DNA from: Xenophilus azovorans DSM 13620
GTDB taxonomy: Bacteria > Pseudomonadota > Gammaproteobacteria > Burkholderiales > Burkholderiaceae_C
Length of the DNA stretch: 64,000 bases
Assembly (NCBI RefSeq): GCF_000745855.1
Contig: NZ_JQKD01000015.1
Coordinates: 62,001-126,000 of the forward strand
Direction of reading: 5' to 3'
Below the pieces are notes generated by a model. The model did no database searches, was not told where the DNA came from, and worked only from the letters and a program-made list of their open reading frames with translations. Position numbers and translations under genes: made by a program. This document shows positions 1-64,000 of the stretch, in pieces. Every line of letters begins with the position of its first letter. Positions within the stretch are counted from its first letter, which is position 1.

Positions 1-1
1 G

Positions 2-485
2 CTGTTCGGCGAGCTGAGCGTGTACGAGAACGTGCTGCTCGGCTGCTATTCGCACAGCGCGAACCCGCCGGGCCGCCTGCTGCGCCGGCCCGACGCGGCC
101 ACGCGCGAGCTGGTGGACAGCCTGATCGAGCGCGTGGGCCTCACGCACGACCGCGACACCACTGCCCGCGAACTGGACTTCGGCCACCAGAAGCTGCTGG
201 AGCTGGCGCGCGCGCTGGCCCTCAAGCCGCGCCTGCTGCTGCTGGACGAGCCGGCCGCCGGCCTGCGCAACCGCGACATCGAGAGCCTGGACCGCCTGCT
301 GACCGAGCTGGCCCGCAACGACGGCATCACCGTCCTGCTGGTCGAGCACGTGATGCAGCTCGTGATGGCGATCTCCGACCGCGTCACCGTCATGTCCTTC
401 GGCGAGAAGATCGCCGAGGGCACGCCCGCCGAGGTGAGCCAGGACGCCCGGGTGATCGAGGCCTACCTCGGCAAGGGAGCCGCCG

Positions 486-493
<8 letters not shown>
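2..493 (+). CDS. livG: Branched-chain-type ABC transporter ATP-binding protein, LivG-like (5'-truncated by window)
   Basis: This is the C-terminal part of an ABC ATPase that would power uptake of a branched-chain amino acid or a similar carboxylate at the inner membrane. The frame is open from base 2, so the N-terminus and Walker A lie outside the window. Visible elements are a signature-like stretch (LDFGHQKLLELARAL), Walker B with catalytic Glu (LLLLDEP) and the switch His (LLVEH). The ending, with an EGTP motif followed by YLGK, is typical of LivG. Its stop codon overlaps the next ATPase gene by 8 bases, the usual LivG-LivF coupling. The downstream SDR and flavoprotein genes suggest a catabolic substrate, but its identity cannot be read from sequence. 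Confidence 0.9.
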
Positions 494-1205
<712 letters not shown>

Positions 1206-1236
1206 AGCACCGCGGCGGCATGAAGGAACGCTTCCC

Positions 1237-1989
1237 ATGGATCTTCTGAAGGACAAGCTCGCCCTCATCACGGGCGGCGGCGGCGGCCTGGGCTCGGCCA
1301 TGGCGCGCGGCTTCGCCCGCCAGGGCGCACGCGTGATCGTGGCCGACATCGATCCGGCCCGCGCGCAGGCCATCGCCGACGAGGTGCGCGGCGCCGGCGG
1401 CACCGCCTGGGCCGAGTCGATCGACGTGACCGACCGCGCCGCCGTGGCCGCCCTGGCCGCGTCGCTCACCGAACGGCTCGGCCCCATCGACGTGCTGGTG
1501 AACAACGCCGGCATCTCGGCGCGCGCCCGCATCGACGACCCGCACTCGGCCGAGACCTGGGACCGGCTGATCCAGGTCAACCTGCAGGGCCTGTTCAACG
1601 TCACGCACGCCTTCGTGCCGGCGCTCAAGCGCTCGCGCGGCTGCATCGTCAACCTGTCGTCGATCGTCGCCTTCGTCAGCGGCATCTCGTCGGCCGGCTA
1701 CATCGCGTCGAAGGGCGCGGTGCGCTCCTTCACGCAGGCGCTGGCGCGCGACCTGGCGCCGCACGGCGTGCGCGCCAACGCGGTGGCGCCGGGGCTGATG
1801 CTCACCGACATGGTGACGCCGCAGCTGCAGGTGCCCGGCGGCACCGACTGGTACATGAACCGCGTGCCGATGAAGCGCGGCGGCGAGCCCGACGAGATCG
1901 TCGGCCCCGTGGTGTTCCTCGCCTCCTCCCTGGCCAGCTACGTCAACGGCGTGGTGCTGCCGGTGGACGGCGGCTTTCTCTCCGCATAG
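1237..1989 (+). CDS. SDR-family NAD(P)-dependent oxidoreductase
   Basis: This is a classical short-chain dehydrogenase of 250 aa, the standard length. It shows the glycine-rich cofactor motif TGGGGGLG near residue 12, the NNAG structural motif near residue 88, a catalytic Ser near residue 140 and the YIASK pair (Tyr and Lys) near 154-158. The Asp after the second strand (VADID) suggests NAD preference. It ends VDGGFLSA, as many FabG-like enzymes do. It is followed without a gap by a second SDR, so the two probably act in sequence or as partners in the catabolic operon. The substrate is unknown. Confidence 0.9.
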   Translation: MDLLKDKLALITGGGGGLGSAMARGFARQGARVIVADIDPARAQAIADEVRGAGGTAWAESIDVTDRAAVAALAASLTERLGPIDVLVNNAGISARARIDDPHSAETWDRLIQVNLQGLFNVTHAFVPALKRSRGCIVNLSSIVAFVSGISSAGYIASKGAVRSFTQALARDLAPHGVRANAVAPGLMLTDMVTPQLQVPGGTDWYMNRVPMKRGGEPDEIVGPVVFLASSLASYVNGVVLPVDGGFLSA

Positions 1990-2742
1990 ATGGGATCGGA
2001 CATGAGCAGCAGCAACGGCAAACCCGTCGCCCTGGTGACGGGCGGCGCCAGCGGCATGGGGCTGGCCACGGTGGAGAAGCTGGCGCAGGGCGGCTTCTCG
2101 GTGGTGATGGTCGACCGCGCGGCCGAGCAGGCCGCGCGCGAGGAAGCCCGCCTGCGCGCCGCCGGCCTCGACGTGCAGGCCCGCGTGCTGGACCTCACCG
2201 ACGAGGCCGCCGTGCGCGCGCTGGTGCAGGCGCTGCCGCCGATCAGCGCGCTGGTGAACAACGCCGGCGTCTTCGACGAGCGCCGCTTCATGGAGGTGAC
2301 GAGCGATGACTTCCGCCGCGCCTACGAGGTGAACCTGATCGCCGCGGCGACGCTCACCCAGGAGGTGGTGCGCCGCATGCCCGACGGCGGCCGCATCGTG
2401 AACATCGCCTCGCGCGCCTACCTGGGCGCGCGCAACCACCCGCACTACGTCGCCTCCAAGGCCGCCATCGTGGGCTACACGCGCGCCAGCGCGATGGAGC
2501 TGGCGCCGCGCGGCATCCTGGTCAACGCGATCGCGCCGGGGCTGATCGACACGCCCATCCTGCGCGCGCTGACGCCCGAACGGCTGGCGGCGCAGCTCGC
2601 GCTGCAGCCGACGGGCCAGGCCGGCCGGCCGGAGGACATCGCGCAGGCGGTGGCCTTCCTCGTGTCGCCGCAGATGGGCTTCATCACCGGGCAGGTGCTC
2701 TTCGTCGACGGCGGCAAGTCGCTGGGGGGATCGGGCGCATGA
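1990..2742 (+). CDS. SDR-family oxidoreductase (second copy)
   Basis: This is a second classical SDR of 250 aa in tandem with the first. It has TGGASGMG near residue 17, NNAG near residue 91, a Ser near 139 and YVASK near 152-156. VMVDR after the second strand points to NAD binding. The listed ATG directly abuts the previous stop codon. An alternative ATG at 2002 has a slightly better upstream purine stretch, and the first four residues are not conserved in SDRs. The similarity to the upstream SDR is only at family level, so this is not a recent duplication. The substrate is unknown. Confidence 0.88.
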   Translation: MGSDMSSSNGKPVALVTGGASGMGLATVEKLAQGGFSVVMVDRAAEQAAREEARLRAAGLDVQARVLDLTDEAAVRALVQALPPISALVNNAGVFDERRFMEVTSDDFRRAYEVNLIAAATLTQEVVRRMPDGGRIVNIASRAYLGARNHPHYVASKAAIVGYTRASAMELAPRGILVNAIAPGLIDTPILRALTPERLAAQLALQPTGQAGRPEDIAQAVAFLVSPQMGFITGQVLFVDGGKSLGGSGA

Positions 2743-2772
2743 GCCCCCGCCCGGCCGTTCCGAAGGGGGCTC
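2741..2772. repeat. Intergenic dyad element (copy 1)
   Basis: GAGCCCCC at 2741-2748 pairs with GGGGGCTC at 2765-2772 around a GC-rich loop. The core (CCCGCCCGGCCG then CCGAAGGG) recurs at 46304-46331 between two other genes. This looks like a small dispersed intergenic palindrome. Its position just after the SDR stop argues that the next gene starts downstream of it at 2805. Confidence 0.55.
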
Positions 2773-2804
2773 GCACCGCGGCCCGCCAGGGCGAAGGTAT
2801 TCCA

Positions 2805-4541
2805 GTGAGCAACGTGACGTGGGAGCGTGAAGTCGACGTGCTGGTGGTGGGCGCCGGCGCCGGCGGCATGGCGGCCGCGCTGAGCGCGCACCTGGGCGGC
2901 TGCTCGGTGCTGCTGGTGGAGAAGACCGACCGCGTCGGCGGCTCCACGGCCGTGTCCGGCGGCGCCGTCTGGGCGCCGATGAACGGCCAGAGCGAAGGCG
3001 CCGGCCACCCCGACAGCTTCGCCAAGGCGTGGACCTACATGCGCAACACGGTGGGCGACGCGGCGCCGGCCGACATGCAGCGCGCCTTCCTCGAAGCCTG
3101 CGGCCCCGCCATCGACGCGCTGGAGCAGCACACGCAGGTGAAGCTGGCCGCGCGCACCTACTCGCCCGACTACTACCCGGACCGCGAGGGCGCCGCGCTC
3201 GGCGGCCGCTCGCTGGACCCGCTGGCCTTCGACGGCCGGCTGCTGGGCCGGCACTTCCGCGAGCTGCGCGACCCGCTGCCCGAGTTCGTGGTGCTCGGCG
3301 GCATGATGATCACGCTGACCGATGCCAAGCACCTGCTGTCGGTGACGAAGTCCTTCGCCTCCTGGAAGGAGGGCATGAAGCTGGTGCTGCGCTACTTCGC
3401 CGACCGGCTGCGCGGCTACCACCGCGGCACGCGGCTGGTGCTGGGCAATGCGCTGGCCGGGCGGCTGTTCATGTCGGTGCTGGAGCGCGGCATCGACTAC
3501 TGGCTGAACGCGCCCCTGAAAACGCTGCAGGTCGAGGACGGCCGCGTCACCGGCGCCTGCATCGAGCACGAGGGCCGTCCGACCTGGGTGCGCGCACGCC
3601 AGGCCGTGGTGGTCGCCACCGGCGGCTTTCCGTGGAACGCGGCGCTGCGCGAGCAGCTCTACCCGCATCCGACCGGCCCCTGGTCCATGTCCCCCGCCGG
3701 CAACGCCGGCGAAGGCATCGGCATCGCGCAGGCCGCCGGCGCAGCCCTGGGCAACGACCACTTCGGCCCCGCCTTCTGGGCGCCGGTGTCGCTGCTGCAG
3801 CGGCCCGACGGCACGCAGGTGCGCTACCCGCACCTGGTGTGGGACCGCGCCAAGCCGGGCCTGATGGCGGTGAACGCCGCAGGGCGCCGCTTCGTCAACG
3901 AGGCCACCTCGTACCACGAGTTCGTGCTGGCCATGTACCGCTCGAACGAGACGGTGCCGACCATCCCGGCCTGCCTGGTGTGCGACAGCGACTTCATGGA
4001 ACGCTGGGGCCTGGGCCTGGCGCTGCCGGGCGGCCGGCCGCGCGAGCACCTGGTGCGCGCCGGCTACCTGCACCGCGCCGACTCGCTGGAGGCGCTGGCC
4101 GCGCAACTGCAGATCGACGCCGCGGGGCTGCGCGAATCCGCGGCCCGCTTCGACGGCTACGGCGCCACGGGCGAGGACCCGGAGTTCGGCAAGGGCAGCA
4201 CCGAATACAACCGCTACCTCGGCGATGCGGACCATCGCCCCAACCCCTGCCTGGGGCCGCTGCGCAAGGCGCCGTTCTACGCCGTCAAGGTCTACGCGGG
4301 CGACATCGGCACGGCCTGCGGCATCCGCTGCAACGCGCAGGCGCAGGCGCTCGATGCCGGCGGCCAGCCCATCCCCGGCCTGTACGCGACCGGCAACGAC
4401 ATGCAGTCGGTGATGGGCGGCCAGTACCCGGCGCCAGGCATCACGCTCGGGCCCGCGCTCACCTTCGGCTGGGTGGCCGGCCAGCACATCGCGCGCGAAC
4501 GTTCCAATACTCCCTCTTCCACACAGGCGGCAGCGTCATGA
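2805..4541 (+). CDS. FAD-dependent oxidoreductase, ketosteroid-dehydrogenase / fumarate-reductase flavoprotein type
   Basis: This is an FAD_binding_2 family flavoprotein of about 578 aa, close in length to 3-ketosteroid delta-1-dehydrogenases. The N-terminus has the dinucleotide-binding motif VVGAGAGGMAAAL, then a VEK acidic end and GGSTAVSGG, the FAD-contact motif of the family. The C-terminus has GLYATGND and a GGQYPAPGITLGPAL segment that closes the FAD site. I place the start at GTG 2805 because a Shine-Dalgarno-like GAAGG lies 7 bases upstream and because a palindromic intergenic element occupies the upstream extension. An in-frame ATG at 2739 is the alternative. It overlaps the GST gene by 4 bases and probably catalyses a dehydrogenation in the same pathway. 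Confidence 0.85.
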   Translation: MSNVTWEREVDVLVVGAGAGGMAAALSAHLGGCSVLLVEKTDRVGGSTAVSGGAVWAPMNGQSEGAGHPDSFAKAWTYMRNTVGDAAPADMQRAFLEACGPAIDALEQHTQVKLAARTYSPDYYPDREGAALGGRSLDPLAFDGRLLGRHFRELRDPLPEFVVLGGMMITLTDAKHLLSVTKSFASWKEGMKLVLRYFADRLRGYHRGTRLVLGNALAGRLFMSVLERGIDYWLNAPLKTLQVEDGRVTGACIEHEGRPTWVRARQAVVVATGGFPWNAALREQLYPHPTGPWSMSPAGNAGEGIGIAQAAGAALGNDHFGPAFWAPVSLLQRPDGTQVRYPHLVWDRAKPGLMAVNAAGRRFVNEATSYHEFVLAMYRSNETVPTIPACLVCDSDFMERWGLGLALPGGRPREHLVRAGYLHRADSLEALAAQLQIDAAGLRESAARFDGYGATGEDPEFGKGSTEYNRYLGDADHRPNPCLGPLRKAPFYAVKVYAGDIGTACGIRCNAQAQALDAGGQPIPGLYATGNDMQSVMGGQYPAPGITLGPALTFGWVAGQHIARERSNTPSSTQAAAS

Positions 4542-5143
4542 AGATCCTCTTCTCCCCCTTCTCCCCCTACGTCCGCAAGTGCCTGGTGACGGCGCACGAG
4601 CTGGGCCTCGGCGACCGGGTGCAACTGCTGCCCTCCAACGCGCACCCGGTACAGCGCGACCGCGAGATCATCGCCAACAACCCGCTGGGCAAGGTGCCTA
4701 CCTTCTTCACCGACGACGGCCAGGTGCTCTACGACAGCCGCGTGATCTGCGAGTACCTGAACCACCTCGCCGGCGGCACGCTGATCCCTGCGGCGGGGCC
4801 GGAACGCTGGCAGACGCTGACGCTGCAGTCGCTCGGCGACGGCATGCTGGACGCGTCGCTGCTCGCGCGCTACGAGGACGTGGCCCGCCCGGACGAGCGC
4901 AAGTGGCCCGAGTGGCGCGCCGCGCAGCTCGACAAGGTCGAGACCTCGCTGGCCTACCTCGACCAGCGGCCCGACCTGCTGGACGGCCGCGTGGACCTGG
5001 GCGCGCTGGCCATCGGCTGCGCGCTCTGGTACCTGGACCTGCGCTTCCCCGACGTCGACTGGCGCGCGCGCCACGCCGAAACCGCGCGCTGGTACGCCGG
5101 CTTCTCGCAGCGGCCGAGCATGGCGGCGAGCTGGTCGCTCTGA
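4538..5143 (+). CDS. Glutathione S-transferase family protein
   Basis: This is a 201-aa cytosolic GST. The N-terminal thioredoxin-like domain begins KILFSPFSPYVRK, with a candidate Ser at the glutathione-activating position. It continues to the cis-Pro motif KVPTF and the glutathione-gamma-glutamyl contact (YDSRVICEYL) near residues 62-71. The C-terminal helical domain carries the conserved Asp near VDLGALAIGCAL. The start overlaps the flavoprotein stop as ATGA, so translation is coupled. In this context it may handle a reactive intermediate of the pathway, which is inference. Confidence 0.9.
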   Translation: MKILFSPFSPYVRKCLVTAHELGLGDRVQLLPSNAHPVQRDREIIANNPLGKVPTFFTDDGQVLYDSRVICEYLNHLAGGTLIPAAGPERWQTLTLQSLGDGMLDASLLARYEDVARPDERKWPEWRAAQLDKVETSLAYLDQRPDLLDGRVDLGALAIGCALWYLDLRFPDVDWRARHAETARWYAGFSQRPSMAASWSL

Positions 5144-5162
5144 CGATCTGACGGCAGCCGCG

Positions 5163-7202
5163 TCAGCGGATGGCGCGTGCCTTGGCCGCGCCCTGGCGGG
5201 CGGCCTTGCTGTCCGCCGTGCGGGCGTCGGCGAGCACGGCGGCGCAGTCGGCGTCCTTGCCCGGCCCCGGCTCCAGCGTGGCGGCCAGGCCCAGCAGCGG
5301 GTTGACGGTGGCGCCCGCCACCACGGCCGCGGCACGGGCCAGCAGCGGCCCCGCCTCCACGCCGGGGCGCGGGTCGCCGAGCATGCCGCGCACCGTCAGC
5401 GGCGTGCGCAGCGACAGGATGCTCTTGCCCTTGGGCTCGGGGCGGATCACCAGGTCCAGCCCCTCGGTCGCCAGGTTGATGGTGCCGCCGGCCTGGAACA
5501 CCGCGTTGCTGGTGTCCAGCACCAGCGTGCGGCCCGTCATGAGGCCCTTCTCGACGTCGAAGGCGATGGCAGCGCAACGCAACTGCACGTCGCGCTCGCC
5601 GCGCGCGATGAACTTGATGATGTCGCCGCCCACCAGCGTGGCGAAGACCGGCAGCAGGTTGCCGAACTGACCGCTGCCCATGAGCAGCGCCACGTCGCCG
5701 GAGGCGCCGCCCAGCCACGAGGCGACCGACACGCCCTGGCCCGCGATGTTCAGCCGGCCGTCCATCCGGCCCACGCTGTTGCCGCTGCCTTCCAGGCGCG
5801 GCAGCAGCCGCGCGAGCTGCAGGCCGCGCACGTCCAGCGCCGCGCGGATGTCGGCCGGCCGGCGCGCGCCGTCGATGCGGATGGCGCCCGCGACGGTGCC
5901 GCCGCCCACGCCCAGGTCGAGCGGATCCAGCGTCAGCACGCCGTCCTTGAGCAGCACGTGCACGGCGCCGCGCTCCAGCGGCACGTCGCGCACGTTGCGG
6001 ATGCGCTGCGCGCGGTAGCGCACGTCGGCGTCCATCGCACGCAGCCGCTCGAAGTCCAGCGGCGCGGTGGGCAGCACCTTGCCGCCGGCGCGCCGGCGCT
6101 GCGCCTGCCCCGCGGTCACCGGCGGCGGCACGCCTTCCACCTTCACGGCAGCGGCCGAGCGGGCGGTGGGCGGCAGGCCGATCAGCGGTCCCAGGTCGTC
6201 CATGTCGAGCAGCCGGGAATGAAGCTGCCCGCTCAGGCGCGCTCGCGCGCCGCCCTGCTCGAACGCCAGGTCGCCGCCGATGTCCGAGAGGCCGAGCCGG
6301 CCCTGCAGCGCGCCGGCGTCCCAGCGCGTGCCGTTCTTGCGCAGCGTGCCCTTCACCGCGTAGGGCGGCGTCTCGGGCAGCGCCACGCCCAGCAGCGTGA
6401 ACAGGTCGCCCAGCGTGCGGCCGCGCAGGTCGAAGCGCGCGTCGACGCCGTCGAGCTTCGCCAGCGCGGCCACGGTGCCCTCGGCTTCCAGGCGGGTGTT
6501 GCCGGCGCGCGCGCGGATCTCCATCGGGAAGGGGTCGGCGCCCATCGCATCGATCTGCAGCACCTGGCCCGCGCGGCCCTCGGCCTGCAGCGGCTGGCCC
6601 TTGTAGCGGCCTCGCAGGCTGTAGTGCAGCGGCAGCGTGCCGCGCGACGGGTCCAGGTCGAAGCGCGCCTGCATGTCCACGCCATAGGCCGGGGCCAGGA
6701 AGTCCAGTTCGCCGCGGTCCACCTCCAGCCGGCCGATCTGCGGCACGCGGCCGGCACCGCCCTCGCCCGCCGAGGTCTTGCCCAGCGCCCAGGTGCGGCG
6801 GCCGTCGGCCTCCATCTGCAGGCCCAGTTGCGGCGCCGCGAGCAGGATGCGCGGCAGCTCGACCCGGCCCGAGAGCAGCGGCCACAGGCGGATGTCGATC
6901 TCGGCCCGCTCGGCGCGCACCAGGTGCGAGCTGCGCGCCCACCCCGGGTTGGCAAAAGACACACCGTCCAGGATCACGGTGGCCTGGCGCCAGCCCGGCT
7001 GCACGTCGAGGCGCCGCGTGATCTCGAAGGCACGGCCCGTCTTCTCGCTGACGAAGCGGTTGACGGGGCCGCGCAGCAGGTCCCAGGGGAAGAACAGCAC
7101 GAGCAGCACCAGCGCGGCGATCAGCGCCAGCAGGCCCGCCAGGGTCCATCGCAGCCAGCGCGGCGCGTGCAAGTGGGATGCGGTGGCGGAAGAAATGTGC
7201 AT
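5163..7202 (-). CDS. AsmA-family membrane-anchored protein
   Basis: This 679-aa protein has one N-terminal membrane anchor (residues about 17-40, LLALIAALVLLVLFF). A long periplasmic body follows, with the AsmA-type pattern of repeated beta segments (for example RVELPRILLAAPQLGLQ and DIGGDLAFEQGGARARLSG). The C-terminal AsmA_2-like region (VLDTSNAVFQAGGTINLATEGLDLVIRP) is clear. AsmA-like proteins are large beta-groove proteins linked to phospholipid transport to, or assembly of, the outer membrane. The gene converges on the GST gene with 19 bases between stops. Its 5' end faces the adhesin locus and lies 128 bases from a Crp-like operator, so it could share that promoter region. Confidence 0.88.
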   Translation of the reverse strand: MHISSATASHLHAPRWLRWTLAGLLALIAALVLLVLFFPWDLLRGPVNRFVSEKTGRAFEITRRLDVQPGWRQATVILDGVSFANPGWARSSHLVRAERAEIDIRLWPLLSGRVELPRILLAAPQLGLQMEADGRRTWALGKTSAGEGGAGRVPQIGRLEVDRGELDFLAPAYGVDMQARFDLDPSRGTLPLHYSLRGRYKGQPLQAEGRAGQVLQIDAMGADPFPMEIRARAGNTRLEAEGTVAALAKLDGVDARFDLRGRTLGDLFTLLGVALPETPPYAVKGTLRKNGTRWDAGALQGRLGLSDIGGDLAFEQGGARARLSGQLHSRLLDMDDLGPLIGLPPTARSAAAVKVEGVPPPVTAGQAQRRRAGGKVLPTAPLDFERLRAMDADVRYRAQRIRNVRDVPLERGAVHVLLKDGVLTLDPLDLGVGGGTVAGAIRIDGARRPADIRAALDVRGLQLARLLPRLEGSGNSVGRMDGRLNIAGQGVSVASWLGGASGDVALLMGSGQFGNLLPVFATLVGGDIIKFIARGERDVQLRCAAIAFDVEKGLMTGRTLVLDTSNAVFQAGGTINLATEGLDLVIRPEPKGKSILSLRTPLTVRGMLGDPRPGVEAGPLLARAAAVVAGATVNPLLGLAATLEPGPGKDADCAAVLADARTADSKAARQGAAKARAIR

Positions 7203-7648
7203 GCGGTCGCTGCCCGCCAGTCAGGCCGATGCAGACCGGCGGACAGGTGTCAGCGTAGCGCGTAGGGAGGCAGCACACCGGTCGGCATCGCGCCCGGGGC
7301 GCTGTGCGCGGCGGCCTACGCCTGCCGCCTGTCATCCGGATAACACTTTCGTCCAAATGGGCCGCCGTACGCGCGGCACATCCATCAAGAATGCGCGCCG
7401 TGCAACAAAATGAAACGGGAAGGCGGTAGGCCGCTGCGAGAGGCACGGCATCCGCACATCCCGACACGAGAGAGGCGTACTGCGCACGCAGACAGGCGAT
7501 GGCTCGGCCGGCGACGGCTCGAAGCCCGCTCCCTGCTGGCCGGCGTACGAACCGCACACAGGTCGCTTCGGGCCGCCTCTCTTCGCCCGCTGCGGCGGGG
7601 CGCGATGGCCGAAGCGTCGTCCCATGCGCTTGCCCCAGGAACCCCACA
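7203..7648. other. Intergenic region between AsmA gene and autotransporter
   Basis: I see no convincing gene in these 446 bases; the open frames lack family character. The segment holds the 16-bp palindrome at 7330-7345, a -10-like hexamer AAGAAT at 7387-7392 about 52 bases from its centre, and a Shine-Dalgarno-like CAGGA just before the GTG start at 7649. The long leader of about 250 bases may carry further control. Confidence 0.5.
7330..7345. promoter_or_regulatory. Crp/Fnr-type operator, copy 1 (upstream of autotransporter)
   Basis: TGTCATCCGGATAACA is a near-perfect palindrome, TGTCA-N6-TAACA. Three close relatives occur at 10858, 19930 and 20108, all upstream of genes in the same locus. 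The half-site resembles CRP TGTGA with the fourth base changed. A Crp-family gene lies 2.3 kb away. Confidence 0.6.
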
Positions 7649-9667
7649 GTGCCGTTCTCTTCCTCCTTCACCCCCAGTCGCCACGGCCGCTTCGCGCGCA
7701 GCCTCGTCTCCATCGCCGCGGCCACCTGCCTCACCGGCGCCTTCGCGCAATCCACCCCACCCGTCCTCGACGTCGGCGACGGCGCGATCGCCCCGGGCAG
7801 CACACAGGCCATCAACGGCGGGCAGGCCTACCAGATCCAGTCGGCCGTCCAGGACGCCGCCGGCGCCGCCTCGTATGCCGGAGCCATCGCCGGCGCCGCC
7901 AACACCGCGGCGAACGCCGCGCAGCAGTCGGCCAACTCGGCCAACAGCATCGCCGGCATCGCGCTCGGCGTGGCGAACACGGCCAACAACGCTGCAGGCA
8001 ACGCCCAGAACGCCGCCGATCTGGCCCAGGCCAGCGCGAACGCCGCGCAAGGCACCGCCAACACGGCCCTGGGCAGCGCCAACGCGGCCGCCGGTGCAGC
8101 GAGCGCCGCACAGGGCACCGCCGACAGCGCGCTGAGCCTGGCCAATACCGCGAACAATGCGGCCTTCGGCGCGCAGCAGTCCGCCAACACGGCCAACAGC
8201 ATCGCCAACGCCGCGCTCGGCGCGGCGAACTCAGCCGGCAGCGCTGCCAATACAGCCTAGAACACCGCCAACGCGGCCCAGGCCGCCGCCAACACCGCGC
8301 AAGGCACCGCCGACACGGCATTGGCCAACGCCAACGCGGCCGCCGGCGCGGCGAGCACCGCGCAGGGCACTGCCGACAGTGCATTCAGCCTGGCGAATGC
8401 GGCCGGCACGGCGGCCCATGCCGCCCAGCAGTCCGCCAACTCCGCGCAGAGCAACGCGGGAACGGCGCTGGGTGCCGCGAACAACGCCCAGTCGACGGCC
8501 AACACGGCGCTGGGCGCGGCGGGCGCAGCACAGACCACGGCCAACACCGCCCTCGGTGCCGCAGGCACAGCCCAGACCACCGCCAATACGGCACTGAACG
8601 CAGCGGGCGCAGCCCAGACCACTGCGAACACGGCCCTGGGCGCGGCAGGCGCGGCACAGACCACGGCCGACACGGCGGTCGCCGCCGCGCAGACCGCCCA
8701 GGCCACTGCCGACGGTGCGCAGGGCACGGCCACGACCGCGCTGGGCCTGGCGCAGAACTCCGCGCAGTACAGCCCCGACGGCCAGTCGCTCAACCTCAAC
8801 GGCAACGGCGGCGCAGGCACCACCATCGGCAACGTCCGCGCGGGCCAGGCCGCGACGGACGCGGTGAACGTCGGGCAGCTCCAGCAGTCCAGCCAGGTCA
8901 CGCTGAACACGGCCAACGCGTTCACCAGCCAGCAGGTGCTGGCCCTGCAGACGCTCATGAACCAGGCGTTCGAGAACGGCCTGTGCAACTTCAACAACGG
9001 CAACGTCAGCTGCGGCACCGGCGCCGTTGCACAAGGGACCGGCGCCACGGCCATGGGCCGGGGTGCGCAGGCCGTGGGCGACAACACCACAGCGGTGGGC
9101 ACGGGCGCCGAGGCGCGCTACGAAGGCTCCGTCGCGATCGGCGCCGGCGCGCGTGCGCTGGCCGACCCGACCACGGCCGTCGGCAGCAACGCCGTGGCCG
9201 CGGGCAACAACGCAGTGGCCCTCGGCGCCAACAGCTTCGCCGCCGGCGCGAACTCCGTGGCGCTCGGTCAGGGCTCGGTCGCCACGCGCGACAACACGGT
9301 CTCGGTGGGCGATGCCTCCACCGGCCTGCTGCGCCAGATCGCCAACGTGGCGCCCGGCGTGCTGCCGACCGACGCAGCCAACGTCTGGCAACTGCAGCAG
9401 GCGGTGAGCGCGGCATCGACCCAGGCGCGGCAGTTCGCCGCCCGGGGCGTCGCATCGGCACTGGCCATGCCCCAGATGCCTGCACTGGCTCCCGGCAGGC
9501 AGTGGGTCGGCGTGGCCGTGGGCAACTATGCCGGCGAGAACGCGCTGGGTGCGTCCTGGGGCTACCAGATCAACGATGCCGTCAACGTCGGCATCGGCGT
9601 CTCGGGGTCGTTCAGCAGCGGGACGAGCCAGCTCGCCACGCGGGTGCAACTGGGCTACGCCTGGTAG
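7649..9667 (+). pseudogene. YadA-type trimeric autotransporter adhesin, interrupted by an in-frame amber codon
   Basis: The frame encodes a secreted adhesin of 672 residues, broken by a single TAG at 8258-8260 (codon 204). The order is a signal peptide (residues 1-34, ending GAFAQ), an Ala/Asn/Thr-rich stalk with repeats such as AANTAQ and NAAAGAAS, YadA-head repeats (AVGTGA, VAIGAGA, AVALGAN), a neck and coiled coil, and a C-terminal YadA-anchor barrel ending QLGYAW. The reading frame and repeat pattern continue straight through the stop, where CAG (Gln) would fit the repeat. This is therefore a recent nonsense mutation, a read-through codon or a sequencing error. GTG 7649 is chosen for its Shine-Dalgarno-like AGGA and position before the signal peptide. 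Without read-through only an anchorless stalk fragment would be made. Confidence 0.85.
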
Positions 9668-9680
9668 CGCCCCTGCCGCT

Positions 9681-10460
9681 TCAGTCCCCGGACTTCTTCG
9701 ACGGATCGTCCGGGGGAAGCGGTGGACCATCCAGCCCGAAATCGAAATCCGGCGCCGCGTACGGCGCCTGGCCCGCCTCCGCGGGCCGTTCACCCGGCGT
9801 CAGCTCGCCGAAGTCGGTGGAGTGGCCGATGCGCTGCGAAAGCGTCAGCACCTGGTCTTCTCGCCGCAGCAGGCCCCGCTCCTCCATCTCCTTGATCACC
9901 CTGTTGACGACCGGCCGGGACAGGCCCGCGTACGACGCGATCACCGACTGCGGTATGCGCTTGTCCAGCACCCGCGTCCCGTCGGAAGCCTCCTGCGTCA
10001 GGTCGTACAGCGCCCTGCCGACGATCTGCTCCGCCGAGAGCGTGGCGACGCGGCGCATCTGCCTGCCCATCGCCGCGATCCGCTGGAGCTTCATCTCCAG
10101 CAGCCCCAGCGCGACCGCCGGGTAGGCCTCGCACAGCCTGCGCAGGTAGCGCCTGGGAATCATGTAGACGGAGGACGGCAGCGCGGCGAGCAGCGTGACG
10201 TCCGCCCGATAGTCCCTGTCGGTGAAGTTGGGGCCGACGTGGACTTCGTTGGGCTTGAGGAAGTGCGTGGTGAGGTCCGCATCTCCGGAGCCGGAAGAGA
10301 CCACACGGAGCAGCCCGGCACCGACGCAGTAGACGAACTCGGTCTGCTGGCCTGATTCCAGAACAATTTCGTTCTTGCGAAAGGACCGCAAGGTGGCGGC
10401 GGCGCTCACGGCCTTGCGTGTCGCTTCGGGCAGGGAGGCTAGCAGGGGGTGGATGTACAT
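9681..10460 (-). CDS. Crp/Fnr-family transcriptional regulator
   Basis: This 259-aa regulator has an N-terminal cyclic-nucleotide-binding-like domain (LRSFRKNEIVLESGQQTEFVYCV, then VHVGPNFTDRDYRADVTLLA). A dimerisation helix (ALGLLEMKLQRIAAMG) and a C-terminal winged helix (IPQSVIASYAGLSRPVVNRV) follow. The recognition helix keeps SR and NR, but the Glu that in CRP reads the TGTGA half-site is replaced by Pro, which fits a different half-site. The cAMP phosphate-binding RxS motif is not evident, so the ligand is unknown. No FNR-type cysteine cluster is present. An acidic Pro-rich tail of about 45 aa is unusual. It is convergent with the adhesin gene, 13 bases apart. A 350-base leader upstream holds a short ORF and a terminator. 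Confidence 0.85.
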   Translation of the reverse strand: MYIHPLLASLPEATRKAVSAAATLRSFRKNEIVLESGQQTEFVYCVGAGLLRVVSSGSGDADLTTHFLKPNEVHVGPNFTDRDYRADVTLLAALPSSVYMIPRRYLRRLCEAYPAVALGLLEMKLQRIAAMGRQMRRVATLSAEQIVGRALYDLTQEASDGTRVLDKRIPQSVIASYAGLSRPVVNRVIKEMEERGLLRREDQVLTLSQRIGHSTDFGELTPGERPAEAGQAPYAAPDFDFGLDGPPLPPDDPSKKSGD

Positions 10461-10552
10461 CGCATTGCGCAGAAGAAAGTACTGTCTGTGACGGCCGCAC
10501 TGCTGCGCATCAGGGCGATCGTCACGGCTCGCACACTCCCTTGCCGACTCAG

Positions 10553-10583
10553 GAAAAAAAGACCCAGAAACGCACTGGGCGTC
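10553..10583 (-). terminator. Intrinsic terminator in the leader of the Crp-family gene
   Basis: Read on the minus strand, CTGGG and CCCAG arms form a short hairpin (10563-10579), followed by a run of seven T (10554-10560). It lies after the 42-codon ORF and before the regulator start, so it could end or attenuate transcription coming from the upstream operator. Confidence 0.5.
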
Positions 10584-10683
10584 TCCGGATCGAACTGGCG
10601 CATCTCGGGGGATTGCATTGCGCCAGGGCGGGAACTCCTTTCCCGGCCAGCCGCTGTGCGCGGCGTGCCGGGTCAGTTGCTGC

Positions 10684-10812
10684 TCACTCGGCCGCGATCG
10701 GCGATGTGGCCGGGTTGCCCAGGCAGACGAAGACGCTGCGGTACGTGGTGCGCTTCCCAATCGGCGGCACATCCACAGCACAGGCTGTTTCCATCTGTTG
10801 CATGGAACGCAT
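10684..10812 (-). CDS. 42-codon ORF, truncated duplicate of the N-terminus of the EAL protein
   Basis: The ORF encodes 42 residues containing MQQMETA, TTYRS.FVC and GN. These align with the start of the EAL protein encoded at 18553-19914 (MQQMETA, TTYRSAFVCMGN). Similarity continues upstream at DNA level through the promoter to the operator at 10858, so this is a duplicated promoter plus gene start cut short by a stop. It may be a non-functional remnant or may act as a leader peptide for the Crp-family gene. No separate function can be assigned. Confidence 0.55.
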   Translation of the reverse strand: MRSMQQMETACAVDVPPIGKRTTYRSVFVCLGNPATSPIAAE

Positions 10813-10857
10813 GCTAGGTAGCTAATTTCACCTAAGCAGCATCTGGTTCCATCGAGG

Positions 10858-10873
10858 TGTCATCCAGATAACA
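10858..10873. promoter_or_regulatory. Crp/Fnr-type operator, copy 2
   Basis: TGTCATCCAGATAACA matches the local 16-bp palindrome. On the minus strand a TAGCAT hexamer at 10816-10811 would place a start point about 61 bases from the operator centre, the class I CRP spacing. It faces the 42-codon ORF and the Crp-family gene, so autoregulation is likely. Confidence 0.6.
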
Positions 10874-11012
10874 AAGTGGGCGAAAAAAAGATCGGCGCCT
10901 GTTGCACTAGTGCACACGGCGGCCCGCGCTGCTGCCTGGGCAGGCTTGCGCGCGCCCGCGCTTGCGACGAAAGCGCTACACGTCGCACGCAGCGGGTTCG
11001 CGAAGCAGAAAT

Positions 11013-11044
11013 AAAAAAACCCGGACCACGGGAAGTGGTCCGGG
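11013..11044 (-). terminator. Strong intrinsic terminator after the HfaD-like gene
   Basis: On the minus strand a perfect 10-bp stem (CCCGGACCAC with GTGGTCCGGG, loop of 5) is followed by seven T. It lies 47 bases after the stop of the 1619-aa gene and would end the leftward adhesin transcript. Confidence 0.9.
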
Positions 11045-11090
11045 CCAAATTCCCGGCGGGAACACACCGGGATGAGGCGACCTTTCAGTC

Positions 11091-14000
11091 TCAGCGCGCC
11101 GAGAGGATTGACGAGGCGGCCGAGTTGCCCACCGCGTTGGCGGTGACCTGGTTGCCGGTGGCGCGCAGCGAGCTGCCGCCCACGCCGCCCGTCACCCCGA
11201 TGCCATAGGCAACGCTGGTGGCGGTGGCGACGATGGCGCCGCTGTTCACCTGGTAGTTGCCCACCGCGGCCGTCGGAGCGCCGGCGCCCGGGGCGCCGGT
11301 GTTCAGCGCCGTCAGCGTCAGCGCGTTGGTCGCGCTGTTGCCGTAGGCCGAGGCGGCCACGCTGTTGCCCGTCACGCCCACGGTGGAACCGGCCACCGCC
11401 GCGCCGGCCGGTGCTCCGGCGTTGAGCGCGACCTGGTAGGCCACGTTCGTGCTGGAAGCCGTCACGTCGCCGGTGTTGCCCTGGGCATTCAGGATTGCGG
11501 CAGTGGCATTGGTGGAGCCCAGCCCGCCCAGCGCCAGCGCGCTGCCTGCCGTCGTCGAGGACGAAGCCCCGTAGCTGCCGCCAGCCGAGGCGTTGAGCAC
11601 GTTGCTGGCCGAGTTGCCGCGTGCCAGTGCCGAGGTGCTGTTGCCGTCGATCGAGAGGCTGCTGCCGTTGAGCACTGCGCCGTTGCCCGTCAGGTTCAGC
11701 GCAGCGGTCGTGGTCGCGGTGGACGTGACGTCGGCGCTGCTCACCTGCTGGTTGATCAGTCCGGCGCTGGCGTTGAGCGCGGCTGCGCCCTCCACCGACA
11801 CCGCGTTGGCGGCGCGGTTGGCCGAGGCCTCGGACACCGTGCTGTTGCCGCTGATCGCCACCGTGCTGTTGACCACACCCGAGGTCTGGTCCGCGGCGCG
11901 GTCCTGGTTGTAGAGCTGCGTCGAGGCGCTGCTGGACACGGCGGTTTCCGCGGTCTGCAGGTTGCTCAGCACATGGTCGCCGGTCGCGATGCCGGGCAGC
12001 AGCACGGCGTTGGCCAGCACGCCGCCCACGGGGGCCACGTTGGTGGCCGCCACGCTCAGCGTGTTGCTCGCGTCGTTGATCACGCCCAGCGCCGTGTTGC
12101 GGTTGTCCGACAGCGACACGCTGGAGTTGGCCACCGCGGCCGGCGCGAACACCTCCAGGCTGGAGCTGGCGGCGACCGCTGCCTCGCTGCCCTGCACCGA
12201 GGACAGGGCCGAGCCGGCCGAGACGCTGGTGCCGCTCAGCGACAGGCTGCTGGTGGCCGTGTTGGCGACCGCCGAGGCACGCTGGCTGTTGCCCGACACG
12301 CTCAGTGCGCTGTCCTGGATGGTGGCATCCGCGGCCACGTCGATGGCGAAGGTGCCGCTGACGTTGCTCGTGAGCGTGGCGCCTTCCGTCACGCTCTGCA
12401 CGTTCGACAGCGCGTGGTCGGCCAGCACCGAGCCGCCGACGCTGCTGGCCGTCGAGGTGGTCTGGGCCGTGCCATGAGCGATCTCGTTCGCGGTCACGGC
12501 CAGGGTGTTCGAGGCCGAGTTGCCGGTGACCGAGCCGCTGGTCGTGTTGTCGTTCACCGACAGCGTGGAGCCGATGACCTGGGCCGTGTAGCCGGGGTCG
12601 GTCGAGCTCTGGACTGCGAGGACGACGCCACCCTGGTTGGGGGTGCCCGGGGTGGGGGCTACGGCGGGGATCGTGAACGGCAGGCTTGCCGTGCCACCAG
12701 TGTCGAGACTGGAGTACAGCGGCGACGGAATGGTCCCCAGAGCCACAGCAGGCCCCGTGAGAACTCCGCCCGTGTAACTCCAACCAGCCAGGCTCTCCAG
12801 ATAGTTCCGCTCTGCATCCGACAGGGCGCCGGGGTTCTGCACGGTCAGGGTACCGCCGGTCAGAGTGACGACGCCGTCGGCTGCGTTGCCCGCCAGGCCG
12901 GTCGCCGTCACACTGGCGGAGAAGTCATGCTCGATAGATCCGCCCGTCGCCGGAGTACCCGCCAGCCCGATGAACGCCGACACATCCGCATTCGTCACCT
13001 GGAAGTTCTGCAGCGCGCTGGTGGCAGCCAGGCTGTTGGCGTCCAGCGCCAGGCCGTTGGTGGCGCTGTTGCTGGTGGCGCCGGCAGACGAGGTGTTGCC
13101 GTCGGCCGCCGCCGAGCTGTTCAGCAGCTCGGTGCGCAGCGGGCCAGGCACGCTGCCCACGCTTGCCGCGGTGCCGATCTCCAGCCGCACGCCGGCCGCG
13201 CTCGTGGCGGAGGCCGGTGCGGCGTCGAGCTGCGTGGCCACCACGCTGCCCTGGCCGGACTGCGCGTTCTGCACGGTGAATGCTGCGTTGGCCTGCAGGT
13301 TGCCGCCGCTGGACGTGGCGCCGCTGCTGGCGGGCGTGGACGTCGCGATGTCCACGCCGCCCGCTTCGAGCCGGGTGGTCGCACGGCTGCCGTAGGCCAG
13401 CGCCTGGATGGTGTTCTCCGACGCGGAGACGGAGGCGTTGGTCACGTCGTCCTCGATGTCGGTCAGCACCACGTTGCCGCCGGCCGCACGGGCCAGCACC
13501 GCTGCCGAACCGGCCACGGCCTGGACGTTGGTGGCGCTCGCCACCGGCGTTGTCCCCACCCCCGTCGTGGACAGGTCGGTCGCTTCCAGGGTGAGGCTGT
13601 TGGACGCGTCGTTGCCGTAGGCTGCGCCGACGAAGGCGTTGCCCTCGTTGCGTGCGCTGCTGCCCGCGAGGTTGCCTTCGACGATCAGGCCCAGGCCGCC
13701 CTGGCCAGGCGCGCTCACGGCCTCGGCGCTCACGCCGGACTGGATCGACTGGTTGTTCAGGATGCCGTAGGCGGCGGTGACGGTCGGCAGGTCGCCGGCG
13801 CCGTTGAAGGCCACGGCGTCTGCGGCGTCGTATCCGACCTGCGAGGCCACGCCGGCACCGACGGCCAGGCCGGTCACGTTGTTGGCCTGCACGTCCAGCG
13901 TGTTGGAAGCCGAGTTGCCGTAGCCGATGGCGCGCTGGAGGTTGTCTTCCACCGCGAGGGTGCTGCCCGCGACGTGCGTGCTCGCGACCAGGCCCGCTGC

Positions 14001-15950
14001 CGCGGAGTCCAGCGTGGCCGACACGGGCGAGGCGAGACCGCCGATCTGCACGCTGGCGATGCCGGCGCCGGTGGAGACGTCATTGCCGCTCAGCGACAGC
14101 GCATTGCCCGCGCTGTTGCCCAGCGCCACGGCCTCCTGCGTGTTGCCCGCGGTCGACAGCGTGCTGTTGGCGACGACGTTGCCGAGCGGGCCGCCGGCGC
14201 GCGAGTCCGCGTCCAGGCCGATCGTGGAATCCGCGTTCACGGCACTGACCGAGCCGTTGTAGTTGGCCTGCAGGTTGGTCAGCGTGGCGCCCCCGGCGGC
14301 CGACACGTTGCCGTCCACGGCCGTGCCGCCCGTCAGCACGGCATTGCCGCCGCCCAGGCCCACGCTGTTGGCAGCGAGCGAGATGCTCTGCGACGCCTCG
14401 TTGCCCGAGGCGCGCGCCGAGGCGCTGTTGCCTTCGACGGTCACAGTGCCGTTCTGGGTGACGCCGCCGTTCAGGCCGGTGCCGGCCAGGATGTCCGAGC
14501 CGTCGACCGTCGCCGTGACGCCCACGTTGTAGTTGGTCTGCTGGTTCGCGATGGCGGCCGTGGCGTCGAAGGCTGCCGCGCCGGCGCCGCTGGCGATGGC
14601 GCTGGCGGCTGCGTTGCCGGTCGCCGCCGCGCTGATGCCGTTGCCGGACAGCGCGACCGAGCCGCCGTCGAGCGACTGCACGGCGCCGCTGATGCGGCTG
14701 TCTTCCGTGGTGCTGCCGACGTTGGCGCCGAAGTTGTTGCCCTGGCTGTTGAGGATGGCCAGGTCGGCGTCGAGGTTGACGCCCAGGCTGCCGCTGTCGT
14801 GGGCGGCGTTGTTCTGCGGCGTGCCGGCACCGGTGGCGCCTGTCACGGACAGTTGGTCGCCGACCAGGATGCGGTTGCCCGCCGTGCCGTTGGCGCCCAG
14901 CGCCTCGTTGCCGGTGGCGGCGCTGGCGATGCTGTTGCCCGAGACCGACAGCGCGCCCTGGAGCGTGACCACGCTGCCCGGCTCGCTCGAATGGACGACC
15001 GCGCCGATGGACGAATCCGCCGCAAGGGCCGAGGCAGCGGCCGCGTTGCGCTCCTGCAGGTTGCTCAGCACGGCCGAGCCTTCGAAGGCCGGCGCGTCGC
15101 CGGACTGCAGGTCGATGGTGGTGCGGGCGGTGTTGCCCTTGAGCGTGGCGGAGATGGTGTTGGTGCCCAGCACCGGGCCGGCCTCGATGACCTGGGTGTC
15201 GGGGTGCGTCAGCTGGAGCTCGACCGCGTTGTCCGAGACCGTCGCCGAGCTGCCGCCCGCTTCGTCCGAGCGCTGGACCGAGGTGGCGACGACGCCGCCG
15301 ATCGCGGTGGCCAGCGGGGTGCCCACGGTGTCGAGCGTCGTCGAGCCCGGCGTGTTGAAGGAGGTCTGCCCGCCGTTCACCTTGCCGGCGATCGAGGTGC
15401 TGCCGCTGTTGACCTGCGTCACCGCCGAGATGGTGTTGCCGGTGACGGTGGCGTTGCCGTCCTCGAAGTGGTCGGCCACGGCGCGCACCGTGCTGCCGGT
15501 GACGCTGCTGGTGACGTTGCCGGTGACCGGCAGATCGTCTTCGTCTAGCCCGTTGGTGTTGACCGACAGGCCGAGCGAGCCCGCGCCGGTGCCGGTGCCC
15601 GCGGTCTCGGGGGTGGCGGCCAGGTCGATGGTGTTGGTGAAGCTGTTGCCGCCCGCGCTGGCGCGGATCAGGTTGTCGGAGGCCTGGAGCGTGGAGCCGG
15701 TCACCGGAGCGCCGTTGCCGTCGACCGTGACCTCGCCCGTCGCGCTCGAGATCGCCGCGTCGACGGTGTTGATGTTGGCTTGCGTCGACTCGACGGTGGT
15801 GTAGCCGTTGACGGTGGCGGGCGGCACGGCCGTGCCGAAGACGTTGGTCTCGGCGGCCTGGGCGCCGCCGGCGATCAGGGTCGCGGCGACGGCGATGGTG
15901 CTCAGGGCCGGCCGGCGACCGGGTAGGCCGCGGTTCTTGCGTGCTTTCAT
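11091..15950 (-). CDS. Very large repeat-rich secreted protein, HfaD-like holdfast-anchor / amyloid-type adhesin
   Basis: This 1619-aa protein has a signal peptide (residues 1-33, ending GGAQA) and no membrane or anchor domain afterwards. The whole body is built from about 15 degenerate units with the consensus S-x-L-x-V-x-x-N-x-x-x-A-x-A-x-G-N-S-A-x-N-x-L. Examples are SSLSIDGNSTSALARGNSAS near residue 1460 and STVGVTGNSVAASAYGNSAT near residue 1540. The units are spaced roughly 60-100 residues and rich in Asn, Ser, Thr and Ala, with almost no Cys. This predicts a beta-solenoid or amyloid fold. The neighbouring CsgG/HfaB-like pore and HfaA-like protein suggest that it is their export substrate and anchors a surface polysaccharide or mediates adhesion. 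The start has an AGGACA ribosome site. It is far longer than Caulobacter HfaD, so the family name is tentative. Confidence 0.65.
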   Translation of the reverse strand: MKARKNRGLPGRRPALSTIAVAATLIAGGAQAAETNVFGTAVPPATVNGYTTVESTQANINTVDAAISSATGEVTVDGNGAPVTGSTLQASDNLIRASAGGNSFTNTIDLAATPETAGTGTGAGSLGLSVNTNGLDEDDLPVTGNVTSSVTGSTVRAVADHFEDGNATVTGNTISAVTQVNSGSTSIAGKVNGGQTSFNTPGSTTLDTVGTPLATAIGGVVATSVQRSDEAGGSSATVSDNAVELQLTHPDTQVIEAGPVLGTNTISATLKGNTARTTIDLQSGDAPAFEGSAVLSNLQERNAAAASALAADSSIGAVVHSSEPGSVVTLQGALSVSGNSIASAATGNEALGANGTAGNRILVGDQLSVTGATGAGTPQNNAAHDSGSLGVNLDADLAILNSQGNNFGANVGSTTEDSRISGAVQSLDGGSVALSGNGISAAATGNAAASAIASGAGAAAFDATAAIANQQTNYNVGVTATVDGSDILAGTGLNGGVTQNGTVTVEGNSASARASGNEASQSISLAANSVGLGGGNAVLTGGTAVDGNVSAAGGATLTNLQANYNGSVSAVNADSTIGLDADSRAGGPLGNVVANSTLSTAGNTQEAVALGNSAGNALSLSGNDVSTGAGIASVQIGGLASPVSATLDSAAAGLVASTHVAGSTLAVEDNLQRAIGYGNSASNTLDVQANNVTGLAVGAGVASQVGYDAADAVAFNGAGDLPTVTAAYGILNNQSIQSGVSAEAVSAPGQGGLGLIVEGNLAGSSARNEGNAFVGAAYGNDASNSLTLEATDLSTTGVGTTPVASATNVQAVAGSAAVLARAAGGNVVLTDIEDDVTNASVSASENTIQALAYGSRATTRLEAGGVDIATSTPASSGATSSGGNLQANAAFTVQNAQSGQGSVVATQLDAAPASATSAAGVRLEIGTAASVGSVPGPLRTELLNSSAAADGNTSSAGATSNSATNGLALDANSLAATSALQNFQVTNADVSAFIGLAGTPATGGSIEHDFSASVTATGLAGNAADGVVTLTGGTLTVQNPGALSDAERNYLESLAGWSYTGGVLTGPAVALGTIPSPLYSSLDTGGTASLPFTIPAVAPTPGTPNQGGVVLAVQSSTDPGYTAQVIGSTLSVNDNTTSGSVTGNSASNTLAVTANEIAHGTAQTTSTASSVGGSVLADHALSNVQSVTEGATLTSNVSGTFAIDVAADATIQDSALSVSGNSQRASAVANTATSSLSLSGTSVSAGSALSSVQGSEAAVAASSSLEVFAPAAVANSSVSLSDNRNTALGVINDASNTLSVAATNVAPVGGVLANAVLLPGIATGDHVLSNLQTAETAVSSSASTQLYNQDRAADQTSGVVNSTVAISGNSTVSEASANRAANAVSVEGAAALNASAGLINQQVSSADVTSTATTTAALNLTGNGAVLNGSSLSIDGNSTSALARGNSASNVLNASAGGSYGASSSTTAGSALALGGLGSTNATAAILNAQGNTGDVTASSTNVAYQVALNAGAPAGAAVAGSTVGVTGNSVAASAYGNSATNALTLTALNTGAPGAGAPTAAVGNYQVNSGAIVATATSVAYGIGVTGGVGGSSLRATGNQVTANAVGNSAASSILSAR

Positions 15951-16082
15951 GGAATGTCCTGTGAAGTCGAATGAACTGGAATACGTGAAAAAGGAATGTG
16001 CGGGCGATGTGAACGGCGTTCAGGCGTGGATGTCTCCTCCTCTACGGTGATTCGCCTCGTTCTCGTTTTCTCTTCTGGATGC

Positions 16083-17495
16083 TTACTTCGCCGCCGCGGG
16101 GGCGGCCGGCGCGGCGGCGCCCTGGATGCGCAGCCTCGCGATCTCCTGCAGGCCCGGCCCGTCGCGGTGGATCGACGTGTCGGACGGATCGGGGCGCCAG
16201 CTCAGGCTGATGGCGCCCGGTGCGATGCCCTGGTTGGCCAGTGCGGACGTCACGGCGGCGATGCGCTGGTCGGTCAGCGCGTCGCGCTTGCGCGCGTCCC
16301 AGTTCTCGGTGTCGCGCGCCGTCAGGACGAACTCGACGGCCTGCTTGCGCGCCTGCGCGGCGATCTGGTCGACGATCGACATCGCCGCGCCGCCGAGCGT
16401 GGCGGAGCCCACGTCGAAGGTGATCTGGCTGGCTGCCTGCGAGGGCTCGCCGGCGGCGCCGCTGCTGCGCACCAGGTTCACCGCGCTGCCCACGGGCGCC
16501 GCCGCGGCCGGCTCGTCTTCCCTCGGCGCGGGGTTGGGCACGGTGCGCAGCTTCTCGGCGGCCGTGGTCGGCAGCGGTGCGCCGCTGCCGGGGCGCAGCG
16601 TCAGGCACGGCTCGGGATCGACCTTCGTGACGGTGCCCAGCAGGCGCACCACGCCCTCCTCCAGCGCCGTGCGGATACCGAGCTGCAGCGGCTCCTGGCC
16701 CTTGCCGCCGATGTCCACGTCGAACAGGTCGCTGTTGAAGAAGCGGAACACGTTCACGCCCACTTCGTAGCCATGGAACTGCTTGGTCAGGCTGACCGTC
16801 TTGAGCACGACCAGCGAGCGCGTGTCCACGATGCGCAGGTCGACCCCCACCGATGCGGTGAAGGTCCTGGCCTTGGCACCCACCTGGTTCTTCGCGACCT
16901 CGAAGCCGCCCGAGTTGATGTTGTAGTTCAGCTCGGTGATGCCGCCGACGATGTAGTAGTCGGACTTGTGGATGCTGCCGCCGAAATAGGGCAGCCACGG
17001 CACGACCTGCGTGGAGCCGTTGGTGCCCAGGCGATGGGCGCGCCCGTCGCCGAGCTGCCGGCGGTCCGCGTAGCCCAGTTCGCGCTCGGCGATGATGGGG
17101 TCGAAGCGCTCGGCCACGCCCACCGCACCGGCCAGCTTGCCCAGTGCGGAATACACCATGAGCGCGCCGCCCTGGGTGATGGCGTTGCCCTCGTTGATGC
17201 TGTACTTGCCGGTGTAGTCCTTGACGTCGCCCACGCTGATGACGACCGGCGGGCGCTTCGATGCGGCGACGTGGTCGGCGAAGCAGGCGAGCACGCCCTC
17301 CATGGGCGTGACGTTGTCGCGCACCGAGGGGCCCAGCAGCATGGGCACCTCGCCGGGAGCGACGCGTTGCTGGGGGATGTAGGTGCAGCCCGATGCCAGG
17401 ACGACCGCCGCGGCGGCCAGGCCCGTTCGCCACATTCTCCGGGCTGCGCGGTTGGCCTCGACGCTGCGACGGGTCCCGCTGTTGTTCGATTGCAT
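16083..17495 (-). CDS. CsgG/HfaB-like outer-membrane secretion lipoprotein with C-terminal OmpA-like domain
   Basis: This 470-aa lipoprotein has a lipobox LASGC with the acylated Cys at residue 37. Residues about 75-320 match the CsgG pattern: PPVVISVGDVKDYTGKY, then FDPIIAERELGYADRRQL, GGITELNYNINSGG, VDLRIVDTRSL, YEVGVNVFRFF and ALEEGVVRLL. CsgG forms a nonameric pore that exports curli subunits; HfaB is its holdfast paralogue. A linker rich in Ala and Pro precedes an OmpA-like domain (residues about 375-465, ITFDVGSATL and RIAAVTSALANQGI) that could bind peptidoglycan. The addition of this domain to CsgG is unusual. The gene lies between the HfaA-like and HfaD-like genes, 21 bases after the former, so they form one leftward operon. 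Confidence 0.85.
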   Translation of the reverse strand: MQSNNSGTRRSVEANRAARRMWRTGLAAAAVVLASGCTYIPQQRVAPGEVPMLLGPSVRDNVTPMEGVLACFADHVAASKRPPVVISVGDVKDYTGKYSINEGNAITQGGALMVYSALGKLAGAVGVAERFDPIIAERELGYADRRQLGDGRAHRLGTNGSTQVVPWLPYFGGSIHKSDYYIVGGITELNYNINSGGFEVAKNQVGAKARTFTASVGVDLRIVDTRSLVVLKTVSLTKQFHGYEVGVNVFRFFNSDLFDVDIGGKGQEPLQLGIRTALEEGVVRLLGTVTKVDPEPCLTLRPGSGAPLPTTAAEKLRTVPNPAPREDEPAAAAPVGSAVNLVRSSGAAGEPSQAASQITFDVGSATLGGAAMSIVDQIAAQARKQAVEFVLTARDTENWDARKRDALTDQRIAAVTSALANQGIAPGAISLSWRPDPSDTSIHRDGPGLQEIARLRIQGAAAPAAPAAAK

Positions 17496-17515
17496 GACGT
17501 GCTGTCTCCAGGAAA

Positions 17516-18088
17516 TCAGTTCAATGCGCCGTAGGCGCAGGCGGTGCTGCCGCTGACGGAGGCGGACTGGTTGCCGCTGTTGGTCTGGTTGGAGTTCAGC
17601 GCCTGCCACGCCGCGCCGTTGACGTAGCTGTTGGTGTTGCCGGCCGCGGCCGCGGCCACCACGCCGCTGTTGCCCTGGGAGCTCCCGATCTCCGTGGATC
17701 CGGTGCTGCCGACGTCGCTCGCGTTGGCGTTGCCGGTGGACTGCGAGGCGGCACCCGCGCTGCTGGGCGAGTTGGCCACCGTGCTGTTGGTGCCCTGGTT
17801 GCCCGTCGCGTTGGCGGTGACGTCGCAGTTGTACTGGCGCTGGATGTTGGTGGTGTAGTTGTAGTTGGTGACCGGCGCCGCGTAGTAGCCGGACTTCTTC
17901 TTCTGGATCATGTCCTGCACGGCCGCCGCATTGACCTTGTCCGCCGACGTCTGGAACTGCCATGCGGCGTTCTCTCCGACGTTGTTGGCCAGGACGAGGC
18001 CCGCCGGGATCGCGGATGCGAACGCGGCCAGCGCGATGCGGCGGAGCATGGGCAAGGCGAACGCGGCCCTGACTGCTGAGTAAGTCAT
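17516..18088 (-). CDS. HfaA-like curli/holdfast-anchor subunit
   Basis: This 190-aa secreted protein has a signal peptide of about 35 residues ending near GLVLAN. The mature N-terminus is SADKVNAAAVQDMIQKKKSGYYAAP, followed by a Tyr/Asn/Thr-rich stretch (NYNYTTNI). The C-terminal half is rich in Gly, Ser, Asn and Ala (GNSGVVAAAAAGNTNS) and resembles amyloid subunits. Two cysteines (one in QYNCDV, one in TACAYG near the end) may form a disulphide. It directly precedes the CsgG/HfaB-like gene, as hfaA precedes hfaB in Caulobacter. The start has a good AAGGA site. The HfaA assignment rests on context and composition rather than on a strong motif. Confidence 0.6.
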   Translation of the reverse strand: MTYSAVRAAFALPMLRRIALAAFASAIPAGLVLANNVGENAAWQFQTSADKVNAAAVQDMIQKKKSGYYAAPVTNYNYTTNIQRQYNCDVTANATGNQGTNSTVANSPSSAGAASQSTGNANASDVGSTGSTEIGSSQGNSGVVAAAAAGNTNSYVNGAAWQALNSNQTNSGNQSASVSGSTACAYGALN

Positions 18089-18112
18089 AAAAGAATCCTT
18101 GGTGATGAAGCG

Positions 18113-18126
18113 GGACTCCGGAGTCC
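18113..18126. promoter_or_regulatory. Perfect 14-bp palindrome upstream of the HfaA-like gene
   Basis: GGACTCCGGAGTCC is fully self-complementary and lies 25 bases before the ATG of the HfaA-like gene. It could be an operator or a small mRNA hairpin near the ribosome site. No regulator can be named. Confidence 0.4.
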
Positions 18127-18205
18127 GGAGGCCGGGCCGCCGCTGTGCGGCGGCACGCACGCCGTGGGCGTGGTTCGGGGTCTAGCTGCTCGGCGTCATG
18201 CGGAC

Positions 18206-18556
18206 CTATCCCGAAGCGGCGGACTTGCTGGCTGCCACGCGCAGCCGGCGCTGCACGGATGAACGTGCCTCGACGGTTGGCGTGATCCTGGAGACGGACG
18301 CGGATGGAAGCCTCGCCACGGGCTGCAGGCCCGCGCCCCCGGGCAGGCTGCCCGAAGCCGCTTCGCGGATGGCCCGCTCCAGGTCCAGGTACATCTGCTC
18401 GGACAGATCCTTTTCCTGCTGCTGGAACAGGCTCAGCAACTGGCCGGTGCGCCTTTGCATCTGCTGGATCGATTCGTTCATCCGGTTCAGGTCCGCCCGC
18501 AGCTCCAGCAGAAACACCCGCAGTTGCTGCATGTCCCGTGCGACGTGGCGGCTCAT
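18206..18556 (-). CDS. Small coiled-coil protein co-translated with the EAL protein
   Basis: This 116-aa protein was not recognised. Residues about 9-65 form a long charged and Gln-rich helix with heptad spacing (MQQLRVFLLELRADLNRMNE, then LLSLFQQQEKDLSEQ). A predicted disordered basic tail follows. There is no signal peptide or membrane segment. Its ATG overlaps the stop of the EAL gene as ATGA, so the two are made together. It is a likely partner of the degenerate EAL protein, which is inference. The HfaA-like gene follows 117 bases downstream. Confidence 0.7.
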   Translation of the reverse strand: MSRHVARDMQQLRVFLLELRADLNRMNESIQQMQRRTGQLLSLFQQQEKDLSEQMYLDLERAIREAASGSLPGGAGLQPVARLPSASVSRITPTVEARSSVQRRLRVAASKSAASG

Positions 18557-19914
18557 CCTGCGATCCCCCACGCAGCGACATAGGGCGGATGGCGCACGGC
18601 CGTGTCCGCGCGTGCGGCCGAGGAAGTGATCCACTTGTCCTCCGGCTTCTGGGCGAAGGCCTTGGCGGGATCGAACTGGGCCCCGTTCACGAAGCGACCG
18701 CACATCCAGCGCGCGCCGGCGCGCAGCGCGTACGAGTAGTCGCTCTCGGTCTCGATGCCGGCCACCACGATCTGCTCGGCCAGATGCGAGCAGATGCGGA
18801 TCATGTCGCGCAGTGCGCGCCTGGCCTCCGCGCCGTGCCGGCTGCGAAGGACGAAGTTGTCGTCCAGCAGGAGCGTCTGCGGCCCGCAGGCCTGCAGGCC
18901 CTCGAGGTTGATCGGCCCGCTGCCGAAGCCCGCCATCGCGATGCGCGCGCCGCGCTCGCGCACGGCGGTGCAGAAGGAGCGCGCCGAATCCAGCGAGGGC
19001 AGCGGCGCACGCCCGGAGATCTCCAGCGTGAACCGGCTCGCCGCGGCGGGGTTCGCAGCCAGCAGCGCCAGCAGCTTCGACCAGTAGTGGTCGTGCTGGA
19101 CGCTCAGGGACGAGATGCGGCATGCCAGGCGCAGGGACGGATCGCGCAGCAGCCGGCCGAAGACCTGCAGCGCCTGGCTGCGGTCGAGGATGCGGGTCAG
19201 GCCGAGGCGCTCCATCGAAGGCATGAACACTTCCGGCGACGACAGGTGGATGTCCGCATCGCCGACCGTCGGGCTTGCCACGCCCCGCCAATAGAGCACG
19301 TTGACCGGCGAGTAGGGGCTGATCACGCCCTGCCATTCGCAGCCGACGAGGTCGCTCGAGTGCGCCTGCGCGACCGCGGCGGCGATCTTCATGTCGGCCT
19401 GGAAGCGGTCCGGGTAGCCGCGCCACATCGGCGTGCAGGCCACCGGGTTCGATGCCGAGGCGTAGAGGACATAACCGGCCTCGTCCGCCGTCAGCGCGCG
19501 CGGCTGCTCGGCGTACAGCGCCGTCCAGCCGGCATGCAGCGCGGGCACGAACGGCTTGCCGTCGCCGCCCACGCGCATCGGCTGCGTCGCGGCATGCACC
19601 ATCAACTGCTCCAGCACGTCGTCGTCATGTGCCTCGGACACCGGCAGCCAGAGCACCAGGCAGTCGTCGCCCACGCGCACCACCTGCCGCTGCGGGTCGT
19701 CGGTGAACGCTGCGAGCCGCTCGAGGATCTGCGCACTGAACTCGGACGCGATCCGGTGGCCGCAGGCTTCGCGTACGCGCGCCAGGTTGCCCATGCAGAC
19801 GAAGGCGCTGCGGTATGTGGTGTGCTCGCGGGCCGCCGGCGCGCTTGCGGCAAGAGCTGTTTCCATCTGTTGCATGAAACGAATGCTAGGTAGCCACTTT
19901 CGTTTACGCAGCAT
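18553..19914 (-). CDS. Degenerate GGDEF/EAL-domain protein (probably non-catalytic)
   Basis: This 453-aa cytoplasmic protein has a GGDEF-like remnant (residues about 30-140, RVGDDCLVLWLP in place of the GGDEF loop) and a C-terminal EAL fold (about 170-440). The EAL signature reads VLYWRG, and the paired Asp motif of active enzymes (DDFG) reads AGFGSG. One Glu is kept in TLEISGR and another in VVAGIETESD. Loss of the EAL Glu and the DD pair predicts no phosphodiesterase activity. It probably acts as a c-di-GMP sensor or protein-protein regulator of the adhesin genes. ATG 19914 gives the longest form. The ATG at 19875 is conserved in the truncated copy at 10803 and is an alternative. Confidence 0.75.
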   Translation of the reverse strand: MLRKRKWLPSIRFMQQMETALAASAPAAREHTTYRSAFVCMGNLARVREACGHRIASEFSAQILERLAAFTDDPQRQVVRVGDDCLVLWLPVSEAHDDDVLEQLMVHAATQPMRVGGDGKPFVPALHAGWTALYAEQPRALTADEAGYVLYASASNPVACTPMWRGYPDRFQADMKIAAAVAQAHSSDLVGCEWQGVISPYSPVNVLYWRGVASPTVGDADIHLSSPEVFMPSMERLGLTRILDRSQALQVFGRLLRDPSLRLACRISSLSVQHDHYWSKLLALLAANPAAASRFTLEISGRAPLPSLDSARSFCTAVRERGARIAMAGFGSGPINLEGLQACGPQTLLLDDNFVLRSRHGAEARRALRDMIRICSHLAEQIVVAGIETESDYSYALRAGARWMCGRFVNGAQFDPAKAFAQKPEDKWITSSAARADTAVRHPPYVAAWGIAG

Positions 19915-19929
19915 TTGGTTCTAGGCAGT

Positions 19930-19945
19930 TGTCATCCGAATAACA
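19930..19945. promoter_or_regulatory. Crp/Fnr-type operator, copy 3 (upstream of EAL gene)
   Basis: TGTCATCCGAATAACA matches the local palindrome. As at copy 2, a TAGCAT hexamer on the minus strand (19888-19883) would give a start point about 61 bases from the operator centre. The whole segment from here to the gene start is duplicated at 10.80-10.87 kb. Confidence 0.6.
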
Positions 19946-20107
19946 GCGCGACTGAAAAACACCCGATGCGGCGGCATTCACACACAGATGGCGGGTCTCG
20001 CTGCACCGCACGAACTGCCCGTGCTCTTGTATATGTACGGAAGCACTACAAACCGCTGTGCTGGTCCGACATGCATCCACCGCGGCGCCATGCTCTTTCA
20101 CGCGAAC

Positions 20108-20123
20108 TGTCATCGGGATGACA
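20108..20123. promoter_or_regulatory. Crp/Fnr-type operator, copy 4 (upstream of lipoprotein gene)
   Basis: TGTCATCGGGATGACA is the most symmetric in its outer half-sites, TGTCA-N6-TGACA. A CTATCC hexamer at 20165-20170 is placed for a class I promoter reading rightward into the lipoprotein gene at 20210. Confidence 0.6.
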
Positions 20124-20209
20124 GGGACCGCCAGATAGGCAGGTAACAGCAGGCAACCACGCTCCCTATCCTCAAGATTCCCTTGTGATCCCCTGGAGGA
20201 GAGAGTCCG

Positions 20210-21730
20210 ATGCATGTTGAATTCCGTTGGAGCTGGCCGGCCCTGGCCGTGGCTGCCCTGATTGCCGGCTGCGGTGGCGGCGGCGGAGGTGGCGGCGGCC
20301 TGCCGCTCATCGTTCCCCCGCCCGCTCCCGCGCCTGCGCCCGCACCCTCTCCTGCCCCGGCGCCCGCGCTCAAGGGCAGCACGACGCTGCCCGGCGCCGA
20401 AGTCACCGCCTTCTGCGCCCGCGGCCCTGTCGCCTCGGCCACGGCGGACCAGGACGGCCACTGGAGCCTGTCGCTGGAGGAACAGGCCCTGCCCTGCCTG
20501 GTGCGCGCCACGGCAGCGAGCGGCATGACGCTCAAGGCAGGCGGCGATGCCGCCCCGCCGCCGCCCGACGCGCTGTACACCGTGGCCACCGATGCGAAGA
20601 AGGAAGCGGCCATCAATCCGCTGACGGACCTTCTCGTCACCCTGGCCGCCGGCCAGTCGCCTGCCGCATGGCTCGAACTCCATCAAGGCAGCCTGGCGCA
20701 GGCCCTGGCCGAACTCGGGGAGGCGCTGCCCGCCGCCGCCACCGAGCTGAAGACGCTGCTCACCGCGGCCGGCTACGAACTGGAAGGCGATCTCGCCGAC
20801 GCCTTCGATGCCGATGCGGCGACGCGCTTCGACGCCTTCTTCGCAGCGCTGGAAGTGTCGCTGAGCAATGCCGGCATGGGCTATGCGCAGTTCGCGGAAG
20901 CGCTCGGCGATCCCGACGCCTCCCCCACCGCGCTGCCCTTCACGCGGACGTGGACGAATGCAGACGTGGAGGCCATGCCGCAGCTCAACCAGGCCTCGCT
21001 GTCCATCGCGCACGGCGTGCTGTCCATGAGCACGAGCACTGGATCGGCGGCGCCCGTCGGCGCCTTCGTGGGCGGCGGCACCGGCAACAAGGCCGTGCTG
21101 CAGTTGCCGGGCTTCCACGGCCTGAAGGTGCGGGACTTCAAGAACATCAAGATCGAGATGCAGCCCGATCCCGGCTACGTCCATACGCAGTACCTTCCCT
21201 ACATCGCCTTCGACTTCGTCATCGACATGCAGTGCGGCCAGCCGCCGCTGGGCGCCGATGCGAGCATCGCCGATGCGCGCGTGCGCTACCGCACGGTCAC
21301 CTACGACACGTACTACCAGTTCCTGCAGCCGGGCGGACAGCACTACGGCGAACTCACCCCCGGGCAGTTCTCCACCGTGGTCATCACGCCGCAGACGCCT
21401 GGCTGGCGCTCTTCCCCCGGCGCGCCGATCGGCGGCACCGACGTCAGCGGCAGCGAAACGGGCGGCACGCCGCTGGACGTGGCCGCGCTGCCGGCGGAGG
21501 CCTGCTTCGCGGACGCCGCGCCCGCCGACGGCGGCATGTTCCGCGACAAGGAGGCCATGCCGGCCTGCGACACGGCTGCGGGACTGGACACCAAGGCGCC
21601 GGCAGCATGCGGTGCGCCCTATCGGGGCGCCTATCTCTTCCTGGGAAGCAGCAGCAATCAGGCTCCATCGACCTGGCAGGTGCGAGCGCTGCGGTACAAC
21701 GACGGCGTGAGAACTTTCGCCTTCGAGTGA
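20210..21730 (+). CDS. Secreted lipoprotein with poly-Gly and Pro-Ala linkers
   Basis: This 506-aa protein has a lipoprotein signal (ALIAGC, Cys about residue 23). A run of Gly follows, then a Pro-Ala repeat linker (residues about 32-55) that would lift the body away from the membrane. A small beta domain after the linker (TLPGAEVTAFC, DGHWSLSL, LVRATA) resembles carboxypeptidase-regulatory folds. The main body has paired Cys (MQCGQPP, EACFAD, PACDTAA, PAACGAP), which suggests disulphides. I do not recognise a catalytic motif. The start has a strong GGAGGAGAG ribosome site and a local operator copy lies 87 bases upstream, so it probably belongs to the adhesion regulon. Confidence 0.75.
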   Translation: MHVEFRWSWPALAVAALIAGCGGGGGGGGGLPLIVPPPAPAPAPAPSPAPAPALKGSTTLPGAEVTAFCARGPVASATADQDGHWSLSLEEQALPCLVRATAASGMTLKAGGDAAPPPPDALYTVATDAKKEAAINPLTDLLVTLAAGQSPAAWLELHQGSLAQALAELGEALPAAATELKTLLTAAGYELEGDLADAFDADAATRFDAFFAALEVSLSNAGMGYAQFAEALGDPDASPTALPFTRTWTNADVEAMPQLNQASLSIAHGVLSMSTSTGSAAPVGAFVGGGTGNKAVLQLPGFHGLKVRDFKNIKIEMQPDPGYVHTQYLPYIAFDFVIDMQCGQPPLGADASIADARVRYRTVTYDTYYQFLQPGGQHYGELTPGQFSTVVITPQTPGWRSSPGAPIGGTDVSGSETGGTPLDVAALPAEACFADAAPADGGMFRDKEAMPACDTAAGLDTKAPAACGAPYRGAYLFLGSSSNQAPSTWQVRALRYNDGVRTFAFE

Positions 21731-21984
21731 GCCGCAGGGCCCCGGGAGCGCCGTCGCCGCGCCGGGGCCTTCAGCCGGGCCGGGTCCGTGGAGATGCGGC
21801 CTGCGCCGCCCGTCACGGGCGCCCGCGTGCGACCGGGCCATGCCGCCGAAGCGGCCTGGCGCGCGACGGCCGCAGGGAGAGCGGCGCTGGGAGACAATGA
21901 CTGCCCATCGAGAGAATCGCTGCCGCCGTGGGCTTTTCCGGCGCCGCCGCCGACCCGTCGCACGCGTTGTCCGCCTGAAGTCCC

Positions 21985-23859
21985 ATGAGCCACGTCCTCG
22001 CGCTCGTCGCCGTACTGCGGCTTGGCATGCGTTCCTGGTTCAGCCGCTGCCCGCGCCGGCAGCCGCCCGCCGCGCCGCGCGTGGCGGTGCTCTGGCTGGC
22101 CCTGCTGGGCGGCCTGGCCCTCGCGCCGCATGCCATCGCGGATGCGTCCGGCGATGGGCCGCACGTGGCGCGCCTGCAGGCATTGCCCGGCGGCCAGCCG
22201 CTGGCCAGCAAGCTCCAGTACTTCGAGGATGCCGGCCGCCCGCTCGCCATCGCCGACGTCCTCGGCGCGCGGCAGCAGGCGCGCTTCGCCCTCGCCGACG
22301 ATCCCCTGGTGGGCAAGGAGGCCGACCGCGTGCTGTGGTTCAAGCTGACGCTGCAGCTCGACCGGCCGCAGGACGCCGGGCGCGAATGGGCGCTGGTGGT
22401 GCCCACCGTGTCCACGCACGACCTGCAGTTCTACGGCCCCTTCGACCGGAACCGGCGTGCCATCGCGCCACCGGTGACCACGGGCATGCGCCATCCGTGG
22501 AGCACGCGCCCGCTGAGTTCCGAGCAGATGGCGTGGCGCTTCCAGTTGCCCGACCAGCAGCCCTACACCGTCTACTTCCGCGTCGATTCCACGTTCGCGC
22601 GCATCTACGACGTCCGGGCCTGGGACCCGGTCGACTACCTCCAGGCGACGCAGGACAAGCGCATGTTCGACGGCATCAGCTACGGCGTGCTGCTCGGCCT
22701 CGTGGTGTTCGGCCTGGTGCTGCTGCTGGTGTTCGGCGAGCCGCTGCACCTGTACTACCTGCTGTCCTGCGCGTGCGCGCTGCTGGCCATCGCCGGCTTC
22801 AACGGACACACGCTGCGCTATCCGTTCGCGGACTGGCCCGCGGCGGCGAGCGCTGCCTACACGGTGGCGCCCGGGCTCTGGGCGATCTGCAAGCTGCAGT
22901 TCGGCCGCCATCTCCTGCGCCTGCAGCACTACGCGCCGCGCCTGGATGCCGTCGTGCGCTGGATGGCCTGGCTGCTCGCCGCGGCGGTCGTCTACGCGCT
23001 GTGGGGCTCCCATCCGCTGCTGATGTTCCGGCTGGTCCAGGTCTCCGTCGTCGCCTCCACCGTCGTCCTGGTGGCGGGCGCGGCGATGGCGGTGCGCCGC
23101 CGCTACTGGCCGGCGGTGCTGTACTGCATCGGCGTGGCCGTCCTGCTGGCGGGCATCTCGGCCATCGTCGTGGCCAGTTGGGGCTGGGTGGCCTGGGCGC
23201 CCAGCCAGATGAACGTGACGCAGGCCGCGCTGGTGGCCGAACTGGTCGTCTTCGCCATCGCCATGGCTTCGCGCCTGCGGCTGGTGCTGCGCTCCGAGCA
23301 GGCCCTTGCGGTGCGGACCCAGCAACTGGTGGCCGCGCTGGGCACGGATGCGCTGACCGGGGCGGCGAGCCGTTCGGGCCTGCAGAGCAAGGCGGACGAA
23401 TGGCTGGCGCAGCAGCGTCCCTTCGCCCTGCTGCTGTTCGATCTCGACGGCTTCAAGACCGTCAACGACCGGCACGGCCACGCCGCGGGCGATGCCGTGC
23501 TGGCCGAGCTCACCGCCAGGCTGCGGCGCCAGCTCGGCCCGGACGACCTGGTGGCCCGCCTGGGAGGCGACGAGTTCGCCGTGCTGGTGCCGGGGCGGCA
23601 CGCCGAACCGGCGCTGGCGGGGCTGGCCACCCGACTGATCGGCGCCGCGGACTCGCCGATCGACTACGAGGGCCGCGCCCTGCAGGTCGGCATGAGCGTG
23701 GGCATTGCCCGCCATCCCGGCGACGGGAACAGCCTCGCCATGCTGCTGCGGGCGGCGGACGCCGCCATGTACCAGAGCAAGCAGCGGCGCGAGGGGCCGG
23801 CCTACAGCTTCGCCGGCGGCGCGGCGCACGATCCGACAGGCAACCGGCAGGCCGTGTGA
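21985..23859 (+). CDS. Membrane diguanylate cyclase with 7TMR-DISM sensor
   Basis: This 624-aa protein has an N-terminal signal or membrane segment and a periplasmic 7TMR-DISM extracellular domain (residues about 60-210). Seven membrane helices follow (about 225-430, beginning YGVLLGLVVFGLVLLLVFG). The C-terminal GGDEF domain (about 445-605) has DALTGAASRSG, the metal Asp in FDLDGFKTVND and an intact GGDEF loop (RLGGDEFAVLV). It should make c-di-GMP in response to an external signal. No classical RxxD inhibitory site is obvious before the loop. Its place beside a degenerate EAL protein and adhesin genes fits a c-di-GMP adhesion switch. An alternative start is ATG 22027. Confidence 0.88.
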   Translation: MSHVLALVAVLRLGMRSWFSRCPRRQPPAAPRVAVLWLALLGGLALAPHAIADASGDGPHVARLQALPGGQPLASKLQYFEDAGRPLAIADVLGARQQARFALADDPLVGKEADRVLWFKLTLQLDRPQDAGREWALVVPTVSTHDLQFYGPFDRNRRAIAPPVTTGMRHPWSTRPLSSEQMAWRFQLPDQQPYTVYFRVDSTFARIYDVRAWDPVDYLQATQDKRMFDGISYGVLLGLVVFGLVLLLVFGEPLHLYYLLSCACALLAIAGFNGHTLRYPFADWPAAASAAYTVAPGLWAICKLQFGRHLLRLQHYAPRLDAVVRWMAWLLAAAVVYALWGSHPLLMFRLVQVSVVASTVVLVAGAAMAVRRRYWPAVLYCIGVAVLLAGISAIVVASWGWVAWAPSQMNVTQAALVAELVVFAIAMASRLRLVLRSEQALAVRTQQLVAALGTDALTGAASRSGLQSKADEWLAQQRPFALLLFDLDGFKTVNDRHGHAAGDAVLAELTARLRRQLGPDDLVARLGGDEFAVLVPGRHAEPALAGLATRLIGAADSPIDYEGRALQVGMSVGIARHPGDGNSLAMLLRAADAAMYQSKQRREGPAYSFAGGAAHDPTGNRQAV

Positions 23860-23932
23860 AAGGCTGGCCTTCGACACCCCCGCGGTCTCCGGGCATCACC
23901 CGGGCTCGCCCCGCGGGCGCTGAGAGCCTGCC

Positions 23933-24169
23933 CTACGCGCCGCGATGCCGCGAGACGTATTCGGCGATCCAGTCCTCGGCTTCACGCCGAAGCGCCAGGT
24001 GCGCGCCTTCGCCCTCGCGGTCCGATGAGGCATGGACGATCCTGCACAGGGTGATGTGATGGAGCGCGATGGTGGCCACCAGGGTATCGCCGATGCCCTC
24101 GTCGATTTCCACCGTCCATCCGGGCTCGAGTTCGCGCGGCGTTCGGTGTCTCCTTTTCCAGAATTGCAT
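23933..24169 (-). CDS. Small hypothetical protein (78 aa)
   Basis: This was not recognised. The 78-aa product begins MQFWKRRHRT and has a mixed alpha-beta pattern (GWTVEIDEGIGDTLVATIAL, then HLALRREAEDWIAEYV). It has no signal peptide or membrane helix. Amphipathic spacing and few rare residues suggest real coding. It is convergent with the diguanylate cyclase gene. Confidence 0.55.
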   Translation of the reverse strand: MQFWKRRHRTPRELEPGWTVEIDEGIGDTLVATIALHHITLCRIVHASSDREGEGAHLALRREAEDWIAEYVSRHRGA

Positions 24170-24288
24170 GCGGCGCCACCGTCACGCCGGCTGCTGCAGG
24201 GCGGTGCCGGACGGCGCCACGCAGCCGATGAAGATCCGCAGCAGGGAAGGCGAGACGCGATCGAGCTGACTGCGCGGCCTCATGTCCC

Positions 24289-24462
24289 TCACCCTGGCGT
24301 GATGCTCGGATGGTCGGGGTTGGGGCGATCGCCCGGCTCCAGCTCGTCCGGCGTGTCGGGTGGTTCTTTCTCGTGAGGCCTCGGATCCGGCCGGGGCGGT
24401 GCAGGCGGGCTCTCGCCTGGCTGGATCAGCGTCGGGTCGGGGTCATCGGGATCGGTTGCCAT
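24289..24462 (-). CDS. Small Pro/Asp-rich hypothetical protein (57 aa)
   Basis: This 57-aa, strongly acidic, Pro- and Asp-rich protein (PDDPDPT, DTPDELEPGDRPNPDHP) is probably disordered. Similar short Pro/Asp proteins are common in Comamonadaceae, which is recall and not a search. No function can be given. The alternative reading frames here are longer but look non-coding. Confidence 0.5.
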   Translation of the reverse strand: MATDPDDPDPTLIQPGESPPAPPRPDPRPHEKEPPDTPDELEPGDRPNPDHPSITPG

Positions 24463-24637
24463 AGACGTTCTCCATGCTGAAGCAGCCGGCGGATCTGCGC
24501 TGTCCGAGACCCGCCGAGCGGCCAGTGTGCCGGCGCGAGCGTTCGGCTCTTTGTAGGCGGCTGCGCCCTTCGGGCCGCTGGTCCCGGCCCACCGCACGGT
24601 GGGCATCCGGCGGTGCCGGGGTGCTTGCCGCGACGCG

Positions 24638-24868
24638 TCAGGCGCGGCCGGCCGGGGCCCGGGCCCTCTCGGCGGCGGGGCCATGCCGCAGCAGCGTCCG
24701 CACGGCATCGGGCGAAGGGCCCACACGCTGCACCGCCTCGCGCAGCACGGCCTCGGTGACGCCGAACCGGCCCATCCAGATGCTGACGTCGTCGTGCACC
24801 TCCAGGTCGATGCGGTCGGGGCGCGTCAGGCGGATGTAGGGGAACACGTCGTGGATCGGGGTGGGCAT
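24638..24868 (-). CDS. DUF3606-type small protein
   Basis: This 76-aa protein has the DUF3606 pattern: a short beta segment with an Asp (IDLEVHDD), the WMGRFGVTEAVLREAVQRVG helix-turn-helix-like core and AVRTLL. Proteins of this family are small, often stress-associated and uncharacterised. The ATG at 24868 is the first that keeps the domain intact. It lies just downstream of the trehalose genes on the same strand but is separated by 82 bases. Confidence 0.7.
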   Translation of the reverse strand: MPTPIHDVFPYIRLTRPDRIDLEVHDDVSIWMGRFGVTEAVLREAVQRVGPSPDAVRTLLRHGPAAERARAPAGRA

Positions 24869-24950
24869 GGTCTTGTCTCCTGCAGCCATGCTGAGCGCCC
24901 GGCCGGGCCGCCGGCACAAGCCGGAATCGCTGCGCCGCGTCGGTCCCGGC

Positions 24951-27737
24951 CTACATGTCGCCGGGCGGGGAAGGCGAAGACGCGACCAGCACCGCGCAGG
25001 GCAGCCGCCGCAGCAGCACGGACACATCCGCGGGCCCCGCTTCATGGGTCTGGCCGCCGAGCACGTCACGCCACGGCGCAGGGCCTGCCAGCGCGAGCGT
25101 GGTGCCCTGCCAGGCAGAGGCGTCCCAGCGCGCATCGCCTTCTTCGCCGGCGGCGCCGCCGGCCTGCCGCGCATGGAAGCGGGCCATGACGACGACGACG
25201 GCCGAGCCGTCGCCGGCCGCACGCGCATAGGCGATCACGGCATCGGCCGCAGGTCCGGCGCAGGCCAGCGCCTCATGGCTTCCGGCGAGCAGCGCCGGCG
25301 CTTCGACGCGCAGCCGCAGCAGGCGCGAGACGATCCACAGCTTGGCCTCGGGCAGCGTCGCGGGCGACAGCACGGGCGGCGCCCCGGCCTCGTCGGCCGC
25401 CGCCAGCATCGCGGCACGCCGCGCGTAGTCCACCGGACGGCGGTTGTCGGGATCGACCAGGCTGAAGTCCATCAGCTCGTTGCCCTGGTACAGGTCGGGC
25501 ACGCCCGGCGAGGTGTACTTCAGCGCCATCAGCGCCAGGCTGTTGAGGCCCCCGTACCAGGCGAGGCGGCGGGCCAGGGGCACGAGGTCGGCGGTGAACG
25601 CGCCGTTCTCCAGCGCGCCACGCACGAAGCCCTCCAGCGCGGCTTCGTAGGCCTCGCGCGGCTGCACCCAGCTGGTGTGCCGCTTGGCCTCGCGCGCGGC
25701 CTTGCGCAGGTAGGCCGCCATGCGCTCGGCCCATGCGGCGGCGTCGCCCCCCTCCTCCCAGGTGCCGAGCAGCGTCTGGTAGAGCAGGTACTCGTCGGCG
25801 GCCGAAGGCTGCGCGCCGCCGTGCCGTGCCGCCAGCCGCCGGCGCAGCGGCGCGTTCAGCGCGCGCCAGCGGCGCAGCGCCAGGCGCCAGGCCGCCGGCA
25901 TCTGCGACAGCACGGCGATGCGCATGCGCACGTCCTCGGAGCGCTTGTTGTCGTGCGTGGAGGTGGCCAGCATGGTGTGCGGCCAGCGCCGGGCCCGGTC
26001 GGCGCTGGCGGCGTGGAACGCCTCCAGCGTGAAGCCGAAGCGGTCGGGCTCCCCACCCACCTCGTTGAGCGCGGCCAGCGGAAACCAGCGATAGAAGGCG
26101 GTGTCTTCCACGCCCTTGGCCGCCACCGGCGCACTGAACTGCTGGAAGCGCGCGGCGAAGCGCTGCACCTGCTCGCGCAGCGCCTGCGGCATCTCGCCGC
26201 CGGCCGGCGCCTCGCCGCGCAGCGCCAGCCGGACGAATTGGAAGATGCTGTCGTCCGCCAGCTCGCTGCGCGCGCGCGCCGCGTCCACCGCTTCGTCGAT
26301 CAAGCGCCGGTCCTGCGGCGAGGCGCCGCGCTCGGGCGTGACGTAGGTGCGGTACACCGGCATGCATGCCGCCACACCGGCCAGCGCGCGGCGCAGGTTG
26401 TTCAGGGTGAAGTCGCGCGTGCGCCGGTCGGCGCGGGCGATGCGCAGCAGCATGGCGGCCAGCATGGTCATGTCGGACGCCAGCGGGTTGGCGATGACGC
26501 TGCGCTTGGCCTCGATGGCGATCTCGGAGAAGGGCCGCTTCTCGCCGGTGAAGGTGCGCCAGATGCGCCCGAAGGCAGCCTCGGCGGCGGTGTCGACCAG
26601 GACGCCGCCGGCGACGTTGGCGAAGCGGTAGCCGGTGGTGCCGTGGATGGCCCACTCTCCGGGCACCTCCTCAGGGCCGGTGGCGATCTTCTCGGCCACC
26701 ACGTACAGCGGCCGCCCGGGCCGGCCCTCGGCATCGATGCCGGGCGGCGGGCGGCCGGTGCGGCGGGCGTAGCCTTCCTGCAGGCGCGCGAAGTACTGCG
26801 CCGGGTCGCGCAGGCCGTCGGGGTGGTCGATGCGCAGGCCGTCCACCCACCCTCGCGCGGCCAGGTCCAGCGCGAGGCCCTGGGTGGCCTCGAAGACCTC
26901 CGGCCGCTCGATGCGCAGCGCCGCCAGTTCGTTGATGTCGAAGAAGCGCCGGTAGTTGATCTCGTCCGAGGCCACCCGCCAGAAGGCGAGCCGGTAGTGC
27001 TGCGCCTCCAGCAGCGTGTGCAGCGCGTCGCGCTCGCCCGGGCGGTTCCAGGCCGCGAGCGCGGCCTGCACCGCGCGTTCCAGAGCGGGCTCCACCGGCC
27101 GTTGCCTCAGGGCTCGAACGGCATCCGCCGGCTCGGGCACGATGCCCTCGGCACGGGCCAGCACCTGCGCATAGGTGGCCGGCGCCAGCGGGAAGCGCTG
27201 CGACTGGTAGCGCACGACGAGGCGGCCCGCATCGGCGTCGAAGTCCAGCACCAGTTCGCCCGCGTCGAGCACGCGGCCATAGGCGTCGCCCAGCACCGGC
27301 AGCAGCACCTTGCCGCGCAGGTCGGCGTCCATCGGCTCCCAGTCGATGTCGAAGTACCCGGCGTAGGCAGAGGCCGGGCCGTTCTCCAGCACGTCGGTCC
27401 ACCAGGGGTTGTCGGCGCCGAGCACGCCCATGTGGTTGGGCACCAGGTCGAGCAGCTGGCCCAGGCCGTGCGCGCGCAGCGCCTGCGAGAAGCGGCGGTA
27501 GCCTTCGTGTCCCCCCAGCTCGGGGTTGATCTCGCCGTGCGCCACCACGTCGTAGCCGTGGGTGCTTCCGGGCCGCGCGCGCTGGATGGGCGAGCAGTAG
27601 ACATGGCTCACGCCCAGGCGCTGCAGGTACGGCAGGATGGCGACGGCGTCGTCGAAGGTGAAGCCGGCGTGGAACTGCAGGCGGTACGTGGCGCGCGGTA
27701 TGCGGGCGGCCGGCAGCGTGTCGGGGGATTCATGCAT
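24951..27737 (-). CDS. treY: Malto-oligosyltrehalose synthase
   Basis: TreY rearranges the reducing-end linkage of malto-oligosaccharides to give maltooligosyl trehalose. The 928-aa product has the GH13 layout of this family: ATYRLQFHAGFTFDDA at the N-terminus, LDLVPNHMG, the nucleophile region GLRIDHPDGL, the acid region YVVAEKI and the TSTHDNKRSEDVRMR motif. It ends near YQGNELMDFSLVDPDNRRPVDY, typical of TreY. Its start overlaps the end of treZ by 8 bases, so the two are one operon. No TreX debranching gene is visible in the window. Confidence 0.96.
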   Translation of the reverse strand: MHESPDTLPAARIPRATYRLQFHAGFTFDDAVAILPYLQRLGVSHVYCSPIQRARPGSTHGYDVVAHGEINPELGGHEGYRRFSQALRAHGLGQLLDLVPNHMGVLGADNPWWTDVLENGPASAYAGYFDIDWEPMDADLRGKVLLPVLGDAYGRVLDAGELVLDFDADAGRLVVRYQSQRFPLAPATYAQVLARAEGIVPEPADAVRALRQRPVEPALERAVQAALAAWNRPGERDALHTLLEAQHYRLAFWRVASDEINYRRFFDINELAALRIERPEVFEATQGLALDLAARGWVDGLRIDHPDGLRDPAQYFARLQEGYARRTGRPPPGIDAEGRPGRPLYVVAEKIATGPEEVPGEWAIHGTTGYRFANVAGGVLVDTAAEAAFGRIWRTFTGEKRPFSEIAIEAKRSVIANPLASDMTMLAAMLLRIARADRRTRDFTLNNLRRALAGVAACMPVYRTYVTPERGASPQDRRLIDEAVDAARARSELADDSIFQFVRLALRGEAPAGGEMPQALREQVQRFAARFQQFSAPVAAKGVEDTAFYRWFPLAALNEVGGEPDRFGFTLEAFHAASADRARRWPHTMLATSTHDNKRSEDVRMRIAVLSQMPAAWRLALRRWRALNAPLRRRLAARHGGAQPSAADEYLLYQTLLGTWEEGGDAAAWAERMAAYLRKAAREAKRHTSWVQPREAYEAALEGFVRGALENGAFTADLVPLARRLAWYGGLNSLALMALKYTSPGVPDLYQGNELMDFSLVDPDNRRPVDYARRAAMLAAADEAGAPPVLSPATLPEAKLWIVSRLLRLRVEAPALLAGSHEALACAGPAADAVIAYARAAGDGSAVVVVMARFHARQAGGAAGEEGDARWDASAWQGTTLALAGPAPWRDVLGGQTHEAGPADVSVLLRRLPCAVLVASSPSPPGDM

Positions 27738-29586
27738 GGGCAGCCTCCGCGAGCGCGACGCACAGGCCGCCGGGTGCCAGCGTCAGGCCGCCGGCCGGGT
27801 GGCGCCGGCATCCCTGCCGGTGGATGACGCGGCCGGTGGGCGCGGCCGCGCGCCGGGGGGAGTCGCCGAAGTGGGCGACCATCTGCAGGTCCGCCGCGCG
27901 GCCGCGGCCGACCAGGGTCCACTGGAGGTAGAGCACGTCGCCCTGCACCTTCCATCGCCCGGAGCCGGGCCGCGACGGCAGGTGCGGCACGATGCAGCGC
28001 GCCCGCAGGGCCAGCAGCGCGCGCACCGCCGCCAGCGCCTCGCGGTGGCCGGGGCGCCCGCGCTCGGCGCGGTCCAGGTGCGAGGCGGCAAAGCTGCTCT
28101 CGGCATTCGGATCAGGGATGCGCGCCCGCACCTCGGCCTGCGCGAAGGCGGCGAAACGACTGAACTCCTCGCGCCGGCCGTTCGACACCGCCTCGGCCAG
28201 TTCCGGCCCGAAATCGCAGAAGAACAGGAAGGGCGTGCGCGCCGCCCATTCCTCGCCCATGAAGAGCATCGGCACGTGCGGCGACAGCAGCAGCATGGCG
28301 CGCGCAAGCCGCACGGTCTCGGGCCGCGCCAGGGCATCGATGCGCTCGCCGAAGGCGCGGTTGCCGATCTGGTCGTGCGTCTGCAGGTAGGAGACGAAGG
28401 CGGTGTGCGGCAGGCCGCCGGTGGGCTCGCCGCGCCTTTCGCCGCCACGGTACACGGAGGACCGGCTGCCGTCGTACACGAAGCCCTGCGCCAGCGCCTG
28501 CCCGAGCAGCGCCAGGGGCTCCTCGGCGAAGTCCGCGTAGTAGCCGTCGGTCTCGCCGGTGGCCAGCACGTGCAGCGCATGGTGCAGGTCGTCGTTCCAC
28601 TGCGCGGTGGCGGCGAGCGGCCGGCCGTCCGCGTCGCGCGCGAGCCACTGCGACTGGTTGAGGTCGTTCTCCAGCACGAGGTGGATGGCGCGCTCGCGGC
28701 CCGGGCCCTGCTGCACGGCCTCGGCCAGTTCCGCGACGAGGTGGCGCGGCGAGTCGTCGCGGATGGCGTGCACGGCGTCCAGGCGCAGCCCGTCGAAGCG
28801 GAACTCCTCCAGCCAGTACAGGGCGTTGTGGACGAAGAAGCTGCGCACCGTGGGCGCCTCTTCCGCGTCGAAGTTGAGGGCCGCACCCCACGGCGTGCGG
28901 CGTGCCGGATGGAAGAAGGCGGGGCTGTGCGCGTGCAGGTAGTTGCCTTCCGGGCCGAAGTGGTTGTAGACCACGTCCAGCAGCACCATCAGGCCCAGGC
29001 CGTGGGCCGCGTCGACGAACGCCTTGAGCTGCGCCGGCGAACCATAGGAGGATTCCGGCGCGAAGGGCAGCACGCCGTCGTAGCCCCAGCCGCGCGCGCG
29101 GGGAAAGTCGGCCAGCGGCATCAGCTCGACGGCAGTGATGCCCAGCGCGGCCAGTTCCGCCAGCTTCGCGCGGGCCGCGTCGAAGCTGCCCTCGGGCGTG
29201 AAGGTGCCGACGTGCAGTTCGTAGATCACGGCCTCCTCCCACGCACGGCCGCGCCAGCCGCCGTGCCGCCACTCGAAAGCCAGCGGATCGACCACCTCGC
29301 TGGGGCCGTGCACGTCCTGCGGGTTGCGGCGCGACGCCGGATCAGGCACGTGCAGGCCGTCGGGCAGCACGAAGCGGTACAGGGCGCCGGCCGACGCCTC
29401 GGGCACGTGGCGGGCGAACCATCCGCCTGGCTGCGCGGCGAGCGGCAGGGCCGTCCAGGCATCCGCGGCGCCGGCCGGCTGCCATTCCAACCCTACCTCT
29501 GCCACACCCGGCGCCCACAGGCGGAAGTCCACGCCCCCGCCCGCCGGCAGGGCCGCACCGAAAGGCATGGCATGGCGGAATCTCAT
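27730..29586 (-). CDS. treZ: Malto-oligosyltrehalose trehalohydrolase
   Basis: TreZ releases trehalose from maltooligosyl trehalose made by TreY. The 618-aa GH13 enzyme has an N-terminal CBM48-like beta domain (VDFRLWAPGVAEVGLEW), YELHVGTFTPEGSF, VVYNHFGPEGN and the catalytic Asp in GLRLDAVHAI. The acid Glu lies in VLENDLNQ, and SYLQTHDQIGN follows. The gene is first in the leftward treZ-treY operon. About 237 bases separate it from the divergent small gene at 29824; that gap holds a hairpin (AACCCCG at 29688 with CGGGGTT at 29704) and the likely promoter. Confidence 0.96.
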   Translation of the reverse strand: MRFRHAMPFGAALPAGGGVDFRLWAPGVAEVGLEWQPAGAADAWTALPLAAQPGGWFARHVPEASAGALYRFVLPDGLHVPDPASRRNPQDVHGPSEVVDPLAFEWRHGGWRGRAWEEAVIYELHVGTFTPEGSFDAARAKLAELAALGITAVELMPLADFPRARGWGYDGVLPFAPESSYGSPAQLKAFVDAAHGLGLMVLLDVVYNHFGPEGNYLHAHSPAFFHPARRTPWGAALNFDAEEAPTVRSFFVHNALYWLEEFRFDGLRLDAVHAIRDDSPRHLVAELAEAVQQGPGRERAIHLVLENDLNQSQWLARDADGRPLAATAQWNDDLHHALHVLATGETDGYYADFAEEPLALLGQALAQGFVYDGSRSSVYRGGERRGEPTGGLPHTAFVSYLQTHDQIGNRAFGERIDALARPETVRLARAMLLLSPHVPMLFMGEEWAARTPFLFFCDFGPELAEAVSNGRREEFSRFAAFAQAEVRARIPDPNAESSFAASHLDRAERGRPGHREALAAVRALLALRARCIVPHLPSRPGSGRWKVQGDVLYLQWTLVGRGRAADLQMVAHFGDSPRRAAAPTGRVIHRQGCRRHPAGGLTLAPGGLCVALAEAAHA

Positions 29587-29823
29587 GAGCCCCAGTGTGA
29601 TGCAGGAGGCGCCGTGCCGGTTCGGGCGCCGCGCCCGCCGAGACCGCGTTCCGATGTCGCCCGGATTCGATGGCGCTGTAGGAGTTCAACCCCGTTTTCA
29701 ACGCGGGGTTTGCAAAGAGGGGCGGGGCTGTGCAAGCATTCGCGGTGCGCTTCCTCTGTCGCCAGGAATGCGCGGACAACGTGCGTCGTTCGTCGATGGT
29801 CAACGAGTCAAGGAGGTAATGCC

Positions 29824-30147
29824 ATGGCCATGGAACTGCTCAGCCGGATTGCGCGCTCCCGGCTGCCACTGACGCTGAATGAGCCCGAGGATGTCGATGG
29901 CGTGCGGCTTCTGCGCGCGGCCGGCCTCGTCATCGCGCTGGTGCCGGCCCCGTCCGATCCCCTGATGCTCTCGGGCAAGGCCACCGGGGCCCAGGTCCTT
30001 GCCATCACGCAAAAGGGGCTGGAGGAACTGGCAAGCGTGCGCATGAGCTACCCGGAAAGAAAGGATCCTGCGCCCGGCTGGCGCACCTGGATGCCGAGGT
30101 TGCGGCCAGGCCGCCATCGCGGCGCGGAACCGCGCCCGGGCGCCTGA
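29824..30147 (+). CDS. Hypothetical protein (107 aa)
   Basis: This was not recognised. The 107-aa product begins with an amphipathic stretch (MELLSRIARSRLPLTLNEPE) and continues VRLLRAAGLVIALVPAP, which resembles a small winged-helix or swivel domain rather than a membrane helix. It ends with a basic tail. The start ATG follows a good AGGAGG ribosome site at 29811-29816, which supports real translation. Confidence 0.65.
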   Translation: MAMELLSRIARSRLPLTLNEPEDVDGVRLLRAAGLVIALVPAPSDPLMLSGKATGAQVLAITQKGLEELASVRMSYPERKDPAPGWRTWMPRLRPGRHRGAEPRPGA

Positions 30148-30155
30148 GCCGGACG

Positions 30156-30200
30156 GCCCGCCGCGCGCGTCGCTTCGGCGGCGGGCTTGAACAGTTCAAG
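30156..30200. terminator. Hairpin and perfect palindrome between convergent genes
   Basis: A 9-bp GC stem (GCCCGCCGC at 30156-30164 with its complement at 30178-30186) is directly followed by CTTGAACAGTTCAAG (30186-30200), a perfect 7+1+7 palindrome. Both lie between two convergent genes, so a bidirectional terminator is likely. The second palindrome could also be an operator. Confidence 0.45.
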
Positions 30201-30264
30201 ATTCGACCGCGGTCCCCTCCGCAACAAGAGGTGGTGGGCCGCCTGCAATCGCCCCGGCGCCGCA

Positions 30265-30468
30265 CTAGCCGTCGATGGGAACGCCGCCGGCAAAGCGGGC
30301 GGCCCACTGGTCCCACAGTTCGCGGTCGACCGCTCGCCAGCATGCGCCCCAGCCGCCCAGGGCGCCCATCTGGGTGGCCCAGCCGCCGAGCAGGCTCCTC
30401 TGGAAGTTCACCCACAGAGCCAGCCAGTCGTCTCCGAGCGGCACTGAGACATCGTCGTCGCGGGCCAT
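30265..30468 (-). CDS. Small Trp-rich hypothetical protein in an FNR-like regulon
   Basis: This 67-aa product has seven Trp (for example WLALWVNFQRSLLGGW and WGACWRAVDRELWDQW). The pattern is of amphipathic helices like those of small granule- or membrane-associated proteins. The ATG at 30468 has a GGAG ribosome site 8 bases upstream. An FNR-like box is centred about 41 bases before a predicted start point with a TATGCT -10 (30502-30497), so low oxygen probably induces it. The function is unknown. Confidence 0.6.
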   Translation of the reverse strand: MARDDDVSVPLGDDWLALWVNFQRSLLGGWATQMGALGGWGACWRAVDRELWDQWAARFAGGVPIDG

Positions 30469-30523
30469 CACGATCTCCTGCAGCATCAATGCACGAAGCA
30501 TAGGAAGCGGGGCCGCGCCCGGC

Positions 30524-30537
30524 TTGACGGGCGTCAA
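30524..30537. promoter_or_regulatory. FNR/ANR-like box for the leftward small gene
   Basis: TTGACGGGCGTCAA is a perfect TTGAC-N4-GTCAA dyad, a variant of the FNR consensus TTGAT-N4-ATCAA. On the minus strand TATGCT at 30502-30497 gives a start point near 30490, about 41 bases from the box centre, as in class II FNR promoters. Confidence 0.65.
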
Positions 30538-30579
30538 TGGCACCCCACGAACGGCACGGCGCCCGCCCGCATGGCTTGC

Positions 30580-30593
30580 TTGACGCATGTCAA
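30580..30593. promoter_or_regulatory. FNR/ANR-like box for the flavodoxin-like gene
   Basis: TTGACGCATGTCAA is a second TTGAC-N4-GTCAA dyad, facing rightward. TACATT at 30616-30621 is a good -10, and the implied start near 30628 lies 41.5 bases from the box centre, the class II FNR geometry. Confidence 0.65.
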
Positions 30594-30650
30594 CTCGGGG
30601 GCGGACCCGCGGTCCTACATTGATCTCCAGCGCAGGAACTGGAGATGACG

Positions 30651-31178
30651 ATGAGCAACGCCCTGGTGATCTTCTACTCGTACACGGGGACCTCCCGCCG
30701 CGTGGCGGAACTGCTGTGCAGCCAGCAGAACTGGCGCATGGCGGAGGTCCTGGAGACCCGGCCGCGACGCGGCGCGACCGGCACCCTGCGCTGCGTGCTC
30801 GATTCGGCGCTGCGGCGTCGGCCGCGCGTGCGCTACGAAGGGCCGTCGCCCAAAGGCTTCGATGCCGTGGTGCTGGTGTCTCCCATCTGGATGCAGCGCC
30901 TGGCCGGTCCGATGCGCAGCTTCATTGCCGAACGCCGGGCCGACCTGCCCCCTGCCGCCGTGGTGAGCGTCATGGGCGGAACCGGCGCGCCGGATGCCAT
31001 CGCGGAAGTCTCCCGACTGATCGGGCGCGCGCCCCTGCTGAGCACCTCGCTGTCGATGCGCAGCATCGACGACGGCAGCTGCGCTGCCCAACTGCAGGCC
31101 TTCGGGACGGCCATCCGCAGTGCCGAGGAATCCAGCGACGTCGTGCGCCCCGCGGTGCTGTCGCCCTCTGCCACTTGA
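30651..31178 (+). CDS. Flavodoxin-family protein
   Basis: This 175-aa protein has a flavodoxin fold. The phosphate-binding loop is YSYTGTSRRVAELL near residues 9-22. FDAVVLVSPIWMQRLAGPMR follows near residue 70 and matches the isoalloxazine-side loop of flavodoxin-like reductases. No C-terminal reductase domain is present, so it may act as an electron carrier or FMN quinone reductase. ATG 30651 is preferred over ATG 30645 because GGAG at 30641-30644 needs spacing. It is probably controlled by the FNR-like box upstream. Confidence 0.8.
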   Translation: MSNALVIFYSYTGTSRRVAELLCSQQNWRMAEVLETRPRRGATGTLRCVLDSALRRRPRVRYEGPSPKGFDAVVLVSPIWMQRLAGPMRSFIAERRADLPPAAVVSVMGGTGAPDAIAEVSRLIGRAPLLSTSLSMRSIDDGSCAAQLQAFGTAIRSAEESSDVVRPAVLSPSAT

Positions 31179-31234
31179 AGACCCGCCGCGGCAGCGGGCC
31201 GCCCCGACACCCGGCCCCGCCTCCGGCTGCCCCG

Positions 31235-32710
31235 ATGCCCGACGCCCGCCACACGCCAGCGACGAACCGGCGCCTGGCCGCGTTGGCCTGCGTCTGGCTC
31301 CTGGGCGCATGCCTCCTCGTCGGCTGCTCTGCCGTTCCTGATGCGCCGAGGCGCCCCTCGGCCGATACGGCACCGGCGGCAGCCTTCTCCGCGCTCGTGG
31401 CCAGCCGCAGCGCCAGCGTGGTCGACATCAGCACGCTGCGCATCGGGCGCGACGCCTCGGAGGCCGACATCGACCTGGAATTCGCGCCGGAACTGGACTT
31501 CGCGGACCGGCTGGCCTGGCCGCTGCCCGCCACGGTCAGGATCAGCCAGATCCGCGATCTCGCGTCCGGCGTCATCCTCACCGGCGACGGCGTCATCCTC
31601 ACCAGCGCCCACGTGGTGGCGGGCATCGACGAAGCGCACGTCCGCCTCGGCGACGGACGCCGGCTTCCCGCCAGGGTGCTCGGCGCCGACGCGCGCAGCG
31701 ACGTTGCGCTGCTGAAGATCGAGGCCAAGGGCCTGCAGCCGGCCGTCATCGGCACCTCCTCGACCATCCGGCCCGGCGATTGGGTGGCCGCCATCGGCGC
31801 ACCCTTCGGCTTCCATGGCAGCGTCACCTCCGGCGTCGTCAGCGCCATCGACCGCTTCATCGACGGGGCAGGCGACATCCCCTTCATCCAGACCGACACG
31901 GCCATCAACCCGGGGAGTTCGGGCAGCCCGCTGTTCAACGCCCGCGGCGAGGTGATCGCCATCAACTCGCTGATCTTCAGCGGCAACGGGGGCTACATGG
32001 GCCTGTCGTTCGCCGTGCCGATCGACCTCGCCATGAAGGTGGCGGCACAGTTGCAGGCCGATGGCCGGGTGCATCGTTCGCGCATGGGCGCCGAATTCCA
32101 GGAAGTGACGCCGGCGCTGGCCGAGGCCTTCGGCCGCAGCGGGCGTGCCGGCGGGGCGCTCACCGTCCGGGTGGCGGCCGACGGCCCTGCGCAGGCAGCC
32201 GGGCTGGCTCGGGGCGACATCGTCACGGCCGTGGACGGTGCGCCCGTCGGCCATTTCACCGGCCTGCTGCGGCAGATCGCCGCACGGCCGGCCGGCAGCC
32301 TCGCCCGCCTGGCAATCTGGCGGGAGGGCGCGCAGCGGACGATCTCCGTCACGCTCGCCGAGGAAGCGGCTTCCAGGAAGCCCGCACCACCACCGCCCGA
32401 GCTGCCATCGGCACAGAACGATGGACTCGGCCTGAGCCTGAGCGAGCTCACGCCCGCGCAGCGACGCCTCCTGGGCAGCGACGGCGGGCTGCTGGTCCGC
32501 GACGCCGTCGGCGCGGCGCGCAGCGAGGGCATCCGCGCCGGCGACCTGATCGTCGCGGTCAACGGGGTGCGGCTGGACCGCCTCGAGGACTTCCGACGCG
32601 GCCTGAAGACCGCGCGACCGGGGCGGCACGTCGCGCTGCTGGTCCTGCGCGAGCACCGGATGGCCTACGTGGCGATCCGGCTGCCGGCGGTGCGGGGCGC
32701 GCCGCCGTGA
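31235..32710 (+). CDS. HtrA/DegP-like periplasmic lipoprotein serine protease with two PDZ domains
   Basis: This 491-aa protein has a lipobox (LLVGC, Cys31), so it should be tethered to a membrane in the periplasm. The trypsin-like domain has His126 (TSAHVV), Asp156 (ARSDVALLKI) and Ser229 (NPGSSGSPL), a full catalytic triad. Two PDZ domains follow (about residues 275-375 and 400-485, with DIVTAVDGAPV and DLIVAVNGVRL). This is the DegP/DegQ layout used for quality control of misfolded envelope proteins. A lipid anchor is less common than a soluble form. It lies 56 bases after the flavodoxin-like gene and could share its FNR-like promoter. Confidence 0.88.
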   Translation: MPDARHTPATNRRLAALACVWLLGACLLVGCSAVPDAPRRPSADTAPAAAFSALVASRSASVVDISTLRIGRDASEADIDLEFAPELDFADRLAWPLPATVRISQIRDLASGVILTGDGVILTSAHVVAGIDEAHVRLGDGRRLPARVLGADARSDVALLKIEAKGLQPAVIGTSSTIRPGDWVAAIGAPFGFHGSVTSGVVSAIDRFIDGAGDIPFIQTDTAINPGSSGSPLFNARGEVIAINSLIFSGNGGYMGLSFAVPIDLAMKVAAQLQADGRVHRSRMGAEFQEVTPALAEAFGRSGRAGGALTVRVAADGPAQAAGLARGDIVTAVDGAPVGHFTGLLRQIAARPAGSLARLAIWREGAQRTISVTLAEEAASRKPAPPPPELPSAQNDGLGLSLSELTPAQRRLLGSDGGLLVRDAVGAARSEGIRAGDLIVAVNGVRLDRLEDFRRGLKTARPGRHVALLVLREHRMAYVAIRLPAVRGAPP

Positions 32711-32723
32711 CCGGCAGCCTCGC

Positions 32724-34190
32724 TCACCGGCAGGGCGCAGCGACCACCCGCGGCACCTTGCCGCTGCGAAGGGCCCGGGCGGCTTCGCCGCTGCGGCAGT
32801 CGATGCGGATCCCCTCCGCGCCCTGGCTGCGCAGGAAGTCGCCCAGCGCACGGCGGGCCCGGTGCAGCGCCTCGTCGCCTTCCACGCCCTGCAGGCCCGT
32901 GGACAGCAGCAGATCGCCCGGCCCCTGCTGCACGAGCTGGAAGTCGTACAGGCCGGCCTGCTCCTCCAGCACGGTGCTCAAGGCCAGCGGCAGCACATCC
33001 ACCGTGCGGTGCGCGCGACCGCGCAGGCGCAGGGTGTCGTCGCTGCGGCCCTGCACCTCGATCACGGGCAGGCAGGAGCCGCAGGTGCACGCGCAAGCGT
33101 GGACGACGACCCGATCGCCGAGGTCGTACCGGATCAGCGGCTGGACGTGGTTGGCCAGGTTCGTCAGCAAGGTGGTCGCGCCGGGCTGGCCCGGCGGCAC
33201 CGGCCGGCCCTGCGCGTCCACGCATTCGAGGATCGCCCAGTCGCTGTTCAGGTGCAGATGCCCGTGCCCGCACTGAAAAGCCAGCGACAGGAACTCCGAC
33301 GCGCCGTAGCTGTTGGCGACCTGGCAGCCGAAGGCGTCGCCGATGAAGCGGCGCTCGGCCTGCGAGAGATCCTCGCCCCCGGTCCACACCTCGCGCACCG
33401 GCAGTCGCAGCCGCCCTGCCCTGCGCTCCCGCGCGAGCAGCATCGCCGCGCTGGGGTAGGTGGCCAGGACGGTGGGCGCGAAGTCCTCCAGCGCGGCGAC
33501 GATGCGCTCGACGGGCCACAGGAAGGACACGCTCCGCAGCCGGCCGGCGAGCAGGGTGTTGAGGCGGCGAAGGCGCTCGATCGACACCGTGCTGGCGAAG
33601 TGCCCGTCGATGGCGCCGACGAAGGCCACGCGCTCGCCGAGCCACCACGGATCCAGCATCCGCTGCAGCGGGCGCAGCAGCGGGCGCCGCCATGCCTCCA
33701 GCGCATCGTTCACTGCCATGGCCAACGCATCCTGCACGAAGATGCCGGGCTCGCCGCTGCTGCCCGAGCTCTCCCACACCACGTAGCGGCCATGGAAGGC
33801 GTCCGCGATGCGCCGGCCGTCGCCGACGAAGCGGCGCAGCGCCGCCAGCCGCAGGCAGGGATCGGCCACCCACCGGTCGAAGTCGCGCATCAGCTCGCCC
33901 TTGTGCATGACCGGCAGTTCCTGCAGGCGCAGGCGCGACAGGTCCCGCCCCTTGAGCATGCGTTCGCACAGCGGCGAGTGCCGCGCGGCAGCGCTCAGCA
34001 GCCGCTGCAGCCGGCGCGCACGGCGCGCCTCCAGCCCCTCGGGCCCGGCTCGCGAGGCCAGTGCCACGTCGGCCGCGACGGAACTCCACAGCCACGGGTC
34101 GAGCGCAGGCGGCGCCCCCCGGGAGAACGTGCCGTGGTTTCCGGGCGCGGAATCCGCGCGCGGCCGCTTCGGATGTGTCGAGCCGGTCAT
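32724..34190 (-). CDS. PaaK-like adenylate-forming enzyme (phenylacetate-CoA ligase / F390 synthetase type)
   Basis: This 488-aa protein belongs to the CapK/PaaK branch of adenylate-forming enzymes. It has the AMP-loop SSGSSGEPG near residue 140, VWTGGEDLS, SYGASEFL and a PLIRYDLGDRV segment with the conserved Arg-Tyr-Asp. A pair of Cys in ACTCGSCLPVIE is typical of the F390 synthetase-related group. The substrate acid is unknown. ATG 34190 is chosen for a GGAGG site; an upstream GTG or ATG would extend into the promoter. An FNR-like box lies 74 bases upstream. It converges on the protease gene. Confidence 0.82.
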   Translation of the reverse strand: MTGSTHPKRPRADSAPGNHGTFSRGAPPALDPWLWSSVAADVALASRAGPEGLEARRARRLQRLLSAAARHSPLCERMLKGRDLSRLRLQELPVMHKGELMRDFDRWVADPCLRLAALRRFVGDGRRIADAFHGRYVVWESSGSSGEPGIFVQDALAMAVNDALEAWRRPLLRPLQRMLDPWWLGERVAFVGAIDGHFASTVSIERLRRLNTLLAGRLRSVSFLWPVERIVAALEDFAPTVLATYPSAAMLLARERRAGRLRLPVREVWTGGEDLSQAERRFIGDAFGCQVANSYGASEFLSLAFQCGHGHLHLNSDWAILECVDAQGRPVPPGQPGATTLLTNLANHVQPLIRYDLGDRVVVHACACTCGSCLPVIEVQGRSDDTLRLRGRAHRTVDVLPLALSTVLEEQAGLYDFQLVQQGPGDLLLSTGLQGVEGDEALHRARRALGDFLRSQGAEGIRIDCRSGEAARALRSGKVPRVVAAPCR

Positions 34191-34263
34191 GGTGCCTCCA
34201 GGTCGCTCGGCATGCAGGGTCACGCCGGCAGTGGCCAGCTTGACACCGGGTACGGGCAGCCGC

Positions 34264-34277
34264 TTGACGTGCGTCAA
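34264..34277. promoter_or_regulatory. FNR/ANR-like box upstream of the PaaK-like gene
   Basis: TTGACGTGCGTCAA is a third perfect TTGAC-N4-GTCAA dyad. No good -10 is seen at the class II position, so this copy is less certain than the two at 30.5 kb. Confidence 0.5.
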
Positions 34278-34292
34278 CGTCCCGGCGCCTGC

Positions 34293-35294
34293 TCAGCCGC
34301 CGCGCACCATCTGCAGGATCTTCGCCGCGTTCAGCCCGCGCGCCGTCTCCTGCATCTGCGGCAGGTACTGCGCCTGCAGCTGGCGGCCGTCGGCCATCAC
34401 GTGCTGGTAGGCATCGCGCAGCATCTGCGTGCCCAGCGTCCGGCCGCCGGCGTAGTACTGGTTGGCGACGTGGCCCAGCGCATAGGTGGCGGCGAAGCTC
34501 ATGCCGCTGCTCACCGCCTGGCGGCCCAGCCCGCCGAGCAGGCCCTTGCCCGCCCTGCCCAGCAGGCCGCCGAGCAGCTTGCGGCCGGCCTGCTCCAGGT
34601 ACTGCGAGGTCAGGCCCACGCCGAGGGTCGCGAGCAGGTCCTTGATGTGGCCGCTGTCCAGCTCGTAGCCGTAGCTCTGGCCGATCTGGTAGACCAGCCG
34701 CATCTGCAGCGGGATGATGGCCAGCGTGGACAGGTTCTCGGGCAGCAGCTCGATGGCGCCGTTGAGGATCGATGCATGGAGGATCTTGCGGTCCATATCC
34801 GCGGCCGGGAGCGTGCCGGGGCGGCGCTGCGCGGCCGTGCCCGGCAGCGCGTCGACCGCGGCGGGGTGCGGCGCCGGCTGGTCCGCCGCGGGTGCTTCCG
34901 GCAGCGCCACGGCGGTGGCCTGCAGCGGCGCGGCTGCCAGCGCATCGGCCTGCTCGGCGAAGCCCGCCGGCGCCTGGCCCAGCGCCTCGCGCAGTCCGGC
35001 CAGGAAGGCCTGCTCCTGCGCGCTGGTGCGGCCGTCGGCCTCGCACACGCACACGGCCATCTCGTAGGCCAGTTGGCGCGCCTCGTCGCTGGCCAGCTTC
35101 GGCAGCACGTCGGCCAGTTGGACGCGGCGCATCAGCACGTCCTGGTACAGGCCGGGCAGGTTGACCTGCCGGTCCTGCGCCAGTCCCTGCGCCACCTCGC
35201 GGATCTGCTCGCGCTCGCGGTCGTGCTTGTCGCCGTCGGCGTAGGCGGCCAGCAGGCAGATGGTGAGAACGGCGCGTGTTTCCTCTGTGTTCAT
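34293..35294 (-). CDS. TerB-like / DUF697-type protein
   Basis: This 333-aa protein has an N-terminal TerB-like helical domain (residues 1-115, AVLTICLLAAYADGDKHDRER and AYEMAVCVCEADGRTSAQEQ), whose acidic motifs can bind metal. A Pro/Ala linker follows. The C-terminal region (about 165-330) begins KILHASILNGAIELLPENLS and has Gly-rich membrane-active helices (LLGGLLGRAGKGLLGGLG) resembling DUF697/YcjF proteins. It may respond to membrane stress. The gene lies between the PaaK-like gene and the OB-fold protein gene on the same strand. Confidence 0.75.
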   Translation of the reverse strand: MNTEETRAVLTICLLAAYADGDKHDREREQIREVAQGLAQDRQVNLPGLYQDVLMRRVQLADVLPKLASDEARQLAYEMAVCVCEADGRTSAQEQAFLAGLREALGQAPAGFAEQADALAAAPLQATAVALPEAPAADQPAPHPAAVDALPGTAAQRRPGTLPAADMDRKILHASILNGAIELLPENLSTLAIIPLQMRLVYQIGQSYGYELDSGHIKDLLATLGVGLTSQYLEQAGRKLLGGLLGRAGKGLLGGLGRQAVSSGMSFAATYALGHVANQYYAGGRTLGTQMLRDAYQHVMADGRQLQAQYLPQMQETARGLNAAKILQMVRGG

Positions 35295-35396
35295 CGGATG
35301 CCTCGTCGGATCGGGCGGCCGTTCATGCGGGCCGCCACTGCAGTCGCAAAGAAAAGAGGCAGGCCTTCCGGTCCGCCCCGGCGTTCATGTGCCCGG

Positions 35397-35807
35397 TCAG
35401 GGCAGCAGCGTCACCCGGTCCACCTCGAACTCGGTCTTGCGCAGCCCCTTGTCGAACTCGCCCAGCAGTTCCACGCGGTGCTCGGCGCTCACGGTCTGGC
35501 CCGCGGGGAAGTCCTCGTCGTCGATCTCCACGGTGATGCGGCCGGTGGCGTCCTCGAAGGTGTAGCGCTCGTTCCCCTCGAACGAGACGATGCGGCCCTG
35601 CAGCCGGGCAGGCTGGTCGTCGCGCCCCGCGTCGAGCAGTTGCCGCACCGTCATCAGCGGCACGTTGACGGGCCCCGCGTACGCGCCTTGGGCAGCGGCC
35701 TTGGGCGCGTTGCTGGGACCGGTGTATCCCGCCGGCTGCGCGGAGGCGGCGGCGGCGGTGAGAGCCAGGACGGCGGCGACAGCCCATGTGGATGCAGTGT
35801 TGCGCAT
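35397..35807 (-). CDS. YgiW/YdeI-type OB-fold periplasmic stress protein
   Basis: This 136-aa secreted protein has a signal peptide (residues 1-23, ending AAASA) and one BOF (bacterial OB-fold) domain: VRQLLDAGRDDQPARLQGRI, YTFEDATGRITVEIDDEDF, VELLGEFDKG and FEVDRVTLL. YgiW/VisP and YdeI of enterics have this form and confer tolerance to peroxide, acid or peptides. ATG 35807 follows AAGGAAT. Its location beside a QseBC-like two-component system mirrors ygiW-qseBC of E. coli, though here a terminator lies between them. Confidence 0.87.
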   Translation of the reverse strand: MRNTASTWAVAAVLALTAAAASAQPAGYTGPSNAPKAAAQGAYAGPVNVPLMTVRQLLDAGRDDQPARLQGRIVSFEGNERYTFEDATGRITVEIDDEDFPAGQTVSAEHRVELLGEFDKGLRKTEFEVDRVTLLP

Positions 35808-35837
35808 GATTCGATTCCTTTCTTTCTGTCGATGCAA

Positions 35838-35858
35838 GAAAAACCCCGCCGAGGCGGG
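35838..35858 (-). terminator. Intrinsic terminator after the two-component operon
   Basis: On the minus strand CCCGCC, a 2-base loop and GGCGGG form a stem, followed by GG and five T (35843-35839). It lies 46 bases after the kinase stop and just upstream of the OB-fold gene, separating the two transcripts. Confidence 0.7.
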
Positions 35859-35903
35859 ACAACCCCATTGGGCGGCCCCAAGATGAAGGCAGTCTGATGT
35901 GCG

Positions 35904-37295
35904 TCAGTCCGGCGGGAAATCGAGCACCACGCTCAGTCCGCGGCCGTCCAGCCCGTCCTCGAATCGCAGGCTGGCGCCATGCAGCGCGGCGATGCGCGCG
36001 ACGATGGACAGGCCCAGGCCATTGCCGGTCTGCCCGGTGCCCAGCACCCGGAAGAACCGCTCCCCGAGCCGCGCCCGCTGTCCTGGCGGCACGCCTGTGC
36101 CGTCGTCGCGCACGGCCAGGCGCGTGCCGCCCTGCGGCAGGCGCGCGGACTCGATGCGCACCCGTCCGCCTTCACGGCCGTAGCGCACGGCGTTGTCGAC
36201 CAGGTTGCGCAGCGCGCTGGCCAGCAGTGCGGGCGCGGCGCGCAGCCGCGGCACGGCCAGGGCCCGCTCGACCTGCACGCCCGGCGCCTGCGCCTGGAGG
36301 TCCAGGCCGTCGAGCAGCGCCTCGAGGTCCACCGCCTCGCGCGCCAGGGGCTCGGCCTGCGGCTCCAGGCGCGCCAGCGCCAGCAGGCCCTCCACCAGCG
36401 CGGTGCAGCGGTCCAGGTCGGCGCGCAGTTGCCGCAGGTGGGTGTCCGGCAGCTTCAGCTCGCGCTCGATGAGCTGCACGCGCATGCGCAGCGCGGCCAG
36501 CGGCGTGCGCAGCTCGTGCGCAGCATCGGCCGTGAAGCGGCGCTCGCCGTCCAGCGCCGCGGCCAGGCGCGCCAGCAGCGCGTTGAGCGCGGCCAGGATC
36601 GGCTGCAGCTCGCGCGGCGGATCGGGTGCCTGCACCGGCGTCAGGTCGTGCGGCGACTTGGCGTCGATGCGCAGGGCCGTGTCCTCCAGCGGCCGCAGCA
36701 GGCGCCGGATCAGCAGCCAGCTGAGCAGGCCGAGCAGCGCCAGCAGCGCCAGCGCGGGCCAGGCCAGGTTCTCTGCCATCTCCTCCAGCAGATCCAGGCG
36801 CTCTTCCATCGGCTGCGCCACCTGGGCCGTGACGCCGCCGGGCCCGGGGCGCACGTGCACGCGCCAGAACTCGCCCTCCACCCGGACCGTGGCCGTCTCC
36901 TCGCGCTGCGCATGGGGCCGGAAGGCCGTGGCCGGCGTGTCCTCGCCGCGCAGGAGCACGCGGCCGTCGGGTGCCACGAGCTGGTAGTACATGCGCAGCC
37001 TCAGCGCGTCGCCGCGGCCCGGGCGCAGCCCCGGGAAGGCGCCGGCGGCGGCCTCGCCCTGGGGCGCCAGCTGCAACACCAGGCGCGAACCCTCTTCCAG
37101 CGCGTCGTCGAAGACGTCGCTGGTCGCGAACCAGGCCACGCCGACGACGATGGCGAGGCTCGTCAGCCACAGGCCGACGCTGGTCCCCATCACGGCCAGC
37201 AGCAGGCGCCGGCGCAGCGACCAGCCGCGGCGCGGGGATGCGGCATCCGCGGTGTCGGGCCGCCGCCCGGCCGCCGGCCATCGGAAGCGCGTCAT
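35904..37295 (-). CDS. Sensor histidine kinase, QseC-like
   Basis: This 463-aa inner-membrane kinase has helices near residues 30-55 and 178-197 around a periplasmic sensor of about 120 aa, then HAMP. The HisKA box is FTADAAHELRTPL with phospho-acceptor His260. The ATPase domain has the N box NLVDNAVRYG, G1 VRDDGTGVP and G2 GNGLGLSIV. Length and layout match QseC/PmrB kinases. It overlaps the response regulator by 4 bases (ATGA). The signal is not readable from sequence; QseC homologues sense catecholamines, iron or cationic peptides in other species. Confidence 0.92.
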   Translation of the reverse strand: MTRFRWPAAGRRPDTADAASPRRGWSLRRRLLLAVMGTSVGLWLTSLAIVVGVAWFATSDVFDDALEEGSRLVLQLAPQGEAAAGAFPGLRPGRGDALRLRMYYQLVAPDGRVLLRGEDTPATAFRPHAQREETATVRVEGEFWRVHVRPGPGGVTAQVAQPMEERLDLLEEMAENLAWPALALLALLGLLSWLLIRRLLRPLEDTALRIDAKSPHDLTPVQAPDPPRELQPILAALNALLARLAAALDGERRFTADAAHELRTPLAALRMRVQLIERELKLPDTHLRQLRADLDRCTALVEGLLALARLEPQAEPLAREAVDLEALLDGLDLQAQAPGVQVERALAVPRLRAAPALLASALRNLVDNAVRYGREGGRVRIESARLPQGGTRLAVRDDGTGVPPGQRARLGERFFRVLGTGQTGNGLGLSIVARIAALHGASLRFEDGLDGRGLSVVLDFPPD

Positions 37296-37960
37296 GCGGG
37301 CGCCAGCCGGTAGCCCTGGTTGCGCACCGTCACGATGAAGCCGCTGCCCAGCTTCCTGCGCAGGTTGTAGACGTGCACCTCGATGGCGTTGCTCTCCACC
37401 TCCGCGCCCCAGCCGTACAGGGCGTCCTCCAGCTGGGCGCGGCTCAGGATGTGGGCGGGACGGCGCATCAGCGCCTGCAGCACGGCGAATTCGCGTGCGG
37501 TGAGCGTGAGCGGCGCGCCGTCCAGGGTCACGCGCTTGGCGGCCGGGTCGAGCGCCACCGCGCCGTGGCGCAGCTCGGGGGCACCCTGCGCCGCGCCCCG
37601 GCGCAGGGCGGCGCGCACCCGGGCCGACAGCTCCTCCAGGTCGAAGGGCTTGACCAGGTAGTCGTCCGCGCCCAGGTCCAGCCCCTGCACGCGGTCGGCC
37701 AGCGTGTCGCGCGCCGTGATCACGATCACCGGCGGCTGCGCCCGCGCAGCGCCCTCGGCACGCAGGGCCTTCAGGACGGCATCGCCGTCGAGACCGGGCA
37801 GGCCCCGGTCCAGCAGCACGCACTGGTATTCGTGCGTGGCCAGCGCCGCGGCGGCCTGGTCGCCGCGCTGCAGCCAGTCCACCGCATAGCCGTCCATCTG
37901 CAGCCACGACTGCAGCGAACTGCCCAGCGAGGGATCGTCTTCGATCAGGAGGATGCGCAT
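37292..37960 (-). CDS. OmpR/PhoB-family response regulator, QseB-like
   Basis: This 222-aa regulator has a receiver domain with acidic pocket EDD (residues 7-9), phospho-acceptor Asp51 (LLDRGLPG) and the Lys in VKPFD. A C-terminal winged helix follows (LTAREFAVLQALMRRPAHIL, then EVESNAIEVHVYNLRRKL). It is the partner of the kinase downstream and the first gene of the pair. QseB-type regulators often activate their own operon and a neighbouring OB-fold gene. Confidence 0.93.
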   Translation of the reverse strand: MRILLIEDDPSLGSSLQSWLQMDGYAVDWLQRGDQAAAALATHEYQCVLLDRGLPGLDGDAVLKALRAEGAARAQPPVIVITARDTLADRVQGLDLGADDYLVKPFDLEELSARVRAALRRGAAQGAPELRHGAVALDPAAKRVTLDGAPLTLTAREFAVLQALMRRPAHILSRAQLEDALYGWGAEVESNAIEVHVYNLRRKLGSGFIVTVRNQGYRLAPA

Positions 37961-38010
37961 GGGGCCAGCCTAGAGCACGAAGATGAAGTGGAACTGATGC
38001 CTCGGTCCGA

Positions 38011-38976
38011 TCACCTGGCGGCGGGCTTCCTCGGTGCCGCGGCGCGCCGGGGCGCGCTGCCGGTGCGGGCCGCCTCCGGACGCGGCGCCCTGTAGCGCAG
38101 TGCGTCGACGACCAGCGCGAACGCCGGCGAGGGCTGCCGGCGGCTCGGGTAGTAGAGGTGGTAGCCCGCGAACGGCGGGCACCAGTCCTCCAGCAGCCGC
38201 ACCAGGCGGCCTGCCTCGATGTGCGCCATCACCTCGTCCTCGGGCAGCAGCGTGACGCCCAGGCCGGCCAGCGCCGCATCCACCTGGGGCTGCGTGGTGT
38301 TGAAGATCAACTGCCCGTCCACGCGCACGTTCAGCCTGCGCCCCTTGCGCTCGAAGTCCCACACGTAGAGCCCGCCGGACGTGGGCATGCGCTGGTTGAT
38401 GCAGTTGTGCGCCGTGAGGTCATGCGGCGTCCTGGGCGCCGTGCGATCCGCCAGGTACGCCGGCGCGGCCACCACCGCCATGCGCAGCGGCGGGCCGAGG
38501 GGCACCGCGATCATGTCCTTGTCGATGGTGCTGCCCAGCCGCACCCCCGCGTCGAAGCGGTCGGCCACGATGTCGCGCAATCCGTAGTTCACGTCGAACT
38601 CCAGCGCGATGTCGGGGTACTCGCGCAGCAGCGGCGCCAGCCTGGGCAGCAGGAGAGTGTGCAGCGCGTTGTCGCCGCAGGTGATGCGCACGGTGCCCGA
38701 GGGCTTGTCGCGCAGCTCGGTGAGCGCGTCCAGCTCGGCCTCGATCTCGTCGAAGCGATGGCCGATGGCATTCAGCAGGCGCTCGCCCGCCGCCGTCGGC
38801 GAGACGCTGCGCGTGGTGCGGGTCAGCAGCCGGATCCGAAGCCGCGCCTCCAGGCCGCTGATGGCCTGGCTCAGCGCCGATTGCGTCACCCCCAGCAGGG
38901 CCGCGGCGCGCGTGAAGCTGCCCTCGCGCGCGATGGTGACGAAGGACAGAAGGTCGTTGAGGTTGCGCCGGGCCAT
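38011..38976 (-). CDS. LysR-family transcriptional regulator
   Basis: This 321-aa regulator has the N-terminal winged helix (LLSFVTIAREGSFTRAAALL, then QSALSQAISGLEARL). A substrate-binding domain follows (GTVRITCGDNALHTLLLPRL, RFDAGVRLG, AALAGLGVTLLPEDEV). A basic tail of about 30 aa is extra. It is divergent from the cyclophilin-hydrolase-MFS operon, with a perfect 9-bp inverted repeat between them, so it probably regulates that operon and itself. The co-inducer is unknown. Confidence 0.92.
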   Translation of the reverse strand: MARRNLNDLLSFVTIAREGSFTRAAALLGVTQSALSQAISGLEARLRIRLLTRTTRSVSPTAAGERLLNAIGHRFDEIEAELDALTELRDKPSGTVRITCGDNALHTLLLPRLAPLLREYPDIALEFDVNYGLRDIVADRFDAGVRLGSTIDKDMIAVPLGPPLRMAVVAAPAYLADRTAPRTPHDLTAHNCINQRMPTSGGLYVWDFERKGRRLNVRVDGQLIFNTTQPQVDAALAGLGVTLLPEDEVMAHIEAGRLVRLLEDWCPPFAGYHLYYPSRRQPSPAFALVVDALRYRAPRPEAARTGSAPRRAAAPRKPAAR

Positions 38977-39010
38977 GGGCAGTCTCCCCGCATGCCGAGA
39001 TCGGATTAGT

Positions 39011-39045
39011 CTAGCTAATAAGGTCTTTAAGCATTCATTAGCTAG
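39011..39045. promoter_or_regulatory. Inverted repeat, probable LysR operator/promoter region
   Basis: CTAGCTAAT (39011-39019) and ATTAGCTAG (39037-39045) are perfect 9-bp arms around an AT-rich 17-base spacer. The segment is strikingly AT-rich for this genome. It lies between the divergent LysR gene and the operon it faces. Confidence 0.65.
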
Positions 39046-39078
39046 TCAGGACCGACCTCGACGGGGATCATTCGAAGC

Positions 39079-39591
39079 ATGGAAACGCCCGCACCCACAA
39101 CGACCCACCGGCCGAGACGCGCGGCGCTGGCGCTGCTGGCCGGGCCGATCCTCGGGCTGGCAGCGTGCGCATTCGGCGGCCATGCCATGGCCCAGACGCC
39201 GCGCGGCACTTCGTCCACGCCGCCGAAGGAATCCACCATGAAGATCCGCCTGATCGTCGGCGACAAGGTCGCCACCGCCACGCTGTACGACAACGCCACC
39301 GCCAGGGATTTCGCATCGCTGCTGCCGCTGTCCCTGACGATGACGGACTACGACACCATCGAACGCGTCTCCGACCTGCCGCGCAGGCTCTCCGTGCAGG
39401 GCGCCCCCGAGGGCATGGCGCCCGCGGCCGGTGAACTGACCCACTACGCGCCGTGGGGCAACCTGGCGATCTTCGTCGAGCCGCGCTCCTATTCGCGCAG
39501 CCTGCTGCCGCTGGGCAAGGTCGACGAAGGCCTCGCCGTCCTGTCCCAGCCCGGCCCGTACAAGCTGCGCATCGAACGCGTCACGCCCTGA
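39079..39591 (+). CDS. Secreted cyclophilin-like fold protein
   Basis: This 170-aa protein has an N-terminal signal (ALALLAGPILGLAAC) that may be a lipoprotein signal or the start of an Ala-rich leader. From about residue 54 it has the compact cyclophilin-like (Cyclophil_like) domain: MKIRLIVGDKVATATLYDN, FASLLPLSLTMTDYDT and GNLAIFVEP, ending LGKVDEGLAVL. These domains usually lack prolyl isomerase residues and their role is unknown. It is first in the operon facing the LysR gene. The internal ATG at 39238 would give a leaderless cytosolic form. Confidence 0.8.
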   Translation: METPAPTTTHRPRRAALALLAGPILGLAACAFGGHAMAQTPRGTSSTPPKESTMKIRLIVGDKVATATLYDNATARDFASLLPLSLTMTDYDTIERVSDLPRRLSVQGAPEGMAPAAGELTHYAPWGNLAIFVEPRSYSRSLLPLGKVDEGLAVLSQPGPYKLRIERVTP

Positions 39592-39635
39592 ACCGTCTGC
39601 ACGCGGCAGCGATCCGCATGAAAGGAATACCCATC

Positions 39636-40751
39636 ATGACCAAGACCATCGAGACGAGCAGCGACGTCGCCACGCTGGATGTCGCCGACGCCGGCCGCCG
39701 CAGCTTGCTGAAGATGACCGGCACGGGAATCGCCGCCCTGGGCGTCGGCGCCGTCGCCGCAGGCCCGGCCACGGCGCAGCCGGCAGTGAAACTCACCGGC
39801 AAGTGGGACAAGGTGTTTCCCAAGAGCGACAAGGTGAACCACAGGAAAGTCACCTTCAGGAACCGCTACGGCATCACCCTGGCCGGAGACCTGTACCAGC
39901 CCAAGAACGCGAGCGGCAAGCTCGCGGCGCTTGCCGTGGGCGGCCCGTTCGGCGCCGTGAAGGAACAATCCTCCGGCCTGTACGCGCAGACCATGGCCGA
40001 GCGCGGCTTCGTCACCCTGGCCTTCGACCCCTCCTACACCGGCGAGAGCAGCGGCGAGCCGCGCAACGTCGCCTCGCCCGACATCAGCGTCGAGGATTTC
40101 AGCGCGGCGGTGGATTGCCTGGGCCTGCTACCGAACGTGGACCGCGAGCGCATCGGCATCATCGGCATCTGCGGCTGGGGCGGCATGGCACTGAGCGCCG
40201 CGGCCGTGGACAAGCGCATCAAGGCCGTCGTCGCCAGCACCATGTACGACATGACGCGCGTCATGTCCAAGGGCTACGACGACAGCATGACTCCGGCGCA
40301 GCGCGCGCAGGCGCTGGAGCAGTTGGGCCGGCAGCGCTGGAAGGACGCGGAGGCCGGCAAGCCCGCCTACCAGCCGCCCTACAACGAACTGAAGGGCGGC
40401 GAGGCACCGTTCCTGGTCGAGTACCACGACTACTACCGAACGAAGCGCGGCTATCACCCGCGGGCGGTCAACTCCGGCAACGCCTGGACGCTCACCACGC
40501 CGCTGCCGTTCATGAACCTGCCGATCCTCACTTACATCCAGGGGATTGCGCCGCGGCCGATCCTCCTGGTCCATGGAGAGAAGGCGCATTCGCGCTACTT
40601 CAGCGAAACCGCCTACGCCGCGGCGGCGGAGCCGAAGGAACTCGTGATCGTTCCGGGGGCCGTCCACGTGGACCTGTACGACCGGATGGACAAGATCCCG
40701 TTCGACAAGTTGACGGCGTTCTTCCAGAAGAACCTGGCGGCCTCGGCGTAG
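39636..40751 (+). CDS. Tat-exported alpha/beta hydrolase with Cys nucleophile motif
   Basis: This 371-aa protein has a twin-arginine signal (RRSLLK, residues 21-26, then a hydrophobic stretch to about 47), so it should fold before export. The hydrolase domain has the nucleophile elbow GICGWGG with Cys179 in the place of the usual Ser, as in dienelactone hydrolase. A probable acid lies near HGEKAHS and the catalytic His in GAVHVDLYD. ATG 39636 is chosen for the AAAGGAA site; ATG 39618 is an alternative. It lies between a cyclophilin-like gene and an MFS gene under likely LysR control. Confidence 0.83.
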   Translation: MTKTIETSSDVATLDVADAGRRSLLKMTGTGIAALGVGAVAAGPATAQPAVKLTGKWDKVFPKSDKVNHRKVTFRNRYGITLAGDLYQPKNASGKLAALAVGGPFGAVKEQSSGLYAQTMAERGFVTLAFDPSYTGESSGEPRNVASPDISVEDFSAAVDCLGLLPNVDRERIGIIGICGWGGMALSAAAVDKRIKAVVASTMYDMTRVMSKGYDDSMTPAQRAQALEQLGRQRWKDAEAGKPAYQPPYNELKGGEAPFLVEYHDYYRTKRGYHPRAVNSGNAWTLTTPLPFMNLPILTYIQGIAPRPILLVHGEKAHSRYFSETAYAAAAEPKELVIVPGAVHVDLYDRMDKIPFDKLTAFFQKNLAASA

Positions 40752-40857
40752 GGCCCCGGACGCGCCCGCCGCGCCCCTTGCATTCGCATGCCACTGACCG
40801 CGCACGTCACGGTGGCGCGGCACGGCCTGCCGAGCGACAGAAGAAGAAAAGCACTCC

Positions 40858-42081
40858 ATGACTGCCACCAGCATCGACGCCTCCCAGGGCGCCAACACCC
40901 TCAGCCCGGAGAAGCCGACGTCCTGGAGCGGTGTCTTCGCCATGTCGGTGTGCGCCTTCGCGCTGATCGCCTCGGAATTCCTGCCCGTCAGCCTGCTGAC
41001 GCCCATGGCAACGGACCTGCATGTCACCGAAGGCATGGCCGGCCAGGGCATCGCCATCTCAGGCGCCTTCGCCGTGCTCACGAGCCTGTTCATCTCGGCG
41101 CTGGCCGGCAGCCTCGACCGCAAGACGCTGCTGCTGGGCCTGACGCTGGCGATGGGCCTGTCCGGCGCCATCGTCGCACTGGCGCCCAACTACGCCACCT
41201 ACATGCTGGGCCGCGCCCTGATCGGTGTGGTCGTCGGCGGCTTCTGGTCCCTGTCGGCGGCCACGGCGATCCGGCTGGTGCCGCCGCGCGATGTTCCCCG
41301 CGCCCTGGCCATCGTCAATGGCGGCAACGCGCTCGCCACGGTGGTGGCCGCGCCGCTGGGCGCCTGCCTGGGCACCGTCGTCGGCTGGCGCGGTGCCTTC
41401 CTGTGCCTCGTTCCGGTGTCGCTGATCGCGCTGGCCTGGCAATGGAAGACGCTGCCGGCCATGCCGGCCGCTGCACGCCCACCCGGCATCGGCAACGTAT
41501 TCAAGGTGTTCACCCTCTTCAAGCACCCGGGCGTCGCCGTGGGCATGCTGGCCGGCAGCCTGCTGTTCATGGGGCAGTTCGGGCTGTTCACCTACGTGCG
41601 GCCTTTCCTGGAAGCCGTCACGGGCGTGCATGGGACTTCGATCTCGCTGGTCCTGCTCGTGATCGGCGCGACCGGTTTCGTCGGCACCGTGCTCATCGGC
41701 CATGTACTGCAGCGAGGCTTCTACCGGACGCTGGTCGTCATCCCGGTGCTGATGGCCGTGACGGCCCTGGCGCTGATCGCCTTCGGCGGCTCGGTCGCCA
41801 TCGTCGTCGCGCTGCTCGCTCTGTGGGGCCTGACCGGCACCTCGGCGCCCGTGGGCTGGTGGGCCTGGATCGCCAGGGTGTTCCCGAAGGATGCCGAGGC
41901 CGCCGGCGGCCTGTTCGTCGCCGTGGTGCAGCTGTCCATCGCGCTGGGCTCCACCGTGGGCGGCCTGTTGTTCGACCACAGCGGCTACCGGAGCACCTTC
42001 TTCATGAGCGCGGCACTGCTGGCGACCTGCGCGGCACTGACGGCGATGACCGCGCGCAGCGCGGGCCCGCGGGGAGCCTGA
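40858..42081 (+). CDS. MFS transporter, DHA1 family (NepI/AraJ-like)
   Basis: This 407-aa protein has 12 predicted membrane helices. It carries the DHA1 signature region after helix 2 (GSLDRKTLLLGL) and the GRALIGVVVGGFWSL motif in helix 4. The closest named types are exporters for purine nucleosides, sugars or chloramphenicol (NepI, AraJ, YdhP), so a proton-driven efflux role is likely. The substrate is unknown. It is third in the LysR-linked operon, 106 bases after the hydrolase gene. Confidence 0.88.
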   Translation: MTATSIDASQGANTLSPEKPTSWSGVFAMSVCAFALIASEFLPVSLLTPMATDLHVTEGMAGQGIAISGAFAVLTSLFISALAGSLDRKTLLLGLTLAMGLSGAIVALAPNYATYMLGRALIGVVVGGFWSLSAATAIRLVPPRDVPRALAIVNGGNALATVVAAPLGACLGTVVGWRGAFLCLVPVSLIALAWQWKTLPAMPAAARPPGIGNVFKVFTLFKHPGVAVGMLAGSLLFMGQFGLFTYVRPFLEAVTGVHGTSISLVLLVIGATGFVGTVLIGHVLQRGFYRTLVVIPVLMAVTALALIAFGGSVAIVVALLALWGLTGTSAPVGWWAWIARVFPKDAEAAGGLFVAVVQLSIALGSTVGGLLFDHSGYRSTFFMSAALLATCAALTAMTARSAGPRGA

Positions 42082-42122
42082 CCGCGCGGGCCGACAATCG
42101 GCCTCCGCAAAGGGGCCGATGC

Positions 42123-42457
42123 ATGCCGCTTTCCGTCGATGACCTGGCGCGGGTGGGCGACGCGCTGCGAGCTGCAGGCCAGGTCGAACTGCGCATCCGG
42201 GTGAACCGGCGGCTGGCTGCACTGCGCACGAGTACCGGCTGGCGGCCGCCGGACAGGTGCACGTCCTCCTCTACAACAAGCTGATGCCCTGGGACCATGC
42301 CGGCGACTGGCTCCTGCACCACGAGGCCGGTGGCCACAGCGCGAACTTCGACGGCTCGGCCTATCAGCCAACTCACACCTCGGGCGGCCTGCTCTGCGTC
42401 CCCGACGCCGCCAGTTGGCAAGCGCTGAGGACGGCTGCTGGACGAGGACGGGGCTGA
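42123..42457 (+). pseudogene. Inositol monophosphatase-family gene remnant (internal deletion plus frameshift)
   Basis: The start (MPLSVDDLARVGDALRAAG) looks like the first helix of an inositol monophosphatase. In another frame from about 42218 the C-terminal part of that family appears: AHEYRLAAAGQVHVLLYNK, LMPWDHAGDWLLHHEAGG and SGGLLCVPDAASWQAL. The PWDHA motif carries a metal-site Asp. The middle of the enzyme, with the DPIDGT motif, is missing. It is therefore a decayed gene, between the MFS gene and the tRNA. The remaining 120 bases to the terminator show nothing recognisable. Confidence 0.7.
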
Positions 42458-42576
42458 GCCACCGCCTCTTGGTCAGGTGCCGCGATGACTCATGCAACGT
42501 TCATGCTTGGCGGTCTCGTGAACGTCGATCCTGCTCAAGCCCGCTTCAAGCGGTCGCAGCACATCTGTTGGACAGG

Positions 42577-42612
42577 CAAAAGAAAAGCCGCTGCTCGAGA
42601 GACGGCAGCGGC
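42577..42612 (-). terminator. Intrinsic terminator downstream of tRNA-Ser
   Basis: On the minus strand GCCGCTGC and GCAGCGGC form an 8-bp stem (42587-42612), followed by TTTTCTTTT. It lies 28 bases after the CCA end of the tRNA gene and would stop the leftward transcript. Confidence 0.85.
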
Positions 42613-42640
42613 CTTGTAAGTTCTTGATTTTATTGATAGC

Positions 42641-42728
42641 TGGCGGAGAGTGTGGGATTCGAACCCACGGACGGTTGCCCGTCGGCAGTTTTCAAGACTG
42701 CTGGTTTAAACCACTCACCCAACTCTCC
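42641..42728 (-). tRNA. tRNA-Ser (anticodon TGA)
   Basis: The 88-base minus-strand gene has acceptor arms GGAGAGT and ACTCTCC, an encoded CCA (42643-42641), a TTCGAATCC T-loop and a long variable arm as in class II tRNAs. The anticodon loop CTTGAAA gives anticodon TGA at 42694-42692, decoding UCA. It lies 13 bases after hemW on the same strand and is followed by a strong terminator. Confidence 0.97.
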
Positions 42729-42741
42729 GAGGCAGCGGATT

Positions 42742-43995
42742 CTAGGAGGGCAGGAACATCTCCTGCAGGTCGCTCAGGAAATCGAAGCCGCGCGGCGTCG
42801 GCCACACGCGATGCAGGTCGCGCGCCACCAGGCCGCGGCGTTCGGCCTCTTCCAGCGGGCGCTGGATGGCGCTGACCGGCAGGCCGGTGCGTTCGCTGAA
42901 CTGCGCCAGCGTGAAGCCCTGCGCCAGCCGCAGCGCGTTGAGCATGAACTCGAAGGGCAGTTCGGCCAGCGCGACGTCCTCGCTGCTCGCCACGGCCTGC
43001 CCGGTGAGCGCCTTCTCCAGGTACGAGCGCGGGTCGCGCCAGCGCGTCTGGCGCACGATGCGGTGCGCGAAGCTCAGCTTGCCGTGCGCGCCGGCGCCGA
43101 TGCCCAGGTAGTCGCCGAACTGCCAGTAGTTGAGGTTGTGCGTACACGCGTGTCCCGGCCGCGCATAGGCCGAGACTTCGTAGCGCCCCATGCCCGCTGC
43201 CGCGGTGTGCTCGGTGATGTGGTCGAGCATGGACCAGGCGAGGTCCTCGTCGGGCAGCGCGGGCGGGTACTTGGCGAAGACGGTGTTGGGCTCCACCGTG
43301 AGGTGGTAGACCGACAGGTGCGGCGGCTGCAGCGCGAGCGCCTGCGCCAGGTCGGCCTGCAGACCCGCCAGCGTCTGCCCGGGCAGCGCGTACATCAGGT
43401 CGAGGTTGAAGGTCTCGAAGGCGGCTGCGGCCTCCTCCACCGCCGCGATGGCCTGCGCGCGGTCGTGCACGCGGCCCAGGGCCTTCAGGTGCGCGTCGTC
43501 GAAGCTCTGCACGCCGACCGACAGCCGCGTGACGCCCGCGGCCCGGAAAGCGCGGAAGCGGTCGCGCTCGAAGGTGCCCGGGTTGGCCTCCAGCGTGATC
43601 TCGCAGCCGGGCTCCAGCACGAGCCTCGCGCGCACCGCGCCGAGCAGGCGGTCGATGGCCTCGGGCGAGAACAGGCTGGGCGTGCCGCCGCCGAGGAAGA
43701 CGCTGGTCACCGGCCGCCCCCACACCAGCGGCAGCGCGGCCTCCAGGTCGGCGATCAGCGCGTCGACGTACTGTGCCTCGGGCAGCGGCGCATCGCCCTC
43801 GCCCCGGTCCCGCCACTCGTGCGAGTTGAAGTCGCAGTACGGGCACTTGCGCAGGCACCAGGGCAGGTGGATGTACAGCGCCAGCGGCGGCAGCGCGGCC
43901 AGTTGCAGCGGCCCCGGGCGCATCTGGTGGAGGGCATCGTTGGCGTGCTGCGCACCCGCGCCCTCTTCCTGCGCCGGATGGATGGGGATGTTCAC
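42742..43995 (-). CDS. hemW: Radical SAM heme chaperone HemW
   Basis: HemW binds heme and a 4Fe-4S cluster and helps load heme into respiratory enzymes. It resembles coproporphyrinogen oxidase HemN but lacks that activity. The 417-aa product has the radical-SAM motif CLRKCPYC (Cys47, Cys51, Cys54), SVFLGGGTPSLFSPE, ITLEANPGTFE and the RLSVGVQSFDD segment. The C-terminus has the HemN_C helix-turn-helix. It overlaps rdgB by 4 bases, the usual betaproteobacterial rph-rdgB-hemW order. Confidence 0.95.
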   Translation of the reverse strand: MNIPIHPAQEEGAGAQHANDALHQMRPGPLQLAALPPLALYIHLPWCLRKCPYCDFNSHEWRDRGEGDAPLPEAQYVDALIADLEAALPLVWGRPVTSVFLGGGTPSLFSPEAIDRLLGAVRARLVLEPGCEITLEANPGTFERDRFRAFRAAGVTRLSVGVQSFDDAHLKALGRVHDRAQAIAAVEEAAAAFETFNLDLMYALPGQTLAGLQADLAQALALQPPHLSVYHLTVEPNTVFAKYPPALPDEDLAWSMLDHITEHTAAAGMGRYEVSAYARPGHACTHNLNYWQFGDYLGIGAGAHGKLSFAHRIVRQTRWRDPRSYLEKALTGQAVASSEDVALAELPFEFMLNALRLAQGFTLAQFSERTGLPVSAIQRPLEEAERRGLVARDLHRVWPTPRGFDFLSDLQEMFLPS

Positions 43996-44600
43996 GCCGG
44001 CGGCATCCAGCGCTCGCGCATCAGGGACAGCATCGCGCGCGCGGCCTGGCCGCGGTGGCTGTGCGCGTTCTTCACCTCGGACGGCAGTTGCGCGAAGGTC
44101 TTGCCGAAGGCGGGGATGAACATCACCGGATCGAAGCCGAAGCCGTGCTCGCCAATAGGCTCGCGCGTGATTTCGCCCGCCGCGCGGCCGACCGCGATCA
44201 GGGGCTCAGGGTCGTCGGCCGAACGCAACGCCACCAATGTGCTGACCAGCGCGGCCCGGCGGTCGGCCACGCCCTGCATCTGCTCCAGCAGCGCGCGCAC
44301 GTTGTTGTCGTCGCCCTTCTCGTAGCCGAACTGCGTGGCGTAGTAGGCGGTGTCCACGCCCGGCAGGCCGCCGAAGGCCTCGACGCACAGGCCGGCGTCG
44401 TCGGCGATGGCCGGCAGGCCGGTCGCGGCGCTGGCGTGGCGCGCCTTGGCCAGCGCGTTCTCGACGAAGGTGCGGAAGGGTTCCTCGGCCTCGCCCACGC
44501 CCAGGTCGCCCTGGCGCACGAGCTCGATGCCCAGGCCGCCGAAGAGCTGCTGCAGCTCGGCCAGCTTGCCGGCGTTGTTGGAGGCGAGGACGAGCTTCAT
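43992..44600 (-). CDS. rdgB: XTP/dITP diphosphatase
   Basis: RdgB hydrolyses ITP, dITP and XTP to monophosphates and keeps deaminated purines out of nucleic acid. The 202-aa product has the family start KLVLASNNAGKLAEL, TFVENALAKARHA, the metal-binding IADDAGLCVEAFGGLPGV and GFGFDPVMFIP. The ending (HRGQAARAML) is typical. It lies 4 bases after rph and overlaps hemW. Confidence 0.97.
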   Translation of the reverse strand: MKLVLASNNAGKLAELQQLFGGLGIELVRQGDLGVGEAEEPFRTFVENALAKARHASAATGLPAIADDAGLCVEAFGGLPGVDTAYYATQFGYEKGDDNNVRALLEQMQGVADRRAALVSTLVALRSADDPEPLIAVGRAAGEITREPIGEHGFGFDPVMFIPAFGKTFAQLPSEVKNAHSHRGQAARAMLSLMRERWMPPA

Positions 44601-44604
44601 GACC

Positions 44605-45348
44605 TCACTGCTTGCTCAGTGGTGCGGCCAGCGCCTGCTTCTGCAGCTCGACCAGCTCGCCGATGCCCTTCTCGGCCAGCGCCAGCAACCGGTTCATCTC
44701 CTCGCGCGAGAAGGCGGCGCCCTCGGCCGTGCCCTGCACCTCGACGAAGTGGCCGGCGCCGGTCATCACCACGTTCATGTCCGTATCGCAGGCAGAGTCT
44801 TCGACGTACTCCAGGTCCAGCAGCGGCGTGCCCTGCACGATGCCGACCGAGACGGCGGCCACGTGCTCCTTGATGGGCGACGCGGCCAGGGCGCCGCTGG
44901 CCAGCAGCGTGCCCACCGCGTCCTGCGCGGCGACGAAGGCGCCGGTGATGGCCGCGGTGCGCGTGCCGCCGTCGGCCTGCAGCACGTCGCAGTCGAGGTG
45001 GATGGTGCGCTCGCCGAGCAGCTTCAGGTCGAACACGGCGCGCATGGAGCGGCCGATCAGGCGCTGGATCTCCTGCGTGCGCCCGCTCTGCTTGCCCTTG
45101 GCCGCCTCGCGGCTGCCGCGGGTGTGGGTGGCGCGCGGCAGCATGCCGTACTCGGCCGTCACCCAGCCTTCGCCGCTGCCCTTCTTGTGCGGCGGCACCT
45201 TCTCCTCGACCGAGGCGGTGCACAGCACGCGCGTCTGGCCGAACTCGATGAGCACCGAGCCCTCGGCATGGATGGTGAAGCCACGGGTGATGCGCACCGG
45301 ACGCAGCTGGTCGGCGGCACGGCCGCCGCTTCGGATGAAAGCAGTCAT
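44605..45348 (-). CDS. rph: Ribonuclease PH
   Basis: RNase PH trims the 3' ends of tRNA precursors by phosphorolysis. The 247-aa product has the typical [13 protein letters not shown] start, [20 protein letters not shown] and the [20 protein letters not shown] active-site region. Later it has [19 protein letters not shown], followed by [12 protein letters not shown]. Full length and intact. It is first of rph-rdgB-hemW and follows the phosphatase gene by 58 bases. Confidence 0.97.
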
Positions 45349-45406
45349 GAAGAAGATTCAGGAAGGGAAGAACGGAAAACCCGCGGCCCGCAGGGACGGC
45401 CCGCGG

Positions 45407-46303
45407 TCAGGTCTTGCGGGAAGCCGACCGGCGGATGGCCTCGTTGATCTCGGCGATGGAGCGCTCGATGGCGTCGTCGTCCAGGTCGTCGATTTCGCCT
45501 TCGGCCGGCATGCCCGCCTGGATGGTGGAGGCGAACACCTCGTCGCTGATGCTGTCGGTGGAGATGCCGGCCGAACCCGGCGCGTCGGGCGTCTCCCAGT
45601 CGATGGCGATCAGCGTCGCGTTGTCACCGTTGGGGCCGCCGCGGCGCAGCGCCATCTCGACCAGCTCGGGCGCGGCGTCGGACACCGGGCGCGACGCCAG
45701 CGTGCGCACCAGCAGCGTGTCGTCCATCACGCCCCAGATGCCGTCGGAGCACAGCATCAGCCGGTCGCCCTGCTGCAGCGGCGTCGGCGCGGAGACCTCG
45801 AACAGCGGCGTCGTGGGCGAGCCCAGGCAGGTGAGCAGCAGGTTGCGGTTGGCCGGCTCGACGACGCCCGGCCGCGGGCGCTCGGCGTGCGAGTGGTCGC
45901 GCGTGCGGGCCAGCAGGTGCCCTTCGCGCACCAGGTACAGGCGCGAGTCGCCGCAATGCACCCAGGTGGCGGTGCCGTCCTGCAGCACCACAGCCACCAC
46001 CGTCGTGCGCGGCGTATCGAGCATGGCCTTGTTGCTCGCGTAGCGCATGATCTGCTGGTGCGCCGCCATCACAGCCGACGCCAGGAAGGTCTTGGCGTCC
46101 TTCAGCAGCGGCCGCGCCTCGCGCTGGTACAGCGCGGCGATGGTCTGCAGCGTGAGCTGCGCCGCCACCTCGCCTTCCGGGTGGCCGCCCATGCCGTCGG
46201 CCAGCACGAACAGGCCGGACTCCCGCGTGTAGCAGTAGCCCATGCGGTCCTCGTTCGTGGCGCGGCCGCCCTTGCGGCTGACCTGGTAGACGGAGAATTT
46301 CAC
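45407..46303 (-). CDS. PP2C-family serine/threonine protein phosphatase
   Basis: This 298-aa PP2C phosphatase has the metal-site motifs NEDRMG, LADGMGGH, CGDSRLYL and the late GDNATLIAI. A C-terminal acidic tail (EIDDLDDDAIERSIAEINEAI) extends past the usual core. The start is GTG 46303. It should reverse the action of the kinase encoded just upstream; such kinase-phosphatase pairs next to yicC are conserved in Burkholderiales. The gene lies 58 bases before rph. Confidence 0.92.
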   Translation of the reverse strand: MKFSVYQVSRKGGRATNEDRMGYCYTRESGLFVLADGMGGHPEGEVAAQLTLQTIAALYQREARPLLKDAKTFLASAVMAAHQQIMRYASNKAMLDTPRTTVVAVVLQDGTATWVHCGDSRLYLVREGHLLARTRDHSHAERPRPGVVEPANRNLLLTCLGSPTTPLFEVSAPTPLQQGDRLMLCSDGIWGVMDDTLLVRTLASRPVSDAAPELVEMALRRGGPNGDNATLIAIDWETPDAPGSAGISTDSISDEVFASTIQAGMPAEGEIDDLDDDAIERSIAEINEAIRRSASRKT

Positions 46304-46356
46304 GGTGCCCGCCCGGCCGCCCGAAGGGCACTGCGCCCCCCCCGGGGGGGCAGCGG
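46304..46356. repeat. Intergenic dyad element (copy 2) with C8-G7 palindrome
   Basis: The first part (GCCCGCCCGGCCG then CCCGAAGGG) matches the element at 2741-2772. The second part is a palindrome of eight C and seven G (46337-46351) flanked by CTG and CAG. It lies between the kinase and phosphatase genes and would form strong mRNA hairpins. Confidence 0.55.
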
Positions 46357-46385
46357 ACACACGAAGTGGGGAGCGTGGGGGGCGT

Positions 46386-47393
46386 TCATACGGGCCGCGT
46401 GGTCGGTGCCACGGCCTTCGGCAGGGTGCGTTTTTCGGACGAGCGCATGTTGTCCAGCGACAGGCGCATCTTCTCGCCGACCGACAGGCGCGTGTAGCGG
46501 CGCTCGCCCTCGCGGCTGAGCTCCTTCTGCAGCGCGAAGACGGATTGGGGGCGCGACAGCGGGTCCAGCGCCATGCACCATTCCACGACCTCGATGAGGT
46601 CGTCGGAATACACGCCGCGCAGGCGCGAGAGCGACAGCCCCAGCCGGTCCTTCTCGATGCGCTGGGGCGCGTCGTTGGGCGGGTAGCCGTACATGCAGGC
46701 GTACATGCACGCGCCGATGGCGTAGATGTCGGTCCACGGGCCCATGGAGGAGTCGCGCCGGTACATCTCGGGCGCGGCGAAGCCGGGCGTGTACATGGGG
46801 CGGATGAAGTTGCCCTCCTTGGACAGCACCTCGCGCGCCGCACCGAAGTCGATCATCACCGCTCGGTCGTCGTTGGTGACGAAGATGTTGGCGGGCTTGA
46901 TGTCCAGGTGCAGCATCTTGTGCTGGTGCACCACGCGCAGGCCGCGCAGGATCTCGTCGAACAGCGAGCGGATGGTGGACTCGCGGAACACCTTGGCCTT
47001 CTTCAGGTCGCGCGCGGTGACGATGAAGTCCTGCAGGGTGGCGCCCTCCAGGTAGTTCATCACCATGTAGACCGTCTCGTTCTCGCGGAAGAAGTTGAGC
47101 ACGCTCACCACCGACGCGTGGGAGATCTGCGCCAGCGAGCGCCCCTCCTCGAAGAAGCTCTTCAGCCCGAGCCGGTACAGCGACAGCTTCTCGGGCGGCA
47201 CCTGCGGCGTCAGCTCGCCCGTGGCGCGGCTGGCCAGCGACGAGGGCAGGTACTCCTTGATCGCCACCTGCTGGCCATTGGGATCGACCGCCAGGTACAC
47301 CACGCCGAAGCCGCCCGCCGACAGCCGGCGGATCACGCGATAGCCGCCAATCATGGTGTCCGGCAGCAGTGGCGCGGGTTTGACCTTTGACAT
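46386..47393 (-). CDS. Hanks-type serine/threonine protein kinase
   Basis: This 335-aa cytoplasmic kinase has a Gly-rich loop (RLSAGGFGVVYLA), the ATP Lys in VAIKEYLP, the catalytic loop HLDIKPANI, DFG (MIDFGAAR) and an activation segment ending APEMY. There is no transmembrane helix or PASTA domain, unlike PknB. It is divergent from yicC, and the 130 bases between them hold both promoters. It is upstream of the PP2C gene, so the pair probably controls a shared target, unknown here. Confidence 0.92.
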   Translation of the reverse strand: MSKVKPAPLLPDTMIGGYRVIRRLSAGGFGVVYLAVDPNGQQVAIKEYLPSSLASRATGELTPQVPPEKLSLYRLGLKSFFEEGRSLAQISHASVVSVLNFFRENETVYMVMNYLEGATLQDFIVTARDLKKAKVFRESTIRSLFDEILRGLRVVHQHKMLHLDIKPANIFVTNDDRAVMIDFGAAREVLSKEGNFIRPMYTPGFAAPEMYRRDSSMGPWTDIYAIGACMYACMYGYPPNDAPQRIEKDRLGLSLSRLRGVYSDDLIEVVEWCMALDPLSRPQSVFALQKELSREGERRYTRLSVGEKMRLSLDNMRSSEKRTLPKAVAPTTRPV

Positions 47394-47523
47394 AATCGGG
47401 AGTTTCGCCTGAAGGCGGGGAAAGCGGCAAGCGAGCGCATCGCCGGAACCTCGCGAAAACGGCCACCGAGGAAACACCGAAGGTGGCCGGGCGGCACGCA
47501 ATACACAGCGAGAGCGAGGCTCG

Positions 47524-48435
47524 ATGCCAGTTTACAGCATGACCGGCTACGCCAGCGGGCAGAGCGGCCCGTCCGGCCCCCCCGAAGACAAGGAAGGCAG
47601 GGCGACGCCTGCAGGCCGCCTCGGGGTCGAGCTCCGCTCGGTCAACAGCCGCTATCTGGACCTGAGCTTCAAGCTCGCCGAAGACCTGCGACAGCACGAG
47701 CCGGCATTGCGCGAACTGCTCACCCGGCGGCTCAAGCGCGGCAAAGTCGAGGTGCGCGCCGCCGTCGATCTGCCCTCCGCCAGCCTGGCCGAGCCCAGCA
47801 CCCGACTGCTGCAGCGCCTCAACGGCCTGCAGGACGCGGTGCGCGCCTGGCTGCCGGAGGCACGCGGACTCAGCGTCGCCGACGTGCTGCGCATGGCGGC
47901 CGGCGACACCGCCACGCCCACCGCCGGCAGCTTCGACGTAGTGGCCGTCGTGGGCCGTGTGGTCGACGACCTGGTCGCCGCCCGGGCGCGCGAAGGCGAG
48001 CGGCTGGCCGCCATGCTGCGCGAGCGGCTGGCCGCGCTGCGACGCCTGGCCGGCCAGGCTGCGCCGATCGTTCCGCAGCTGGTGGAACAGCAGCGCACCC
48101 GTTTCCTGCAGCGCTGGCAGGAGGCCATGGGCCTGGCCGGCGGCACCGCCCCCGAGGCCGCCCAGGAACGCGCCCTGGCCGAAGCCACCGCCTTCGCCAT
48201 CCGCATCGACGTGGCGGAGGAACTGACCCGCCTGGCCGCGCACCTGGACGAGATCGAGGCCCTGCTCGACAACGGCGGCGAGATCGGCAAGCGCCTGGAC
48301 TTCCTCATCCAGGAACTGCACCGCGAGGCCAACACGCTAGGCTCCAAATCGGCCACCCTGGAACTGACGCGCGTCGGCGTCGACATGAAGGTGCTGATCG
48401 AGCAGATGCGCGAGCAGGTGCAAAACATTGAGTAG
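47524..48435 (+). CDS. yicC: YicC/YloC-family endoribonuclease
   Basis: This 303-aa product is full length, starting VYSMTGYASG and ending KVLIEQMREQVQNIE, the standard YicC terminus. It contains the N-terminal YicC domain (VELRSVNSRYLDLSFKL) and the DUF1732 region (RIDVAEELTRLAAHLDEIEA, then GKRLDFLIQELHREANTLGSK). E. coli YicC is an endoribonuclease acting on small RNAs. Normally gmk follows; here an integrase gene follows, so the mobile element entered just downstream without damaging the protein. Confidence 0.95.
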   Translation: MPVYSMTGYASGQSGPSGPPEDKEGRATPAGRLGVELRSVNSRYLDLSFKLAEDLRQHEPALRELLTRRLKRGKVEVRAAVDLPSASLAEPSTRLLQRLNGLQDAVRAWLPEARGLSVADVLRMAAGDTATPTAGSFDVVAVVGRVVDDLVAARAREGERLAAMLRERLAALRRLAGQAAPIVPQLVEQQRTRFLQRWQEAMGLAGGTAPEAAQERALAEATAFAIRIDVAEELTRLAAHLDEIEALLDNGGEIGKRLDFLIQELHREANTLGSKSATLELTRVGVDMKVLIEQMREQVQNIE

Positions 48436-48721
48436 GCAAATTGGCGGGTTCAAGCGGTCTCATGCCACTCCAACCCACCACGTAAACCGTTGATCTTCAT
48501 AGGAAAGTAGGTTCAGGCCGTCGCGCGGCGTCTCACCACAGTGCACGCTCTTGTGGGGGTATCCGTGGGGGTCTCGGGCTCAGCGCCCAGATCTCCGCGG
48601 TGTTTTGGCACAGACCCCCACAGGCTCCCCGGAGAGCCGCGCCAGGACTGGATTTCCGCGTTTCCCGCGGACCCCCACATGGCGCGCTCTCCATGTTCCA
48701 AATCTGGAAGGAGATCGCGTG
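48436..48721. other. Probable left attachment region of the mobile element with integrase arm-type repeats
   Basis: The 286 bases between yicC and the integrase hold no gene. Four copies of a T/C-GTGGGGGT-type decamer occur: two direct (48552-48561 and 48564-48573) and two inverted, GACCCCCACA at 48613-48622 and 48670-48679. Such repeated G-rich decamers fit arm-type integrase sites. The core site probably overlaps the end of yicC or the next 50 bases, but the other element end is outside the window, so the direct repeat cannot be shown. Confidence 0.55.
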
Positions 48722-50077
48722 ATGTCAGTGGCTGACAATGAAATCGCAAAGAAGGTGAGTGACATTGCCCTGCGGGCCTGGCTACGCGCCGGGCCTGTCG
48801 ACAAGGGCATCGGTGGTGGACTGACGTTTGTGGCCTCGGCCTTCGCTGCCGAGAGAGGTCAGGCCTCCTGGGTCCTGCGCTACCGCTTCGCCGGCAAGAG
48901 CAAGGAGAAGATGCTCGGACGCTACCCCGACATCTCGCTGCAGGCGGCGCGCGAGCTCGCCCGCATTGATCGGGCGAAGGTCCAGCAAGGCATAGACGTC
49001 GCTGCGGAGAAGCAGCAGGCCAGAATCCTCGAGCGGCGCAAGCGGCCCTGCCTGGCCCTGCGAAGGGTGTGGCACCGACGCTACATCGTGCCGAACTACG
49101 GCCAGCCGGAACGGATCGAGTCCACGTTCGTGCGCTATGTGGACCCGATCATCGGGCACCTCATGGTCGACCAGGTCGAGCCGGAGCACATCGAACGCAT
49201 CCTGGACCGCACCGTCAAGGCCGGCGCGCCGACCGTGGCCAATGACCTGCTCCGCTACCTGGTTCGGATGTTCGACTTCGCCGTGCGCAAACGCTACCGA
49301 ACGGACAATCCCACGACGGGCTTCTCGCTGCAGGACGCCGGCGGTACCGAGCGAGCCCGGACCCGCTGGCTCGATTGCGGGCAATTGTCGGAGCTGGCCA
49401 CAGCCATGCGGGAGACGGAGACCTTCGGGCGGATCAACGAGCTGTCCGTCTGGCTCCTCCTGGCGCTGTGCGTGCGCAAGATGGAACTGCTGTCAGCGAA
49501 GAAGTCCGCCTTCAACTTCCAACGCGCCCAATGGGCGCTGACCAGCGAAGACACGAAAACGCGGGCACCGCTCATCATTCCGCTGCCCGCGGTCGTGGTC
49601 GGCTGGCTCGAGGAGGTGATGGTGTTCTCGGGCAAGAGCGAGTACCTCTTCCCCGCCCGGCGCAAGGTCCGACGGCGAATGGGCAAGCCGGCGACGAACC
49701 GCTTTCCGCACATCTCGCCCGATACGCTCAACGTCGCGCTGGGACGCCTGACGACCTTGGAGATCGCGCACTTCACCGTCCACGACATGCGGCGCACCGC
49801 TCGGACCCACTTGGCGCGCATGGGCATCGCCCCCGACATCGCAGAGCGGGCCCTGAACCATGCAATCCAGTCCACCGAGGGCATCTACAACCAGTACGAC
49901 TACATGCGGGAACGCAGAGCGGCGCTGTCGCGGTGGGCGAACTACCTGCACTCGCTGGAGCAGGGGACGCCGCTGCCTGAGGAGCATGAGGTGGAAGGCG
50001 AGGCCGCGCTGCCTTCGGGCGGCCCGTCCTTCCGTGCAGCGCCGCCACCGGCGGTTCGGTGGAGGACCGCCTCCTGA
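48722..50077 (+). CDS. Tyrosine-recombinase integrase (P4/DUF4102 type)
   Basis: This 451-aa integrase has an N-terminal arm-binding domain (residues 1-100, with VLRYRFAGKSKEKMLGRYPD and the SLQAARELA helix). A SAM-like core-binding domain (about 130-200) and a catalytic domain follow. Catalytic residues are Arg252 (CVRKMEL), His354 and Arg357 (HDMRRTA), His380 (LNHA) and Tyr389 (GIYNQY), so it should be active. ATG 48722 has a GGAAGGAGA site. It is the first gene inside the element and presumably recombines it into the site after yicC. Confidence 0.93.
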   Translation: MSVADNEIAKKVSDIALRAWLRAGPVDKGIGGGLTFVASAFAAERGQASWVLRYRFAGKSKEKMLGRYPDISLQAARELARIDRAKVQQGIDVAAEKQQARILERRKRPCLALRRVWHRRYIVPNYGQPERIESTFVRYVDPIIGHLMVDQVEPEHIERILDRTVKAGAPTVANDLLRYLVRMFDFAVRKRYRTDNPTTGFSLQDAGGTERARTRWLDCGQLSELATAMRETETFGRINELSVWLLLALCVRKMELLSAKKSAFNFQRAQWALTSEDTKTRAPLIIPLPAVVVGWLEEVMVFSGKSEYLFPARRKVRRRMGKPATNRFPHISPDTLNVALGRLTTLEIAHFTVHDMRRTARTHLARMGIAPDIAERALNHAIQSTEGIYNQYDYMRERRAALSRWANYLHSLEQGTPLPEEHEVEGEAALPSGGPSFRAAPPPAVRWRTAS

Positions 50078-50103
50078 GGCGCCGAAGCCGCTGCGTGGAA
50101 GTC

Positions 50104-50652
50104 TCACGCGCGACCGCCGAATCGGTCGCACTTCGACCGCAGCGCGCAGCCACGGCAGGCGGCGTCCGCGGCCGCATAGGCAGGTGCCTCCTGCCGCGCC
50201 AGAATGGCCCGCCGCCGCCGGTGGAGACGGATCAGCGCGTCGGCCTCCAGCAAGGCCACGCGGTGAGAGCGAATTCTCTCGCCACGACCCGGTCCGAGGA
50301 CCGACACGAACGCATACGGCTCCACCACCTCACCCGTCTGCTGCTGGACCGCAAGCCGCTGCGCCGATAGCTGGATGACGTCGGTCAGATAGGGCCGGTC
50401 CCGCCGACGGGTTTTCAGCTCCACGAGCACCAGGGAACCACCCAGCAGTCGATACACGCGGTCGACTTTTGCCACCAAGCGGAAAGGCTCGCGGATACGA
50501 AAGAGCGTCTCCATATAGACCAGCTCGGCATGAGCCAGTGCCCTCGGCCTCGAAGCCCGTTCGTCCCGGACTTTCTTGCGGGCCTGCCAGATCAGCGCCA
50601 GCAGGAACACCAGAACCAGGCCGGTCAGCGCGAATCCCAGCGGAAGGGTCAT
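50104..50652 (-). CDS. Membrane-anchored Cas4-like PD-(D/E)XK nuclease with C-terminal Cys cluster
   Basis: This 182-aa protein begins with one transmembrane helix (residues about 5-24, GFALTGLVLVFLLALIW). The body has the nuclease core: Asp in VAKVDRVY, then VELKTR with the catalytic Glu and Lys, and the helix LTDVIQLSAQRLAVQ. The C-terminus has CRGCALRSKC, three Cys like the Fe-S end of Cas4/AddB nucleases. The usual first Cys of Cas4 (in an FCxxR motif) is absent here but appears in the preceding gene. It lies 2 bases after that gene, the last of the leftward operon. No CRISPR array is present. A role in element DNA processing is inferred. Confidence 0.72.
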   Translation of the reverse strand: MTLPLGFALTGLVLVFLLALIWQARKKVRDERASRPRALAHAELVYMETLFRIREPFRLVAKVDRVYRLLGGSLVLVELKTRRRDRPYLTDVIQLSAQRLAVQQQTGEVVEPYAFVSVLGPGRGERIRSHRVALLEADALIRLHRRRRAILARQEAPAYAAADAACRGCALRSKCDRFGGRA

Positions 50653-50654
50653 GT

Positions 50655-51101
50655 CTAGCCCCTTCTCCTTCTGTTGAGCGTCCTTTGGCACCACGACACC
50701 GCGACGCGCAACAGCCTGCGCAGGCCTGCCGCTGTCGCGGGCGAGCGCTCCAAGACACGCGACACCGCCGGCGCGCTCCAGTAGTACGTCGCCACGGCCC
50801 ACCGGCCCCAACAGCGGCGCAGGAGCACCTCATCGCGGTAGGCGCGAAGCACCTGCGTCTCCGATGCATCCGGCCCGAACACGAAAGTAGCCACGAAGCA
50901 TCGCCGATCCGAAGAGGACGCCATTCCCTGCTCGTAGTACGACTGATGGGCTACCTGGCCCCGCGTCCTGGCGACACGCTGCTCGAGCGTGACGTGCTCC
51001 CCGTGCAGGTGCTCGAGCAGCACCCGCATTTCGCAGAAGCCCATCTCCGCCAGCTCTTTGGCGCTCACCTCGTCGCACGGGCGAAGTCTTTGCTTGGCCA
51101 T
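50655..51101 (-). CDS. CFI-box C-terminal protein with Cas4-like N-terminal motif
   Basis: This 148-aa protein has two parts. Residues about 10-50 (ELAEMGFCEMRVLLEHLHGE, then RGQVAHQ) look like the first Cys and His helix of Cas4-type nucleases. Residues about 60-130 carry the CFI-box: CFVATFVFGPDASETQVLRA, then YRDEVLLRRCWGRWAVATYY and SAPAVSRVL. The CFI-box is a poorly understood C-terminal domain found on many unrelated proteins. Together with the next gene it might rebuild a split Cas4-like nuclease. ATG 51101 is chosen; an upstream extension is possible. Confidence 0.65.
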   Translation of the reverse strand: MAKQRLRPCDEVSAKELAEMGFCEMRVLLEHLHGEHVTLEQRVARTRGQVAHQSYYEQGMASSSDRRCFVATFVFGPDASETQVLRAYRDEVLLRRCWGRWAVATYYWSAPAVSRVLERSPATAAGLRRLLRVAVSWCQRTLNRRRRG

Positions 51102-51108
51102 GCCCGCC

Positions 51109-51387
51109 TCACTCAGCCAGCCCAGGACCGAAGACCTCATTGGTCACCGTGGCAGCCCTTGGCACCGCATCTTCACGGGCCGGCGCGGTCACGGGCACCG
51201 CCGCCGCGAAAGAGAAGACCCCGTGCTGCGCGAGGAGCCCGTCGTACGCCAGGACGCGCAGACGGTTGACCCGCTTGACCCCTTGCGGGAACCGCATCAG
51301 TTCGTCGTACAGCCTTGGGTTTTCCGCCCGCTCCAACTCAAACACGAGCCGGACTGCCTTGGCCTTGTCCCGCGTGAGCTCGTTCAT
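51109..51387 (-). CDS. Small protein in the ParR position after the actin-like ATPase gene
   Basis: This 92-aa protein was not recognised by motif. It is charged and helical at the N-terminus (MNELTRDKAKAVRLVFELER), then LYDELMRFPQGVKRVNRLRV, which could be a ribbon-helix-helix or other DNA-binding helix pair. An Ala/Pro tail follows. The ATG overlaps the stop of the ParM-like gene as ATGA, the position held by the adaptor gene parR in parMRC systems. A centromere-binding adaptor role is inferred from position only. Confidence 0.55.
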   Translation of the reverse strand: MNELTRDKAKAVRLVFELERAENPRLYDELMRFPQGVKRVNRLRVLAYDGLLAQHGVFSFAAAVPVTAPAREDAVPRAATVTNEVFGPGLAE

Positions 51388-52415
51388 GCGACCTCTCCCT
51401 GACCACGATCGCGCCCAACGGCCATCGCGCTGGTGGCGTAGTTGAGCCCAGCGAGTTGAAAACCACGAACGTTCGCAAACATCGGCTCCTTGACCTCGTG
51501 GATGCGGTGCTTCGGGAAAGCGGCCTTCACAGCCTTCTTGAACAGAAACGCGCCTCCACCCACCAGAATGATGTTCTGGATGCTTTCCGGCGTCTCGATC
51601 CACTGGCGCATGGTCGAGACCGCCTGCTGCGCGACGCTCTCGGCCAATGGCAGGTGCTTCTTCATGTCATAGGGCTTCTGGAAAATGACCGGCGCTTTGC
51701 CTGTGCGTAGAGCCAGGTCGATCGCGTCGTAGTCGCGGTACGGCGTGCCGACGTCCTTCGAGATCTCGGCCGCGAGCAGCCGCAGCACATCGGACATGCC
51801 GCGGTTGATCGAGCTCGACTGCTTCTGCACCAGGCGCATCCCGCGTGTGACCAGCCAGTCGAAGGTACGGGAGCCGGGGTCGACCACGAGGCTCTGCTCG
51901 TTGCCTATGGTCGCCATCTTCTCGTGCTCAGCCGCGTAGTGAACCAGCGCGCCCTGCGGTTGCGCGATGGCCAGCGCCTTGCCTACGGTCACCGTCTTGC
52001 CGCCGCCCACCGAATGGCTACCAGCCATCGCCTTCTCGAGCGCTGCCTTCTTGAGTGTGAATAGCGCCACCGGCAGACCGACGATCAGCAGGTCGATGTG
52101 CGGCACCTTCATGAAGCTCAGTGCACCGCGCAACAGCGCCATGTACTCGGGTGTGTCGGTGTAGTCGTCGTGCAGTTGCTTGGCGCGGAAGGTATCCGCG
52201 GCCAGGCTCACATCGGGCCCGACTTCGTAGAACAGCGGCCCCACCGGGATGCAGACGGTCTTGCGCCGCTCGCTGGCCGGCCAGTGGGTTGACTCGCCGC
52301 TTGAGGGGTAAGCCACGGATGGGAAGCTGCTGCAGCGAATCTCGGCGCCCGCGATGCCGGTGATGAATTTGGTGTTGCCGGACCCGACATCTACCGCTCG
52401 GACGATCATTTCCAT
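51384..52415 (-). CDS. PRTRC protein D: ParM/StbA-like actin-family ATPase
   Basis: This 343-aa actin-fold protein has phosphate-1 (RAVDVGSGNTKF, residues about 5-17), phosphate-2 (VVDPGSRTFDWLV, near 175) and the adenosine motif (NIILVGGGAFLFKKAV, near 292). ParM proteins form filaments that push plasmid or element copies apart. PRTRC D is the actin-like member found with PRTRC operons. The start follows AGGAG with 7-base spacing. A large nested palindrome lies 104 bases upstream and may be its centromere or operator. It leads the four-gene leftward operon. Confidence 0.85.
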   Translation of the reverse strand: MEMIVRAVDVGSGNTKFITGIAGAEIRCSSFPSVAYPSSGESTHWPASERRKTVCIPVGPLFYEVGPDVSLAADTFRAKQLHDDYTDTPEYMALLRGALSFMKVPHIDLLIVGLPVALFTLKKAALEKAMAGSHSVGGGKTVTVGKALAIAQPQGALVHYAAEHEKMATIGNEQSLVVDPGSRTFDWLVTRGMRLVQKQSSSINRGMSDVLRLLAAEISKDVGTPYRDYDAIDLALRTGKAPVIFQKPYDMKKHLPLAESVAQQAVSTMRQWIETPESIQNIILVGGGAFLFKKAVKAAFPKHRIHEVKEPMFANVRGFQLAGLNYATSAMAVGRDRGQGEVA

Positions 52416-53616
52416 TGGGATGCTCCTGTCGAAGAGAAATGACGGTCAGCATCGGCAAGCCGACACGACCGCGCCACCCGCAATCCGCACCGAATCGGCG
52501 CCATTTCGGCATCGGCCATCAATGGAGGACCACTGGAGATGCTGTCCAGTGGCATTCCATTGACAGCCGCCAACGGCCACTTCGGATGCGCATTGCCTGG
52601 GTGTCACCAGACTCACGCTGGAGTGGTCCGCGTCAACCCCGCTGGTGTGCGACAAGGTTTCGCGGCGTGCGACCCGGATCCGAGGTTCGAGCACCCCGTC
52701 CGGGACCAGAGGCAGAGCTTTTCCCTGTCAAGACCGCGTGCAGCCTCGCTCGGCGACCATGCGGGACACTAAATCGCCCCTATCACGCCATCCCGTGCCG
52801 GCAAGCGCCACCGGCACCCCCCGTTTCATGCCGTCGCATTGCCATACCCTGGTTGACCTGCAAGCCCCTCTCGTCATCCACTACTGACTCCCGAGGGCCG
52901 TCCTTGGCCCGCTCCGTCGCGGAGCAAAAGGCGTCGCAGTCGTTACCTGCCCTTGCAGCCCCGGCCCTGAGCCGGGGTGGCTGTCGCCCCCCGAGGCGAC
53001 CGCCCCGAGGTTCTCTTTCGTAGTGCATGTGCCTTCGACCTTCGCCAGCCCTGTCGCTGGGCGCTCTCTGAAGCGCGTCAAAGCCGACGATTGACTGACG
53101 CGGCACCCGATGCCGGGTCCCGATCACGCCATCACCTGAGCACGCGTGTTCCACGCCGCCAGCGGTTGTGCTTGCCCTCATGGGCTCCACGCTGGTCCCC
53201 GCTCAAATGCTCGACACCGCCCTGGACTTTCGGTCAGGGGCGGACCCATGCGCGCAGATGGCGCTGCGAATTCCAGGATTGATCCACCAGTAGGCGCGAG
53301 ACCCGATCTCGGCGCCGACGCAGCTGCCCGCCCTTGAGGCGGTGGCGCGTCAACAGCCTCCGTGGTTGCAGAAATGCACGGACGGAGCCGGATCACACGT
53401 TTTCATTTTTAAGACCGACCGAGTTGGCCCCCTGCACACGCATGTGGCTGGCGCAACCCCTGGGTCGGCGGCACGCGCTGTGGTCGCGCGCGCTGCCGCG
53501 AATGCCTGACCACCCGCCCCAGCGGATGACGGAATCCATCGCCGGGGCCGGCCTTCCCGGATTCCTGCCGGTGCGCCGTTCGGGCGGCGCACCGTTCGCT
53601 TCACTTGGAGAACATG
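52416..53616. other. 1.2-kb region without a convincing gene
   Basis: Open frames here exist on both strands but show no family features, ribosome sites or consistent codon bias. The region contains the nested palindrome at 52519-52563, a small hairpin CTCCG-tcg-CGGAG near 52911, and many short GC-rich repeats. It could hold the centromere, an origin of transfer or an untranslated RNA, with the promoter of the ParM-like operon at its left edge and that of the recombinase at its right. Confidence 0.5.
52519..52563. repeat. Large nested palindrome upstream of the ParM-like gene
   Basis: Outer arms TCAATGGA (52519-52526) and TCCATTGA (52556-52563) and inner arms CCACTGGA (52530-52537) and TCCAGTGG (52545-52552) are each perfect 8-bp pairs. 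They are symmetric around base 52541, with a 3-base internal loop per side and a 7-base end loop. Such a dyad suits a partition site, an operator or a transfer-origin hairpin. Confidence 0.8.
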
Positions 53617-54747
53617 ATGACGACGACACCTTCACGCCGGCCCGCCGATCCCGTGAGCCCGGGGCGCATCCGCGGCATGGATCAACCGCGCCCCCAGGCC
53701 TGGGCAACCAAATCGCCCCAGGAAATCCTCGCCCGCCTACGGCCCGGCCATGCCGATCCGATACGTGTGCTGGAGACCCTGATCAGCCTGTTCAACACCC
53801 GGCACACGGCACGCGAGAAAACCGTCTCGCACAAGACCCGCGCCGAGCGCGCCCGCTTCCTGCGGCGCTTCTTCCTGGACCTCAAGCTCAAGGCAGGGTT
53901 TCACACCGTGCCGGACCCGCGCAACCTGGGGCAGAAGCACCTGCACGCCATGGTGCAGGTGTGGAAGCGCGAACTGCTGGCGCCTGCCACGATCCAGACC
54001 TACATGAGCTTCCTGCGCGGGCTCGCGTCCTGGATGAACAAGCCTGGTCTCGTGCTCCCGCCTGCGCGCTACGGCCTGAGTCTGGAGGAATACCAGCGGC
54101 ACGAGTACGCCCAACACGACAAGAGCTGGAGCGCGCATGGGATCGACGTGGAAACCGTCCTCGCCCAGGTGACGCAATACGACGCGCGGATCGCAGCGTC
54201 GATGCGTCTGGGGGATGTTTTGGCGCTACGGCGCAAGGAATCGGTGATGTTCCGTCCGTTCGAGCACGTGGTGCCCTTCGAGCAAACCGGCCTGCCGGCC
54301 GAGCAGCGCAAAGCGGATGAGTATGTGTGGACCAAGGGCAAGGGTGGCCGTGTGCGCTGGGTCGCGTTGGCAACTGAACAGCAGCGCGCGGCGGTGGCGC
54401 TGGCACGCTCGCTGGTCACGAGCCGCGACGCGCATATGGGCGATCCGGCGCTGAGCCTGAAGCGCAACCTGCGCCGGCTCGACTATGCCCTGGAGAAGTT
54501 CGGTATCACCAAGCGGCTAGCGGGCACCACGGGCCACGGGTTGCGCCACGGCAATTTCAATGATCTCTATGAGAACGTGACGGGCGTGCCTTCGCCCGTG
54601 CGAGGCGGCGGTCCAGTGGCACCCGAGCTAGATCGGGCAGCGCGGCTGGCCGTGGCCGAGCGAGCCGGACATTCGAGGATGAGAGCCTCGACCGCCTACA
54701 TCGGAGCCATGCTCCCGCGACCAGCGATCAGCAACCGCAGCACATGA
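53617..54747 (+). CDS. Integrase-domain recombinase (second tyrosine recombinase-like protein)
   Basis: This 376-aa protein resembles the integrase-domain family found on integrative elements and plasmids. An N-terminal SAM-like region (VSHKTRAERARFLRRFFLDL, then APATIQTYMSFLRGLASWM) precedes a catalytic fold. It has Arg in ALRRKES, Lys in KGKGGRVRWV, His and Arg in HGLRHGNFND, His in AGHSRM and a candidate Tyr in STAYIG. ATG 53617 is preferred for spacing to GGAG; ATG 53614 is possible. It differs strongly from the first integrase and may act in excision, dimer resolution or another step. Confidence 0.78.
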   Translation: MTTTPSRRPADPVSPGRIRGMDQPRPQAWATKSPQEILARLRPGHADPIRVLETLISLFNTRHTAREKTVSHKTRAERARFLRRFFLDLKLKAGFHTVPDPRNLGQKHLHAMVQVWKRELLAPATIQTYMSFLRGLASWMNKPGLVLPPARYGLSLEEYQRHEYAQHDKSWSAHGIDVETVLAQVTQYDARIAASMRLGDVLALRRKESVMFRPFEHVVPFEQTGLPAEQRKADEYVWTKGKGGRVRWVALATEQQRAAVALARSLVTSRDAHMGDPALSLKRNLRRLDYALEKFGITKRLAGTTGHGLRHGNFNDLYENVTGVPSPVRGGGPVAPELDRAARLAVAERAGHSRMRASTAYIGAMLPRPAISNRST

Positions 54748-54788
54748 GCGTTGCCGATGCTGGTGCGCGACGAAGCCAAGATGCCCGA

Positions 54789-55148
54789 TCAGGCAGCCCG
54801 CAGTTCGTCAGCAGTCTTGCCGCTGGCCAGCGCCTCGGTGAACCACTTGGGCTTGGGGCCGAAGCCTGACCACGAATTGCCGGCGCCATCCTTGAACTTG
54901 ATACGCCCGGCTCCGCGCTTCGTCTTCCCTGCCGTCTCGGCGACCGTATCTGCCTTGACTGCCTTTGTTCCCGTGCGAGCGCCAGAGCCGAGGCCTAAGT
55001 CCGACGCCGTGATGCCATAGTAGGCAACGGCATCCTTCATGCGGGCAATGACGCCAGCCTTCTCGGATTCACGAATCTCGTTCGCCTGCTGTTGCAGCTT
55101 TGCGATCTCCGCGTCGATTTCCTTGAGCGTCAGTTTGTTGCGGGCCAT
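54789..55148 (-). CDS. H-NS family nucleoid protein
   Basis: This 119-aa protein has an N-terminal coiled coil (LTLKEIDAEIAKLQQQANEI, residues about 5-50) and the C-terminal H-NS DNA-binding domain. The latter reads KFKDGAGNSWSGFGPKPKWF, near the AT-minor-groove loop where the usual RGR is replaced by FGPKP. Elements often carry an H-NS copy to silence themselves and limit fitness cost. ATG 55148 matches the common MARNKL start, although the ribosome site is weak. It lies 121 bases downstream of the PRTRC operon. Confidence 0.88.
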   Translation of the reverse strand: MARNKLTLKEIDAEIAKLQQQANEIRESEKAGVIARMKDAVAYYGITASDLGLGSGARTGTKAVKADTVAETAGKTKRGAGRIKFKDGAGNSWSGFGPKPKWFTEALASGKTADELRAA

Positions 55149-55269
55149 GAAAGTCGTAGATGCGTGTGGAATTGGAAAGAACCCCATGATCGGCAAGGAC
55201 CGGCCGCCCATGCCGCAGCGCGAGTCTATAGCACGCCGTGGAATGCACCCACTCCCCTTCGCAGTGTGC

Positions 55270-55488
55270 TCAGGTCGCCACGGACACCTCGAACTCCTCA
55301 TCGGGATAGATGGCCGCACCACGGGGACCAACCCCACCCGCTTCCACTTCGTCCTCGGACAAGCCGTAGCGCGAGAGTGCCGCGCACCGCGCCATTGCCT
55401 CGGTGGACTCGGCCACCTGCCCAATGTGGATGGCTCTACCTTTGCGCATCACGCGCACATTCCATTGCTTGATGCCCATTCGCTTCAT
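55270..55488 (-). CDS. Small PRTRC-associated hypothetical protein (72 aa)
   Basis: This was not recognised. The 72-aa protein has a beta-rich start (WNVRVMRKGRAIHIGQVAES), a helix (TEAMARCAALSRYGLS) and a Gly-Pro loop before a final strand (DEEFEVSVA). It overlaps the stop of the ThiF gene as ATGA, so it is part of the PRTRC operon and its last gene. A role with the E1-like protein is only a guess from coupling. Confidence 0.65.
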   Translation of the reverse strand: MKRMGIKQWNVRVMRKGRAIHIGQVAESTEAMARCAALSRYGLSEDEVEAGGVGPRGAAIYPDEEFEVSVAT

Positions 55489-56381
55489 GCCTCGTCGAGG
55501 GTTTCGGACTCCTGCGCTTCGGATTCCTTCTCCTGATGCCGAAAGCCGAACCGCGCCCAGGTGCGCGGATCGACCTCGATGGGACCGCTGCGCTTGGACT
55601 CCAGATTGACCACGACACCATGCGCGGACAACCGCCCTTTCGAGAACAGCTCATAGAGAAGCTGCGCGGCAAAACGCACCGCCACGTCGTTGACGAACAG
55701 TCCCTGCGAGGCCAGTGACATGCGCACCGAGCAGGACGGCAGGTTGTCCTCGGGGATGGCGTTGTCGAGCAGCTCTGGGAACAGTTCGGTCACGCATGGC
55801 AGGCGTGGCCCTGCCGAACCCGGTTCCGAAGCCGAATCACCTTCGGGCTCGCCCAGCACCACCTGCGCCGTGGCCTCGGTGTTACCGAGGTCCAGCCAGT
55901 ACCAATAGCGGCTGCTATCGCGCCACGCGATGCGATGGAGCATGCCCCGCGCCGAGCGGCTGTCCACGCAACTGATCAGCAGGTCCGCGCCCGCCGAGTA
56001 GCGTTGGCCGTTCACATGGTCCTCGTAGCGGGTCGGATAGGCTGCCCAGTCCAAGCCGTAGAACTGGTTCAGGCGGTGGATGGTCACCAGGGCCTTGTGC
56101 CGGCCGATGTCGACCGCGCTGTACAACTGCCGCCCGACATTGGCCTCGTTCACGCGGTCCGCGTCGAAGGCGGTGACGTGCAGCCCATAGGGATGGCCGA
56201 GCGCGCGCATCGCAATGTCCAGGCGGGCGAGACAGGCCGCCATCTGTGCGCCATTGCCGCCCACGCCGACCAGATGCACCGCCACGCGGCGCTCCAGCAG
56301 TTTGGGATGAATCAGGTGTTCCACCAGCGCCTCCAGTTCCAATGTGTTCTGCGACCAGTCTCTCGCGAAGCGCTGGGGCAT
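55485..56381 (-). CDS. PRTRC system ThiF family protein (E1-like activating enzyme)
   Basis: This 298-aa E1/ThiF-fold enzyme should adenylate the C-terminus of a ubiquitin-like protein. It has the nucleotide loop GVGGNG (residues 39-44), Asp in AFDADRVNEANVGRQ (about 73-85, including the Arg that contacts ATP) and a Lys at 97. Cys138, Cys196 and Cys217 are candidates for thioester formation. I place the start at ATG 56381, whose A is shared with the stop of protein A (TGATG), rather than the longer ATG at 56414. It is next to JAMM, E2-like and ubiquitin-like genes. Confidence 0.9.
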   Translation of the reverse strand: MPQRFARDWSQNTLELEALVEHLIHPKLLERRVAVHLVGVGGNGAQMAACLARLDIAMRALGHPYGLHVTAFDADRVNEANVGRQLYSAVDIGRHKALVTIHRLNQFYGLDWAAYPTRYEDHVNGQRYSAGADLLISCVDSRSARGMLHRIAWRDSSRYWYWLDLGNTEATAQVVLGEPEGDSASEPGSAGPRLPCVTELFPELLDNAIPEDNLPSCSVRMSLASQGLFVNDVAVRFAAQLLYELFSKGRLSAHGVVVNLESKRSGPIEVDPRTWARFGFRHQEKESEAQESETLDEA

Positions 56382-57082
56382 CAACCGCGCTGCCAGCGGC
56401 GCATCACGCGCCACATCCAGCCGTCGCGCATGGCACTGGGTCCCTCATCTTCCGACCTGAGCGCATGTGCCTGCGTCGCTTGCCAGGGGTGGCGCTCCAA
56501 CGGTTTGTAGAGGCCGTTGATCACCAGCCGGAAGCACGCCATCGGCACGCGCTGGTCCAGCAGCCCGAACACCCCGGCGACCTTGATGCCTTGGTCGTCC
56601 CGGTCGTCGTCGGCCGACCAGAAAGCAGGCCCATGTCCGTGCGTGTGCAGGTCCACCGCCACCGTCTCGTCGCCGGCCATCGGGGGTCGGCGGTAGTCGA
56701 TGTGGATGGGCGAGGCGCGCTCGGCCTCGCAGATCGCCAGGCGCAGCCGCCCGGTGCTGCGTGCATAGATCAGCACCCCGGCGACTTCATCGGGCAGGTG
56801 CGCCCGCCCATAGGCTACGAAGTCCTCGATCATGCGGATGGGCAGTGGCCCGAAGCTGAACCGTAGGCGTTCTTGCACCTCCCCGTAGGGCAGGCGCATC
56901 GTGGGCGGCTCCGGTCCCAGGGCGGTGATGCTGTCGAGCCAGTCGAGCCGGGTCTGCACGAACCAGCCGTTGCGGGCCACGACGATGCGCTGGCCGTTGG
57001 GCATGTCGGACAGCGCGCCGAAGCGCGGCGCGGCCACTACTGGGCAGGTTGCGAGCAGGGCTTGGTCCCTCGGGTCCATCAT
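56381..57082 (-). CDS. PRTRC protein A: JAMM/JAB-type metallopeptidase
   Basis: This 233-aa protein carries a perfect JAMM zinc motif. Glu99 (LPDEVAGVLIY) is the likely general base, and His146, His148, Ser156 and Asp159 fit H-x-H-x7-S-x2-D (HTHGHGPAFWSADD). Enzymes with this motif cut after ubiquitin-like C-termini. The N-terminal 95 residues are a separate region with strands (QRIVVARNGWFVQTRLDWLD). It overlaps protein B (ATGA) and is coupled to ThiF. A deconjugating or precursor-processing role for protein C is inferred. Confidence 0.88.
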   Translation of the reverse strand: MMDPRDQALLATCPVVAAPRFGALSDMPNGQRIVVARNGWFVQTRLDWLDSITALGPEPPTMRLPYGEVQERLRFSFGPLPIRMIEDFVAYGRAHLPDEVAGVLIYARSTGRLRLAICEAERASPIHIDYRRPPMAGDETVAVDLHTHGHGPAFWSADDDRDDQGIKVAGVFGLLDQRVPMACFRLVINGLYKPLERHPWQATQAHALRSEDEGPSAMRDGWMWRVMRRWQRG

Positions 57083-57819
57083 GCGTCCTCCGGCTCACCG
57101 AGCAGGTGGCCCAGCGTGGTCTTGCCATCGACCAGCACCCGCTCGGGGAAGCGTGCGAAGCGCTGGTCCAGCATGTCGCGCCAGAAGGCGTAGGAGCCGC
57201 CCCGGTAGCGAAGCAGCTTGCCCGCCACGTTGGGATGCGTGAAATAGGAGCGCAGGAAGGCGTCGTTCCAGGCACCGATCTTCTCCACCGTGGTGCCTTC
57301 GGGCACCGGCACGTTGCCTTGGCAGATGTGGCCGTGGGCATCAACGTTGAAAAACGGGGCCTGGAACAGAGGCGTCTTCGGTGTCGGGCGGCGGCTGCCC
57401 TTGACCGCCCACACCCGCCATGCGCGGCTGGAGGCCGCGAAAACGAGTCCGGGCAAGGGCACGGCGTCGCCGCGCTCCGTGCCACCGAAGGACTCGGCAT
57501 GGTCGTCGCCTACGCGGAAGGCGATGTGGCGCCGTGCAGGGGGCACCCACCAGAGCAGCACATCGCCATGCAAGTACAGCACCGTCTCGGGCAGGAAGCC
57601 GCCGTGGGCGGCGCGCTGGAGCAAGGCCGAGGCCAGTTCGCGCGCCGCCTGAGCAGTCATGGCGCGGCCCGCGCCGATCACGGGTGCGCCGTCCACGGTC
57701 ATGACCTCATGCACGGTGGCGAGCGCCCCGCCCGAGCGTCCGTGGTACAGCAGCACAGCCTGGTCCAGCGTCAGCACGTTGTCCGTGGGCGTCTGAATGG
57801 AGAATTCCGCTTCGTTCAT
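57079..57819 (-). CDS. PRTRC protein B: E2-like conjugating-fold protein
   Basis: This 246-aa protein has a single cysteine, Cys166, in HGHICQGNV after FFNVDAHG. This matches the E2-like active-site Cys loop described for prokaryotic ubiquitin-like systems. Upstream strands include LYLHGDVLLWWVPP and RHIAFRV; downstream helices include AWNDAFLRSYFTHPN. Use of its only Cys for thioester transfer from the ThiF protein is inferred. It lies between F and A in the operon, overlapping A by 4 bases. Confidence 0.85.
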   Translation of the reverse strand: MNEAEFSIQTPTDNVLTLDQAVLLYHGRSGGALATVHEVMTVDGAPVIGAGRAMTAQAARELASALLQRAAHGGFLPETVLYLHGDVLLWWVPPARRHIAFRVGDDHAESFGGTERGDAVPLPGLVFAASSRAWRVWAVKGSRRPTPKTPLFQAPFFNVDAHGHICQGNVPVPEGTTVEKIGAWNDAFLRSYFTHPNVAGKLLRYRGGSYAFWRDMLDQRFARFPERVLVDGKTTLGHLLGEPEDA

Positions 57820-57838
57820 CTTTGATGACCTCCTGCGA

Positions 57839-58900
57839 TCAGTCTCCAGCGGACAGCCCGTGGATCAAGCGGTCGATCAGGCCGATGGCCTCGAAGCGCT
57901 GGCCCATGTGGTGGAACCACACGCCGAGCGCGCCGGGATCGTTGAGCGGGATCATCACTTCGCCCATGCGGTCGCAGAACTCGGCCTGATGTGCCATCTG
58001 CAGCAGGTCGTCGTAGATGCGTGTGGTGACATCACCCTCGCCCCAGGACAGCACCGCGCCGAACCCGATGTACTCGCCCTCGATGTCGGGCTTGAAGTCG
58101 TCGGTGAGCGTCAGCTGGGACAACGCCAACGCATCGACGGCGATCTGGCGCAGATGCCGGTCGGCGAGCGTCTTGACAGCTTGGCGCAGGCTGCAAGGTC
58201 GCCATGCCGGAGCGCCCTTGCGCCGGCGCTCGCCCTTCCCGGGGCGGTGCAACCAGCGCCGGGCCCACTCGGGGTAGGCCTCGTCCAGCATGCGGCGGGT
58301 GACCATTTCTTCGCGCATGCCTTCGCGGTCGGCCGCGTCGCCGTCCTCGCACATCATGTCCAGCGCCGCTTCCTCATCCATTTCTCCCTGCCAGTACACA
58401 TAGGACGCCACGTCGTCGGCAATGTCCGGGGTGAACAGCGGGTACACGTAGCGGCTCTGCTCGCGCAGCACCTGCAGGACGGTGGAACCCAGGTTCGGCA
58501 TGGCGGCGTTAAGCGCCTCCAGGCGCTGGCCCACCGCCCACTCGGCCTCCCGGTACTCGCACCAGTACACGTCGAGTTGGGCGTACGGCGTCTGCCGCCC
58601 GTCGCGCATGGCCGGGTAGTTGCCGTGCTCGTCGAGCACGCTGACCGCGAAGCGCGGCTCCAGGCAGTGGAGCGGCCCGACCTGCCGCTTGATCCAGGCG
58701 TCGATGGCGCGCTGGCAGGCCTTCAGCGGGTCGGCTTCGTTGTCGGGCAGGTCGTGCTCGCGGACCACCCCAGCTTCGACCAGGAAGCGGCACAGGGCCG
58801 CGTTGGCACCGGATTGGGAACTCGATGCGACCGTCAGCAGCACGCCCGCGCCCAGGCTGGGCAGCGCGAGGACCGGCATGCAGGCTGGCGCGAACCTCAT
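57839..58900 (-). CDS. PRTRC protein F
   Basis: This 353-aa protein matches the PRTRC F pattern by position and composition; its function is not known. It begins with a short hydrophobic part (MPVLALPSLGAGVLLTVAS) that may be a strand rather than a membrane helix. It continues with Trp/Tyr-rich strands (VYWCEYREAEWAVGQRLEAL), an acidic helix (EMDEEAALDMMCEDGDAADR) and a basic patch (GKGERRRKGAPAWRPC). No catalytic motif is recognised. It overlaps protein C by 4 bases and precedes protein B by 19. Confidence 0.8.
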   Translation of the reverse strand: MRFAPACMPVLALPSLGAGVLLTVASSSQSGANAALCRFLVEAGVVREHDLPDNEADPLKACQRAIDAWIKRQVGPLHCLEPRFAVSVLDEHGNYPAMRDGRQTPYAQLDVYWCEYREAEWAVGQRLEALNAAMPNLGSTVLQVLREQSRYVYPLFTPDIADDVASYVYWQGEMDEEAALDMMCEDGDAADREGMREEMVTRRMLDEAYPEWARRWLHRPGKGERRRKGAPAWRPCSLRQAVKTLADRHLRQIAVDALALSQLTLTDDFKPDIEGEYIGFGAVLSWGEGDVTTRIYDDLLQMAHQAEFCDRMGEVMIPLNDPGALGVWFHHMGQRFEAIGLIDRLIHGLSAGD

Positions 58901-59349
58901 GGCAGCGGGGCGAGCATGTCGCTGGTGGCGTGGGTCCGTTGGGCGGCGGCATCATGGCGGTGCTGCTCCAGCGTGCGGTGCGCGAAGCGGCTCCAGGCCG
59001 CCGAGCGGGCTTGCACGGCGCGCTGCGACAGGGCGCGGGAGAGCTTAGACGTGTCGCTGGAGCTGCCGGATTCGCTGGCCTGCACGCGCTCCAGCAGGGC
59101 CGCGAGGCGGGGACCGGCTTGAGCGTCTGGCGCCTCGATGCCTGCGCCCTTGGTGCCCACGGCCTTGCGGAACGTGAAATCCTGGCGTCCGTTGGCGACT
59201 TCACCGGCCTCGACTTCCGCGCTGACCAGTTCGGGGTATTGGGCGCTGTACAGATCGCGCACCTCGCGCGGCGACAGGCCGGGCACGTCCGGCAACAGGA
59301 TGCCGTTGTAGGTGAAGGTGCGCACGATGGGGGTGACCTCGATCGACAT
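58897..59349 (-). CDS. PRTRC protein C: ubiquitin-like protein with C-terminal extension
   Basis: This 150-aa protein has an N-terminal beta-grasp domain (residues about 8-68): IVRTFTYNGILLPD, the helix SPREVRDLYSAQYPEL, and GRQDFTFRKAVGTKG ending in Gly68. PRTRC C proteins and multi-ubiquitin domains have this form. An 82-aa tail follows (AGIEAPDAQAG, then helical Ser/Arg-rich segments), so the domain is not C-terminal as translated. The JAMM protein could cut after GTKG to expose Gly for activation by ThiF. ATG 59349 has a strong AAGGAGC site; the longer ATG 59382 form is less likely. Confidence 0.8.
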   Translation of the reverse strand: MSIEVTPIVRTFTYNGILLPDVPGLSPREVRDLYSAQYPELVSAEVEAGEVANGRQDFTFRKAVGTKGAGIEAPDAQAGPRLAALLERVQASESGSSSDTSKLSRALSQRAVQARSAAWSRFAHRTLEQHRHDAAAQRTHATSDMLAPLP

Positions 59350-59444
59350 GGCAAGAAGCTCCTTGGGGATGGTGGCCACCACGGCGGTGGTCTTGCGACC
59401 AGTCTCTCGCCGGGGGCGCGGACGTCAAGAGCGTCACGGGCCGG

Positions 59445-59945
59445 TCAGCCGAACAGGTCGTAGGACTCGCCGCCGCCACCGGCTTCTGCGCCTGCCATCG
59501 CGGGGGCCTGTGCATCCTGCGCATCGTCATCCGCTGCATCCTGTGCCTGGACCGCCGCGCTGGCCGTGCTCGCCGGGGCGGTGGCTTGCACTTGCTTCGC
59601 GGGGGCGGGCTTGGCCACCGCCCTAGCTGCGTTCGTGGTGGCATCGCTGGCCTTCTTCACCGAAGCCGCCTTCGCGGCCTCGATCACTTCCATCGTGGCT
59701 TCGGCCTGCTGCGCGAGGCTGGAGCGGACCTCGCGGTAGCCGCGCAGCGCGTCGATGAAGCCCGCATCGAACTCCTGCGGCGTGGCCGTCAGGCTCAGGG
59801 GCTGGGCCAGCGCGGGCTCGCCCGCGTCGGGCTTCGGCTTGGGGATCACGTTGACCGTCAGGCGGCCGGATTTCTCGTCGGCGCTCACGGTCATGGTGAG
59901 CGTGGCGCTGCAAGCCAGCGCGAACAGTTCTTCGAACATTGTCAT
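59445..59945 (-). CDS. PRTRC protein E
   Basis: This 166-aa protein has an N-terminal domain (residues 1-85) with strands ATLTMTVSADEKSGRLTVNV and the segment LSLTATPQEFDAGFIDALRG typical of PRTRC E. An Ala/Lys-rich region follows, then an acidic Ala-rich tail ending GGGGESYDLFG. The last residues resemble a short linear motif for partner binding. There is no known catalytic function. It lies between parB and protein C, with an AAGGAG ribosome site. Confidence 0.8.
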   Translation of the reverse strand: MTMFEELFALACSATLTMTVSADEKSGRLTVNVIPKPKPDAGEPALAQPLSLTATPQEFDAGFIDALRGYREVRSSLAQQAEATMEVIEAAKAASVKKASDATTNAARAVAKPAPAKQVQATAPASTASAAVQAQDAADDDAQDAQAPAMAGAEAGGGGESYDLFG

Positions 59946-60044
59946 GTCATGCTCCTTGGGGGAATGTGGGGACGTGGCCCCGTAGGGGGGCCGTCCAGAC
60001 CATGCTAGGACCGCCCCCCCTGCTGTCCAGGGGCCGCTTCGTGG

Positions 60045-61847
60045 TCAGGCCATGGCCGGCTCTGGTTGCCTGTCGAATGTGCGGTCGGTGACCTCGGAAC
60101 CTTCCCCCTCATCCACTTCTCCCTCGAGGCCATCAGCCAGGATCGGCTGTCGCGGGTAGCGCATCACGGCGGGCACCGTCCCCTGGTAGCTGAAGCCCGG
60201 CACCTTGAGCAGCGCCGTAATGAACTCCTGCTTCTTGCTGGCGCGCGCCGCCTTGAAGCCCGCACCCATGGCCTTCTTCAGCCCCACTTCCGCCGCAAGG
60301 CTCTCCAGTTCGCTCATCGTGAACAGGTCGAGGAACTCCTTGTCCCACTGGAAGTACCGGCCTTCATCGACCTCGGCGTAGTTCAGCAGCAGTTCCAGGT
60401 CGCTGGTGTTGACGCCAAAGGCAGCGGATGCCGTGGCGGCTTGCAGCAAGCGATCCAGTTGGGCCTCGGGCGCCGCATCGGCGCGTTGGAGCCCACCCCG
60501 CACACCGAACGCGGCTGGTGCGGTCTGGCCCGCGATCCGCTCGAAGGCATTGCGGAACTGTGCCTCGCGCAGGTCGGCGCCACGCCCGGCCAATACCAGG
60601 GCGATGAGCACGCGCTGGCTGCGCTGCGGCTGCGCCATCAGGGCCTTGGCCAGCCATTTGCGCCACTCGGTCAAGCGATGCGCGACCACGCGCTGCGGCG
60701 TCTGGTTCGCGGGGGCCGATGCTGCTGCGGCCTTGTGCCTAGCCTTGGCTTTCTGGCCCGCCTTGCCCGTACCCTTCGCCGTGGGCTTTGTCGCGCCCTT
60801 GCCTGCCGCCTCGGTCACCGCCGCCTGCGCATCGCGCTGCGCCTTGCGCCACAGAGCGACCTTCTGGCTGTTGCACGCGGCATCGAAACACAGGGACCGG
60901 CTGACCTCGCCGTAGCTACCGGGCATCGCCGACACGGTGCATCCGAAGGACTGGCACCCCTGGCACGATGTGTACTGCGGTGCGCCGACCCCCAGGTCGC
61001 CCTCGGCAGTGAGCGGCAGCGGCGTGAAGCCGTCTGACACGTTCACGATGCGGATCACGGGGTACTCGTCGCGCAGTGCATCGGCGCGGGCCTGCACGGC
61101 TTGCAGCGTCAGTTCCTCGAAGTGGCTCGGATGCTGGCAGTAGCCCTCGCCCAGGGATTCCGTAAAGAGGCCCGCCTGCCGCGCCGAGTTGTGCGCGCAG
61201 CGGCTGCACTGCGCCGTGTCGAAGATCGCGTCGCTCAGCCGCCGTGCGTAGCGGCCGAGTTGTGACTTGAGCACGGCCACCGGCACCTTCTGCGCCAGCA
61301 CGCCCGCCAGCACGCTGCCCTGCTTCTCCGGTGGGATCCCCGAGAGCAGTTCGGCATGGCCGAGCTGGATGCTGCGCGTCGTCAGTGCCTTGAGCACGGC
61401 GGGCGTGCAAGCCATCAGCGCCAGCCGCCGTTCCAGCACTTCGGGCGACCAGCCCATGAGGCGCGCGGTTTCTTCCTTGTCGCCGCGCTGGCGCATCAAC
61501 TGCCGCTGCGCGGCGCGGGCCTCCTCGGCCGGCGACATGGCGGCGCGGTGGTAGTTCTCGATCACCGACATGGCCTCGGCCGTCTCGTCGCTGGCGTCCT
61601 TGATGACCACGGGCATGTCGTAGTCATCACCGAAGACGTTCTTGGCCGCCCGCCAACGGCGCTCACCGGCAATGATCTCGAATAGCTCGGTGCCCGGGAT
61701 CGGCCGCACGACGATGGGCTCTAGGACACCGACCGCGCGGATGCCCTCCTCCAGTTCGGCCATCTCGTCAGGATCGAAGTATTCGCGGGGGTTCTTGCCC
61801 TGGACGATCAGACGGATCGGCAGGGTCGGCTGCATGGATGGGGTCAC
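60045..61847 (-). CDS. PRTRC system ParB-family protein
   Basis: This 600-aa protein has an N-terminal ParB/Srx domain (residues about 15-110, with IRLIVQGKNPREYFDP and IIAGERRWRAAK) and a KorB/ParB helix-turn-helix region (ETARLMGWSPEVLERRLALM). It continues with four or more Cys-pair zinc-like motifs (CSRCAHN, CQGCQSFGC, CFDAACN). A Lys/Ala-rich linker and a long C-terminal domain unlike chromosomal ParB follow. GTG 61847 is preferred because AGGAGG lies 4 bases upstream; ATG 61883 is an alternative. It leads the PRTRC operon and probably binds element DNA and may hydrolyse CTP like other ParB proteins. Confidence 0.88.
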   Translation of the reverse strand: MTPSMQPTLPIRLIVQGKNPREYFDPDEMAELEEGIRAVGVLEPIVVRPIPGTELFEIIAGERRWRAAKNVFGDDYDMPVVIKDASDETAEAMSVIENYHRAAMSPAEEARAAQRQLMRQRGDKEETARLMGWSPEVLERRLALMACTPAVLKALTTRSIQLGHAELLSGIPPEKQGSVLAGVLAQKVPVAVLKSQLGRYARRLSDAIFDTAQCSRCAHNSARQAGLFTESLGEGYCQHPSHFEELTLQAVQARADALRDEYPVIRIVNVSDGFTPLPLTAEGDLGVGAPQYTSCQGCQSFGCTVSAMPGSYGEVSRSLCFDAACNSQKVALWRKAQRDAQAAVTEAAGKGATKPTAKGTGKAGQKAKARHKAAAASAPANQTPQRVVAHRLTEWRKWLAKALMAQPQRSQRVLIALVLAGRGADLREAQFRNAFERIAGQTAPAAFGVRGGLQRADAAPEAQLDRLLQAATASAAFGVNTSDLELLLNYAEVDEGRYFQWDKEFLDLFTMSELESLAAEVGLKKAMGAGFKAARASKKQEFITALLKVPGFSYQGTVPAVMRYPRQPILADGLEGEVDEGEGSEVTDRTFDRQPEPAMA

Positions 61848-61977
61848 GGTGCCTCCTGGCTGCATCGGGTGAATTGCAGTCATCCTCCCGCCTCGCCTCT
61901 CTGGTTCAACCCCCGGCAAGGCGCACCGCTGAATGCCGATGCGGCTCCTGGCTCCAGGGGTCATGCAGAATGTGGCT

Positions 61978-62643
61978 ATGGCCTCAACCTCCAAGCCCCT
62001 GAGCGTATTCCGCGACTTGCGGCTGCGCGGTCCTGCCGACGCCATCGCGCGCTTGCGCCAGGCTTTGATCGACCATGCAACGGCGCCCTGGCGACACGCG
62101 CCAGAACGTGAGGAGCGGGTACACCTTCCATCCGCCGAGGGGCGGCCCATGGCGTTCGAGCGTGCCGCGTCGCCGGGCTACGAATCGGCCGGACTGGTCC
62201 TCTTTGCGCGGCCCGATGGACTGGAAGTCACGAATATCGTGCCGCTGCAACGCAGCGAACTGAGCCACCAGGCCTACAACACGATCCTCGAAGATTTCGC
62301 CGAGCAGATTGCGCGGCCGGCGGCGAACCCAGCCGGATTCGTGGTCGAACTGTCCGGGAACACGATCCAGATCGAAGACAAGCTGTCCGAGGCCGCCGCA
62401 GATGCGCTGCACCGCTTCAACGCGCTGGCCAACAAGTCCACTGGAGCTTCACACCCCTACGACCGTCAGCGCTGGTTTGACTTTGTCATCCAGACCCACA
62501 CGGAACGCAGCAAACTCGACTCCGATTTGCTCCACCGCTGGCTCATCGAGTCCGAGGGCTGGCCTGAGGATCAGGCCAGTGATCTGGCTATCGAGTACGA
62601 GCGTTCCCGCGCGCTCCTGGCCCGTTTCGAAGAGACGGCTTGA
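61978..62643 (+). CDS. Unknown protein coupled to a PIN nuclease gene
   Basis: This was not recognised. The protein of about 221 aa has an N-terminal helix (SVFRDLRLRGPADAIARLRQ), a beta-rich middle (AGLVLFARPDGLEVTNIVPL, then FVVELSGNTIQI) and a helical end (SDLAIEYERSRALLARFEE). It has no signal or membrane segment. Its stop TGA shares its A with the ATG of the PIN gene, so the pair is coupled like many toxin-antitoxin or nuclease-immunity pairs. ATG 61978 is chosen; ATG 61963 or 61933 are possible. Confidence 0.65.
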   Translation: MASTSKPLSVFRDLRLRGPADAIARLRQALIDHATAPWRHAPEREERVHLPSAEGRPMAFERAASPGYESAGLVLFARPDGLEVTNIVPLQRSELSHQAYNTILEDFAEQIARPAANPAGFVVELSGNTIQIEDKLSEAAADALHRFNALANKSTGASHPYDRQRWFDFVIQTHTERSKLDSDLLHRWLIESEGWPEDQASDLAIEYERSRALLARFEETA

Positions 62644-63353
62644 TGGCCTTGCCGCCCCACGAGGCCGACCGGATTGCGCAGGCCGGGTTGCCGGTGGTCT
62701 GCATCGACACCTGCAGTCTGCTCGACATCATCCGCGACCCGTCTCGCGACACATCCCTGCCCCACAACGCCACCGCAGCGTTGGCGCTGCTGCAGGCCAT
62801 GGAATCCGGCACCGCGCTAGTGGGCCTTCTCGCCGATCAGGTGCGGCAGGAGTTCGGCACGCATTTGCAGGAGATTGTCGACGAAGCGGACCGTGGCCTG
62901 GACAAACTGCGCGGCCACATCGAGCGCGTGGACGGCTTGGTCAGTGCCTTCTCGTCGCCTGTTCGAACGGACCTTCGCCACTGGGACGCCCATGTGGCCA
63001 GTGCGACGGCCGCGCTTCATCGCTGGATCGCGGCTTCAGTAGCCGCACCGCAATCGCAGGACGTTCCAATGCGGGCCTATTCCCGCGTCATGCATGCGCG
63101 CGCTCCGGCCCGCAAAGGCAAGGATTCGCTGGCAGACTGTGTTGTTCTTGAAACCTATGTCGAGGCAGCCGCGGAACTGCGGCAGCGAGGTCTGACCGCT
63201 CCCATCGTGTTCCTGTCGTCCAACGTGCAGGACTACACCCTCGCGCCGGCACGCAATGTGCTCCACCCGGACATTCAAGCCGAGTTCGCCCCCATCAACA
63301 TGGCATATGCCACCGGCCACGGGATGGCGAAACGGCTGCTGGGAATACCGTGA
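62643..63353 (+). CDS. PIN-domain (DUF4935-like) nuclease
   Basis: This 236-aa protein has the PIN acidic core: Asp in VVCIDTCSLLDII near residue 20, an acidic helix in ADQVRQEFGTHLQEIVDEAD, Asp in GKDSLADCVVLETY and the late motif VFLSSNVQDY. Such proteins are metal-dependent RNases, often toxins. It is longer than VapC (about 130 aa) and contains an extra helical insert, like DUF4935 proteins of defence islands. The start shares one base with the previous stop. Confidence 0.83.
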   Translation: MALPPHEADRIAQAGLPVVCIDTCSLLDIIRDPSRDTSLPHNATAALALLQAMESGTALVGLLADQVRQEFGTHLQEIVDEADRGLDKLRGHIERVDGLVSAFSSPVRTDLRHWDAHVASATAALHRWIAASVAAPQSQDVPMRAYSRVMHARAPARKGKDSLADCVVLETYVEAAAELRQRGLTAPIVFLSSNVQDYTLAPARNVLHPDIQAEFAPINMAYATGHGMAKRLLGIP

Positions 63354-63949
63354 CCCGCCTGAGTCAGATGCCTTGCCAAGCAACTCGGTGAACCACCGGC
63401 CGCACACCAGCGCATTCGCTTAGTTCGTTGGAGTGAAGGACGCGGACGACAGCGAGGGCAGCGAACGGTCCAATGCCAGTTCTCGTGTCCGAATCCATCG
63501 AGGCCAAATCCCACATATCCGAGCGCAGCACCGGCCGCAAAGTGCTCGAGCCGCACTCGATGCGTCATAGCGCCTCGTTGCGAGGGGAAGACGGCCGCCC
63601 GCACGCTGTCGGGATCCTTGGTCCAATGCGCGATCTCCACGAGCGGAAACGCCGGCATGTCCAGCATCCCCCTGTTCATGGCCTGCTGAAGCGTCAGTCC
63701 TTGTGCCATCAAATGCCGGATGCGAGCCTTGGCGAACGCGTTGAAGTGCGTATCCCTGACAAGCCACATGCACCGCGCGCCCGAAACCGCGTACCGATGC
63801 GTGCGTAGCCTGTATTGGTCCCAATGCTGTTGTGACAGCTGCACTTCAAAGACTACTGGCCCGCTGGAAGTCTGAGCGAAGACATCGGCAACCCACTCTT
63901 CGCCGAGGGGAGAACACCCCGTCCGCGCCGCCGCGTGTCGTCGCCCCGG
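63275..63949 (-). pseudogene. CoiA-like competence/nuclease-family protein, apparently lacking its N-terminus
   Basis: The minus-strand frame from 63949 reads GCSPLGEEWVADVFAQ, VVFEVQLSQQHWDQYRLRTH and CMWLVRDTHF. The segment VFEVQLSQ is the PD-(D/E)XK-type core of CoiA-like proteins. A stop codon at 63952-63950 cuts the frame before any plausible start, and the usual zinc-ribbon N-terminus is not seen in this frame. The tail after RCPRCRPRP overlaps the PIN gene by 79 bases and looks non-coding. The gene is probably frameshifted at its 5' side. An alternative start is GTG 63844. Confidence 0.55.
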
Positions 63950-64000
63950 TCATGCCCTCGGTTGGACACGCCTGGGCCAGACTGGGCTTGTGATACGTTA

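What the first reader, a model, noticed from the sequence alone, without database searches (positions are those of the whole stretch)
55270..61847. A complete ubiquitin-type conjugation set inside a ParB-headed mobile-element operon (PRTRC)
Seen in sequence: one tightly coupled operon encodes an E1-like ThiF enzyme, an E2-like protein with a single Cys, a JAMM peptidase with a perfect H-x-H-x7-S-x2-D motif and a beta-grasp protein ending its domain in GTKG. Proteins E, F and a 72-aa protein are in the same operon. It is headed by ParB and accompanied by a ParM-like ATPase gene. Established: PRTRC is a named gene set on plasmids and integrative elements, and related E1-E2-JAB-Ub operons (for example Bil) act against phages. 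Inference: this system may modify ParB, ParM or a host or phage protein to control element segregation or defence. I know of no described biochemical function for PRTRC.
Basis: partly seen in the sequence, partly recalled or inferred. Interest (0 to 1): 0.92.

Follow-up and report, generated by a model that had tools for sequence, protein, structure and literature searches.

The report
Mobile ubiquitin-like conjugation operon, hidden gene
This mobile DNA carries a known but functionally unexplained set of bacterial genes resembling the ubiquitin tagging machinery; comparing about 180 relatives suggests its tag is made as a precursor fused to a small protein that the databases tested do not name, and that the same machinery also travels on phage-like DNA without the usual partition gene.

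Summary
The operon at 55270-61883 (minus strand) is a canonical PRTRC cassette: ParB, E, C (Ubl), F, B (E2), A (JAMM), ThiF (E1), with D (ParM-like) nearby. The E1/E2/JAB/Ubl/alpha-helical set is not new: it is operon type 6d of Iyer et al. 2006 (PMC1779556). Catalytic residues are almost invariant across relatives, so Ubl conjugation is the best reading.

The 'ParB-headed' framing is too narrow. Phage-like contigs, one named phage and Bacteroidota elements carry E-C-F-B-(A)-ThiF with no PRTRC ParB or D found; the Bacteroidota loci also lack PRTRC_A.

New here: (1) a ~60-aa un-named protein 'X' lies between C and F, or is fused behind the Ubl's GTKG; the window has the fused form. (2) C-terminal extensions after GxKG occur only where PRTRC_A is present: 64 of 85 versus 0 of 78. 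This suggests JAMM cuts a Ubl-X precursor. (3) E often has a short hydrophobic tip resembling, but rarely matching, a sliding-clamp motif.

Substrate and purpose remain unknown; ParB is unlikely to be the obligate substrate. No biochemistry was done.

The parts
60045..61883 (-). PRTRC ParB-family protein (first gene of the operon)
   Evidence: TIGR03734, 754.9 bits; ParB_N and HTH_ParB
59445..59945 (-). PRTRC_E: N-terminal family domain, low-complexity linker, C-terminal tip SYDLFG
   Evidence: TIGR03741, 102.9 bits; tips compared
59448..59459 (-). codons of the E C-terminal tip DLFG
   Evidence: translation; DLFG or DLF-like ends in most of the window's relatives L181-L191
59146..59349 (-). 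PRTRC_C ubiquitin-like domain, ends ..VGTKG
   Evidence: TIGR03738 104.6 bits, Prok_Ub 68 bits; alignment; residue numbers
58897..59145 (-). 82-aa C-terminal extension of C (fused protein 'X', ends ..TSDMLAPLP) plus stop; overlaps the start of F by 4 nt
   Evidence: no Pfam or NCBIfam match at E<=0.1
57839..58900 (-). PRTRC_F, alpha-helical protein
   Evidence: TIGR03742 327.5 bits, alpha-hel2; model pLDDT 74.8, no convincing fold match
57079..57819 (-). PRTRC_B, E2-like protein, Cys166 and His195
   Evidence: TIGR03737 264.1 bits, Prok-E2_D 161.6 bits; model pLDDT 87.6
57322..57324 (-). codon of E2 Cys166
   Evidence: Cys in 164 of 164 aligned homologues
56381..57082 (-). PRTRC_A, DUF2016 (JAB-N) plus JAMM peptidase
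   Evidence: TIGR03735 198.4 bits, Prok-JAB, DUF2016
55485..56414 (-). PRTRC ThiF, E1-like: G-loop from residue 50, Arg95, Asp151, Cys228
   Evidence: TIGR03736 306.6 bits; residues; profile matches E1, ThiF, MoeB and Cap2 chains in the PDB
55270..55488 (-). 72-aa protein, no family
   Evidence: among the loci searched found only in window, L181 and L182
51384..52415 (-). PRTRC_D, ParM-like actin-family protein
   Evidence: TIGR03739 535.6 bits; ALP_N
54789..55145 (-). H-NS-like protein between D and the operon
   Evidence: Histone_HNS 40.8 bits
53605..54747 (+). integrase-like protein between D and the operon
   Evidence: Phage_int_SAM_2 and Integrase_1, just over cut-off
48551..50077 (+). 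tyrosine integrase beside yicC, probable edge of the integrated island
   Evidence: Arm-DNA-bind_3 and Phage_integrase; YicC at 47524-48435

Best explanation
PRTRC is a ubiquitin-like conjugation system of mobile elements; ParB and D are add-ons of some plasmid and island forms. Inferred mechanism for the window: C is made as a precursor, Ubl-GTKG-X. The JAMM protein A cuts after GTKG, freeing the Ubl's terminal glycine and releasing X. ThiF adenylates that glycine and passes the Ubl, via Cys228 and then Cys166 of B, to a protein target; A can also undo conjugates. F, E and X are frequent partners for scaffolding or target choice. Bacteroidota forms make the Ubl already ending at the glycine and lack PRTRC_A. 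The target is unknown; I think an element, phage or host DNA-metabolism protein more likely than ParB itself. Shown: gene content, residue conservation, C-terminal anatomy and the JAMM/extension association. Inferred: cleavage, conjugation, target.
Confidence: 0.6

Rival explanations
1. One reading: the system modifies ParB or the ParM-like D protein to control segregation of the element.
For: ParB over 100 bits heads the operon in the window, 4 of 8 named records, 18 of 20 of the first IMG/VR group and 10 of 11 loci fetched from genomes found with the window's PRTRC_B family; D lies nearby in the window and 5 of those relatives.
Against: ParB over 100 bits is in 0 of 60 of the second IMG/VR group and 0 of 80 of the genome loci, while the conjugation core persists. 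The ParB profile came from 5 proteobacterial sequences and could miss diverged ones; weaker ParB-like hits exist in L041, L049, L069 and L074.
Confidence: 0.13
2. Anti-phage defence or superinfection exclusion: phages and plasmids carry it to mark or block competitors, in the manner of Bil.
For: In L059 the operon lies between a repressor and an integrase; an integrase relative is within the locus in 40 of 60 phage-like loci (six seeds, five of them from these loci). The window's contig also carries a SIR2/short-pAgo pair just beyond the window.
Against: At E<=0.01 PADLOC gives no match for C, B, A, E, ParB, D or the 72-aa protein; ThiF matches CBASS-type E1-E2 models only weakly and F one Jet model at E 0.002. 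Frequent linkage to E, F and X, and to ParB in plasmids, is not explained.
Confidence: 0.25
3. E tethers the machinery to the DNA sliding clamp through its tip, so replisome proteins are marked, a bacterial parallel to PCNA modification.
For: 51 of 69 non-redundant E linkers carry [LIVMAPG][SDTN][LMI][FLWY] (shuffle mean 4.2, max 10); in 24 of 69 it lies in the last 9 residues. Several distant E proteins have QLSLL, QLTLL, QVTMF, QADLF or QGSLF. Clamp motifs are defined as Q-phi-x-[LM]-[FL] (PMC11139829, passages).
Against: The patterns and weights were chosen after seeing the tips. The canonical motif with Gln occurs in only 4 of 69 (shuffle mean 0.5, max 4), and the review reports that replacing Gln by Glu, Ala or Gly greatly lowers affinity. 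The window tip SYDLFG lacks Gln and its best score is not significant against its own shuffles (p 0.067); 17 of 69 have p of 0.05 or more.
Confidence: 0.15
4. The extension behind GTKG is never cut; it replaces a free C-terminus and C acts as a structural, non-conjugated subunit in the extended forms.
For: Extensions are of several unrelated kinds; no cleavage has been shown.
Against: A GxKG-type motif is kept in front of the 64 extensions counted (this is also how they were found), E1 and E2 active sites stay invariant, and extensions are absent where JAMM is absent.
Confidence: 0.15
5. ThiF/C do sulfur transfer for a metabolite, like ThiS or MoaD.
For: ThiF is homologous to ThiF, MoeB and MccB.
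Against: A dedicated E2-like protein is linked in the window and most relatives, and no biosynthetic gene was recognised among the operon proteins scanned.
Confidence: 0.04

Closest known systems
Iyer, Burroughs & Aravind 2006 operon type 6d (PMC1779556, section 14 read in full; table and other passages)
   Same: Ub-like protein with C-terminal Gly, JAB with an N-terminal domain, E1-like, E2-like with Cys and a downstream His, alpha-helical protein; listed for Ralstonia metallidurans, Bacteroides thetaiotaomicron and others.
   Different: They report a JAB always fused or adjacent; PRTRC_A was found in 0 of 80 best genome loci here. The search counted no 'ParB' in the paper. In what I read they describe neither X, the Ubl-X fusion, the E tip nor carriage of this type by phages.
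NCBIfam PRTRC cassette, TIGR03734-TIGR03742
   Same: The window has every named member above cut-off.
   Different: No NCBIfam model matched the 9 X sequences tested; the core also occurs without a recognised ParB and D.
Bil (BilABCD) anti-phage system (details recalled; one citing passage seen)
   Same: E1, E2, Ubl and JAMM in one operon (recalled).
   Different: PRTRC adds E, F, X and often ParB; I know of no defence assay for it.
CBASS type II Cap2/Cap3 (recalled; search listings only)
   Same: E1/E2/JAB chemistry; the ThiF profile matches Cap2 chains.
   Different: A separate Ubl gene; no CD-NTase recognised in the operon.
Eukaryotic ubiquitin-ribosomal protein fusions (recalled)
   Same: A Ubl precursor with a C-terminal partner released after the final Gly.
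   Different: Here the partner is an unknown ~60-80-aa protein and the predicted protease is a JAMM; cleavage is not shown.

Membership tests
PRTRC cassette (NCBIfam) | ParB, ThiF, A, B, C, E, F and D models above curated cut-offs, close together | tested here: met
Operon type 6d (Iyer et al. 2006) | JAB with an N-terminal alpha+beta domain next to E1 | tested here: met
   DUF2016 (taken as their JAB-N) + Prok-JAB in A, adjacent to ThiF
Operon type 6d (Iyer et al. 2006) | E2-like protein with conserved Cys and a conserved His further downstream | tested here: met
   Cys166 and His195; Cys in 164 of 164 aligned, His in 162 of 165 aligned
Operon type 6d (Iyer et al. 2006) | small beta-grasp protein with a conserved C-terminal glycine | tested here: met
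   Prok_Ub domain ending GTKG; in the window the Gly is followed by 82 residues; the fold was not modelled here
Operon type 6d (Iyer et al. 2006) | largely alpha-helical protein | tested here: met
   alpha-hel2 match and a mostly helical model
Ubiquitin-like conjugation system | ATP-dependent thioester and isopeptide conjugates | not testable with these tools
   needs protein work
E2 (UBC) fold in B | structural match to E2 enzymes | tested here: inconclusive
Bil anti-phage system | assignment to Bil by defence models | tested here: inconclusive
   no such match in PADLOC-DB 2.0.0 of 2023
CBASS type II | CD-NTase in the operon | tested here: not met
   Pfam scan of 10 proteins (operon, D, integrase-like) found none
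Sliding-clamp-binding protein (E) | canonical motif Q-phi-x-[LM]-[FL] in the window protein | tested here: not met
   window tip SYDLFG lacks Gln
Anti-phage defence | protection against phage | not tested
   needs plaque assays

The most novel reading that the evidence does not exclude
PRTRC is a bacterial counterpart of replisome (PCNA-type) ubiquitin/SUMO marking: plasmids, islands and temperate phages share a Ubl machinery whose E subunit tethers it to the host sliding clamp, whose Ubl is released from a Ubl-X precursor by a JAMM, and whose released X partner helps choose the target, so that the element steers host replication. ParB and D are add-ons.
Probability: 0.1. Interest if true: 0.93.

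Novelty: new variant of a known kind. Interest (0 to 1): 0.62.

Why it matters
PRTRC genes sit on many plasmids (297 PLSDB records match PRTRC_B by tblastn), and the papers opened here use PRTRC only as a label in annotation or expression tables. Showing that the conjugation core lives without a recognised ParB, that a small conserved protein absent from Pfam and NCBIfam belongs to it, and that the Ubl carries an extension only where PRTRC_A is present turns an unexplained cassette into testable predictions: one cleavage site, one released product, one catalytic cysteine. It would also place ubiquitin-like conjugation in temperate phages, where PHROGs gives no match for window C, B, A, E or F at E<=0.01.

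Tried and rejected
Tried without result: PDB profile searches with B (no hit), C (23 weak hits, best ribosomal uS19 at E 0.028) and F (three hits, best E 0.075); Foldseek and VIA with F gave nothing usable. C, X, A and ThiF were not modelled (two structure jobs only). 'PRTRC' matched 26 papers, 20 listed, six opened; three of these are false hits: two on pRtrCIAT899 and one on the PRtrc1O promoter. The tRNA-Ser at 42641-42728 was considered as an attachment site and dropped, because a HemN-type radical-SAM gene, a kinase gene and YicC lie between it and the integrase. Sulfur transfer was considered and judged unlikely. A second phage query, with a phage B, gave only the phage already found.

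Limits: the genome scan query had a Bacteroidota sequence first and the best 80 of 280 relatives were kept; the viral scan kept the best 80 of 165. These are not random samples, and some loci are near copies: 146 of 163 C proteins are distinct. Profiles for ParB, A and D came from 5, 5 and 1 sequences. L001 (a copy of the window) was dropped before the counts. L118 (C broken) was set aside in the C counts. In the Bacteroidota split, L157 (record title Clostridium) was counted as Bacteroidota, and IMG/VR contigs, whose hosts are unknown, as not, except L089. The pattern for X and the weights and patterns for the E tip were written after the sequences had been seen.
Full report
What is there. 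On the minus strand, in order: ParB 60045-61883, E 59445-59945, C 58897-59349, F 57839-58900, B 57079-57819, A 56381-57082, ThiF 55485-56414 and a 72-aa frame 55270-55488; D (ParM-like) lies at 51384-52415. Each named protein passes its NCBIfam PRTRC cut-off, and Pfam gives Prok_Ub, Prok-E2_D, DUF2016 + Prok-JAB, ThiF and alpha-hel2. Four of the seven junctions are overlaps. The genome has one match to PRTRC_B. PRTRC_B occurs in 5 of 398 genomes drawn from the phylum and 10 of 299 from the family at E<=0.001 (both counts include the window's own genome; 9 of the 10 pass the cut-off), and in 297 plasmid records.

Context. High-GC3 genes run up to YicC (47524-48435). Then come a tyrosine integrase (48551-50077), a PD-(D/E)XK protein, D, an integrase-like gene, an H-NS-like gene and the operon. 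This looks like an integrated island with its edge near 48.5 kb (inference). Beyond the window the same contig carries a SIR2-type protein and a short prokaryotic Argonaute.

Already known part. Iyer et al. 2006 described operon type 6d: Ub-like protein with a C-terminal Gly, JAB with an extra N-terminal domain, E1, E2-like protein with Cys and a downstream His, and an alpha-helical protein (PMC1779556; section 14 read in full, other passages). The window is a member. In three other papers PRTRC appears as a label in annotation or expression tables (PMC7466150, PMC10434189, PMC12420198; passages). My searches of the open-access library (listings, with selected papers opened) showed no biochemical study of PRTRC and no description of the points below; papers outside that library, and most listed papers, were not read.

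ParB is not the core. A viral-contig scan found 165 relatives of ThiF; the best 80 were kept. In the first 20 (71-76% identical in ThiF to a Novosphingobium plasmid protein), ParB over 100 bits is present in 18 of 20; these may be plasmids. In the other 60 it is in 0 of 60, while E is in 52, C 54, F 54, B 60, A 54 and ThiF 60, some contigs ending inside the operon. Integrase relatives lie within 40 of those 60 loci and 2 of the first 20 (six seeds, five from these loci), and in L059 the operon lies between a repressor and an integrase. Burkholderia phage BgVeeders33, with capsid, portal, terminase and tail genes, carries E-C-X-F-B-A-ThiF; no ParB was found in the 24.7 of 32.9 kb fetched. A genome scan gave 280 relatives, best 80 kept, by record title nearly all Bacteroidota: ThiF 80, B 78, C 72, E 71, F 33 by profile, and PRTRC_A, ParB and D each 0 of 80. 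B is followed directly by ThiF in these loci. A JAMM-like pattern hit 12 frames there; six loci hold a HNHPS frame, RadC-like by recall, in L102 just upstream of E; they are not PRTRC_A. Weak ParB-like hits in L041, L049, L069 and L074 were not counted. In 11 loci from 10 genomes found with PRTRC_B, ParB over 100 bits is in 10. So ParB and D accompany plasmid and island forms, and are unlikely to be the obligate substrate.

A small protein, X. Between C and F lies a ~40-80-aa frame that Pfam and NCBIfam do not know (9 examples tested in each; one Pfam hit at E 0.03, below its cut-off). Its C-terminus is conserved by lineage..LPVSxMPVLP or ..APSxNHxVLP in phages..PPPGLRLAPLG in sphingomonad-type loci..SAPxxLLPMVF or ..APSGAVILF in Bacteroidota. 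By a regular expression written after seeing them, X is separate in 122 and fused in 26 of 163 loci, with 9 of 163 hits on the opposite strand as control; one fused call, L044, is doubtful. Fifteen loci miss the pattern, including the window, L181 and L182, whose fused ends ..SDMLAPLP..SEMLTPLP and ..SDMLVPLP are similar by eye to ..SDMLAPLP of L183 and L184, which pass. In 21 hand-picked pairs of stand-alone X, dN/dS was 0.08-0.73, pooled pN/pS 0.37.

Ubl fused to X, and JAMM. In those loci X follows GTKG in frame. Other C proteins have different extensions (a cluster of 15 with ..HVCPLLDEE.., a cluster of 6 with ..WL.., some singletons), and loci of these two clusters also have a separate X. 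Counting any residue after GxKG: JAMM+ 64 with, 21 without; JAMM- 0 with, 78 without (p 2.6e-27). Of the 64 extensions 53 are 20 aa or longer. Relatedness inflates this: outside Bacteroidota it is 64/21 against 0/5 (p 0.0015), and after dereplication at 60% Ubl identity 7/4 against 0/18 (p 2.1e-4). The residue after GxKG is Ala in 30 of 64. In the window the extension is 82 aa and its stop overlaps the start of F by 4 nt, as several stand-alone X genes do. Five relatives (L181-L184, L187) keep the fusion and also carry D. The simplest reading is a precursor cut by A after GTKG, freeing a conjugation-ready Ubl and X. This is an inference.

E tip. E has a conserved start, a low-complexity linker and often a terminal hydrophobic tip: TLDLF, GVDLL, PASLW and GLELPI in the first set, mostly DLFG or DLF-like in the window's relatives. 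In 69 non-redundant E proteins, 51 have [LIVMAPG][SDTN][LMI][FLWY] after residue 100 against a shuffle mean of 4.2. With a hand-made clamp score, 52 of 69 beat their own shuffles at p<0.05, the window (p 0.067) and 16 others not. It resembles the clamp-binding motif Q-phi-x-[LM]-[FL] (PMC11139829, passages; PMC4549789, passages), but the canonical form with Gln is in only 4 of 69 (shuffle mean 0.5, max 4). The same review reports that replacing the Gln by Glu, Ala or Gly greatly lowers affinity. Clamp binding is a lead, not a result.

Verdict. Observation confirmed; conjugation reading supported, known since 2006; ParB/ParM targeting not favoured. The new, testable content is X, the Ubl-X precursor with its link to JAMM, carriage of the core on phage-like elements without a recognised ParB, and Bacteroidota forms without PRTRC_A.

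Noticed in passing
L170:139-1986 and 1986-3437 (G000 contig C12, just beyond the window's right end): A SIR2-type protein followed by a short prokaryotic Argonaute on the same contig (PADLOC Aga_SIR2 673 bits and pAgo_I 632 bits).
   Followed up: partly
L170:4532-6322, minus strand: DinG-like helicase frame near the short Argonaute; a 274-aa part of it matches PADLOC typeIV_DinG at 165 bits.
   Followed up: no
window 48551-50077: Tyrosine integrase directly after yicC; yicC may mark the island's insertion site. Attachment repeats were not sought.
   Followed up: no
window 50104-50811: PD-(D/E)XK nuclease-family protein with weak Cas4 similarity beside the integrase.
   Followed up: no
window 55270-55488: 72-aa protein coupled to ThiF; among the loci searched it is found only in two close relatives, L181 and L182.
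   Followed up: partly
L182:6092-8600, minus strand: PRTRC_F appears split into two separated pieces in this relative, as if interrupted.
   Followed up: no
L089:9783-9989: In this contig a 68-aa protein stands between B and ThiF where PRTRC_A sits in other forms.
   Followed up: no
L008 (Vibrio plasmid pSEA1), 8824-9552 and 12880-13626: Two different PRTRC_B-like frames in one cluster, with ThiF separated from the first by about 4 kb.
   Followed up: no
L007:14224-15330: A plasmid-borne dnaN (sliding clamp) about 4 kb after PRTRC ThiF on a Pseudomonas megaplasmid.
   Followed up: no
L005:15059-16225: A DUF6527 protein beside another ThiF-family gene on the same Bacteroidota plasmid as a PRTRC operon.
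   Followed up: no
L157 and L162: MAG records titled Clostridium and Legionellaceae were found with the Bacteroidota-led query; mis-binning or transfer was not examined.
   Followed up: no
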